Assembly: GCA_003281795.1 (NCBI GenBank)
Contig: QCAW01000010.1
Location: 1-39,958 of the forward strand
DNA: 39,958 nucleotides
Direction of reading: 5' to 3'
Source of the DNA: Pelagibacteraceae bacterium AG-345-F21
GTDB lineage: Bacteria > Pseudomonadota > Alphaproteobacteria > Pelagibacterales > Pelagibacteraceae
Positions within the stretch are counted from its first letter, which is position 1; each line of letters opens with the position of its first letter. A program made the translations under genes and the position numbers. This document shows positions 1-39,958 of the stretch, piece by piece. The notes beneath the pieces are model-generated. The model did not search any database. It was not told the origin of the DNA and was given only the letters and a program-made list of their open reading frames with translations.

Positions 1-128
1 TTTTTCAAAACCCTATCTATAGTTTTTTTGTAGCATCTAATAAAAAAATCAATGGTATAGAAATAACTTTTCAAAAGAGTGATTTAGGAAATAAACTGAG
101 TAAATTCATAAATTCTTTGGCGAAATAA
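1..128 (+). CDS. C-terminal tail of an unidentified protein (cut by window edge)
   Basis: A frame open from base 3 runs to a TAA at 126-128 and encodes about 41 residues ending in KFINSLAK. Neighbouring genes use the same strand and similar composition, so this is probably the end of another island gene. The segment around NPIYSF faintly recalls the HP-x-hSFaviGk stretch of AAC(3)-like acetyltransferases, but too little follows it for that family, so no function is assigned. Confidence 0.5.
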   Translation, partial: FQNPIYSFFVASNKKINGIEITFQKSDLGNKLSKFINSLAK

Positions 129-129
129 G

Positions 130-209
130 ATCAATTTTTCATTGATTTACCTTATTAATAATGTCTTTACTGTTCAATCATTGAACGCTATTGTGTTCAA
201 GTTTTGAAC
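130..209. promoter_or_regulatory. Tandem palindromes (putative operator/promoter) upstream of a glycan export operon
   Basis: Two perfect inverted repeats stand side by side: GTTCAATCATTGAAC at 172-186 and TGTTCAAGTTTTGAACA at 194-210. Both have GTTCAA/TTGAAC arms and a 3-base centre, and their centres are 23 bases apart, about two helical turns. A third hairpin, ATCAAT/ATTGAT, lies at 130-146 just after the preceding stop. A weak promoter can be drawn (TTTACT 166-171, TATTGT 190-195). It would put the first palindrome in its spacer and the second over the transcription start, as expected of repressor sites. The regulator is unknown, and the promoter assignment is inference. Confidence 0.5.
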
Positions 210-224
210 ATTTAATTAAACATT

Positions 225-1433
225 ATGAAAAAAAAAGTTCTCTTATATATATCGTCTTATAAATTTACTAAAATCGATAGGTATAAATATGAATTCGACA
301 AACTTGAAAGTAAACACAATCTAAAGATTATTATTCATGATCTCTCAGATATTTTGAGTAAAAGATTAGACGCAGTCTTTTTAGGTGAAATAAATAAAAA
401 AAATTATTATAAATTTGGCTCACTATCTAATTGGATTAAGTCATTTGAAAGATTGAAAAAAAAATACGATTTAACAATTTTCAACAACGTGAGTCGTTAT
501 GGTTTTAACTCTATTATAATTAATTTTCATTTAAAAAAATCAAACCTTCCTATAATAGTTTCACCTTCACCACAAGTTTATGATCCTCCTATAGAACAAA
601 ATTTAAAATCTTATATTAGTAAATATAAGAAAGTTTTTACAAATCCATTTTTAGTGTATTATTATTTAAAAATTTATATAGTAACTTTTTTAAATTCTTT
701 AATAACTTTTGAACATCTTTTTATTTTACAATCAGGATCTTTTAACAATTATGTTGTGTTAAAGTCAAAAAAAAAAACAATAGTAGATTTCCATGCGAGA
801 GATTATTCAAATTATTTAAATATAAAAAAGAATTTAAAGAAAAAAAATATTATAACTTATGTTGATACGGCCGGCCCATATTTTCCAGATGATTGGGTTA
901 TGATTGGAAAAAAATTAAATTTCAATTACAAAAATTGGTATAATATAATTAATAATTTTCTCAATTATGTTGAAAAAAAGTATAAAGCTAAAGTTATTGT
1001 AATACCTCACCCCAAAAATAGAAATAAAACTAATCCATATTTTAATGAAAAACATGGTCGGACTTTTGATAGATCAATAGATGCTTCAACTAAACTTATA
1101 CCATCAAGTAAATTTGTCATTTCTTACAATGCACATTCAACTGCAGTTAATTACGCAATAGCATCATCTACACCTTATTTTAATACCTACTCAAACGAAG
1201 TAAAAAAAGATTATAGGCTATACGGATTGTGTCTTGCTCTAGCAAAAGAGACAGGATGTAAAATAGTAAACATTACACAAAATTATAAATATAAAAATTT
1301 CAAATTTGATAAAGTTAAAGCAAATCAAAAACAATTTGATTATTATAAATACAAATATCTTACTTCAGAAAAAATTAAAGGAACTTCTAATTATAATATT
1401 TTAGCAAATATTATATTTAATAAAACTAATTGA
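225..1433 (+). CDS. GT-B-like surface polysaccharide biosynthesis protein
   Basis: This 402-residue protein starts at an ATG 15 bases after the second upstream palindrome and has no signal peptide. I do not recognise it confidently. The C-terminal half has VIPHP near residue 260, followed by a Ser-rich loop and SYNAHSTAVNYAIAS around residues 300-315. That pattern (HP, then a conserved Ser/His loop and small residues) resembles the donor-binding half of GT-B enzymes such as polysialyl- or Kdo-type transferases. Hydrophobic stretches near residues 140-170 could be a membrane-associating region. It opens a run with an ABC exporter, a LicD-like protein and a GT2 enzyme, so a role in building or handling a surface glycan is likely. 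Specific activity is unknown. Confidence 0.6.
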   Translation: MKKKVLLYISSYKFTKIDRYKYEFDKLESKHNLKIIIHDLSDILSKRLDAVFLGEINKKNYYKFGSLSNWIKSFERLKKKYDLTIFNNVSRYGFNSIIINFHLKKSNLPIIVSPSPQVYDPPIEQNLKSYISKYKKVFTNPFLVYYYLKIYIVTFLNSLITFEHLFILQSGSFNNYVVLKSKKKTIVDFHARDYSNYLNIKKNLKKKNIITYVDTAGPYFPDDWVMIGKKLNFNYKNWYNIINNFLNYVEKKYKAKVIVIPHPKNRNKTNPYFNEKHGRTFDRSIDASTKLIPSSKFVISYNAHSTAVNYAIASSTPYFNTYSNEVKKDYRLYGLCLALAKETGCKIVNITQNYKYKNFKFDKVKANQKQFDYYKYKYLTSEKIKGTSNYNILANIIFNKTN

Positions 1434-1440
1434 AATAATA

Positions 1441-3171
1441 ATGAATATTTTAAAACTTTTAAATAATAATCAAAAACAACAGTTTGTTATCTTAATTTTT
1501 TTGAGTTTTATTGCATCTTGTGCAGAAATATTGAATCTCGCGATTATTTTACCAATCATAAATACATTTTTAGGCATAGATAATTCTTTCTCACTTGAAA
1601 TTTTAAATAATATTTTTAATTTTTTTAATTTAAACATAGAAAATATTTTTTTAGTCTTAATTGTAATATTTGTTTTATTTTTAATAATTAAAGCTTGTCT
1701 ACTAATATATGTTTCTTGGAAAACTAATCATTTTGTCTTCAAGTTTATAAAAGAATTATCTAACAAGCTTTTTTTGAAATATCTTACATCTGACTACAAA
1801 TATATAGTTCGCAAAAACTCATCTGAATTATCAAGAAATTTAATACCAGAATTAGATGAACTTAACTTAAATCTAACATCATTTATGTTTGTAATTCTTG
1901 AAATCTTTATATTACTAGGTGTGATGACTTTCTTATTAATAGTAAATCCTATAGCAACAATAATTTTATCATTATCATCATTTTTGTTTGGATTAATATA
2001 TTTTCAATTAATCAAAAAAGTTATGGGTAACCTAGGCCTACAAAGACAAGCAGCTCGAGAGAAGCAAATGAGGTTTATGTATGAGGGATTATCTTCAATC
2101 AAAGAAATTAACATTTTTGGAAGAAAAAACTTTTTCGTTGATAGATTTAAAGAGCAAAATAGTTTTCTTGCTCAAATTTCTATAATATTTAATTTTCTAA
2201 GTCAGCTACCAAGAATAATTTTTGAAATATTTGTAATTTTTTTAATAGCTATTATTTTTCTTTATTTATTAAATACAGGACAAAGCAACAACGAAATAAC
2301 AAAATTTATTGCTCTTCTGTTTGCAGCCAGTTTAAGAATTTTACCCTCGATTTATAAAATATTTACTTGTCTGCAAAATATAAAATATACAAATTCTTCA
2401 GTTAAGGTTATTTACGATGACATAAATAATGTAGATCACGCAGAAATACAACAGAATGAAAATCACAGTCCGATTCAAATCAGTAAATCAATTGAATTAA
2501 TTGTACCTAAATTTAAACATAACGATAATGAGAAATTCAGTCTAGAAAATATTCAAATTCTAATACCAAGAAACAAAAAAATTGGGTTGATAGGTAAAAG
2601 TGGATCAGGGAAAAGCACAATTCTAAATATTTTGACAGGACTTATTAAATCCGAAAATATTAAATTGTTGGTTGATGATAAATTAATAAATCATAATTTA
2701 ATTAATTGGAAAAAGCTGGTTGGGCTAATTCCGCAAAACATTTTTATTTTAAATGATACTATAAAAAATAATATTCTTTTTGGAATTGATAATAAATTAG
2801 TTACGGACGAAAAAATCTTTGAGATAATAAGAATATCAAATCTTTTACCTCTTACTTCCAGATTTAAGCTTGGTGTAGAACATAATTTAAATGAAAAAGG
2901 GACAAATCTCTCCGGAGGTGAAATTCAAAGAATAGGAATAGCACGAGCTTTATTACATGATCCAAAAATACTTTTATTTGATGAAGCCACAAGCGCATTA
3001 GATACATTTACAGAAAATGAAATACTTAAAGAAATAAATAATTTAGAGGATAAAACTATATTTTCAATTTCCCACAGAATGAACACGCTAAAATATTGCG
3101 ATAAAATTTACCATTTAGAGGAAGGTAAAATAATAGATGAGGGAAATTTTCAAAAATTTAAAGACAAATAA
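1441..3171 (+). CDS. ABC transporter, fused permease and ATPase (lipid/glycan flippase type)
   Basis: A 576-residue half-transporter: an N-terminal transmembrane domain with several hydrophobic helices (about residues 15-40, 65-90, 150-190, 250-280), then an ATPase domain. The ATPase has Walker A GKSGSGKST (385-393), signature LSGGE (490-494), Walker B LLFDE (511-515) and the switch His545 in SISHR. This is the type I exporter architecture of MsbA and the lipid-linked oligosaccharide flippase PglK, which work as homodimers in the inner membrane. Its place between a GT-B-like protein and LicD/GT2 genes suggests it flips a lipid-linked glycan made by the neighbours. The substrate is inference; drug or peptide export is possible but less fitting here. 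Confidence 0.9.
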   Translation: MNILKLLNNNQKQQFVILIFLSFIASCAEILNLAIILPIINTFLGIDNSFSLEILNNIFNFFNLNIENIFLVLIVIFVLFLIIKACLLIYVSWKTNHFVFKFIKELSNKLFLKYLTSDYKYIVRKNSSELSRNLIPELDELNLNLTSFMFVILEIFILLGVMTFLLIVNPIATIILSLSSFLFGLIYFQLIKKVMGNLGLQRQAAREKQMRFMYEGLSSIKEINIFGRKNFFVDRFKEQNSFLAQISIIFNFLSQLPRIIFEIFVIFLIAIIFLYLLNTGQSNNEITKFIALLFAASLRILPSIYKIFTCLQNIKYTNSSVKVIYDDINNVDHAEIQQNENHSPIQISKSIELIVPKFKHNDNEKFSLENIQILIPRNKKIGLIGKSGSGKSTILNILTGLIKSENIKLLVDDKLINHNLINWKKLVGLIPQNIFILNDTIKNNILFGIDNKLVTDEKIFEIIRISNLLPLTSRFKLGVEHNLNEKGTNLSGGEIQRIGIARALLHDPKILLFDEATSALDTFTENEILKEINNLEDKTIFSISHRMNTLKYCDKIYHLEEGKIIDEGNFQKFKDK

Positions 3172-3176
3172 GCATT

Positions 3177-3875
3177 ATGACTAAAGAACCTTTTATAGAT
3201 AAAAATTTTGTAAGTATTATTAAAATACTTAAACAAAATAAATTAAAGTATTGGATTGGACAAGGTACACTTTTAGGAATAATTAGAGAGGGGAATCTAA
3301 TTGATTGGGACCATGATATAGACATATGCATGTGGCCTGAAGAAATAGAAAAAGAAAAAATTGTAAATATACTGACAGACAATAATTTTATTTTTAGAGA
3401 AGATCTTACTTTTGGTGAAAAATTTGATCAATTATCTTTTGACAAACCTGGAGGCAGAAGAGTAGATATAAATTTCTATCAAAAACAAAAACTTAAAGAC
3501 AACACAATAGTTGCTTGTAATAAATACGGTTTTCCTAGAAATAAATTAATGAGTTTAATTGATGCTATCTCATTAGTAGACGTTTACAACGGGAAATATA
3601 AAAATTTCATAAGAAAATTGAGATTTTTAAAAGCTACAATGAAATATTTTAAAAATGTTTTAATAAAAATTGGTTTTTTTTACAAAACTGCTGGATATAT
3701 GCAACCTATTGAATTGCTAAAAGAATTTAAAGAAATAGATTTTTACGGAATAAATGTAACGGTGCCAATAGCAACTGAGAAATACTTAGAACATGTCTAT
3801 GGTGAAAATTGGAGACAGCCAGTTAAAAATTTTACATGGTGGAAAATGAAAAACGTTAATACTTATTATGATTAA
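3177..3875 (+). CDS. LicD/fukutin-family phosphotransferase-like protein
   Basis: A 232-residue protein with the nucleotidyltransferase-fold signature of the LicD family: GTLLG at 30-34, R37, then W44-D45-H46-D47-I48-D49, and a further Asp in RRVDINF near residue 97. LicD enzymes transfer phosphocholine from CDP-choline to surface sugars; fukutin relatives transfer ribitol or glycerol phosphate. The second acid of the usual DDDID stretch is His here, while the flanking aspartates are kept. It starts 5 bases after the ABC transporter stop and overlaps the GT2 gene. With a cytidylyltransferase-PEP mutase fusion in the same island, it is an attractive candidate for placing a CMP-activated phosphonate on a glycan. 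That link is inference. Confidence 0.8.
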   Translation: MTKEPFIDKNFVSIIKILKQNKLKYWIGQGTLLGIIREGNLIDWDHDIDICMWPEEIEKEKIVNILTDNNFIFREDLTFGEKFDQLSFDKPGGRRVDINFYQKQKLKDNTIVACNKYGFPRNKLMSLIDAISLVDVYNGKYKNFIRKLRFLKATMKYFKNVLIKIGFFYKTAGYMQPIELLKEFKEIDFYGINVTVPIATEKYLEHVYGENWRQPVKNFTWWKMKNVNTYYD

Positions 3876-4677
3876 TTTAAGAGTAAAAGATAAAAAAATT
3901 AGTGTATTAATAACTGTTTATAATAATGAGAAGTATATAGGAAGATGTATTAAAAGTTTAAAGGATCAAACCTACAAAAATTGGGAAGCAATAATAGTTG
4001 ACGACGGTTCGATCGATGATACTCCAAAAATTCTCAAAAAAAAGTGTCGTGATAAAAGATTTAGAGTAATTACCTTTAAGAAAAATAAAGGCAGAGTAGC
4101 AGCTTATAATTACGGGGTTTCAAAATGCAAAGGTTATTATATAGCAATATTAGACTCCGACGATATTGCATTAAAAAATAGATTTGAAGAACAAATAAGT
4201 TTTTTTAATAAAAATAATACTGCAAAAATTGTAGCATCGTGGGCTTATTTAATAGATCGAAATTCAAAAATTATTAGAGAAATGACCGGTCCAACTGAAA
4301 AAAGGAAAATCAAAGAAAAACTTTTATTATTCAACTTTATCCCTCACTCAACCGTAATATACTGCAGAAATTATGCAAAAAAATTAAAAATATTGCCATT
4401 AAATTTTAAGTATGCAATTGATAATGAATTATATCTTAAATTTTTAAGACACACTGATATTTTTGTCATTCCTAAATTTCTTGGAAAAATTCGTTATTTA
4501 ACTAATAGCATCACTCATTCAAAAAATAATAAGCTTACAGTAATTAATGACGATCTTAAAAGCTTAAATTATGTTAAAACATATTTTAGTCTAAATAACA
4601 AAAAAAAATTTTATTTATTTTTAAAAAAAATGCAATTAATACTAAAGTTAATCTTTTATAAATTAAATTTTGTATAA
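3868..4677 (+). CDS. Family 2 glycosyltransferase
   Basis: A 269-residue GT-A enzyme. The N-terminal nucleotide-sugar domain begins ISVLITVYNNEKYI (11-24), with VDDGS at 44-48 and the metal-binding DSDD at 96-99, followed by a variable C-terminal acceptor half. No membrane helices are evident, so it probably works at the cytoplasmic face of the membrane. The ATG overlaps the LicD-like stop by 8 bases, implying translational coupling. The sugar and acceptor cannot be read from the sequence. Context suggests assembly of the same glycan that LicD and the ABC exporter handle. Confidence 0.9.
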   Translation: MINLRVKDKKISVLITVYNNEKYIGRCIKSLKDQTYKNWEAIIVDDGSIDDTPKILKKKCRDKRFRVITFKKNKGRVAAYNYGVSKCKGYYIAILDSDDIALKNRFEEQISFFNKNNTAKIVASWAYLIDRNSKIIREMTGPTEKRKIKEKLLLFNFIPHSTVIYCRNYAKKLKILPLNFKYAIDNELYLKFLRHTDIFVIPKFLGKIRYLTNSITHSKNNKLTVINDDLKSLNYVKTYFSLNNKKKFYLFLKKMQLILKLIFYKLNFV

Positions 4678-4678
4678 A

Positions 4679-5533
4679 ATGAAATATCAACAAATAAGAA
4701 AATTCAGTTATAAAACCGAAAAAAAAGTCTTAGAGTCAAGACATCATAATTTTGATATGAATAATTGGTTTAAATCACCATACACATGTTTAAAAATTAG
4801 ATTTTATATCGAGTTTTCAAGTTTATTTGTTTATTTAATTCAAAATTCAAAAATAAAGCCAAATCATATTAGCTACATTTACGCACTAGCGGGACTGTTG
4901 GGAGGTGTTTTTATTTCAATCAATAGCAATAATTTTATTATTGCTGGCATATTTATTATTTTTTTTAAAGTAGCAATTGATGGCGCTGATGGTTTATTGG
5001 CTAGGGTAAAGTATAAACCTTCAAATTTCGGCTCCGCAATAGATAGTTGGGGAGGTTTGGTAGGAGAGTATAGCTTCATAGTTGGATTTGGTTTTTATAT
5101 ATTTAATATGACACAAAATCAAAACTATATTTATTTAACTTTTGTAATAGTCTTGTTAAAAGCTTTAGATTTAAAAAACTACGTATTGTATTATATTGGA
5201 ACCATTAAAAGTCAGAAAATTTCCTTAACAAATGAAAAAAGCCAAAAGACAAATATATCGCAAAAAAAAACACGTGGAATAGGAAAATTATTCAATTTTT
5301 TTAAGAATATTGTTAAAAACGGGTTTAATTATCAAGCTAAGACTGTAGACACAATTTTATTGATCATTTTAATAGAAATAAATTATCAACAAATATTTAT
5401 TTCCCAGTATTTCTTTTATCTATTTTTGATAAGGGGAATAATAATTTTTTTTGGAGATATATTTTTAGCCCAAAAAGAAAACTTTCTAATGAATGTTGCT
5501 AAAAATAAAATTAAATATAAAAACAATAATTAA
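4679..5533 (+). CDS. CDP-alcohol phosphatidyltransferase homologue with altered last catalytic Asp
   Basis: An integral membrane protein of 284 residues from the ATG at 4679; a TTG at 4670 is the alternative and would overlap the GT2 gene. The family motif D-x2-DG-x2-AR-x8-G-x3-D-x3-D reads D101, D104-G105, A108-R109, G118, D122, but the last Asp, thought to be the catalytic base, is Gly126. Hydrophobic segments flank the motif (about 58-100, 128-165, 210-270). Family members swap CMP from a CDP-alcohol for another alcohol, making phospholipids such as phosphatidylglycerol or PE. Here the partner could be a CDP-phosphonate or CDP-glycerol made by the neighbouring cytidylyltransferases, giving a phosphono- or phospho-lipid. 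The missing Asp leaves activity open. Confidence 0.8.
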   Translation: MKYQQIRKFSYKTEKKVLESRHHNFDMNNWFKSPYTCLKIRFYIEFSSLFVYLIQNSKIKPNHISYIYALAGLLGGVFISINSNNFIIAGIFIIFFKVAIDGADGLLARVKYKPSNFGSAIDSWGGLVGEYSFIVGFGFYIFNMTQNQNYIYLTFVIVLLKALDLKNYVLYYIGTIKSQKISLTNEKSQKTNISQKKTRGIGKLFNFFKNIVKNGFNYQAKTVDTILLIILIEINYQQIFISQYFFYLFLIRGIIIFFGDIFLAQKENFLMNVAKNKIKYKNNN

Positions 5534-5539
5534 GATTAT

Positions 5540-5935
5540 ATGAGAAAAAAAAGAGTTTTAGTTGATTTATCCGCCACTATTATCCATCATGGGCATATAA
5601 GATTATTGAAAAAATCAAAAAAATACGGAACTATTATTGTTGGTTTAAGCACGGATAAGGAAGTAAAAAAATACAAGGGTTATTACCCCGAATTGAATTT
5701 TAAGTATAGAAAAGAAATTGTATCCTCAATAAAGTATGTAGATAAAGTAATCCCCTCTAAATGGAAAATTACAAACAGTTTTTTAAAGAAAAATAAGATT
5801 GATATTATCATACGTGGACATGATCATAAAAAAGATAAGTTTCAAATTAAATCAATTATCTTTCCAAGGACTAAAGGTATAAGTAGCAAACTACTCAGAA
5901 AAAAATCAGCAATGATATATAAAAAAAAAAAATGA
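5540..5935 (+). CDS. Small cytidylyltransferase (glycerol-3-phosphate/phosphoalcohol type)
   Basis: A single-domain 131-residue protein of the GCT family: HxGH at H16-H17-G18-H19, GLSTDKE near 35, YVDKVIP near 69-75, RGHDHKKDKF in place of the usual GDDW loop, and RTKGISS (CTP-binding RTEGIST) near 112. These enzymes join CTP with a phosphoalcohol (glycerol-3-phosphate, phosphoethanolamine and similar) to give a CDP-alcohol. It resembles the N-terminal domain of the PEP mutase fusion at 11113. It follows the CDP-alcohol transferase homologue by 6 bases and overlaps phosphonopyruvate decarboxylase by 4, so it could supply a CDP donor to either transferase in the island. The substrate is not determined by sequence. 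Confidence 0.82.
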   Translation: MRKKRVLVDLSATIIHHGHIRLLKKSKKYGTIIVGLSTDKEVKKYKGYYPELNFKYRKEIVSSIKYVDKVIPSKWKITNSFLKKNKIDIIIRGHDHKKDKFQIKSIIFPRTKGISSKLLRKKSAMIYKKKK

Positions 5936-7062
5936 TAAAACCAAATCAATTTATAAAAATTTTAAAAAAAAATAAAATTAATTTTTTTGCAGGAGTTCCA
6001 GACTCTTTATTTGCAAGTTTATGCAACTATTTTCAAGATTATGAAAAAAAAAACCATATATTATCTACTAACGAGGGATCAGCAGTAGGTTTAGCGATAG
6101 GTTATCATTTAGCTACTGGAAAAGTCCCATTAGTTTATCTACAAAACTCAGGTTTAGGTAATGTTATTAATCCTGCAGTTTCTTTATCAGATAAAAAAAT
6201 ATTTAATATTCCTATTTTTTTTCTAATTGGCTGGAGAGGAGAACTAAATAAAAATAATATTCAAATTAAAGACGAACCTCAGCACAAAACTCAAGGACAA
6301 ATTACTAAGGCACTTCTTAAAATATTAAATATTAAATTTGAAGTTCTTAATAGTAAATCAAATTATGTAAATATTATTAATAGACTTAGTAAATATTCAA
6401 AAAAAAACAATAAACCTGTTGCAATTTTAATTCGAAAAAACTCTTTTGCTGGGAAAAAAAATATACAAGTTAAAAAGAAAAATAATTTTTTAACAAGAGA
6501 AATTGCACTTCAAACGGTATTTGATTGTATTCCAAAAAATATACCAAAAGTTTCAACCACTGGGATGTTATCTAGAGAGTTGTATGAAATGAATAAAAAA
6601 ATAAAAAAAGAGAAAAATACTTTTATGTGTATTGGAGGAATGGGACATGCAATATCTATTACTTCAGGTTTAGCGATGGTCAAGAATAAAAGAAAAATTA
6701 TTTGTTTAGATGGCGATGGGTCAAGTCTTATGCATTTTGGTGCGATGGCTGTTAGCGCAAAAATGAAAAACATAATTCACATAGTTTTTAATAATCACGC
6801 TCATGACTCGGTGGGAGGTCAAACACCACCTTCTGAAAATATTGAATTTTACAAAATATCAAAACAATTTGGGTATTCGCATTCGTATAAAGTAAATAGT
6901 AAAAAAGAAATTGTTAAAAAAATTAAAGTTGCAATTAAAAATAAGAATAACACATTTATTGAAATTTTATGTATAAAAGGACATAGAGATAATTTATTAA
7001 GGCCGAGCAAAGAAGCCGCATACTACAAAAAAATTTTTATGAAATTTATTAAAGAAAATTGA
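5932..7062 (+). CDS. ppd: Phosphonopyruvate decarboxylase
   Basis: This 376-residue thiamine-diphosphate enzyme converts phosphonopyruvate to phosphonoacetaldehyde and makes the unfavourable PEP mutase reaction irreversible. Family marks are FAGVPDSLF (19-27), TNEGSA with the TPP-activating Glu near residue 48, YLQNSGLGN, the IGWRGE ... DEPQHKTQG stretch near 110-130, and the TPP-binding GDGSS...NNHAHDS motif near 263-290. The length matches the usual Ppd of about 380 residues. It starts inside the stop of the small cytidylyltransferase (ATGATAA), so the two are coupled. Sulfopyruvate decarboxylase is a relative, but the PEP mutase in the same run settles the role. A 103-base gap with a good -10 box follows. 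Confidence 0.93.
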   Translation: MIKPNQFIKILKKNKINFFAGVPDSLFASLCNYFQDYEKKNHILSTNEGSAVGLAIGYHLATGKVPLVYLQNSGLGNVINPAVSLSDKKIFNIPIFFLIGWRGELNKNNIQIKDEPQHKTQGQITKALLKILNIKFEVLNSKSNYVNIINRLSKYSKKNNKPVAILIRKNSFAGKKNIQVKKKNNFLTREIALQTVFDCIPKNIPKVSTTGMLSRELYEMNKKIKKEKNTFMCIGGMGHAISITSGLAMVKNKRKIICLDGDGSSLMHFGAMAVSAKMKNIIHIVFNNHAHDSVGGQTPPSENIEFYKISKQFGYSHSYKVNSKKEIVKKIKVAIKNKNNTFIEILCIKGHRDNLLRPSKEAAYYKKIFMKFIKEN

Positions 7063-7124
7063 TTAAATTTATGATGAGACAAGCTATAAAGAAAAATTGA
7101 ATATTTAGAGCTATTCTATTCTAT

Positions 7125-7150
7125 TTGATTTGGTTAATATTTAGTATAAT
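7125..7150 (+). promoter_or_regulatory. Putative promoter for the second half of the phosphonate cluster
   Basis: The only sizeable gap inside the cluster (7063-7165) carries a perfect TATAAT at 7145-7150, 15 bases before the radical SAM start codon. A TTGATT lies at 7125-7130, but the 14-base spacer is short; weaker -35 matches occur at the usual distance. No terminator-like hairpin with a T-run is seen in the gap. Transcription would start close to the ATG, leaving a very short leader. Confidence 0.45.
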
Positions 7151-7165
7151 AACATTAAACAATTT

Positions 7166-8680
7166 ATGAAAAAAGCTAGGATTTTACTTTGTACACCTAA
7201 TCTTAAAGGGATTAAAGACGGTTTAAACCGAATACAACCCCCTTTGGGTTTAATGCTAATTGCACAAACTTTGCTTAATCAAGGTCATGATGTAAAAATT
7301 CATGATTTTGCTTTAGAAGGTTGGAAAAATAGAGTTGATCTTGATATTAAAAATAATCTTGTTTTAATTGGTCAAAATGACGAAGAAGTAAGAAAAGTTA
7401 TTTCTGATTATAATCCTGATCTTATTGGAATTTCAGTTTTATTTCAAAATCTTATAGAACACGCACAACATATTGCAAAAATTGCAAAAAGCGTTAATAA
7501 AAAAATTCAAGTTTTTATAGGTGGAAATTGTATTTCAAACGCTGTCATTGACTATAAACATGGAATAGCAGATAAAAATTCTAATTTACCAGACTTTATT
7601 TCTTACCTTGATGATCCAAATATAGATTGTGCTATTTCAGGTGAAGGTGAGGATGCAGTAAAACATTTTGTAAATTCTTTTATTGAAAATGGTGATATCT
7701 CTAAAACACCAGGCTTGGTAAAGAAAGTTGGACATAAAAAATATATTATCAACGATCCATCCAAAATTCATTTTATGGATACACTTCCAAGACCCGCAAG
7801 ATATTTAGTTAATATGGAGGGTTACTTTGATATAGGCGCGTTCCATTCATCTAAATCAAGATCAAATAGAGTATTAAACGTTATGTGTTCACGAGGTTGT
7901 CCTGAAAAGTGTACTTTTTGTACAACCCCAGCAATGTGGGGAGCAAATATCCGCTGGAGATCAATCGAACATATAATGGAAGAAATAAAAAATGATGTTA
8001 AAAATTATAAAATAGGGGAGATACAATTTGATGATGACAGCTTAACTTTAAATAAAAAGATGCTTTACTCTTTATGCAAAGAGCTCGAAAAAATCGGTGT
8101 CCCTTGGTGCACTCCTAACGGAACAAAAGTTAATTATCATTTGAGAGAACAGTACGATATGTACAAAGCTATGCATGACTCCGGTTGCTATCAACTTACT
8201 CTTGCTTGTGAAAGCGGAGTCCAGAGAGTATTAGATGATATAGTCAAAAAAAACCTTCCTTTGGAAAATATCAAACCTGCAATAGAGAGAGCAAAAAAAG
8301 CCGGTATGTTAGTTCATACTTTCTGGATATTAGGGTACCCTGGAGAAACTTACGAAGAAATGCAAAAAACAATAGATTTTGCAATGTCTAGCGGAGCGGA
8401 CAGTTTTACCTTTTCAGTTTTGACACCATTATCAGGAACTCCAATATATAGAAAAGTTTTAAAAGAAAATTTATGGTGGGATGGTCGAGAAAATCAGAAT
8501 ACTTTTAGATCATCATTAATTAAAGTTGATGGTTTTGATAACGCTGAACAATTTGAAAAATTTGTAAATGACGCAAACATCAAAGCAAATATGCTTTTAA
8601 AAGCAAAAGACCCAGCTAGATTCGAATATAAATACAGAGAAAGAACTGGAAGCAAAAAAACTTTTGTAAAACAAACTTAG
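7166..8680 (+). CDS. Cobalamin-binding radical SAM enzyme (B12-rSAM)
   Basis: The 504-residue product has the class B methyltransferase layout. An N-terminal Rossmann-like B12-binding domain (about 1-190, with PPLGLMLIAQTL, VIS..NPDLIGIS and IGGNCIS stretches) precedes a radical SAM TIM barrel with C245-x3-C249-x2-C252. The CTP-like spacing CPEKCTFC is canonical. Later landmarks such as QFDDDSL, LACESGVQ and FWILGYPGET are typical of the SAM-binding barrel. Relatives include Fom3, which C-methylates a cytidylylated phosphonate, and many C-methyltransferases; other members do ring or chain rearrangements. Here it sits between Ppd and a PhnW-like aminotransferase. C-methylation of a phosphonate intermediate is a reasonable guess but is not shown by the sequence. 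Confidence 0.85.
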   Translation: MKKARILLCTPNLKGIKDGLNRIQPPLGLMLIAQTLLNQGHDVKIHDFALEGWKNRVDLDIKNNLVLIGQNDEEVRKVISDYNPDLIGISVLFQNLIEHAQHIAKIAKSVNKKIQVFIGGNCISNAVIDYKHGIADKNSNLPDFISYLDDPNIDCAISGEGEDAVKHFVNSFIENGDISKTPGLVKKVGHKKYIINDPSKIHFMDTLPRPARYLVNMEGYFDIGAFHSSKSRSNRVLNVMCSRGCPEKCTFCTTPAMWGANIRWRSIEHIMEEIKNDVKNYKIGEIQFDDDSLTLNKKMLYSLCKELEKIGVPWCTPNGTKVNYHLREQYDMYKAMHDSGCYQLTLACESGVQRVLDDIVKKNLPLENIKPAIERAKKAGMLVHTFWILGYPGETYEEMQKTIDFAMSSGADSFTFSVLTPLSGTPIYRKVLKENLWWDGRENQNTFRSSLIKVDGFDNAEQFEKFVNDANIKANMLLKAKDPARFEYKYRERTGSKKTFVKQT

Positions 8681-8696
8681 TAAGTTTGTTATTAAA

Positions 8697-9677
8697 ATGA
8701 ATATAAATAAATTTGTTATAACTCAAAATAAAAAAAAAAAATTATTGACACCAGGTCCAGCAAGTCTATTGGCTGAAAACATATCAGGTCTTAGACCTTG
8801 TTTTGGCCGAGGGGATAAAGATTATACTAAACTAGAATCAATCGTTCTTAACAAATTAAAGAAAATTTCTGGCCATAGATATATTGCAAGATTACAAGGG
8901 TCTGCAAGTCTTGCCTTAGAAATACTTACTACAAACTTTTTGTATGGGAAAGTTTTAATAATAGACACGGGAGTTTACTCTGAAAGAATTAAAACCATGT
9001 CTAAATACAACAAAAAAGTTTTTAAAAAAGTTAAAAGCGTTGAGTCAGTTAGTTGGACTAAAATAAAAGATTTTAAAAAAAATTTTGATTGGATTTTTGC
9101 TTGTCCCACTGAAACTAGCATTGGTTTGAAAGTGCCTATTAGCGATTTATTTCGACTTAAAAAAAGATGTAAAGCGAAACTTGCGTTAGATGCTACTGCT
9201 TCAATTGGATTGGAAAAAAACCATGATTTGTCTGATGTCTTAGCTTACAGTTCTTGTAAAGGTTTGTTTGGTTTGACCGGTGCAAGTTTTATTGCTTTTA
9301 ATAATTATCCTCAGAATGAAGTTGAGTCTTTTTACTTAAATATTAATAATCATCTAGAAAGTAAAATGACGGGTCCTTACCATACTATTTTGTCATTATA
9401 CGATGTCTTAAAAGAATATAACAATTTTAAATACTCGGTAATTATTAATAAAAGAAAAATTAGCAAGATCATGGGAAATCAAATGCTTTATCCCAAAGTT
9501 AATCAACCTTTGTTGTGCACTTATATAAAAAAAAAATTAATTTCATCAAATAATAAGATTATATTTTATAAAACAAGAGCCAACTTACCAGGAAGTGTTG
9601 TTTGTCATTTAGGAGAAGTGCATTTAAAAAAGAAATCTAGAGGTAACATATTAAATAATCTTAATTATGGAAAATAA
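8697..9677 (+). CDS. PhnW-like class V aminotransferase (2-aminoethylphosphonate forming)
   Basis: A 326-residue PLP enzyme of fold type I. It opens with LLTPGPAS (16-23), the signature start of 2-aminoethylphosphonate:pyruvate aminotransferase and its alanine-glyoxylate relatives. LQGSASLALE near 65-74 forms the cofactor-phosphate loop, D165 in LALDATASIG contacts the pyridine nitrogen, and K188 in SSCKG is the Schiff-base lysine. PhnW proteins are usually near 360 residues, so the C-terminal domain is trimmed. In this cluster the natural substrate is phosphonoacetaldehyde from Ppd, giving 2-aminoethylphosphonate. The end overlaps the dioxygenase start by 11 bases. An altered substrate is possible given its divergence and length. 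Confidence 0.78.
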   Translation: MNINKFVITQNKKKKLLTPGPASLLAENISGLRPCFGRGDKDYTKLESIVLNKLKKISGHRYIARLQGSASLALEILTTNFLYGKVLIIDTGVYSERIKTMSKYNKKVFKKVKSVESVSWTKIKDFKKNFDWIFACPTETSIGLKVPISDLFRLKKRCKAKLALDATASIGLEKNHDLSDVLAYSSCKGLFGLTGASFIAFNNYPQNEVESFYLNINNHLESKMTGPYHTILSLYDVLKEYNNFKYSVIINKRKISKIMGNQMLYPKVNQPLLCTYIKKKLISSNNKIIFYKTRANLPGSVVCHLGEVHLKKKSRGNILNNLNYGK

Positions 9678-10419
9678 AGCTAAACAGAGAAATTTTTTTG
9701 AAAAAAATGGTTACATTAAAATTTCAGGTTTTTTTTCAAAATCTGAAATAAATTTATTAAAGAATTTAGTTTTGAAAATTCAAAAACTCAAGCCTCAAAA
9801 AGGTAAACATATGATTTATACAGACAAATTAAAAAATAAAAATGTTTTAACTAGAACAGAAAATTTTTTCGATTACGAGAAAGGAATGAAAAAATTCTTG
9901 AATAAGAAAAAAATCAAAAGTCTTTTAAAAAATTTAACTGGATTTGAACAAGTATTATTCAAAGATAAGATTAACTGGAAATACCCAGGGGCTAAAGGTT
10001 TTGAGCCTCATCAAGATGCTCAAGTATGGGAAAATTTATATAAAAATGTAAAAAGTTTTGTCTCTTTAACTATTTCTGTAGACAGAACCACTATTAAAAA
10101 TGGCTGCTTAGAAATTGCTAAAGAAAAACATACAGAGGGTCTTTTAGGTGACAATAAATCAGCTATACCCGATAAAGTAGTCAAAAAATTAAAATGGAAA
10201 AAAATCACGACCGAACCGGGAGATCTTATTATTTTTGGAGCATACACCCCTCATAGATCAAAACAAAATAAATCTAATCGAGCTAGAAGAATGATGTATT
10301 TAACTTATAATTCAAAAAAAGACGGTAATTTGAGAAAAAATTATTATAGAAATAAAAGATTAAGTTTTCCTCCTAATAATGAACGAGTAAAAGGAAAACA
10401 ATATAAATATTTAATATGA
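9667..10419 (+). CDS. PhyH-family Fe(II)/2-oxoglutarate dioxygenase
   Basis: A 250-residue phytanoyl-CoA dioxygenase-like protein. It carries the facial triad as H115-x-D117 (in FEPHQDAQVW) and H196 (in TPHRSKQN), with Arg205 or Arg207 placed to bind 2-oxoglutarate. The core is a double-stranded beta-helix; no signal peptide is present. Within this superfamily PhnY* hydroxylates C1 of 2-aminoethylphosphonate, and several phosphonate antibiotic pathways use PhyH-like hydroxylases. Its position directly behind the aminotransferase (11-base overlap) and before a methyltransferase (4-base overlap) supports a tailoring role on aminoethylphosphonate. The alternative is hydroxylation of a sugar or lipid part of the product. 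Confidence 0.82.
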   Translation: MENKAKQRNFFEKNGYIKISGFFSKSEINLLKNLVLKIQKLKPQKGKHMIYTDKLKNKNVLTRTENFFDYEKGMKKFLNKKKIKSLLKNLTGFEQVLFKDKINWKYPGAKGFEPHQDAQVWENLYKNVKSFVSLTISVDRTTIKNGCLEIAKEKHTEGLLGDNKSAIPDKVVKKLKWKKITTEPGDLIIFGAYTPHRSKQNKSNRARRMMYLTYNSKKDGNLRKNYYRNKRLSFPPNNERVKGKQYKYLI

Positions 10420-11105
10420 TAAAAATACCAAAATCTTTAAAAAAAAACATGTATGACTACGAGACTTTCTATCATCTTTCAATGACTGAAGACAGATTGG
10501 GTAAATTTTTAGCGCATTATGAGGCCTACAAAATGGCAGCCAAAATTCCTGGTGAGGTAATAGAATGTGGAGTTTTTAAAGGAACCTCTTTTGTAAGATT
10601 TGCTTTGCTAAGGGAATTATTTGGTGGAGAAAACAGTTCAAGACTAATAGCTTTTGATGTTTTTAGCAATTCTTATCCAAAGACAAAGTTTAAAGAAGAT
10701 AATGCTCAAAGGTCATTTTGGATTAAAAATGCGGGTAGCAAATCTATAAGTACTAAGCAATTATCTAATAATTTAAAAGAGAAGAAAATTAAAAATTTTA
10801 AATTAATCGCAGGCGATGTACTTAAAACTATCCCTAAATTTAAAAAGAATAATCCAGGGTTAAAAATCTCATTATTAAATATAGACATAGATTTTGTAGA
10901 ACCTACCTTGTGTGTTCTTGAACACTTTTATGAAAACGTTACTAAAGGTGGTGTAATTTTATTTGATAATTATGCTGGAAGAGGAGAGTCAGGCAAATAT
11001 TTGCATGGAGATACAGCTGGAATAGATAAATTTTTAAAAAATAAAGACATAATTATTAGACGATTTCCTTTTGCAGCTAGGCCTTGTTACTTAATCAAAA
11101 AATAA
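10416..11105 (+). CDS. TylF/MycF-like methyltransferase
   Basis: A 229-residue Rossmann methyltransferase of the macrocin O-methyltransferase (TylF) family. The SAM-binding stretch is GEVIECGVFKGTS near residues 46-58, with the acidic end of strand 2 at IAFDVFSN near 78. The probable metal-binding acids lie in NIDIDF (about 154) and FDNYAGRG (about 183). Relatives O-methylate sugars on macrolides and also occur in surface-polysaccharide clusters. The start overlaps the dioxygenase stop by 4 bases (ATGA), so the two are coupled. The substrate may be a sugar hydroxyl of the glycan or the hydroxyl that the dioxygenase installs. The sequence does not decide. Confidence 0.8.
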   Translation: MIKIPKSLKKNMYDYETFYHLSMTEDRLGKFLAHYEAYKMAAKIPGEVIECGVFKGTSFVRFALLRELFGGENSSRLIAFDVFSNSYPKTKFKEDNAQRSFWIKNAGSKSISTKQLSNNLKEKKIKNFKLIAGDVLKTIPKFKKNNPGLKISLLNIDIDFVEPTLCVLEHFYENVTKGGVILFDNYAGRGESGKYLHGDTAGIDKFLKNKDIIIRRFPFAARPCYLIKK

Positions 11106-11112
11106 AATCTTT

Positions 11113-12423
11113 ATGAAAAAAAAAAAGAAAACAGTTTATATTGCATTAGCAGCAGATACGATTCATCACGGACATATAACTCTTATTGAAAAAGGGAAAA
11201 AGTACGGAGATATAGTTATTGGGTTAATCACCGATAAAGCTATAGCTGAACATAAGAGAATACCTTATTTAAATTATGAACAAAGAAAAAAAATTTTATC
11301 TAATTTAAAAGGTGTTACCAAAGTTATACCTCAAAAAGAGTATGATTATTCGGTAAATATTTTCAAGTTAAAACCCGACTATATGATACATGGAGATGAT
11401 TGGAAAAAAGGTTATGACAAAACTTTGAGAAACAACGCAATTAAAGCTTTAAAAGCATGTAAAGGTAAGCTTGTAGAAATTCCTTATACCAAAGGAATAT
11501 CTTCCGATGCTTTAACTAAATCACAAAATTTGAACTTAGTCACTTCTGACACTAGAAGAGGAATGTTGCAAAGGTTATTACGAGCAAAAAATTTTTTAAG
11601 ATTTATTGAAGCTCACAGCCCTCTTTCAGCTTTAATAAGTGAAAATGCATTGGTAAAAAAAAATGGCAGACATATTTTCTTTGATGGTTTTTGGTCGAGT
11701 TCTTTGACAGACTCAACTTCAATGGGTAAACCAGACAATGAATACGTTGACAACTCTCTAAGACTAACTGGAATTAATCATATTTTTGATGTTACTTCAA
11801 AACCACTAATATTTGATGGAGACACAGGTGGAAAAAAAGAACATTTTGATATGAAAATAAAAACTATCGAAAGATCTGGAGTTTCAGCTATTATTATAGA
11901 GGATAAAACCGGTTTGAAAAAAAATTCATTATTACAAAATACTAAAAATCAACAGCAAGAAAACATTAAATCTTTCTCAGAAAAAATATCCATTGGAAAG
12001 AAAGCTCAATTAAGTAGTGATTTCATGATTATAGCAAGAATAGAAAGTTTTATTTTAGGAAAAAAAATTAATGATGCAATGACAAGAGCTCATGCTTATA
12101 TAAAGGCAGGAGCAGACGGAATTATGATACATAGTAAATCTAAAAACCCAAATGAAATTTTTAGTTTTGCCCGAAAGTTTAGAAAAATTTATAAAAATGT
12201 TCCATTAATCGGTGTACCATCAACTTATAATCAAGTTACTGAAAAAGAATTAGAAAAAAATGGGTTTAATATAGTAATCTACGCAAACCAAATGTTGAGA
12301 GCCTCTTACCCAGCGATGATGAATGTTGCAATGAAAATACTTAAAAATGGAAGAGCAAAAGAGGTAGAAAAAGACTTATTTTCAATAAAAAATATTCTTA
12401 ATCTTATACCAGGTACGAAATAA
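11113..12423 (+). CDS. pepM: Bifunctional cytidylyltransferase - phosphoenolpyruvate mutase (Fom1-like fusion)
   Basis: A 436-residue two-domain protein. Residues 1 to about 140 form a cytidylyltransferase with HHGH at 18-21, GDDWKKGYD near 97-104 and KGISSD at 127-132. Residues from about 150 form a PEP mutase with FDGFWSSSLTDS (near 197), GDTGG (near 237) and the diagnostic E263-D264-K265-x5-N271-S272 motif that separates true PepM from isocitrate lyase-like relatives. PepM makes the C-P bond, turning PEP into phosphonopyruvate; the fused domain should join CTP to a downstream phosphonate. The same pairing is found in Fom1 of fosfomycin biosynthesis and in other phosphonate producers. It starts 7 bases after the TylF-like gene. 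The identity of the cytidylylated phosphonate is open. Confidence 0.93.
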   Translation: MKKKKKTVYIALAADTIHHGHITLIEKGKKYGDIVIGLITDKAIAEHKRIPYLNYEQRKKILSNLKGVTKVIPQKEYDYSVNIFKLKPDYMIHGDDWKKGYDKTLRNNAIKALKACKGKLVEIPYTKGISSDALTKSQNLNLVTSDTRRGMLQRLLRAKNFLRFIEAHSPLSALISENALVKKNGRHIFFDGFWSSSLTDSTSMGKPDNEYVDNSLRLTGINHIFDVTSKPLIFDGDTGGKKEHFDMKIKTIERSGVSAIIIEDKTGLKKNSLLQNTKNQQQENIKSFSEKISIGKKAQLSSDFMIIARIESFILGKKINDAMTRAHAYIKAGADGIMIHSKSKNPNEIFSFARKFRKIYKNVPLIGVPSTYNQVTEKELEKNGFNIVIYANQMLRASYPAMMNVAMKILKNGRAKEVEKDLFSIKNILNLIPGTK

Positions 12424-12432
12424 CTAAAATTA

Positions 12433-13068
12433 ATGAGCTTATCAAAAAAAACGATTCATTACTGGAACAATTTTTATTCAAAAAAGAAAGTAATAAATAA
12501 GCCTACAAAATTTGCTTTATTCTGTTTAAAATATTTAAATTCTTATTCTGGAATTTTGTTTGATGCTGGTTGTGGAAATGCAAGAGACACAGTTTTTTTT
12601 AATAAAAAAAAAATTAATACAATCGGATTAGATATTTCAGATAGCATAATAAAGATTAATAAAAAACATAATAAAAGGCTTAAAAAAAAATTTATCAAAA
12701 AAAATTTTTGTAATTTTTTTAAAAAAGAAATTAAATCAAATTTTTCAGTTTATTTGAGATTTACCATACACACAATTAACCACAAAAGTGAAAAAGTATT
12801 TTTTAACTCTTTAAGTAAACAAAAAAATTTAAATTATTTGTTTATCGAAACCAGAACTACTCAAGATGAATTTTATAAAGTTGGAAAAAAAGTGGGAAGA
12901 AACGAATATATTTCAGATCATTTTAGAAGATTCATTGTGCCTAAAGAAATTAAAAAAACATTGTCTAAAAAATTTGATATTATTTTTGCAAAACAATCGA
13001 CACAATTTGCTAAATATAAAAACTTTAAACCTAAAGTTCTTAGAATAATTGCAAAAAAAAAATTATAA
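12433..13068 (+). CDS. Class I SAM-dependent methyltransferase
   Basis: A 211-residue Rossmann-fold protein. The SAM-binding loop is LFDAGCGNARDT (about 40-51), with the strand-2 acidic residue in IGLDISDS (about 64-71). Post-motif strands follow, but the second half is poorly conserved against anything I recognise. It follows the PEP mutase fusion by 9 bases and ends 2 bases before tRNA-Val, so it is the last gene of the island and its transcript probably runs into the tRNA. A role in methylating a phosphonate, amine or sugar of the same pathway is suggested by position only. Confidence 0.75.
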   Translation: MSLSKKTIHYWNNFYSKKKVINKPTKFALFCLKYLNSYSGILFDAGCGNARDTVFFNKKKINTIGLDISDSIIKINKKHNKRLKKKFIKKNFCNFFKKEIKSNFSVYLRFTIHTINHKSEKVFFNSLSKQKNLNYLFIETRTTQDEFYKVGKKVGRNEYISDHFRRFIVPKEIKKTLSKKFDIIFAKQSTQFAKYKNFKPKVLRIIAKKKL

Positions 13069-13069
13069 A

Positions 13070-13144
13070 GGGCGTGTAGTTCAGTGGTAGAACGCTACGT
13101 TGACATCGTAGAGGTCATAAGTTCAATTCTTATCACGCCCACCA
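13070..13144 (+). tRNA. tRNA-Val (GAC)
   Basis: A full cloverleaf: acceptor GGGCGTG pairs with CACGCCC, anticodon stem CTACG/CGTAG encloses the loop TTGACAT with anticodon GAC at 13102-13104, and the T arm is ATAAG-TTCAATT-CTTAT. Discriminator A and an encoded CCA end the gene at 13144. It marks the boundary between the island and the core, starting 2 bases after the last island gene. Confidence 0.96.
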
Positions 13145-13174
13145 AATTATAGTAAAAATGTGGTTTTTTATCGG

Positions 13175-13200
13175 TTTACTTAGGTATTGAAAAATATTAT
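13175..13200 (+). promoter_or_regulatory. Candidate promoter of the solitary 5S rRNA
   Basis: In the 63 bases between tRNA-Val and 5S, TATTAT at 13195-13200 lies 7 bases before the predicted 5S 5' end, right for a -10 box. The best -35-like element, TTTACT at 13175-13180, leaves a short 14-base spacer. Because the 5S is detached from 16S-23S it needs its own promoter or read-through from tRNA-Val; the sequence allows both. Confidence 0.35.
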
Positions 13201-13207
13201 AAGTCTT

Positions 13208-13325
<118 letters not shown>

Positions 13326-13334
13326 ATTAAAATT

Positions 13335-13460
13335 ATGAAAATAGCTAGTTCATTAAAATCATTAAAAAAAAGAGACTTAAACTCTAAGTTAGTAAAGCGT
13401 AGGGGCAAGTTATATATAATTAATAAAAAAAACCCCAAATTTAAAGCTCGCCAGGGCTAA
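13335..13460 (+). CDS. rpmJ: 50S ribosomal protein L36 (bL36)
   Basis: A 41-residue basic protein beginning [14 protein letters not shown] and ending NPKFKARQG, the unmistakable L36 pattern of the alphaproteobacterial form without the zinc cysteines. It binds 23S rRNA in the large subunit. The ATG lies about 10 bases beyond the 5S 3' end with no terminator between, so message and 5S could share a transcript. It is too short for most gene callers. Confidence 0.95.
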
Positions 13461-13462
13461 TA

Positions 13463-13573
13463 ATGAGCAATCAAGATTATAAAGATACTTGGAAAGGATT
13501 CACAAAATTTGTTCTATGGGGCACTGTTGCAGTTATATTAATACTAGTAATCCTTGCTTTAACCTTACTTTAA
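13463..13573 (+). CDS. aa3-type cytochrome c oxidase subunit IV (small membrane peptide)
   Basis: A 36-residue peptide: polar head MSNQDYKDTWKGF, then a single hydrophobic helix from about FVLWGTVAV to the C-terminus. This matches the small alphaproteobacterial aa3 oxidase subunit IV family, which in several alphaproteobacteria sits just before the transhydrogenase genes, as here. It begins 2 bases after the rpmJ stop, and pntAA follows 18 bases downstream. It would be a single-span inner-membrane subunit of the terminal oxidase. Confidence 0.8.
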   Translation: MSNQDYKDTWKGFTKFVLWGTVAVILILVILALTLL

Positions 13574-13591
13574 TCTAAACAATATTCTTAA

Positions 13592-14686
13592 ATGATAGTA
13601 GGTTCTACCAAAGAAGATTTAACTCAAGAAAAAAGAGTTTCGCTTACTCCAGAGACTGCAAAAAATATTATAGGACTTGGATTAAAAATATTTATAGAAA
13701 AAAATTACGCTAGCCATTTAGGAATTCAAGATAATGAATATAAAAAAGTTGGTGTTGAAATTAAAAATTCATCTAATGAAATTTTGAGTTTATGTAATTT
13801 ACTAATTAAAGTTAATTGCCCACTTGAAAAAGAAATAGAAAGTTTGAAAGAAAAAACACATTTAGTTGGTATGTTAAATCCTTCAAAAAATAAAAATCAA
13901 ATTAAAGAAATTATAAATAAAAATGTTAATATTTTTTCGCTAGAACTATTACCTCGTATTACAAGAGCTCAATCAATGGATGTGCTATCCTCTCAATCAA
14001 ATTTAGCTGGGTACAGAGCAGTAATAGACTGTGTTTCAGAATTTGAAAAAGCAGTGCCAATGATGATGACTGCTGCAGGAACAGTACCGGCTGCAAAAGT
14101 TTTAGTTATAGGTGCTGGGGTTGCAGGTCTTCAGGCTATTGCAACAGCTAAAAGATTAGGTGCGATTGTATCTGCAACAGATGTTAGGGCTGCTTCTAAG
14201 GAACAAGTTGAAAGTTTAGGGGGAAAATTTTTAATTGTTGAAGAATCTGAAGATATGGAAACAACTGGTGGATACGCAAAAGAGACTAGTGATAATTACA
14301 AAAAGAAACAAGCAGAAATGATGCGAGAGGCTTTAAAAAAAAATGATATAGTTATTTGCACTGCATTAATCCCAGGAAAACCCGCCCCTAGAATTTTGAC
14401 GGAAGATTTAGTAAAACTAATGAAACCTGGCTCAATAGTTTATGATTTAGCTGCAGAGCAAGGTGGAAATTCAGCTTTTTCAGAGGCAGGAAAGATTAAT
14501 TTAGTGAATGGAATTAAAATAATAGGTGTAAAAAGTCTGATGAATAGGTTGCCACTAACAGCATCTAGTTTATACGCTAAAAATTTATTTAGTTTTATTC
14601 GCAACCTGTATAGTAAAGAAAAAAAGGATTTTAATGTTAATTTAGAAGATGAAATAATTAGCAAAACACTTATCAAGGAAATTTAG
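13592..14686 (+). CDS. pntAA: NAD(P) transhydrogenase subunit alpha, part 1 (NAD-binding)
   Basis: A 364-residue soluble domain I of proton-translocating transhydrogenase, which exchanges hydride between NADH and NADP+ using the proton gradient. Features: the alanine dehydrogenase/PNT N-terminal start (STKEDLTQEKRVSLTPE), RITRAQSMDVLSSQ, and a Rossmann loop GAGVAGLQAI near 170-180 with ATDVRA after it. It is split from the membrane part, the three-gene form typical of alphaproteobacteria such as Rhodospirillum rubrum. It precedes pntAB by 2 bases. It supplies NADPH for biosynthesis and redox defence. Confidence 0.96.
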   Translation: MIVGSTKEDLTQEKRVSLTPETAKNIIGLGLKIFIEKNYASHLGIQDNEYKKVGVEIKNSSNEILSLCNLLIKVNCPLEKEIESLKEKTHLVGMLNPSKNKNQIKEIINKNVNIFSLELLPRITRAQSMDVLSSQSNLAGYRAVIDCVSEFEKAVPMMMTAAGTVPAAKVLVIGAGVAGLQAIATAKRLGAIVSATDVRAASKEQVESLGGKFLIVEESEDMETTGGYAKETSDNYKKKQAEMMREALKKNDIVICTALIPGKPAPRILTEDLVKLMKPGSIVYDLAAEQGGNSAFSEAGKINLVNGIKIIGVKSLMNRLPLTASSLYAKNLFSFIRNLYSKEKKDFNVNLEDEIISKTLIKEI

Positions 14687-14688
14687 TT

Positions 14689-15000
14689 ATGGAAATAGAT
14701 CCTTTTATATTTAGATTAAGTATATTCATTTTGTCAATTTTTATTGGTTATTATGTAGTTTGGAGTGTTACACCTTCTCTACATACGCCTTTAATGTCAG
14801 TTACCAATGCCATTTCATCAGTAATTATCGTTGGTGCAATAATTGCAGCCCTAGCAGGATCTTCAGAAAATGTTTTTAGCACATCTAGTGTGTTTGGATT
14901 TATAGCCATTATCTTAGCTGCAATAAATATTTTTGGAGGGTTTTTAGTTACTCAAAGAATGCTTCAAATGTATAAAAAAAAAAAGAAAGATAAAAAATAA
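14689..15000 (+). CDS. pntAB: NAD(P) transhydrogenase subunit alpha, part 2 (membrane)
   Basis: A 103-residue hydrophobic protein with about three transmembrane helices (roughly 7-26, 40-60, 66-90) and a lysine-rich C-terminus. It has the conserved [18 protein letters not shown] stretch of the proton-channel part of transhydrogenase. It lies between pntAA (2-base gap) and pntB (1-base TAATG overlap), so the three subunits are made from one message. Confidence 0.95.
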
Positions 15001-16403
15001 TGATATCTGCCAATCTTTCAGCAGCTTTTTACTTAATATCAGGAATTCTGTTTATTCTAGCACTAAGAGGCTTATCTTCTCCTGATACATCAAGGCAGGG
15101 TAATTATTTTGGTATAGCGGGAATGGCAATCGCAATTGTTGTTACATTTTTATCGGTCGGAAATTTTTCTAGTTCACTGGCGTATATAATTATTTTTTTA
15201 GTTATAGGTGGAGCAATAGGTGCTTTTATAGCGTTTAAAATACCTATGACCGCAATGCCAGAGCTAGTTGCAGGTTTTCATAGTCTAGTAGGTTTGGCAG
15301 CTGTTTTTGTTGCTATCGCAGCATTTTTAAATCCTGAGGCATTTAATCTTGGAACTTTTGGCAACATAAAATTAGCAAGTTTAGTAGAAATGTCGATTGG
15401 CGCGGCGGTAGGTGCTATAACTTTTTCAGGATCGATAATAGCTTTCTTAAAACTTAGGGGCTTGATGTCTGGTGCCCCAATTACTTTTAGTGGCCAACAT
15501 CTTTTAAATTTAATTCTTGGAATAGCAATTTTTATATTAATTTTTTATTTGTGCAAAACACAGTCAGAAAGCATGTACTGGTCAGTCATAGCAATTTCCT
15601 TTTTGGTTGGTGTTCTATTAATTATTCCTATTGGGGGCGCAGATATGCCCGTAGTTATTTCAATGCTTAACTCTTATTCGGGTTGGGCAGCTGCAGGTAT
15701 TGGATTTACTCTAGAGAACACTGCGTTAATTATTACCGGCGCTCTAGTCGGATCATCAGGAGCAATTCTTTCATATATTATGTGTAAAGCAATGAACAGA
15801 TCTTTCGTTAGTGTAATACTTGGTGGCTTCGGAGCCGACAACTCTTCTGACAACAAAAAAGATAAGAAAGATCATAAGCCAGTAAAAAGCGGCAATGCTG
15901 AAGATGCAGCTTTCTTAATGAAAAATGCTTCGTCTGTAATTATTGTTCCAGGATATGGAATGGCTGTTGCACAAGCGCAGCACGCTCTAAGAGAAATGGT
16001 AGACAAGCTTAAGAAAAACGATATTAAAGTTACCTACGCTATACACCCGGTGGCAGGTAGAATGCCAGGTCATATGAACGTTCTTTTGGCTGAAGCAAAT
16101 GTTCCTTACGATGAAGTTTTTGAACTTGAAGATATTAATAACGATTTTGCTAATTCTGATGTAGCTTTTGTGATTGGAGCTAATGATGTTACTAATCCTG
16201 TTGCTAAAACAGACCCTAAAAGTCCAATATTTGGCATGCCAGTACTTGACGTTGAAAAATGTAAATCGGTTTTATTTGTTAAAAGAAGTTTATCTCCTGG
16301 GTACGCTGGAATAGACAACGAATTATTCTACAAAGACAATACTTTAATGCTGTTTGCTGATGCTAAAAAAATGACAGAAGATATTGTAAAAAATTTAGAT
16401 TAA
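15000..16403 (+). CDS. pntB: NAD(P) transhydrogenase subunit beta
   Basis: A 467-residue protein: about nine N-terminal membrane helices (residues 1-260, including [11 protein letters not shown] and [18 protein letters not shown]), then a soluble NADP-binding domain III (about 290-467). Domain III has [34 protein letters not shown] and [11 protein letters not shown]. Domain III docks with PntAA for hydride transfer while the helices conduct protons. Length and motifs are complete. Confidence 0.96.
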
Positions 16404-17101
16404 TGAAAACTAAAATATTTTGTGACATAGCTGATATAAAAACTATAAAGTTTTATAATAACAAGACTCTTGTTGATGGCTTTACTACCAATCCAAGTTT
16501 AATGAGACTAGCTGGAGCTAAAAATTATAAAGATTATTCAACCAAAATATTAAAATATTGTAAAAATAAACCTATTTCTTTTGAGGTTTTTGCAGACAGT
16601 CCTACAGAAATGCTTAAACAAGCATATAAAATAACTGCTTGGGGGAAGAATGTTTATGTTAAAATTCCTGTAGTAAACTCAAAGGGTTTATTTATGGGCT
16701 CAGTGATTAAAGAACTGAGCGGCAAAGGAATAAAATTAAATATCACCGCAGTATACACCTTTGAACAAACTAAAAAAATATACAAATGCTTGAATAAAAA
16801 AAGCAAGTCAATCATATCTATTTTTGCTGGAAGGATGGCGGATAATGGAAAAGACCCATTACCTATATTCAAAAAAAGTATTTTTTTAACAAGAACTAAT
16901 AGAAACATAGAAATTCTTTGGGCTAGTACTCGTGAACCTTACAATTATATACAAGCAAGACAATTAAATTGTAATATTATTACTATGCCACCAAAAGTGA
17001 TTAATAAGATAGACAGATTTGGTAAAAGTTTTAGGTCAATGACTTTAGACACAGTAAAAGGTTTTTTAGCTGATAGTAAAAAATCTAAATTTAATCTTTA
17101 A
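16403..17101 (+). CDS. tal: Small transaldolase (transaldolase/fructose-6-phosphate aldolase family)
   Basis: A 232-residue TIM barrel. DIADI near residue 8, TTNPSLM at 28-34, and the Schiff-base lysine in VYVKIPVV (about 86-93) are the family marks; TAVYTFEQ and SIFAGRMADNG match later strands. Transaldolase moves a dihydroxyacetone unit between sedoheptulose-7-phosphate and glyceraldehyde-3-phosphate. The short form also includes fructose-6-phosphate aldolases. It overlaps pntB by 1 base and converges on typA with a 4-base stop-to-stop overlap. With tkt at 24519 it completes the non-oxidative pentose phosphate branch. Confidence 0.88.
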   Translation: MKTKIFCDIADIKTIKFYNNKTLVDGFTTNPSLMRLAGAKNYKDYSTKILKYCKNKPISFEVFADSPTEMLKQAYKITAWGKNVYVKIPVVNSKGLFMGSVIKELSGKGIKLNITAVYTFEQTKKIYKCLNKKSKSIISIFAGRMADNGKDPLPIFKKSIFLTRTNRNIEILWASTREPYNYIQARQLNCNIITMPPKVINKIDRFGKSFRSMTLDTVKGFLADSKKSKFNL

Positions 17102-18921
17102 GAAGCTTTTGCTCTTGATTGTCTTTTTCGCTCGTTGGAGCTCAGTAATAATTTTCGAAGTCTACAAGACTTAGGGGTTATCTCTAGAGCTTCATCTGTA
17201 TTAAGCATACTTAGCTGTTCAGCTATAGCCATTTTTCTCACAGGAGTTAACACTACATTTTCATCTGTTCCCTGTGTTCTCATATTTGTTAATTTCTTTC
17301 CTTTTAAAACATTAATTTCGAGATCACCACTTTTAGAGGATAATCCAACTATCATTCCCTCATAGACAGGATCATTATGAGTGACAAACATCTCACCTCT
17401 AGCTTGCAAATTAAAGATTGCAAAAGCTACAGCTTTACCATTTTCCATAGATATTAACGCTCCATTTCTTCTGCCTTCCATATCGCCAGTATATTCCCCA
17501 AAAGAGTGAAAAATTCTATTAATTACCCCAGTTCCTTTTGTTAAAGTTAAAAAACGACTTGTATAACCCATTAGTCCCCTCGTAGGAGCATGAAAAATTA
17601 ATCTTTTTTTATTTTTTCCCGTATCTTTAAGATCTATAAGTTTACCTTTTCGTCTATTCATAGAGTCAATAACTTTTGATGAATACTCTTCATCTAGATC
17701 CATGGTAATTTCTTCTAATGGTTCTAATTTTTTTCCAAAATTATCTTTTTGAAATAAAACCTTTGGAGGGCTTACAGTCATTTCAAAACCTTCTCGTCTC
17801 ATTTGAGTTAATAAAATCTCAAGCATTAACTCGCCTCTACCGCTAATTACAAAAGAATCTTTATTTTCGTTTTCATTAAATGTGATTCCTACATTATTTT
17901 CAGCTTCTAATATTAGCCTATCTCTTATTTGAGTACTCGTTAACTTTTTTCCTTCGGTTCCTGCTAATGGTGAGCTATTAACCGTGACTGTTATAGCCAT
18001 AGTTGGTGGATCAATTGGTGTCGCACTAATAGGCTCATTAACTTCTAAATCACAGATAGTATCAGCTACGTTCGCTTTTTCTAATCCTGCAATTATAACA
18101 ATATCACCTGCTTCTCCTATTTCGATTGGTACTTTTTTAGTTCCCTCATATCTAAAAATTTTTGTTAATCTACCTTCATCCACTTTTTCTCCTTGAAGAT
18201 TTATAGCTTTGATATTTTGATTAGCTTTTGCTGTTCCTTGTGCTATTCTCCCAACTAAACTTCTACCTAAAAAACTGTCAGCGTATAGGAGGGTAGACAG
18301 CATTGCAAAAGGCTTGGTTTTATTTGATTTAGACGGCTGAACTTTATCTATAATTAAGTCTAATAATGGATGTAAATTTTCCCGAGGACCATCTATTTCC
18401 TTAGTTGCCCAACCAGATCTTCCACTAGCATACAAAACCGGAAAGTCTAATTGTTCTTCGTTGGCATCTAAACTTACGAACAAGTCAAAGGTTTCATCTA
18501 AAACCTCATTAGCTCTTTGATCTGCTTTATCAAGTTTATTAATTACTACAATTGGTTTAAGTCCTTGTTTTAGAGCTTTTGATAATACAAATTTTGTTTG
18601 AGGCATAACCCCCTCGGCAGAGTCTATCAGAAGCAACGCTCCATCTGCCATATGAAGTACTCTCTCTACCTCAGCAGCAAAATCCCTGTGTCCTGGGGTA
18701 TCAATAATATTAATTCTAGACTCCTTCCAATCTATAGAGGTAGGTTTAGCTAAAATTGTAATACCTCTTTCTTTTTCAAGCTCACCTGAGTCCATTATTC
18801 TTTCCTCTACAATTTCATTTTCTCTAAATGATCCACTTTGCTTCATTAAACTATCAATTAAGGTTGTTTTTCCGTGGTCTACGTGCGCAATGATAGTTAT
18901 ATTTCTGATTGTCTTAGTCAT
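17098..18921 (-). CDS. typA: Ribosome-associated GTPase TypA/BipA
   Basis: A 607-residue translational GTPase. The G domain has AHVDHGKTT near 12-20, RGITILAK, DTPGHRDF near 74-81 and NKLDKAD near 128-134. EF-G-like domains II, III and V follow, ending in a basic C-terminal tail. BipA binds 70S ribosomes and aids large-subunit assembly, mainly at low temperature or under stress. Its start codon lies 5 bases after the initiator tRNA, so it is probably co-transcribed with that tRNA and cspA. Its stop overlaps the convergent transaldolase by 4 bases, and no terminator is visible between them. Confidence 0.97.
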   Translation of the reverse strand: MTKTIRNITIIAHVDHGKTTLIDSLMKQSGSFRENEIVEERIMDSGELEKERGITILAKPTSIDWKESRINIIDTPGHRDFAAEVERVLHMADGALLLIDSAEGVMPQTKFVLSKALKQGLKPIVVINKLDKADQRANEVLDETFDLFVSLDANEEQLDFPVLYASGRSGWATKEIDGPRENLHPLLDLIIDKVQPSKSNKTKPFAMLSTLLYADSFLGRSLVGRIAQGTAKANQNIKAINLQGEKVDEGRLTKIFRYEGTKKVPIEIGEAGDIVIIAGLEKANVADTICDLEVNEPISATPIDPPTMAITVTVNSSPLAGTEGKKLTSTQIRDRLILEAENNVGITFNENENKDSFVISGRGELMLEILLTQMRREGFEMTVSPPKVLFQKDNFGKKLEPLEEITMDLDEEYSSKVIDSMNRRKGKLIDLKDTGKNKKRLIFHAPTRGLMGYTSRFLTLTKGTGVINRIFHSFGEYTGDMEGRRNGALISMENGKAVAFAIFNLQARGEMFVTHNDPVYEGMIVGLSSKSGDLEINVLKGKKLTNMRTQGTDENVVLTPVRKMAIAEQLSMLNTDEALEITPKSCRLRKLLLSSNERKRQSRAKAS

Positions 18922-18926
18922 TATTT

Positions 18927-19003
<77 letters not shown>

Positions 19004-19008
19004 TTAAA

Positions 19009-19212
19009 TTAAAATTTTCTTATGTTTATAGCTTGGAGTTTATTTTTTTCCTCTTTGATATCAAATTTTATTTTTTGTTCCTCTTTTAAAACTCTTAATT
19101 TAGACACCTCTAAAGCTGACACATGTAAAAAAATATCTTTGTTAGTTTCCTCATCAGTTATAAAACCATAGCCCTTTTTGGAATTAAACCACTTAACTTT
19201 ACCCGATGGCAT
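19009..19212 (-). CDS. cspA: Cold-shock domain protein
   Basis: A 67-residue OB-fold protein starting MPSGKVKWFNSKKGYGFI. The RNP1 motif KGYGFI and RNP2 motif DIFLHVS are intact. I prefer the ATG at 19212 because family members start M-x-x-G-x-V-K-W-F; an in-frame ATG five codons earlier (19227) also exists. These proteins bind single-stranded RNA and melt structure during cold growth. It follows rpsU by 24 bases and precedes the initiator tRNA by 5. Confidence 0.95.
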   Translation of the reverse strand: MPSGKVKWFNSKKGYGFITDEETNKDIFLHVSALEVSKLRVLKEEQKIKFDIKEEKNKLQAINIRKF

Positions 19213-19236
19213 TATTGATCCTCTCATTCTAATAAA

Positions 19237-19431
19237 TTAATATCTATTTTTAAGTTTTTGAAGTTTTTTTATTCTTTTAATATTTTCTGTTTGAACTCTT
19301 TTTTTTCTCTCTGATGGCTTTTCATAAGTACTTTTCATTTTCATAACTTTAAAAAAACCTTCTTTTTGAAGTTTTCTTTTAAGTACTCTTATAGCCTGTT
19401 CAACATTATTATCTTTAACGTCTATTTTAAT
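19237..19431 (-). CDS. rpsU: 30S ribosomal protein S21 (bS21), apparent ATT start codon
   Basis: A 64-residue basic protein reading (M)KIDVKDNNVEQAIRVLKRKL, with EGFFKVMKMKSTYEKPSERK later: a textbook S21. The correct N-terminus falls at an ATT codon (19429-19431). A strong GGAGG (19437-19441 on the plus-strand numbering) lies 5 bases upstream of it. No in-frame ATG, GTG or TTG occurs in the right place; the first ATG would delete 29 conserved residues. ATT initiation is known from infC, where it allows autoregulation. S21 joins the 30S platform and helps Shine-Dalgarno pairing during initiation. Confidence 0.88.
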   Translation of the reverse strand: MKIDVKDNNVEQAIRVLKRKLQKEGFFKVMKMKSTYEKPSERKKRVQTENIKRIKKLQKLKNRY

Positions 19432-19481
19432 AAAAACCTCCAGTTAATTTCACGTTAGTTAGCATTTGATTACTTGATTGT

Positions 19482-20066
19482 CTATACTGAAGCTGATTGA
19501 GATTTTTTTTCTTCCCTAATTTTAGCTTTTTTTTCTCTTTCAACCCGCCTTTTTGCTTTTTGAAGACTTTTTTGAAAGGCTTCTTGTGTACAAAGGGCTA
19601 AAATTACTGGATCTCTTGGTTTAAGATTTGAGAAATTCCAGTAGCTTCTTTTTCTGATCAAAGAAACAGTTCCTTTCGTACTACCTACTAATTTGGAGAT
19701 TTGTCCATCTGTCAGTTCAGAGGCATTTTTACACAACCACAAAATAGCATCTGGCCTGTCCTGTCTTTTTGATAAAGGTGTGTATTTAGGTTTCTTTCTT
19801 TCTTTTATTTCAACTTCATCTACTTTTTTTATCAAAGTAAGTTTTTTTTCTGGATTTTTAGAACAATTCTCTACTACTTCTCTTGACAATTGACCTGCTA
19901 AAATAGGGTTATAAGCTTTTATACCTTTTGCGACATCCCCATCAGCAATTCCTTTTATTTCAAGTTCATGCAAATTACAGAATTCCGCAATTTGTTTAAA
20001 AGTCAATGTTGTATTTTCTACTAGCCAAACAGCAGTAGCTTTTGGCATAAATGGAGCTTTAGACAT
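19482..20066 (-). CDS. trcR: Cell-cycle transcriptional regulator TrcR (DUF1013 family)
   Basis: A 194-residue protein of the alphaproteobacteria-specific DUF1013 family. The N-terminus MSKAPFMPKATAVWLVENTTLTFKQIAEFC and the later RPDAILWLCKN...TDGQISKLVGSTKGTV hold two helix-turn-helix-like units, followed by NLKPRDPVILALC and a Lys/Glu-rich tail. Family members are annotated as cell-cycle transcriptional regulators (TrcR). The gene starts 3 bases after rpmE and is followed by rpsU after 50 bases, so a ribosomal-protein operon surrounds it. Confidence 0.88.
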   Translation of the reverse strand: MSKAPFMPKATAVWLVENTTLTFKQIAEFCNLHELEIKGIADGDVAKGIKAYNPILAGQLSREVVENCSKNPEKKLTLIKKVDEVEIKERKKPKYTPLSKRQDRPDAILWLCKNASELTDGQISKLVGSTKGTVSLIRKRSYWNFSNLKPRDPVILALCTQEAFQKSLQKAKRRVEREKKAKIREEKKSQSASV

Positions 20067-20069
20067 AAT

Positions 20070-20294
20070 TTATTTTTTTGCTCTTAGGTTGCTAAATTTT
20101 TTGTTGTATTTGCTTACTCTTCCTTTATCCAATATTTTTTGAGCTCCGCCTGTCCAAGCATAATGAGATTTTGGATCAATATCTAATTTTAGAATATCGT
20201 TTTCTTTTCCCCAAGTAGATCTAGTTTCGAATTCACTTCCATCAGTCATTACAACTTTAATTTTGTGATAATTAGGATGTATGTTTTTTTTCAT
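20070..20294 (-). CDS. rpmE: 50S ribosomal protein L31 (bL31)
   Basis: A 74-residue protein beginning [19 protein letters not shown], with the later [25 protein letters not shown] stretch typical of alphaproteobacterial L31. The zinc cysteines of the C+ form are absent. L31 bridges the central protuberance and the 30S head. It heads the minus-strand run trcR-rpsU-cspA, 28 bases after suhB. Confidence 0.95.
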
Positions 20295-20322
20295 GAAGCG
20301 AGTTTTATATTATTAAGGCTTC

Positions 20323-21126
20323 TTACTCAATATTTTTTTTTATAATTAATTTGCTTAATTCTTCATGAATACTAGAATTTGAAGCCAATATATTCCTTTT
20401 TAATGGAGCGTTATTATCTTCTTCAAAAAAATCGACAAATCCTCCAGCCTCTTTTAGAATTATTATTCCGGCGGCTATATCCCAATAATTAAGCTCTCTC
20501 TGCCAATAACCATCAAATCTACCACAAGCTACATAGGCAATATCTAATGCCGCACTTCCAAATTTTCTCACTGAGGAAAAAGGAACTTTAGATATTTTTA
20601 CAAATTCTGTAAAAATATCCTCTTTGATTTTGCTTGAGTGTTTTGGGCCACCAGTGACAAGCAACGAGTCTTGTAGTTTTTTCTTTTTTGAAACTCTTAT
20701 TCTTGAATTATTCAAGAAAGCTCCATTCCCTTTTTCTGCACAGAACATTTCATTTTTAATTGGGTCGAAAATAACACCACATTTTATTTCATTGTTCTCT
20801 TCATAACCTATAGAAATGGCAAAATGAGGTATACCATTTAAAAAATTATTTGTTCCGTCAATTGGGTCAATAATCCATCTATTTTTAATATTTGATTTAT
20901 TAATAACTCCAGACTCTTCAGTAATAATTCCATATTCTGGATGAGCTTTTTGTAGTTCATTTATAATTGTTTTTTCAGTTCTTTTATCAGAGGATGAAAC
21001 AAAATCTCCAGGTCCTTTAGATGAAACTTGTAATTTTTCGATTTCACCAAAATCTCTTATTAAAGATCTTGATGCTTTATTACATGCTTTCATGATAATA
21101 TTAATATGGGGAGAAGCAAGTCTCAT
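20323..21126 (-). CDS. suhB: Inositol monophosphatase family protein (SuhB-like)
   Basis: A 267-residue metal-dependent phosphatase with the family motifs EESG near 68-71, WIIDPIDGTNNF near 85-96 and YWDIAAGIIILKEAGG near 210-225, which supply the magnesium ligands. It hydrolyses inositol phosphate or related sugar phosphates. In many bacteria SuhB also acts in rRNA transcription antitermination with NusA, which would suit the translation genes around it. Start and efp stop overlap by 1 base. The exact substrate is not given by sequence. Confidence 0.9.
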   Translation of the reverse strand: MRLASPHINIIMKACNKASRSLIRDFGEIEKLQVSSKGPGDFVSSSDKRTEKTIINELQKAHPEYGIITEESGVINKSNIKNRWIIDPIDGTNNFLNGIPHFAISIGYEENNEIKCGVIFDPIKNEMFCAEKGNGAFLNNSRIRVSKKKKLQDSLLVTGGPKHSSKIKEDIFTEFVKISKVPFSSVRKFGSAALDIAYVACGRFDGYWQRELNYWDIAAGIIILKEAGGFVDFFEEDNNAPLKRNILASNSSIHEELSKLIIKKNIE

Positions 21127-21689
21127 TAATTTACTCTTTTCACATATTCTAAAGATCTAGTATCTAATATAATTGTTTCTCCACTTTCAATAAAAGGCGG
21201 TACGTCTATTTTAATTCCGCAATCTAATAAGGCTGGTTTATATGAAGAAGATGCAGTTTGATTTTTAATCGCAGCGTCTGTGCTTTCAATTTTACATTCT
21301 ATATTATTTGGTAAAGCTATTGAGATAGGTTTTTCATCCATAAAAGAAATCGTAACTTCAAGATTTTCTTTTAATAACTTATATTGTTCTCCTGCAGTAG
21401 ATTTTGGAATTTCAACTTGTTCAAAAGTTTTGTTTTCCATAAAGTGACATTTTTCTCCGTCTAAGTATAAAAAATTAAATTTTTTTTCTTCAATTTCTGC
21501 TTTTTCAACAGTCTCATTTGATCTAAATCTTTCATTTAACTTTGTGCCTTTCACAATGCTTTTTAACTCCACTTGATTGAAAGCTCCACCTTTTCCTGGC
21601 TTAACATGTTGTGTCTTGAGCACATTCCAGTAATCATTTTTATGTTCAATTATCATCCCTGGTTTTATTTCTATGGCTGTAATTTTCAT
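21126..21689 (-). CDS. efp: Translation elongation factor P
   Basis: A 187-residue, three-domain protein of normal length: KOW-like N-terminal domain with KTQHVKPGKGGAFNQVE, where Lys33 in PGKGG is the position usually modified, then two OB domains ending in DVPPFIESGETI...DTRSLEYV. EF-P enters the ribosomal E site and relieves stalling at proline runs. No epm modification gene is present in the window. It overlaps the ThiE-like gene by 4 bases and suhB by 1. Confidence 0.96.
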   Translation of the reverse strand: MKITAIEIKPGMIIEHKNDYWNVLKTQHVKPGKGGAFNQVELKSIVKGTKLNERFRSNETVEKAEIEEKKFNFLYLDGEKCHFMENKTFEQVEIPKSTAGEQYKLLKENLEVTISFMDEKPISIALPNNIECKIESTDAAIKNQTASSSYKPALLDCGIKIDVPPFIESGETIILDTRSLEYVKRVN

Positions 21690-22288
21690 TTAAACTTTCT
21701 TGTAGCAATTTCTGGTTTTAATTTTGGGTTATCCCAAATATAACTTGATATTGCAATATAATTAGCACCAGATTTTAAAAATTTTTTGTAATTTAAATTG
21801 TTTATTCCTCCAATAGCTACTATCGGTTTTTTAATATTTTTTTTTGCCCATTTTAAAATATTTAAATTCGCCCTCTTGGCATTTGGCTTGAGTTTCGATT
21901 TATTAAAAGATCCAAAAGCTAAATAATCAGCTTTATCATTTATTGCATTTTTTGCTAATAATTTTGAATTATGACAAGTTACACCTATAATTTTTTTGTT
22001 AAGATATTTTTTTGCCTTTTTGACCGATCCATCATTTTGACCTAGATGACATCCATCTGAATTTGTAATTTTTGAAATATCGTAATAGTCGTTAATAATT
22101 AATTTTACCTTGTATTTTTTTGTAATTTTTCTAATTTTTTTGGCAATTTCGATGATTTTATTTTTTCGTTTTTTTTTAAGTCTTAATTGAAAAAATTTTA
22201 CATTGCCTACTGATAAAATTTTTTTTAGATGCGTGTAAAAATTATTTTTGATTTCATTCGGGGATATTAAATAAACTATTTTTTTCAA
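21686..22288 (-). CDS. thiE: Thiamine-phosphate synthase-like protein
   Basis: A 200-residue TIM barrel of the ThiE/TenI group. It has FFQLRLK near 34-40, INDYYDIS near 85, the HLGQNDGS pyrophosphate site near 101-108, GVTCHN near 122-127, and PIVAIGGINNLN near 155-170. ThiE joins HMP-pyrophosphate and thiazole phosphate. SAR11 bacteria are known to lack ThiC and to scavenge the HMP precursor, so retaining ThiE fits. TenI, a relative without synthase activity, cannot be excluded. It lies between fba (5 bases) and efp (4-base overlap). Confidence 0.8.
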   Translation of the reverse strand: MKKIVYLISPNEIKNNFYTHLKKILSVGNVKFFQLRLKKKRKNKIIEIAKKIRKITKKYKVKLIINDYYDISKITNSDGCHLGQNDGSVKKAKKYLNKKIIGVTCHNSKLLAKNAINDKADYLAFGSFNKSKLKPNAKRANLNILKWAKKNIKKPIVAIGGINNLNYKKFLKSGANYIAISSYIWDNPKLKPEIATRKFK

Positions 22289-22293
22289 GAAAA

Positions 22294-23307
22294 TTAAGCT
22301 GCAACCTCTTCTAAATTTTTAGACCATTCTCCTTTTGAGGATAGACTATTCATTTTAGCCCTGTGGTCAAAAGCTTTTTGAATACTGGAATGATCTTTTT
22401 GGTCTTTTCCAAATGCTTTCAGTGCGCTGGCTTGCAAGCCTCTTCCGTAAGAAAAAGTAATTAAGAAATTTGTATCATTAATTTTATTAATCTCATTTAA
22501 ATTTTCACTGGCTTCTATTTCAGTTTGTCCTCCTGATAAAAAAGCAATTCCAGGAACATCGCTTGGAACATTTTTTTTAAGGCATTCTAATGTTTTTTTA
22601 GCTATTTCTTCCGAGTTTGATTTTTTTTTTGATTCAGTGCCAGGAATAATCATGTTAGGCTTTAACACTGTGCCTTTCAAATCAACTTTTTGAATTGTAA
22701 GTTCATTGTAACACTCATTTAACACATTAGTAGTAACTTTATAGCACATATCAATATCATGATTTCCATCCATTAATACTTCTGGTTCTACTATTGGAAC
22801 CATTTTTGCCTCTTGTACAAGAGCAGCGTATCTTGCAAGAGCGTGAGCGTTTGACTTTATTGATTGTGAGGACGGAAATTTATTTGCAATTTTATAAACA
22901 GCCCTCCATTTTGTAAATCTAGCTCCTAACCCGTAGTATTCTTTTAATCTTTCTCTGAGACCATCAAGACCTTCCGTCACAGTTTCATCTAGTGATCCAG
23001 CCAAAGGTTTAGCTCCTTTATCAACCTTAATCCCTGGAATAACATCATTATCCGAAATCAATTCAGGAATAGTGGGTCCAAGTGTAGATTTTTGTTTTAT
23101 TGTTTCATCAAAAAGAATGACTCCACCAATATAATTTTTCATAGCTTGAGAGTTAAAAAGTGTCTGTCTAAAAAATAATCTATTTTTTTCAGTATTTTCA
23201 ACATTTATACTTTTAAACCTTTTTGCGATTGTGCCAGTACTTTCATCTGCTGCCAATATTCCTTTTCCTTTAGCACACATTTTTTTTGCTATTTCTTCTA
23301 ACGTCAT
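22294..23307 (-). CDS. fbaB: Fructose-bisphosphate aldolase, class I
   Basis: A 337-residue Schiff-base aldolase. It opens with the class I pattern AKGKGILAADESTGTIAKRF (about 12-31), has WRAVYKI near 138, VPIVEPEVL near 170 and the catalytic Lys in GTVLKPNMIIPG (about 213), and ends LEEVAA. It cleaves fructose-1,6-bisphosphate to triose phosphates, or does the reverse in gluconeogenesis. The class I (animal-like) type rather than class II metal type is common in alphaproteobacteria. It follows pgk by 9 bases. Confidence 0.95.
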   Translation of the reverse strand: MTLEEIAKKMCAKGKGILAADESTGTIAKRFKSINVENTEKNRLFFRQTLFNSQAMKNYIGGVILFDETIKQKSTLGPTIPELISDNDVIPGIKVDKGAKPLAGSLDETVTEGLDGLRERLKEYYGLGARFTKWRAVYKIANKFPSSQSIKSNAHALARYAALVQEAKMVPIVEPEVLMDGNHDIDMCYKVTTNVLNECYNELTIQKVDLKGTVLKPNMIIPGTESKKKSNSEEIAKKTLECLKKNVPSDVPGIAFLSGGQTEIEASENLNEINKINDTNFLITFSYGRGLQASALKAFGKDQKDHSSIQKAFDHRAKMNSLSSKGEWSKNLEEVAA

Positions 23308-23316
23308 AAACAGTAT

Positions 23317-24507
23317 TTATTTTAAAACATTAAGGCCGGGCAAGTCTTTTCCTTCTAGAAATTCTAAAAATGCCCCACCTGCTGTTGATAAGTGTGTAAA
23401 TACAAATTTTTCTTTACTCTTATTAATTGCTGACACAGTATCTCCTCCGCCAAGTATTGATATTAAGGATTTTGTGGAGGTATTTTTTGAAATCTTGCTT
23501 GCGATTGCCAAAGTACCAATCGAAAAGTTTTTATTCTCAAAATATCCCGCTGGTCCATTCCACAGAACTGTGTTTGATTGATCTATTATATTTTCAATAT
23601 TTTCAACTGTTTCTGGTCCAATATCTAAGATTATTTCATTTTCCTCAATAGAGTCTTGTTTTTTAGTTTTTCCAGAACCCTCAAAGCTATTTGAGACATT
23701 ACTGTCTTTAGGAATAACGATATTACAATTATATTTTTTAGCTTCAGAGTATATATTGTCAATTATATTTCTAGAATTTTTTTCTATTAGTGATTTTCCA
23801 ACTTTAAAACCTTTGAAGGTTAAAAAATTATTAGCCATTGCTCCAACAATGATGATATTGTCAGCATTTTTTATGAGATTAGTGATTACATTTATTTTTG
23901 TAGAAATTTTTGATCCCCCGATAATACAAGTAACTGGCTTTTTTTTATTTTCAATAATTGTATTTATTGCCTCAACTTCCTTTTTTAAAAGCGGACCTGC
24001 ATAGGACTCTTTAATATATTTTGTAATTTTATGAATAGAAACTTGTTTTCTGTGTGAACATGAAAAAGCATCATTAATATAAATGTCACCAAGTGAAGCA
24101 AGTTTTTTTGCAAAATTATCATCATTTTCATTCTCTTCTTTAAAGAATCTAATATTTTCTAGTAAGATAACTTCACTTTCTTTTAAGTATGAAAATTTAC
24201 TTTTTGTATCTTCATTAATATCCCCCGCAAAAAAAAATACGCTTGTTTCTAGTTGTGTTTTTAAAAATTTATATATTGGCGTTAAAGACAGTTCATTATT
24301 TTTGACACCTTTTGGTCTTCCTAAGTGACTTATAATAATTATTTTTGCCTTTTTTTTTATTAAGTTTTCTAAAAAAGGTAGAGCAGCTAAAATTCTGCTT
24401 TTATCTTGGATTTTTTTTTCATTTAATGGGACGTTTAGATCAAGTCTAAGAATTATTGTTTTATTTTGAACATCTAGATTTTCAGAAAAATATTTAATTT
24501 TACCCAT
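23317..24507 (-). CDS. pgk: Phosphoglycerate kinase
   Basis: A 396-residue enzyme with LRLDLNVPL at 20-28, SHLGRPKG near 59-66 for 3-phosphoglycerate binding, NDAFSCSHR, GGSKISTK, LWNGPAGYFE and the nucleotide-loop GGGDTVSAI near 352-360. It transfers phosphate from 1,3-bisphosphoglycerate to ADP. It sits between tkt (11 bases) and fba. The usual alphaproteobacterial companion gap (glyceraldehyde-3-phosphate dehydrogenase) is not between tkt and pgk here. Confidence 0.97.
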   Translation of the reverse strand: MGKIKYFSENLDVQNKTIILRLDLNVPLNEKKIQDKSRILAALPFLENLIKKKAKIIIISHLGRPKGVKNNELSLTPIYKFLKTQLETSVFFFAGDINEDTKSKFSYLKESEVILLENIRFFKEENENDDNFAKKLASLGDIYINDAFSCSHRKQVSIHKITKYIKESYAGPLLKKEVEAINTIIENKKKPVTCIIGGSKISTKINVITNLIKNADNIIIVGAMANNFLTFKGFKVGKSLIEKNSRNIIDNIYSEAKKYNCNIVIPKDSNVSNSFEGSGKTKKQDSIEENEIILDIGPETVENIENIIDQSNTVLWNGPAGYFENKNFSIGTLAIASKISKNTSTKSLISILGGGDTVSAINKSKEKFVFTHLSTAGGAFLEFLEGKDLPGLNVLK

Positions 24508-24518
24508 CTAAATCGTGG

Positions 24519-26501
24519 TTATTTTCTAAGACTTTCTTGAATGGTGGTAACTATTTTTTCCACCGATAAATTAAGATGTTCGTATACTTTCTTGTAAGGA
24601 GCACTTTCACCAAATCTATCAATCCCTAAAGATATACCTTTATCCCCTAAATATTTTTTCCATGAAGAGACATTGCCAGCCTCAATCGTAACAATCAAAG
24701 ATTCTTCGTCCAGAATATCTTTTTTAAAATCTTCAGACTGTTTATCAAAAAGCTCTTGGCATGGCATCGAAACTACTTTGGATTCAATATTATTTGTTTT
24801 TAATGCTTCGTGCACGTTTAAAGCTATCTCAACTTCTGATCCAGAGGCAACTAATGTAACTTTATTGTTATGAGAATTCATCTTCACTACGTAAGCACCA
24901 TTTTCACATTTATTATTTTCTGAAAATTTAGGATTAATGTAGGGTAATTTTTGTCTAGATAAAGCAATTGCACTCGGTGTATTTTTATTTTTTAAAGCGA
25001 TTTCCCAACACTCTAAAGTTTCATTTATATCAGCAGGACGAAAAACATTTAGATTAGGAATTGCTCTTAAACCATTTAATTGTTCTATAGGCTGATGTGT
25101 TGGACCATCTTCACCAAGGCCAATAGAGTCATGAGAAAAAACATAAATTACTTTTAAACCCATCAAGGCCGCTAGCCTTATTGACGGTTTACAATAATCA
25201 GAAAAAATTAAAAAAGTTCCGCCATAAGGAATTAATCCGCTGTATAATGCTAATCCGTTCATAATAGCAGCCATCCCGTGCTCTCTAACACCGTAATGAA
25301 TGTAATTTCCATCAAAATTTTTTGAATTAATTACTTTAGAATTACCCGTTTTAGTGTTGTTTGATCCACTAAGGTCTGCTGAACCACCAATTAATTGAGG
25401 TAAAATACTTGAAATACTTTCTATTGCAACTGATGAACTTTGTCTTGTTGCCATGCTTGGCTTTGATTCAAAGTATTTTATTTTTTCTTTTTTAATTAAA
25501 TTTTTAAGATCTTTTAAATTTGACTCTACATATGTATCTTTTAAATTTGATTTAATTTTAGAGCTTTTTTTATCTAATATTCCAAGCCATTTTGCCTCTA
25601 ATTCAATTCCTTTTTTTCCAATTTTTCTCCAAGTATTTAAAATATCTTCAGGAATCTCAAATGGCTCACTGCTCCATTTAAGTTTTTTTCTCACTAAAGC
25701 AATTTCTTCATCACCCAGAGGAGAACCATGCGAAGAAGCTTTTCCAGATTTATTTGGAGACCCAAATCCAATTACAGTTTTGCACGATATTATAGTTGGT
25801 TTATTCGCTTTAGAAGCTTTAGTTATAGCTTTCGAAATTTGTTTTTCTTTATGTCCATTTATTTCTAAAAAATTCCATCCATACCCTTCAAATCTTTTTT
25901 TATAATTATCAGACACGCTTAACGAAGTAGGACCATCAATTGAGATTTTATTATTATCAAAAAAAACTATTAAGTTTTTTAGCTTAAGATGACCAGCTAA
26001 ACTCATCACTTCGTGACTAATTCCCTCCATTAAATCTCCGTCACTGGCCACCACATAGGTTTTGTTGTTGATTAAGGATGGTCCAAATTTCTTTCTCAAT
26101 TTTTCTTCAGCGATCGCCATTCCGACTGCATTACCAAGACCTTGTCCTAAAGGTCCAGTAGTGGTTTCTATACCAGACCCTTTTTTATACTCTGGATGAC
26201 CGGCACAAATTGATTTTAATTGTCTAAATTTTTTTAGATCATCGATTGAAATACTTTTATAACCTGTGAGGTAAAGCAAAGAATATAAAAGCATTGAACC
26301 ATGACCCGCTGACAAAACAAATCTATCCCGATTAATCCAATCTGGACTCTTTGGATTAAACCTCAGGTGGTATTTAAATAAGACTGTTGCCACGTCAGCC
26401 ATACCCATAGGCATACCGGGATGACCGGAATTAGCCTTCTGCACAGCGTCGATCGACAGAAACCTTATTGCATTTGATAGTTCATTAAATTTTGCTTTCA
26501 C
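24519..26501 (-). CDS. tkt: Transketolase
   Basis: A 660-residue TPP enzyme of normal length: SGHPGMPMGMA near 26-36, SAGHGSMLLY near 64, ATTGPLGQG near 113, the TPP motif GDGDLMEG...NNKISIDG near 153-188, and EDGPTHQPIEQ near 460. It moves two-carbon units between sugar phosphates. The ATG is 59 bases from the divergent coiled-coil gene, so this gap should hold the promoter of the whole tkt-pgk-fba-thiE-efp-suhB string. Confidence 0.97.
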   Translation of the reverse strand: MKAKFNELSNAIRFLSIDAVQKANSGHPGMPMGMADVATVLFKYHLRFNPKSPDWINRDRFVLSAGHGSMLLYSLLYLTGYKSISIDDLKKFRQLKSICAGHPEYKKGSGIETTTGPLGQGLGNAVGMAIAEEKLRKKFGPSLINNKTYVVASDGDLMEGISHEVMSLAGHLKLKNLIVFFDNNKISIDGPTSLSVSDNYKKRFEGYGWNFLEINGHKEKQISKAITKASKANKPTIISCKTVIGFGSPNKSGKASSHGSPLGDEEIALVRKKLKWSSEPFEIPEDILNTWRKIGKKGIELEAKWLGILDKKSSKIKSNLKDTYVESNLKDLKNLIKKEKIKYFESKPSMATRQSSSVAIESISSILPQLIGGSADLSGSNNTKTGNSKVINSKNFDGNYIHYGVREHGMAAIMNGLALYSGLIPYGGTFLIFSDYCKPSIRLAALMGLKVIYVFSHDSIGLGEDGPTHQPIEQLNGLRAIPNLNVFRPADINETLECWEIALKNKNTPSAIALSRQKLPYINPKFSENNKCENGAYVVKMNSHNNKVTLVASGSEVEIALNVHEALKTNNIESKVVSMPCQELFDKQSEDFKKDILDEESLIVTIEAGNVSSWKKYLGDKGISLGIDRFGESAPYKKVYEHLNLSVEKIVTTIQESLRK

Positions 26502-26560
26502 TTTAAAATTACCTATATAGACTTAAACTAAGTATAGCAATAATATGATATAAAAAACTA
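26502..26560. promoter_or_regulatory. Divergent promoter region between tkt and the zapA operon
   Basis: This 59-base gap separates two divergent operons. Minus-strand TATACT (plus bases 26531-26536) is a good -10 for tkt, and plus-strand TATGAT at 26544-26549 is a candidate -10 for the downstream genes, 11 bases before their ATG. No convincing -35 elements were found. Confidence 0.4.
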
Positions 26561-26884
26561 ATGAGCGCTTTTGAACAAAAAGAAAAAAATTTAAATAAGT
26601 TAATAGACAAATTAACAAATTTATCATCGACTTATTCACAGTCTTCTTATGAAGCTGAAAAAATAAAAACCGAGAAAAACGAATTGTTGAGACATAAGTC
26701 AGAAATTGAAAAAAAAAACGAGGAGCTAATGAGAGAACATAGATATCTTAAAGAAAAAATAATTACCCTTCAAAATGAAGTAAAAAAAAAAACAATTATT
26801 GAAGATAAATTTAATCAAGATATAGAGGAGCTAAGCCAAGAAACAGAGAATCTAGTTAGCGAAATTGATAAATGGCGAATGTAA
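26561..26884 (+). CDS. Coiled-coil protein upstream of ZapA (DUF4164-like)
   Basis: A 107-residue, highly charged protein that is almost entirely heptad-patterned coiled coil (about residues 5-104), with no signal peptide or catalytic motif. Small proteins of this kind (DUF4164) precede zapA in many alphaproteobacteria. Its end overlaps the zapA start by 13 bases, so the two are coupled and it may take part in Z-ring organisation. That function is inferred from position. Confidence 0.7.
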   Translation: MSAFEQKEKNLNKLIDKLTNLSSTYSQSSYEAEKIKTEKNELLRHKSEIEKKNEELMREHRYLKEKIITLQNEVKKKTIIEDKFNQDIEELSQETENLVSEIDKWRM

Positions 26885-27318
26885 ATATAAAATTTAATAA
26901 CAAAGACTACTTGCTTTCTTGTGACGATGGCCAAGAGCAATCCTTAAAAAATCTAACTAAGTATTTGGATAAAAAATATAAAGAATTAAACGATAAGCTG
27001 GGTAACATCGGAGAAAACAAGCTTTTACTTATTACTACTATTCAATTAATCGATGAATATTTTGATTTAAAAAATCGTGTTGCATTACAAAAAACAAAAA
27101 TTGACGAAATATCTAATAAATTTCAGGAACTAAAAAAACTTGCTATTAATTATAAATCCGAGAAGGACAAGGAAATAAGCCAATTAAATAAAAAACTTGA
27201 TAATTTTAAAAAAACTATAGAGGAAAGCAATGATCTTTACGAGACAATGCTAGACAAAACGACAAAGTCGTTAGAAAAAATACTATCAAATACTGAATCA
27301 ATTTCTAAAATTCAGTAA
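26872..27318 (+). CDS. zapA: Cell division protein ZapA
   Basis: A 148-residue protein. The N-terminal globular part (VNIKFNNKDYLLSCDDGQEQSLKNLTKYL, about 3-32) matches ZapA, followed by a helix LLLITTIQLIDEY and a long coiled coil from about 65 to 140. ZapA tetramers crosslink FtsZ filaments at the division site. It ends directly against the formyl-THF cyclo-ligase start, with no room for the 6S RNA gene often found there in other bacteria. Confidence 0.88.
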   Translation: MANVNIKFNNKDYLLSCDDGQEQSLKNLTKYLDKKYKELNDKLGNIGENKLLLITTIQLIDEYFDLKNRVALQKTKIDEISNKFQELKKLAINYKSEKDKEISQLNKKLDNFKKTIEESNDLYETMLDKTTKSLEKILSNTESISKIQ

Positions 27319-27873
27319 ATGCAAAACAAAGAGAGATTAAGAAAAAAATTTTTTTTACTAAGAAAAAAAAGATATTTCAATATTAATAAATCTTTTTTCA
27401 TTCCTCTAATGAGACTACTTAAAAAAAGATATGAAAAAAGAATTTATACTTTTGGATGTTATTATCCAACTTCATTTGAAGTAAATATATTGAAATTATT
27501 TGACATAGATAAATTTAAAAATTTTAGAGTTTATTTGCCAGTGATTTCTAAAAAAAATCTAATGAAATTTTATTTATGGAAAAACAAGGATGTGCTGCAA
27601 ATTAATAAGTTTGGAATGTTAGAACCTCTAAAGTCCTCAATGTATTCTATACCTAATATTATTTTAGTTCCTTTATTGGCCTTCGATAGCAAGAAAAATA
27701 GGCTTGGATATGGAGGAGGGTTTTATGATCGGTATTTAAAAAGATATAAAAATAAAAATAAAAATATTATTACTATTGGTATTGCATTTTCTTTTCAAAA
27801 ATATCATAAGCTTCCAACAAATAACAATGATGTAAAACTAAATTATATTTTAACTGAGAAAGGTATATTTTAA
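27319..27873 (+). CDS. fau: 5-formyltetrahydrofolate cyclo-ligase
   Basis: A 184-residue protein with KERLRKKFFLLRKKR at the N-terminus, the phosphate-loop LGYGGGFYDRYL near 133-144 and TIGIAFSFQ near 155, the pattern of the FAU1/YgfA family. It uses ATP to convert 5-formyl-THF to 5,10-methenyl-THF, clearing an inhibitory folate. The zapA-fau order is conserved widely in proteobacteria. The stop and the next ATG share a base. Confidence 0.92.
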   Translation: MQNKERLRKKFFLLRKKRYFNINKSFFIPLMRLLKKRYEKRIYTFGCYYPTSFEVNILKLFDIDKFKNFRVYLPVISKKNLMKFYLWKNKDVLQINKFGMLEPLKSSMYSIPNIILVPLLAFDSKKNRLGYGGGFYDRYLKRYKNKNKNIITIGIAFSFQKYHKLPTNNNDVKLNYILTEKGIF

Positions 27874-28679
27874 TGAAAATCCTCATTTTAGGCGATGTAA
27901 TGGGGCCATCTGGAAGAGAAGCAGTTAAAAATAAATTGGAAAAAACCATTAAGGATAACAAAATAAATTTTACAATTGTTAATGGCGAGAATGCTGCAGA
28001 TGACGGACGAGGTATTACTAAATCAATAGCTGAAAAATTATTTTTAATGGGAGCGGATGTTATCACATCGGGTAATCACATTTATGATAAAAAAGAAATA
28101 GTAGATTACATTAACAAAGAAGAAAGACTTCTTAGACCAGCAAATCTTGCAGATGGCTCACCTGGGCGGGGATATAAAATTTATTTAACAAAAGACAAAC
28201 AATTTAAAGTTGGTGTGATAAATTTAATGGGAAACGTTTTTATGAGAAAGACGGATGATGTTTTTAAGGCTGCACAAAAAATTAAAGAAAAAATTATCTT
28301 AAAAAAAAATGCTGATTTTATAGTTGTTGATTTTCATGGAGAAATTACTAGTGAAAAAAATGCCATTGGACATTTTTTTGATGGCGCTTCTACAGGTGTA
28401 GTAGGAACTCATACACATATACCTACGGCAGACACTAGAATTTTAGATCAAGGTACAGCTTACCAAACCGACGTAGGTATGTGTGGAGATTATAATTCTG
28501 TTATTGGAATGAACAAAGAAAACTCTATAAAAAGATTTTTGAAAGATAAAAAAGCTACTGAACATTATCCTGCAAATGGTATTGGTACTTTGTCAGGAAT
28601 AATAATCGAGGCTAATCCTAAAACTGGATTAGCAATTAAAGTAACAAGATTTATTGAGGGCGGAAATTTAACTAAATAA
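27873..28679 (+). CDS. YmdB-family metallophosphoesterase
   Basis: A 268-residue protein of the TIGR00282 family. Metal ligands are visible in ILGDVMG (D8), NGENAA near 37-42, SGNHIYD near 67-73, DFHGE near 150-154 and GTHTHIPT near 176-183. The Bacillus homologue YmdB hydrolyses cyclic nucleotides and influences biofilm and motility decisions; the alphaproteobacterial role is not settled. It overlaps fau by 1 base and is followed 2 bases later by the YebC gene. Confidence 0.9.
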   Translation: MKILILGDVMGPSGREAVKNKLEKTIKDNKINFTIVNGENAADDGRGITKSIAEKLFLMGADVITSGNHIYDKKEIVDYINKEERLLRPANLADGSPGRGYKIYLTKDKQFKVGVINLMGNVFMRKTDDVFKAAQKIKEKIILKKNADFIVVDFHGEITSEKNAIGHFFDGASTGVVGTHTHIPTADTRILDQGTAYQTDVGMCGDYNSVIGMNKENSIKRFLKDKKATEHYPANGIGTLSGIIIEANPKTGLAIKVTRFIEGGNLTK

Positions 28680-28681
28680 AT

Positions 28682-29404
28682 ATGGCAGGTCATTCACATT
28701 GGGCAGGGATAAAACATAAAAAAGGTCGAGCAGATAACGAGAGAGCAAAAATATTTTCCAAATTATCAAGAGAAATTACTGTGGCTGCTAAACTAGGGGA
28801 TAAAAATCCCGACATGAACCCTAGATTAAGAACCGCTGTTCAAGCAGCAAAACAAGCAAATATGCCCAAAGAAAATATTTTTCGAGCTATCAATAAATCA
28901 GAAATTAGTGATTCAAAAAATTTTGAAAATTTAAGATATGAGGGTTTTGGACCTTTTAATGTAGCTTTTATTATAGAAACATTGACAGACAATAAAAACA
29001 GATCAGCCTCAAGCATTAGAACTGTTTTGCAAAAAAATGGAGGTAGATTAGGAGAAGCTGGATCAACTACACATTTGTTTTACAGTTGCGGAGTCATTCA
29101 TATAAATAATAAAAATTTTACCGACGATGAAATATTTGAAATAGCTACAGAGTCAGGAGCTAAGGAATGTTTTCACTTAAAATACATACATGAAATAATC
29201 ACTGAAAAGGAAGATTTTTATAAAGTTAAGAGTGTATTCGAAAAGAAGTTAGATAACTTCGAATACTCTGGTATAGAATGGAGATCAATTAACAAATTAA
29301 ATTTAAATGAAAAGGAAAGCGAAAAAATACTTGAAATATTGGAAACGATGGATGAGTTAGACGACGTGCAAAAAATTTATACAAACGCAATTTTAGAAAA
29401 TTAA
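28682..29404 (+). CDS. yebC: YebC/PmpR family transcriptional or translational regulator
   Basis: A 240-residue protein with the classic start MAGHSHWAGIKHKKGRADNERAKIFSKL and the AGSTTHLF and RPSNEI-like later stretches, of normal family length. Members bind DNA in Pseudomonas (PmpR), and recent work on relatives points to help at stalled ribosomes. It is followed by a RuvC-like gene 3 bases later, an ancient pairing, although ruvA and ruvB are missing. Confidence 0.94.
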   Translation: MAGHSHWAGIKHKKGRADNERAKIFSKLSREITVAAKLGDKNPDMNPRLRTAVQAAKQANMPKENIFRAINKSEISDSKNFENLRYEGFGPFNVAFIIETLTDNKNRSASSIRTVLQKNGGRLGEAGSTTHLFYSCGVIHINNKNFTDDEIFEIATESGAKECFHLKYIHEIITEKEDFYKVKSVFEKKLDNFEYSGIEWRSINKLNLNEKESEKILEILETMDELDDVQKIYTNAILEN

Positions 29405-29407
29405 AAT

Positions 29408-29893
29408 ATGAAAATTATAGGAATTGATCCTGGATTAAGTGGAGGTATAGCTATTTTAGAAAATAATAAAGTTTTACATCTATTCGATATGCCTGTTATG
29501 TCAGAAGGAAAAAAAAATAAAAGACAGCTAAACAGCGCTCAATTAGTGAAACTTTTAAAGGATCATATCACAAATAAAGATGAATCTTGCGTTGTCGTTG
29601 AGCAAGTAAATGCAATGCCAGGTCAAGGAGTTACAAGTATGTTTAATTTTGGCCAAACATTTGGAGCGATTAAAGGTATTTGCGCAGCGCTCGGTTTGCC
29701 TATTTTTTTTGTAAGACCGTCAAAATGGAAAAAACATTTTGAATTAATAAATTCTTCAAAAGATTCTAGCAGAACTAAAGCAATTGAAATGTACCCCTCA
29801 TTATCTGGTGATCTAGCAAAAAAAAAAGATGTAAATAAATCAGATGCTATATTAATTGCAAGATTTTATAGCGAGACTAGACTAAAGAATTAA
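29408..29893 (+). CDS. RuvC-like Holliday junction resolvase (short, divergent)
   Basis: A 161-residue RNase H-fold nuclease: GIDPGLSGGIAIL (4-16) with Asp6, VVEQVNAMPGQGVTSMFNFGQTFG (Glu near 65), and KKDVNKSDAILIARF with the C-terminal Asp pair (near 141-146). It occupies the ruvC position after yebC. The MPGQGVTSMFNFGQ loop looks like the small RuvC-like family seen in phages and some bacteria rather than standard RuvC, which is usually about 170 residues. ruvA, ruvB and ybgC, normally found between ruvC and tolQ, are absent here. Confidence 0.8.
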   Translation: MKIIGIDPGLSGGIAILENNKVLHLFDMPVMSEGKKNKRQLNSAQLVKLLKDHITNKDESCVVVEQVNAMPGQGVTSMFNFGQTFGAIKGICAALGLPIFFVRPSKWKKHFELINSSKDSSRTKAIEMYPSLSGDLAKKKDVNKSDAILIARFYSETRLKN

Positions 29894-29962
29894 ATTAATT
29901 TAACGCTAATTTATCTGTAAAAGCGCCAAATTCATGACACAATCTAAAAGTATTCAGTTTTA

Positions 29963-30643
29963 ATGGAACAAGAAATTGCGTCTCAAGTAGTAGGCTTAGG
30001 TGGAAGCACAGATTTTTCGTTATGGAAGCTATTTTTGCGAGCAGATTTTGTAGTTAAATTTGTAATAATCCTACTAATTGCAAGCTCTATATTTTCTTGG
30101 GCCTTAATATTTGATAAATATAAGTTATTCAAAAAAATAAATTCTTCAACAGAAGATTTTGAAAAAAAATTTTGGAAAGCAAAATCAGCAGAAAGTTTTA
30201 ATAACAATCTACCAAATAATTCACAAGATCCGGCTACTAAAATTTTTAAAGCCGCGATGAATGAATTAGTTAAAACTAAAAGACAATCGTCTTCTGTCCA
30301 AGCTGCAAGAGTAGAGAGAATTTTGGAAGTAGCAACTGATACAGAAGTTAAAAATGTAGAAAAAAATTTTACATTTCTTGCTACGGTTGGATCCACTGCT
30401 CCTTTTATTGGTTTGTTTGGTACTGTTTGGGGTATTATGAATTCATTTCAATCAATAGCAATTTCAAGAAACACAAGTTTAGCTATTGTTGCCCCGGGTA
30501 TAGCCGAAGCATTGTTTGCTACCGCATTAGGATTGCTAGCAGCAATACCAGCAGTAGTTGCTTATAATAAGTTTAATAGTGACTCAAAAAGATATTTTTC
30601 AAAAATAGACAATTTTTCAAAAAGATTTTTGTCAATTATATAA
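29963..30643 (+). CDS. tolQ: Tol-Pal system proton-channel protein TolQ
   Basis: A 226-residue MotA/ExbB family protein with three membrane helices (about 32-52, 135-160, 170-200). The conserved TVGSTAPFIGLFGTVWGIM near 138-156 and APGIAEALFATALGLLAAIPAV near 178-199 are intact. TolQ and TolR form the inner-membrane motor that energises TolA for outer-membrane constriction at division. It begins the complete tolQ-R-A-B-pal-cpoB set. Confidence 0.95.
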   Translation: MEQEIASQVVGLGGSTDFSLWKLFLRADFVVKFVIILLIASSIFSWALIFDKYKLFKKINSSTEDFEKKFWKAKSAESFNNNLPNNSQDPATKIFKAAMNELVKTKRQSSSVQAARVERILEVATDTEVKNVEKNFTFLATVGSTAPFIGLFGTVWGIMNSFQSIAISRNTSLAIVAPGIAEALFATALGLLAAIPAVVAYNKFNSDSKRYFSKIDNFSKRFLSII

Positions 30644-30646
30644 ATA

Positions 30647-31060
30647 ATGGCTTTTAAATTTAATCGCTCAAGAAATGAACCCATGAGTGAGATTAACGTA
30701 ACTCCATTCGTTGATGTTATGTTAGTATTATTAATTATATTTATGGTGACTGCCCCATTATTAACCGTAGGAGTGCAAGTAGATCTTCCAGAGTCTGCGG
30801 CAGACTCATTACCTGATGATCAAGAGCCATTAACTATAACAATAAATTCAAAAGGTGAAATTTATATTCAAGAACATAAGGTCAATTATCAAAAAATAAT
30901 TCCTAAACTTTTAGCCATTGCAAAAAATAGAACAGATACGAGAATTTATGTCAGGGGAGATAAAACTATTAACTATGGAAGAGTGTTGGAAGTAATGGGA
31001 ACTTTGTCTGGAGCAGGTTTTTCAAAAGTAGCATTGATATCTGAACCATACAAAAACTAA
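30647..31060 (+). CDS. tolR: Tol-Pal system protein TolR
   Basis: A 137-residue ExbD/TolR protein. A short cytoplasmic start leads to SEINVTPFVDVMLVLLIIFMVTAPL (about 14-38), where Asp23 is the proton-carrying residue of the single membrane helix. A periplasmic domain follows, ending with RGDKTINYGRVLEVMGTLSGAGF. It follows tolQ by 3 bases. Confidence 0.95.
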   Translation: MAFKFNRSRNEPMSEINVTPFVDVMLVLLIIFMVTAPLLTVGVQVDLPESAADSLPDDQEPLTITINSKGEIYIQEHKVNYQKIIPKLLAIAKNRTDTRIYVRGDKTINYGRVLEVMGTLSGAGFSKVALISEPYKN

Positions 31061-31067
31061 ATGGAAA

Positions 31068-31874
31068 ATGACAAAAAGTTTAATTTATTCACTAATATTT
31101 CACTCGGCAATGATTTTATTAACTGTATTAACCTTACCTTTTATGATTAGACAGCCGGTCGATTTACCTCCAATAGTTTCGGTCGAACTGATTCAAATTT
31201 CAGACAAGACAAATATACCGTTTGCGCCCAAAGCAAGAAAAATAATTGAAGATACAAAAAAAAAAGAAGAAAGAGTAGTTTCTGAGCAAGCTCCTCCTGC
31301 GGCTAAAGCTAAAGAAAAACCAGACAGAATTCCACTGCCAGATGATAAAAAGGAAAAAAAGCAGTTAGTTAAAAAAAAACAAAATCCTGAAGAAATTAAA
31401 CCCCAAATAAGACAATCTTCAGAATTTGAAAAAAAAGAAATTATTGATACAAATCAGATCGCTGCTTTAATTGACAAAGCAAAAGAAGAAGAAGCTGTTA
31501 AACGAGAAAAAATAAACAAATTGACTCAAAGCAGTTTAAAAAATACTTTCGCAACTGGTTTAACTTTATCCGAGGAAGATGCGTTAAGAGCACAAATATT
31601 TGGCTGTTGGAGCGTTCCTTTAGGACTTCCTTATGATGAAAATTTATTAGTAAGAATTAAATTAAATTTAAAAAAAGATGGCACAATATTAAAGTCTGAA
31701 ATTTTGGATCATGAAAGAATGAATAAACCAGGACAAAACTTTTACCGAGTTTTAGCTGAAAGTGCTCTTAGAGCAGTAAGAATATGCCAGCCTCTTAAAG
31801 TACCTCCAACTGGATATGAAAAATGGAAAGATATTCAATTGAATTTTAATCCTACAGAAATGTTGAAAGGCTAG
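31068..31874 (+). CDS. tolA: TolA-like energy transducer
   Basis: A 268-residue protein with one N-terminal membrane anchor (about 6-26), a long Lys/Glu/Pro-rich stalk (about 50-165) and a C-terminal globular domain. The domain carries [28 protein letters not shown] and [11 protein letters not shown], as in TonB C-terminal-type TolA. The charged stalk spans the periplasm to reach Pal and TolB. Low similarity is normal for TolA; position between tolR and tolB supports the call. An out-of-frame ATG at 31061 is a poor alternative. Confidence 0.88.
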
Positions 31875-31875
31875 A

Positions 31876-33213
31876 ATGAAAAAAACTCTTTTATTTATTA
31901 TATTTTGTTTTTTTAATTTTAACTCGTCGATAGCTTTGATCAAAGTTGATATAACTAGAGGTAATTTAGATCCACTTCCTATAGCTGTTTCACCGCTTCA
32001 TGTTGATATTAAATCAGAAAATCTTGAAGGATTAAAAGTAAAAGAATTAGGAAATAATATTTCAGAAATTATCGAAAGAAATTTTAAAAATACCGGTTTG
32101 TTTAATCCTCTCAAAAAAGAAGCGTTTGTTCAAAAACCTGATATAGCTCATATAAAACCAAGATTTGAGGACTGGAGATTAATTAAAGCCCAAGCGCTTG
32201 TTACAGGCAAACTATTAGTAAAAAATGGTAAATTAAAAGTTGAGTTTAGACTTTGGGATTTAACAGCGTCAAAAGAAATTACAGCTTTAGCATTTACCAC
32301 AACACCGTCTAACTGGAGAAGAGTGGCGCACATAATATCCGATAAAATCTATGAACGTTTAACAGGTGAAGAGGGATATTTTGATACCAGAATAATTTAC
32401 GTTGCGGAAAGTGGCCCTAAAAACCAAAGAGAAAAAAAACTAGCTATTATGGATCAAGATGGCGCTAATACAAAATATTTAACCCTAGGAAATGAATTAG
32501 TTTTAACTCCTAGATTTAATCCTACAAACCAAATGGTTACCTACCTTTCTTATTTTAGAAATATGCCTAGAGTTTATTTGCTTGATATAGAAACAGGAAT
32601 GCAAGAGGTAGTTGGAAATTTTCCTGGCATGACTTTTGCTCCAAGGTTTTCACCTGATGGAAAAAAAATAATAATGAGTTTTGCTGAAGACGGAAATTCA
32701 GATATTTATACGATGGATTTAGAAACTAGAATAGTTGAAAGAATTACTAATCATTCATCAATAGACACTTCTCCCTCTTTTTCCCCAGATGGAAAATACA
32801 TAGTGTTCAATTCAGATAGAAGTGGTTTGCAACAAATATATGTTATGAGAAGTGATGGCAGTGATGTAAAAAGAATTACTTTTGACAAAGGAATTTATGG
32901 AACACCAGTTTGGTCTCCTAGAGGAGATTTGATAGCTTTTACTAAGATGAGAAAAGGAAGATTTTATATCGGAGTTATGAGAGTTGATGGAACTGGAGAA
33001 AGGTTACTAACGGAAAATTTTTATCAAGAAGCTCCTTCTTGGTCACCAAATGGAAGAGTTTTAGTCTTTTATAGAGAGACAAAATCCGGAAAAAAAGGAG
33101 AGGGTTTTTCTGCTAAATTATGGTCTATTGATATAACTGGATATAATGAGAGGAGGCTAAATACTAAAACAGATGGCTCAGACCCATCTTGGTCTTCTTT
33201 ATTGTCAAAGTAA
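31876..33213 (+). CDS. tolB: Tol-Pal system periplasmic protein TolB
   Basis: A 445-residue protein with a signal peptide (hydrophobic about 4-20, cleavage near SSIALIKV), an N-terminal domain with [13 protein letters not shown], and a six-bladed beta-propeller (about 170-440). The propeller repeats are [24 protein letters not shown] and WSPNGRVL. TolB docks with Pal and TolA in the periplasm. It starts 1 base after the tolA stop. Confidence 0.96.
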
Positions 33214-33236
33214 GGGGTTTTACTATGTAATTAAAG

Positions 33237-33270
33237 CTTGAATAATCTTGAATAATTTGAAATATTTCAA
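33237..33270 (+). repeat. Direct repeats plus palindrome upstream of pal
   Basis: CTTGAATAAT occurs twice back to back (33237-33246 and 33247-33256) and is followed directly by the perfect palindrome TTGAAATATTTCAA (33257-33270). TTGAA thus recurs at about 10-base steps, one helical turn, 21 bases before the pal start codon. This may be a protein-binding site or promoter element in the tolB-pal gap. No function is shown by sequence alone. Confidence 0.5.
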
Positions 33271-33290
33271 CAATCAACTTAGGGGAAAAA

Positions 33291-33767
33291 ATGACACTTA
33301 ACAGAAATTTAAAAAACATATTTTTAGTAATATTCGCAACTCTAATTTTAAGCGCTTGTTCTACTGCAAAGAAATCTGGGAATATAGACGGAGACGTTTA
33401 TACAGGCAAGGCAACAGTAGAGTACTTGGCGTCAGGGGTTCCTGACAGAGTATTTTTTGCTACAAATAAATCTTCTTTAACAACAAAGTCTAGAGAAACT
33501 CTTAGAAAGCAGGCTAAATATTTAAGAAAGAATAAAAATCTTAATGTAACAATTGAAGGTCACGCTGATGAAAGAGGAACTAGAGAATATAACTTAGCTT
33601 TAGGTGAAAGAAGAGCTAATGCTGCTAAAGATTATTTAATGACTTATGGAATATCTGGAAAAAGAATATCAACGATAAGTTATGGTAAAGAAAAACCAGT
33701 TAATCCAGACTCAAGTCCTTTAGCATGGTCTCAAAACAGAAGATCAGTTACAGTTAAAGTAAACTAA
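33291..33767 (+). CDS. pal: Peptidoglycan-associated lipoprotein Pal
   Basis: A 158-residue lipoprotein: hydrophobic signal and lipobox LSAC with Cys23, then an OmpA-like peptidoglycan-binding domain (about 45-158). That domain shows VFFATNKSSLT, IEGHADERGTREYNLALGERRA and SYGKEKP. It anchors the outer membrane to the wall and is pulled by TolA at division. AGGGG lies 8 bases before the ATG. A strong terminator follows the stop. Confidence 0.97.
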   Translation: MTLNRNLKNIFLVIFATLILSACSTAKKSGNIDGDVYTGKATVEYLASGVPDRVFFATNKSSLTTKSRETLRKQAKYLRKNKNLNVTIEGHADERGTREYNLALGERRANAAKDYLMTYGISGKRISTISYGKEKPVNPDSSPLAWSQNRRSVTVKVN

Positions 33768-33780
33768 TTTAATTTTTAAC

Positions 33781-33823
33781 AAAAGACCCTTTAATATTAA
33801 GCGTATTAAAGGGTCTTTTTTTT
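33781..33823 (+). terminator. Rho-independent terminator after pal
   Basis: A perfect 16-base stem (33781-33796 with 33804-33819, core AAAGACCCTTTAAT) closes a 7-base loop and runs into eight T's at 33816-33823. It lies 13 bases after the pal stop and ends the Tol operon; it is the clearest intrinsic terminator in the window. Confidence 0.92.
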
Positions 33824-33850
33824 GCCATTTTGTATTATTAAGAACTCTAT

Positions 33851-34801
33851 ATGTATAAAAAAAAAAATTTACTAATTTTTTTTATAATTATTTTATTTGC
33901 TACATTTAACTCGTTTTTAAATGCCGAAGAGGAAGAAAATGCCATCAGAGCAATCGCTGATCAAATCCAAATTATAACAAAAGATTTAAAAACTTTGGAG
34001 AAAGCTGTTTATCAAAAATCAGATATTTCTTCTAATTCCTCGATACAGTCAAGCGGATTAAATGAAGATATACTTACAAAACATTTACTAAAACTAAATG
34101 AGATTGAGGATCAATTTAGAGAACTTACAAATAAATTTGAAGAAGTGAATTTTAAATTAGATAAATTGTCATCTAGAGTATCAAAAATTCAATCTGATAA
34201 TCAATTACGATTCACAGATTTAGAAAATTCAAATATAACAGTTGGTAAGACTAAAAAAGAACTTCCTGGGACAAGTAAACCAAAAGATTTTGGCGCAAAT
34301 CCTGGTTACTCGTCAAATAATTTACCGAAGCAACAGGTAATAAATTCTGTAGAAAGTGCTCAAACCATTGTTACTGAACAAGCAGAAAAGAAAGAGTCTT
34401 TATTGCCTGATAAGCCGGCAAACGAACAGTATGAATTTGCAGTAAGCTTTATGAAAATTGGTGATTATGAAACTGCAGAATTTGCACTAAAAGAATTTAT
34501 CGAAAAAAATAAAGATCACGATTTGGCAGGCAACGCTCAATATTGGTACGGAGAAACTTTTAGAATTAGACAACTCTATTCAGATGCTGCTACTGCATAC
34601 TTAGATGGATATCAAAATTATCCAAAAAGTAAAAAAGCACCTGATAATCTTTTAAAATTAGGTATCATCATGGTCCAACTTGGAGAAAAAGATCAAGGCT
34701 GTAAAATGATTTCAGGTCTAAAAAAAGAATACCCAAAAGCAAGCAAGTCTGTGTTACAAAAAGCTCAGTATGAGCAAAAAAAATTCAAGTGTAATTCTTA
34801 A
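33851..34801 (+). CDS. cpoB: Cell division coordinator CpoB/YbgF
   Basis: A 316-residue periplasmic protein: signal peptide (hydrophobic 7-20, cleavage near FLNAEEE), a coiled-coil region (about 28-125, IRAIADQIQIITKDLKTLE and following), a low-complexity linker, and tetratricopeptide repeats (about 195-316). These include YEFAVSFMKIGDYETAE and AQYWYGETFRIRQLYSDAA. In E. coli CpoB links TolA with PBP1B during septation. Its end overlaps tilS by 32 bases. Confidence 0.92.
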   Translation: MYKKKNLLIFFIIILFATFNSFLNAEEEENAIRAIADQIQIITKDLKTLEKAVYQKSDISSNSSIQSSGLNEDILTKHLLKLNEIEDQFRELTNKFEEVNFKLDKLSSRVSKIQSDNQLRFTDLENSNITVGKTKKELPGTSKPKDFGANPGYSSNNLPKQQVINSVESAQTIVTEQAEKKESLLPDKPANEQYEFAVSFMKIGDYETAEFALKEFIEKNKDHDLAGNAQYWYGETFRIRQLYSDAATAYLDGYQNYPKSKKAPDNLLKLGIIMVQLGEKDQGCKMISGLKKEYPKASKSVLQKAQYEQKKFKCNS

Positions 34802-35792
34802 AAAAGTATTTAAGAATAATAAAGAAATATCAAAAAGTTATTTAATATTTCGCAATAAACTAAATTCTCTAAAAAAAAATTCTTTTTTAGTTGCTGTCTC
34901 TGGTGGACCTGACAGTCTTGCTTTAACAGCATTTTCTAAAGCGTATAGCTTGGAAAAAAAATGTAAGATATACTACGTTCTGATTGATCATAATTTGAGA
35001 AAAAACTCTTCCAAGGAGGCTTTATTGGTAAAGAAACTTCTCAAAAAAAACCAAATTAATCTAAATATTATAAAAAATAAAAAAATCATAAAAAAGAATA
35101 TTCAAGGAAACGCAAGAGAGATTAGATATAATTTACTTAGTTCTTTTTGTAAAAAAAAACAAATTAACATAATTTTAACAGCTCATAATTTAGAAGATCA
35201 AGTGGAAACATTCTTTATTAGATTATCTAGAGGAAGTGGTTTACATGGCCTTTCTTCGATGAAGCAAGAAAATAAAATTAAGCCTGGAGTCAAATTAGTA
35301 AGGCCACTACTTGAATTGAAAAAAAAACAATTAATTAAAATTTCTAAAGAAGTATTTGGTACATACTATAAAGACCCCTCAAATATTAATAAAAAGTATT
35401 TGAGAACGAGAATAAGAAGTTTAAAACAAATTATAGAAAAAAGTGGAATCGAATATGAACAAATCTTCAAGTCTATTAAAAATTTAGCTTCTAGTAGAGA
35501 TACTTTAGATCTATACCTGAGCAAAATCTACAAAGAGTCAGTCTATAAGGAAAAAAATAAAATAATAATAAATCTTTATAACTTTAATAATTTTAACCAA
35601 GAAATTAAATTGAAAGTGTTAAATCATGCTATTATAAAATTGACAAAAGCATACTATGCCCCAAGATCAAAAAAAACCTTAAATCTGATTGATAATTTAA
35701 AGAGTAAAAATTATATCAAGTCAACTTTAGGCGGATGTACCATCTTTAAGAAAAAAGATCGCATAATTTTAGTAAAAGATGAAAAAAGATAG
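34770..35792 (+). CDS. tilS: tRNA(Ile)-lysidine synthetase
   Basis: A 340-residue PP-loop ATPase with VAVSGGPDSLAL near 41-52, LIDHNLRKNS near 72-81, GNAREIRY near 114 and AHNLEDQVETFFIRLSRGSGLHGL near 133-156. The C-terminal domain is short and divergent. It converts C34 of tRNA-Ile(CAT) to lysidine so that AUA is read as Ile, essential in such an AT-rich genome. The ATG at 34770 lies inside cpoB; the preceding TATGAGC context gives no clear ribosome site, so a slightly later start is possible. Confidence 0.94.
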   Translation: MSKKNSSVILKKVFKNNKEISKSYLIFRNKLNSLKKNSFLVAVSGGPDSLALTAFSKAYSLEKKCKIYYVLIDHNLRKNSSKEALLVKKLLKKNQINLNIIKNKKIIKKNIQGNAREIRYNLLSSFCKKKQINIILTAHNLEDQVETFFIRLSRGSGLHGLSSMKQENKIKPGVKLVRPLLELKKKQLIKISKEVFGTYYKDPSNINKKYLRTRIRSLKQIIEKSGIEYEQIFKSIKNLASSRDTLDLYLSKIYKESVYKEKNKIIINLYNFNNFNQEIKLKVLNHAIIKLTKAYYAPRSKKTLNLIDNLKSKNYIKSTLGGCTIFKKKDRIILVKDEKR

Positions 35793-35824
35793 GGATTTAA
35801 GTAAAATTGCTATATTTTGACTTA

Positions 35825-35854
35825 TTTACAACTTATTTAAAATTACAATATACT
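35825..35854 (+). promoter_or_regulatory. Candidate promoter of ftsH
   Basis: In the 96-base tilS-ftsH gap TTTACA (35825-35830) and TATACT (35849-35854) are separated by 18 bases, a plausible sigma-70 pair 34 bases before the ATG. A TTGACT at 35817-35822 is a second possible -35 with poorer spacing. The unusual gap length among packed genes supports a promoter. Confidence 0.45.
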
Positions 35855-35888
35855 TGTAAATTAAAGAATAAATACTATTTAATATTAT

Positions 35889-37784
35889 ATGAATTTTAAA
35901 AATCTTATCATGTGGGCGATTATAGTCCTTCTTTCTGTGGGACTTTTCAATATGTTCCAAGATCCTGAAAAAATAAAATCTGAAAGAAATAAATTAGCAT
36001 TTTCAAATTTTTTAAACGAAGTTGAGGCAGGGAGAGTAGTTGAAGTAACTATTCAAGGAAACAATATTTCTGGAATTTTAGCAGATGGAAAGACTTTTAG
36101 CACTTATTCTCCTAACTATCCAGAGCTTGTAGAAAAGTTAACTTCCAAAGACGTAAGCATAGTTGCAACTGCCCAAGAAGATAAGATGCCATCATTACTA
36201 GGAATATTATTATCTTGGTTTCCAATGCTTTTACTTATTGGTGTTTGGATTTTCTTCATGAGACAAATGCAAGGAGGAAAAGGTGGTGCGATGGGATTTG
36301 GTAGATCTAAAGCTAAATTGTTAAACGAAGCTCAAGGAAAAGTTACATTTAATGATGTAGCAGGAGTTGAAGAGGCAAAAGAAGAAGTAGAAGAGATAGT
36401 TGAATTTTTAAAAGATCCTAAAAAATTTAGTAGATTAGGTGGTAAAATTCCAAAAGGAGCATTGCTGATTGGTCCGCCCGGAACTGGTAAAACATTATTA
36501 GCTAAAGCGATAGCAGGTGAAGCTAACGTTCCATTTTTTTCAATTTCAGGATCAGATTTTGTTGAGATGTTTGTTGGAGTAGGTGCATCAAGAGTAAGAG
36601 ATATGTTCGAACAAGGAAAAAAGCATTCACCTTGTATTATATTTATTGACGAAATTGATGCAGTGGGAAGAAGTAGAGGAGCAGGTTTAGGCGGAGGTAA
36701 CGATGAGAGAGAACAAACATTAAATCAGCTATTAGTTGAGATGGATGGATTTGATACAAATGAAGGTATAATTCTAATCGCCGCAACAAACAGACCAGAT
36801 GTTTTGGATCCTGCTTTGTTAAGACCCGGTAGATTTGATAGACAAGTAGTTGTTGGAAATCCTGACATCATTGGAAGAGAAGCAATTCTTAAAGTACATG
36901 TTAAAAAGATAAGCACTGGACCTGATGTAAAATTAAGAACGATCGCAAGAGGAACACCCGGTTTTTCAGGCGCCGATTTAGCAAATTTAATAAATGAGTC
37001 TGCTCTTTTAGCGGCAAGAAAAAATAAAAGAGTAGTTACAATGTCAGATATAGAAGAAGCAAAAGATAAAGTAATGATGGGTGCTGAAAGAAGGTCTATG
37101 GTTATGTCTGAAGATGAGAAAAAATTAACAGCTTATCACGAAGGAGGCCATGCAATAGTTGCCTTAAATGAAACAGCATCAGACCCTATACATAAAGCAA
37201 CAATAATTCCTAGAGGTAGAGCGCTTGGTATGGTTATGAGACTGCCTGAAAGAGATCAACTGTCCGTTACCAGAGAAAAAATGCATTCTGATATTGCTGT
37301 TGCCATGGGCGGAAGAATTGCCGAAGAAATAATTTTTGGACATGACAAAGTAACTTCTGGAGCGTCTTCTGATATTGATATGGTTACAAAAATGGCAAAA
37401 AATATGGTTACTAAATACGGAATGAGCACTGAACTAGGTACAATAGCTTATGGAGAAAATGAAGAAGAAATATTTTTAGGAAGATCAGTAACAAAACAAC
37501 AAAATATGTCAGAAGAAACTGCTAAAAAGATTGATGCAGAGGTTAAAAAGATTGTCGACAAAGGTTACGAGAGAGCAAGAAAAGTTCTGACTGAAAAAAT
37601 TGAAGATCTACATAAGCTTGCTAAAGCTTTATTAATTTATGAAACTTTATCTGGCGATGAAATAAGAGATTTAATATTGAAAAATATTAAACCCACGAGA
37701 TCCTTTAAAGACGAAGATGAAGATGATGGCAAGGCTTCTTCTGCACTAGGTTCACTAGGCTTAAAACCAAAGCCTGCAGTCTAA
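35889..37784 (+). CDS. ftsH: ATP-dependent zinc metalloprotease FtsH
   Basis: A 631-residue inner-membrane AAA+ protease. Two membrane helices (about 5-22 and 104-124) flank a periplasmic domain. The AAA module has Walker A GPPGTGKT (195-202), [12 protein letters not shown] and an arginine-finger RPGRFDR stretch. The peptidase has H417-E-G-G-H421. A Glu/Asp-rich tail ends the protein. It degrades misassembled membrane proteins and regulators such as LpxC in other bacteria. All catalytic residues are present. Confidence 0.98.
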
Positions 37785-37791
37785 TATATTA

Positions 37792-38859
37792 ATGAAAAAA
37801 TATTACACAAGAGCGTGTAATTTTTACTATGGTGCTAATGCCAAACTCTTAATCAAAAAAAAATTAGCTTTACCATTGTGTGGTAATGTAAATATTGCAT
37901 TTGATAAGATTGAAGTTATTACCAAAATAAATAATAAAGTAACATCAAAAGTCATAAACATAAAAAAAGTTGAAAGTTTAAATTTTTCTTCTAAGAAAAA
38001 AATTAAGCATGACTTAAAAAAGATTATTTTAAAAAGGAAAAATTTTTTAAATAATGTAAATTTTTTAGAACCTACAATTATGGGAATTTTAAATTTAACC
38101 CCAGACAGTTTTTCTGATGGAGGAAAATTTAATAATAAAGAAAATGCTAGTAATCATATAAAGAAAATGATTAAGGCTGGTGCAAAGATAATTGATATTG
38201 GCGGAGAGTCTACTAGACCAGGTTCAAAAACAATTCCAATAAATATTGAATGGAAGCGAATTGAAAATATTGTTAAAAATTTTAAAAAAAAATACAAAAA
38301 AATCTGTCTATCTGTTGATACAAGAAAGTCAGCAATTATGGTTAAATCAATAATGCACAAAACTGATTTAATCAACGATGTTTCAGGATTTAATTATGAA
38401 GATCAATCTTTGAACAAAATAAAAAAATATAATATTGCGAAAGTTCTTCATCACATGCAAGGAACCCCAAATACTATGCAGAAGAATCCTAATTATAAAA
38501 ATGTTTTATTGGATATTTATGATTTTTTTGAAAAAAATGTAAAAAAAATAAATAATAGTAAAATAATTATAGATCCGGGCATAGGTTTTGGAAAAAATTT
38601 GAAACATAATTTGACTTTAATTTCTAATATATCTTTGTTTCATAGCCTTGGACTGCCTATTATGATTGGAACATCTAGAAAAAAATTTATTAGTCAGATA
38701 TCAGGAGTAAATGATAGTAAAGAAAGAATTGGAGGCACTGTTGCCTCAGTCCTATTTTTATTATCGCAAGGAATTCAAATTTTTAGAGTTCATAATGTAA
38801 ACGAAGTAAAACAGGGAATTTTGGTATTTAGAAAAATTTTATCAATTTTTAAGAATTAA
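37792..38859 (+). CDS. folP: Dihydropteroate synthase with N-terminal extension
   Basis: A 355-residue protein. The synthase barrel starts near residue 98 with IMGILNLTPDSFSDGG and has DIGGESTRPGS, SVDTRKSA, LINDVSGF, HHMQGTPNTMQ, IDPGIGFGK and GTSRKKFI in order. The first 95 residues (RACNFYYGANAKLLI and a Lys-rich part) are an extra domain seen in alphaproteobacterial forms, of unknown role. It condenses dihydropterin pyrophosphate and p-aminobenzoate. It follows ftsH by 7 bases and overlaps glmM by 1. Confidence 0.94.
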   Translation: MKKYYTRACNFYYGANAKLLIKKKLALPLCGNVNIAFDKIEVITKINNKVTSKVINIKKVESLNFSSKKKIKHDLKKIILKRKNFLNNVNFLEPTIMGILNLTPDSFSDGGKFNNKENASNHIKKMIKAGAKIIDIGGESTRPGSKTIPINIEWKRIENIVKNFKKKYKKICLSVDTRKSAIMVKSIMHKTDLINDVSGFNYEDQSLNKIKKYNIAKVLHHMQGTPNTMQKNPNYKNVLLDIYDFFEKNVKKINNSKIIIDPGIGFGKNLKHNLTLISNISLFHSLGLPIMIGTSRKKFISQISGVNDSKERIGGTVASVLFLLSQGIQIFRVHNVNEVKQGILVFRKILSIFKN

Positions 38860-39958
38860 TGAAAAACAAATATTTTGGAACTGATGGTATTCGTGGGACT
38901 GTAAATCAAGGCAATATTACAGGTGAAAAGTTTTTTAAGTTTGGCTTAGCATCAGGAACATATTTTAAAAATCAAAAAAAATTTAAGCAAGTTGCTATTA
39001 TAGCTAAAGATACAAGGTTATCCGGATATACTTTAGAGCCTGCGTTAGTGTCAGGCTTAGTTTCAGGAGGAATGCACGTTTTCACTCTAGGACCTTTGCC
39101 GACGAATGGTCTTGCAATGTTGACGAAGACAATGAAGGCCAATATGGGCATTATGATAACTGCATCCCACAATCCCTACCATGACAATGGGCTGAAACTT
39201 TTTGGACCTAATGGCATGAAACTATCTGATAAAATAGAAAAAAAAATTGAAAAATTAATTGATGCTAAAAACACGAAACAACTTACAAACCCTAAACTAT
39301 TAGGAAGAGTTAAAAGATTAGAAGATGGAAATGATAAATATATTGAAATATTAAAAAAAAATTTTCCTAAAAATTTTCATCTAAAAGGTATAAAAATAGT
39401 TTTGGATTGTGCTAATGGAGCTGGATACAAAGCCGCCCCTAAATTATTAAAAGATTTGGGAGCAAAAGTTATATCTATAGGTGTAAAACCCAATGGTTTT
39501 AATATCAATGAGAATTGCGGGTCTATGAATCCATTCAAAATCAGGTCGGCAGTAAGGAAGCATAAAGCACATATCGGAATTTCATTTGATGGAGACGCAG
39601 ATAGAATTATTATGTGTGACGAAAAAGGTAAAATTATAGATGGAGATCAAATCATCGCTATGATTGCTCGCAGATGGCAATCAAAAAGTCTTTTAAAAGG
39701 AGGAGTTATAGGAACATTAATGTCTAACTATGGATTAGAAATTTTTTTAAGAAAAAACAGAATTAAATTTTTTAGATCAAAAGTTGGAGATAGATATGTA
39801 AAAGAAAAAATGAAAAAATTGAATTTTAATCTAGGAGGAGAACAGTCTGGACATATTATTTTAGGAAAATTTGCCACCACAGGTGATGGACTGTTGGTAG
39901 CCTTGGAAGTTTTATTTTCTCTAAGAAAAAGAAAAATAGCAAGTAAATTACTTAATGT
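38859..39958 (+). CDS. glmM: Phosphoglucosamine mutase (3' end beyond window)
   Basis: The first 366 codons of GlmM, open to the window edge; the complete enzyme is usually about 445 residues. It begins YFGTDGIRGTVN, has the phosphoserine loop TASHNP with Ser103, the metal loop DGDADR (244-249) and the sugar loop GGEQSGH near 327-333. It interconverts glucosamine-6- and -1-phosphate, feeding UDP-GlcNAc for wall and LPS. It shares a base with the folP stop (TAATG). The folP-glmM pairing is typical. Confidence 0.97.
   Translation, partial: MKNKYFGTDGIRGTVNQGNITGEKFFKFGLASGTYFKNQKKFKQVAIIAKDTRLSGYTLEPALVSGLVSGGMHVFTLGPLPTNGLAMLTKTMKANMGIMITASHNPYHDNGLKLFGPNGMKLSDKIEKKIEKLIDAKNTKQLTNPKLLGRVKRLEDGNDKYIEILKKNFPKNFHLKGIKIVLDCANGAGYKAAPKLLKDLGAKVISIGVKPNGFNINENCGSMNPFKIRSAVRKHKAHIGISFDGDADRIIMCDEKGKIIDGDQIIAMIARRWQSKSLLKGGVIGTLMSNYGLEIFLRKNRIKFFRSKVGDRYVKEKMKKLNFNLGGEQSGHIILGKFATTGDGLLVALEVLFSLRKRKIASKLLN

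Follow-up and report, generated by a model that had tools for sequence, protein, structure and literature searches.

A candidate surface phosphonate gene set with a B12-binding radical SAM enzyme at the HVR2 edge of a Pelagibacteraceae genome

The systems closest to the locus described here are the fosfomycin pathway of Streptomyces (Fom1, Fom2, FomC and Fom3), the phosphonyl tailoring (Pnt) pathways (Rice et al. 2019, PMC6697681), the pepM clusters of SAR11 and Prochlorococcus (Acker et al. 2022, PMC8931226), and the radical SAM P-methyltransferases PhpK and Sden_1168. The substrate of Fom3 (UniProt Q56184) is the CMP form, according to the part of PMC8158854 used here. The occurrence of pepM near glycan genes in SAR11 is published in the portion of PMC8931226 consulted, and pepM in SAR11 islands is already known; a preliminary description of the present locus had noted that pepM is reported in some SAR11 genomes. 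The terms 'radical SAM', 'cytidyl' and 'methyltransferase' do not occur in the main text of PMC8931226, and a B12-rSAM/AEP module was not found in the literature searched.

We analysed a window of 39,958 nucleotides, the whole stretch of DNA from Pelagibacteraceae bacterium AG-345-F21. It contained 13 co-directional genes at 225-13068, all open frames on the + strand and closely packed, with gaps of 7, 5, -8, -8, 6, -4, 103, 16, -11, -4, 7 and 9 bases. All genes named in the preliminary description were present among these frames, and the set reached leftward beyond 4679, where that description started, to at least 225. The gene set very probably makes a C-P compound, couples this to a nucleotide carrier and places the product on the cell surface, and the B12 enzyme may add an extra methyl group. 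The features were as follows.

225..1433, + strand: first gene of the set, family-less (no Pfam match), probably glycan-related
1441..3171, + strand: ABC exporter, PglK/MsbA-like (PF00005, PF00664)
3177..3875, + strand: LicD-family phosphotransferase (PF04991, 1.3e-14)
3868..4677, + strand: GT2 glycosyltransferase (PF00535, 1.5e-37)
4670..5533, + strand: CDP-alcohol phosphotransferase-like membrane protein, CDP-OH (PF01066, 2.8e-8)
5540..5935, + strand: stand-alone cytidylyltransferase, CyT2 (PF01467, 1.4e-13)
5932..7062, + strand: phosphonopyruvate decarboxylase, Ppd (TIGR03297)
7166..8680, + strand: B12-binding radical SAM enzyme, rSAM (PF02310 and PF04055 over cut-off)
8697..9677, + strand: short PhnW-like class V aminotransferase, AT (PhnW models, conserved residues, structure search)
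9667..10419, + strand: Fe(II)/2-oxoglutarate dioxygenase, PhyH (PF05721, 5.9e-21)
10416..11105, + strand: TylF-family O-methyltransferase (PF05711, 1.3e-13)
11113..12423, + strand: cytidylyltransferase-PEP mutase fusion of Fom1 architecture, CyT-PepM (PF01467 and PF13714; TIGR02320)
12433..13068, + strand: class I SAM methyltransferase, MT2 (PF08241)
13070..13144, + strand: tRNA-Val(GAC), island edge and right-hand bound of the gene set
13210..13324, + strand: 5S rRNA, HVR2 edge (Rfam RF00001, 95.3 bits)

At the domain level, the calls of B12-binding with Radical_SAM, PhyH, CTP_transf_like (twice), CDP-OH_P_transf, LicD, GT2, ABC and TylF were firm. The tRNA-Val and 5S rRNA end of the set is one known edge of the SAR11 hypervariable region HVR2, in agreement with the earlier assignment to a SAR11 hypervariable island. 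Membership in HVR2 was defined as a position between 5S and 23S rRNA; the left bound of the set was the contig start, with no 23S match there. A surface-glycan context had also been proposed, and LicD, GT2, CDP-OH and ABC genes were indeed part of the set. For the ABC exporter the top NCBIfam model was PglK, at 279.5 bits and under the PglK cut-off. The CDP-OH protein, which has an alternative ATG start at 4679, scored over the Pfam cut-off for PF01066. The motif of CDP-alcohol phosphotransferases is DxxDGxxAR-x8-GxxxDxxxD, from which the CDP-OH protein departs by a Gly in place of the last Asp. This Asp was found in none of the 5 aligned homologues from pepM clusters, and was present in the 2 other PF01066 proteins of the source genome (G000).

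Phosphonate biosynthesis was supported by PepM and Ppd, both over curated cut-offs: the PepM domain scored 390.7 bits (TIGR02320 cut-off 319.6) and Ppd 397.3 bits (TIGR03297 cut-off 312.5). Because a second PEP-mutase-superfamily protein of the same genome stayed under the TIGR02320 cut-off with 119.5 bits, the match of the window PepM is not a generic family match. The PepM signature EDKxxxxxNS was present in the window fusion, and also in all 30 loci compared. The fusion consisted of an N-terminal PF01467 domain with HxGH and a C-terminal PepM domain, as in Fom1. Its CyT domain matched chain 5x3d, which we take to be the CyTase domain of the fosfomycin enzyme Fom1, at E 2.9e-41 with 64/132 residues identical (48%). 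HHGH or HHAH was found in 11 of 12 AT-linked CyT-PepM fusions and in 0 of 22 other SAR11 fusions compared, so that the substrate, HEP in Fom1-type fusions, may differ. CyT2 had intact HHGH and RTKGISS in an alignment of 11. The set holds two cytidylyltransferases with intact signatures, one of them Fom1-like, which supports the CMP activation proposed previously.

The branch to 2-aminoethylphosphonate (AEP) through a PhnW-like aminotransferase was upheld by AEP-transaminase models and structural neighbours. AT matched the PhnW model TIGR03301 weakly (67.1 bits, under the cut-off of 360.8); three AEP-transaminase models were common to all 12 AT homologues, and in a Foldseek search with the AT model, PDB ranks 1-3 were AEP transaminases, with other class V enzymes scoring almost equal. 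The PLP lysine Lys188 and Asp165 were conserved in 12/12. Relatives of AT occurred in 12 of 41 pepM-positive genomes. A draw of 367 genomes gave 12 matches, of which 11 were strong and all in pepM-positive genomes; the twelfth was weak, partial and in a pepM-negative genome.

The B12-binding domain of rSAM is joined to a radical SAM domain with CxxxCxxC, as in cobalamin-dependent radical SAM enzymes, and rSAM was the only protein with a B12-binding domain (PF02310) found in the source genome. Members from 9 genomes were 64-66% identical with 219 invariant positions, including the CxxxCxxC cysteines 245, 249 and 252. The equivalog cut-off was reached for none of the NCBIfam models; the nearest was the Sden_1168 P-methyltransferase model NF038361 (235.1 bits, cut-off 575), followed by HpnJ. 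Of the solved relatives the best was AprD4, whose listed function is that of an oxidoreductase; the methyltransferase TokK ranked lower, and we take even the methyltransferase class of rSAM as putative. The structure model of rSAM (pLDDT 62.8) was of insufficient quality for searching by fold. A scan of viral contigs found no rSAM relatives. A plasmid search gave 30 records, the 15 listed being at <=32% identity, and the best listed match, from Eleftheria terrae, had no pepM-like gene within 15 kb in an incomplete gene table.

In PhyH, H115-x-D117...H196 was conserved in 9/9. PhyH scored 182.6 bits against the methylphosphonate hydroxylase model NF052437, under its cut-off of 500, and reached the equivalog cut-off of none of the NCBIfam models; its best solved relative was EctD, a non-phosphonate enzyme. 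A catabolic role of PhyH was weighed from gene neighbourhood only. Two methyltransferases had been described, of which TylF was firm. The second, MT2, was a weak call: it barely passed the Pfam cut-off of PF08241 (21.5 vs 21.2 bits) and stayed under those of three other models, scoring 26.2 bits with PF13847, under 27. A gene 58% identical to MT2 was found in the pepM cluster of G114.

A co-occurrence search, which the preliminary description had proposed as a check, linked rSAM with pepM. Among 397 Pelagibacterales genomes, 41 were pepM-positive and 356 negative; rSAM was found at E < 1e-200 in 9, all pepM-positive (hypergeometric p 5.7e-10, without kinship correction), and AT in 8 of these 9 (odds ratio 56, p 4e-5). 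The gene set is not unique: other Pelagibacterales carry this module too, with shuffled gene order. In G366, CyT-PepM, Ppd, AT, CyT2, an APS-kinase-like gene, rSAM and PhyH form a single same-strand run, which is resembled by the run in G335 and, without PhyH, by that in G284; G159 has the same gene content with rSAM and PhyH on the opposite strand. In another genus (G301), rSAM, TylF, CDP-OH, CyT-PepM and AT share one strand in a stretch of about 7 kb. G222 has rSAM without AT and an Fe-ADH-family gene after Ppd, and no Ppd was seen in the examined stretch of G391. DUF6580 and BtuB-like genes adjoin rSAM in G391 and G222; our guess from this co-occurrence is that DUF6580 is a B12 transporter component, a role of which no mention was found in the literature searched. 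Outside SAR11, a sister rSAM (tree branch support only 81/70) is located directly before PepM-Ppd-PhnW in locus L147. Rumen Prevotella and Treponema loci carried the CyT-PepM fusion, Ppd in most cases and canonical-length PhnW-like genes in some. They were rejected as an explanation of the tailoring set since rSAM, PhyH and TylF of the window had no match at E <= 1e-6 in any of 19 loci (L004-L022, 18 rumen and one Prochlorococcus). Gene identities, intact signatures, linkage and recurrence are established at the level of sequence.

The early pathway steps are firm. PEP mutase would form phosphonopyruvate, Ppd would convert it to phosphonoacetaldehyde, and the PhnW-like transaminase would yield AEP. 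CMP-AEP would be made by CyT2, by the Fom1-like domain fused to PepM, or by both. Then rSAM would place a methyl group on a carbon of the phosphonate in its CMP-bound state, in parallel with the action of Fom3 on CMP-hydroxyethylphosphonate, and PhyH would hydroxylate the phosphonate, most likely at C1. TylF and MT2 could methylate the phosphonate or its glycan at O or N. From CMP, the phosphonate would be passed to a lipid-linked glycan by the CDP-alcohol-transferase-like protein, LicD or both, and the ABC protein would export this glycan. We infer in this scheme the substrates of rSAM, PhyH, TylF and MT2, the order of steps and the acceptor. The product is most likely a CMP-activated aminoethylphosphonate, hydroxylated and C-methylated by Fom3-like logic, on a surface glycan. 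We assign a probability of about 0.5 to a cell-surface phosphonate pathway of AEP type that includes C-methylation by rSAM and hydroxylation by PhyH. More tentatively, the SAR11 coat could carry a new phosphonate class, an aminoalkylphosphonate, C-methylated (and C1-hydroxylated), whose assembly on CMP would use a B12-dependent radical SAM methyltransferase. Of the tailored phosphonate proposed previously, the phosphonate core stands, and the dioxygenase, rSAM and methyltransferases would act on it or on the neighbouring glycan.

In the main rival reading, plain AEP (or hydroxy-AEP) would be made, and the surface glycan that bears it would contain a sugar modified by rSAM, TylF and MT2, one island corresponding to one decorated glycan. 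We regard it as possible but doubtful. Glycan genes are adjacent in the window, and among solved structures related to TylF are the sugar O-methyltransferases CalS11 (the nearest) and mycinamicin III 3''-O-methyltransferase. In addition, the nearest non-SAR11 rSAM (L149, 52% identical) is accompanied by a TylF relative in a neighbourhood of sugar and CMP-sugar genes; its contig showed no PepM, although a different contig of that genome has one. However, rSAM was confined to pepM-positive genomes in a SAR11 sample that was mostly pepM-negative, it is located within the PepM-Ppd-AT-CyT2 runs of G366, G335 and G284, and the sister rSAM of L147 adjoins PepM-Ppd-PhnW, all of which argues against sugar tailoring.

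It is improbable that the surface decoration is ordinary AEP, with rSAM and PhyH carried in the island as recent passengers of unrelated function. Turnover of HVR2 is fast, as reported in the part of PMC2217521 used, and the shuffled gene order would fit, but rSAM is conserved across 9 genomes and one-sidedly tied to pepM.

Slightly less probable still is P-methylation by rSAM (PhpK/Sden_1168 chemistry), which would give a phosphinate with a C-P-C unit. NF038361 had the best E-value among NCBIfam models for all 9 rSAM members, including that of the window, but the score was far below the cut-off, and the model draws rSAMs from 35 of 349 phylum genomes at E <= 1e-40 with 0 over cut-off, so an assignment by model name was rejected. 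PhpK requires a P-H phosphinate, and in the Pfam and NCBIfam searches of the window cluster neither a CPEP-synthase- nor a CPEP-mutase-type match passed its cut-off.

A free, secreted antibiotic-like phosphonate, as from fosfomycin clusters, would be consistent with the Fom1-like fusion, Ppd and B12-rSAM but is the least probable reading, since LicD, GT2, CDP-OH and ABC genes abut the cluster, the cluster sits at HVR2, a surface island, and no FomD- or epoxidase-type match was found in the 13 genes (Pfam 13/13, NCBIfam 10/13; 225-1433 family-less).

C-P compounds are a large, poorly explained share of marine phosphorus. The cluster names testable enzymes and predicts a methylated aminophosphonate for NMR surveys. 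It also places a B12-binding enzyme in a group that, according to the part of PMC12478193 used, is without MetH, MetE and split methionine synthase. If the coat reading is true, the only recognised B12-binding-domain enzyme of the cell serves surface decoration, and the B12-uptake genes beside rSAM in some lineages tie B12 supply to marine phosphonate chemistry. A C-methylated phosphonate as a surface group would have consequences for recognition by phages and grazers, and for which phosphonates are supplied to marine C-P lyases.

The preliminary description stated that the tailoring set matched no characterised pathway. This held for the full set within the literature searched, but not for the first steps and B12-rSAM, which parallel fosfomycin. 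As in the Pnt pathways (PMC6697681, in the part compared), the window has PepM, Ppd, an AEP transaminase, a cytidylyltransferase and a LicD-like transferase, whereas its cytidylyltransferases are PF01467 instead of the characterised PntC type PF12804, and B12-rSAM and PhyH are added. With the clusters in the part of PMC8931226 used, it shares pepM beside glycan-assembly genes in SAR11. The window rSAM belongs to the same enzyme superfamily as PhpK and Sden_1168, with Sden_1168 as the best model, but is far under the family cut-off and in an AEP-type neighbourhood; the comparison with PhpK is one of family and context. Compared with fosfomycin, the window has a transaminase in place of the FomC reductase, a second cytidylyltransferase, PhyH, TylF and glycan-transfer genes, and no FomD- or Fom4-like gene was recognised in its set. 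The two pathways share the CyT-PepM fusion, Ppd and a B12-rSAM, with Fom3 and the window rSAM likened by enzyme class and pathway logic, and a CMP-bound intermediate is plausible in the window pathway.

The gene set lies on contig C10 of G000, the Pelagibacteraceae genome (0.97 Mb, 85% complete), and comprises 13 genes on the + strand at 225-13068, with intergenic gaps of at most 103 bases that are mostly below 17 or overlapping. LicD, CDP-alcohol-transferase-like, GT2 and ABC exporter genes are upstream of the pathway genes, a tRNA-Val closes the set on the right, and 5S rRNA is found just past it.

4670-5533, + strand, CDP-alcohol-transferase-like protein (CDP-OH)
5540-5935, + strand, second cytidylyltransferase (CyT2)
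5932-7062, + strand, phosphonopyruvate decarboxylase (Ppd)
7166-8680, + strand, B12-binding radical SAM enzyme (rSAM)
8697-9677, + strand, short PhnW-like class V aminotransferase (AT)
9667-10419, + strand, dioxygenase (PhyH)
10416-11105, + strand, methyltransferase (TylF)
11113-12423, + strand, cytidylyltransferase-PEP mutase fusion (CyT-PepM)
13070-13144, tRNA-Val
13210-13324, 5S rRNA

The start of the contig gave no match to 23S rRNA, therefore the far edge of the island was not observed. A related locus, L097, has its own pepM fusion next to tRNA and 5S rRNA, the same placement as in the window.

The preliminary description had proposed phosphonate biosynthesis, which was borne out by both early enzymes. 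The PepM domain scored 390.7 bits against the NCBI curated cut-off of 319.6, with its motif EDKxxxxxNS intact, and Ppd scored 397.3 bits against 312.5. Judged by sequence, these two steps are firm. The cluster almost certainly makes a phosphonate, and the pathway very probably follows the 2-aminoethylphosphonate (AEP) branch. PEP mutase over the cut-off was present in 41 of the 397 Pelagibacterales genomes compared (pepM+). Its statement that pepM had been reported earlier in some SAR11 genomes was correct: the accessible text of PMC8931226 gives pepM in 18% of SAR11 cells, places it near glycan genes, and states that phosphonate production in SAR11 was at that time yet to be shown.

In five genomes (G191, G306, G380, G066 and G176), one TAA was noted within the PepM match; in G191 and G306 the gene is one frame, of 433 aa and 432 aa respectively, that has the PepM motif, and here the TAA may be the terminal stop. 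The G301 island (L102) carries a pair of PepM fusions separated by about 8 kb (5869-7179 and 15211-16512). One is of HPGH type and lies close to an Fe-ADH gene, the other is of HHGH type beside AT, and they can be read as two phosphonate branches together.

AT (326 residues) matched AEP transaminase models best, weakly (67 bits against a cut-off of 360.8), and the same three models were matched by all 12 homologues. Lys188 and Asp165, by our reading the counterparts of the PLP residues in PhnW, were invariant in 12/12. For the predicted structure (pLDDT 85), PDB ranks 1-3 were AEP transaminases (6pd2, 7e7g). Since the TM-scores were near 0.7, with further class V enzymes scoring close behind, the fold alone is insufficient to fix the substrate. 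AT relatives occurred in 12 of the 41 pepM+ genomes. A draw of 367 Pelagibacterales gave 12 AT matches: 11 were strong, every one in a pepM+ genome, and the remaining one was weak and partial (30%), in the pepM-negative G093. G391, AT-positive among the 41, does not appear in the AT rows of this draw and was presumably not drawn. For AT as a putative phosphonate-pathway transaminase, this distribution is stronger evidence than the fold.

Co-occurrence of the pepM fusion with rSAM in SAR11, which the preliminary description had proposed to search for, was observed. Strong relatives of rSAM (E < 1e-200, 64-66% identical) were found in 9 of 397 genomes, the window genome counted, and all 9 were pepM+ (hypergeometric p 5.7e-10, kinship ignored). 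Ten further genomes had distant matches only, and one of the nine has a distant second copy too. AT was present in 8/9 rSAM genomes (among the 41 pepM+ genomes, odds ratio 56 and p 4e-5); the one without it, G222, has an Fe-ADH-family gene after its Ppd, and its rSAM is about 15 kb away from pepM. G366 carries, on one strand and in this order, CyT-PepM, Ppd, AT, CyT2, an APS-kinase-like gene, rSAM and PhyH. G335 has the same order, G284 has it without PhyH, and G159 has the same genes with rSAM and PhyH on the opposite strand. G301, of another genus, has rSAM, TylF, CDP-OH, CyT-PepM and AT on one strand in a stretch of about 7 kb, interspersed with two further genes. CyT2, AT, CyT-PepM and rSAM are grouped in G391, with no Ppd seen in the stretch read around them, and in G114 rSAM is found on a different contig, 3 kb long.

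The APS-kinase-like gene (L098:6429-6941, L099:9564-10088, L100:9695-10234, L104:9148-9681) lies between CyT2 and rSAM in L099, L100 and L104, and after CyT2 in L098. It was assigned from the L098 copy alone, with which the other three cluster. None was found in the window cluster.

The best solved relative of the N-terminal domain of the PepM fusion was 5x3d (E 2.9e-41; 64/132 aligned residues identical), deposited as PEP phosphomutase, which we take to be the isolated cytidylyltransferase domain of Fom1. According to the accessible text of Rice et al. (PMC6697681), PF01467 fusions are 23.6% of Ppm enzymes, and Fom1 makes CMP-HEP. Among AT-linked fusions, the PepM motif was present in 12/12, and the fused domain had HHGH in 10/12, HHAH in G159 and no motif that could be recognised in G284. 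HHxH occurred in 0/22 other SAR11 PepM fusions read; these counts cover 34 of 42 PepM places among Pelagibacterales. The PepM tree placed 11/12 AT-linked fusions in one supported group (99/97), with G284 outside on a long branch. In the fusions of G284 (L104:12138-13430) and G159 (L098:2585-3919), where HxGH is lost or altered, the PepM motif and CyT2 are intact. H, G and H of this motif were retained by CyT2 in 11/11 aligned. We infer that CyT2 is the activity indispensable to the AEP branch. On a Prochlorococcus contig (L022) there is a CyT2 relative (55%) adjoining an HHGH fused domain (53%), thus the pair of cytidylyltransferases extends beyond SAR11.

In CDP-alcohol phosphotransferases, the last Asp of the signature motif is the catalytic base. 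This Asp was missing in 5/5 aligned pepM-cluster homologues (window 4670-5533; L101, L102, L109 and L113) and present in both other PF01066 proteins of G000. Therefore, the phosphonate acceptor is not fixed by the predicted CDP-OH transferase.

The best model for PhyH was methylphosphonate hydroxylase (182.6 bits against a cut-off of 500), and its best solved relative was ectoine hydroxylase EctD (1.8e-8). The iron ligands, by our reading H115, D117 and H196, were invariant in 9/9. PhyH relatives (E <= 1e-5) in 19 of the 41 pepM+ genomes ranged from 70% identity to short weak matches. As PhnY-type enzymes are a precedent for C1 hydroxylation, PhyH may by analogy perform this step.

For B12 supply, the accessible texts describe SAR11 without MetE, MetH and MtgBCDE (PMC12478193) and call the clade B12-auxotrophic (PMC9296465). 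rSAM was the sole PF02310 match in G000, and 12 of 14 control genomes had PF02310 matches. Neither a TonB plug domain nor a DUF6580 relative was found in the incomplete G000 assembly. DUF6580 and TonB receptor genes adjoin rSAM in G391 and G222, with a B12 receptor as the best model of the receptors (140 and 136 bits against a cut-off of 599.7), and DUF6580 adjoins rSAM in G301 and G114. DUF6580 was present in 7/9 phosphonate-rSAM genomes against 86/388 others (p 8e-4, kinship ignored), and in 14/19 genomes with any rSAM match against 79/378 others (p 3e-6, kinship ignored). This co-occurrence across the order suggests that DUF6580 has a role in B12 uptake. At L101:12002-14407 and L105:5493-8042, DUF6580 and BtuB-like TonB receptor genes stand directly beside rSAM.

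The top NCBIfam model for rSAM, with the best E-value across all nine members, was the Sden_1168 P-methyltransferase (235 bits, with the cut-off at 575). The name of this model does not count as evidence for P-methylation, because the model also drew matches at E <= 1e-40 in 35 of 349 genomes across the phylum, with none over the cut-off. Since the best solved relative was AprD4 (E 2e-21), an oxidoreductase according to its entry, and the methyltransferase TokK came third (1.4e-10), methyl transfer is a putative activity of rSAM. A tree of 29 rSAMs grouped the nine SAR11 sequences and one non-SAR11 member (L149, 52% identical) in a supported clade (100/100). Around the rSAM of L149 are sugar genes and a TylF relative (36%; G301 has a TylF relative near rSAM as well, 53%), and PepM was not found on that contig but is present elsewhere in that genome. 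This is the best evidence for the rival reading, in which rSAM and TylF would modify a sugar and not the phosphonate. The next branch, L147 with L146, had support of 81/70, under the tool's star level, and the L147 rSAM gene immediately precedes PepM, Ppd and PhnW in a non-SAR11 genome. This stretch (L147:5259-10684, same phylum), where PepM is an NTP-transferase fusion, is a second B12-rSAM/AEP operon.

We concluded that this is a genuine phosphonate tailoring module of the AEP type, conserved among relatives, with CMP activation and a B12-rSAM specific to its clade. Of the tailored, CMP-activated surface phosphonate in the preliminary description, CMP activation is highly likely and attachment to the cell surface is probable, and we give rSAM acting on the phosphonate a probability of about 0.5. 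Marine phosphonate clusters have been surveyed, presumably by Lockwood et al. The accessible text of that survey (PMC9381506) names fom3 once, in a pathway legend. Judged by title and opening lines of the abstract, none of the open-access papers listed in literature searches described the B12-rSAM/AEP module. Our main reading takes CMP-AEP as the candidate substrate of rSAM because of the precedent of Fom3 from the fosfomycin pathway. Fom3 methylates C2 of CMP-HEP, as given in the accessible text of PMC8158854, and by analogy the window rSAM would methylate CMP-AEP in the same fashion.
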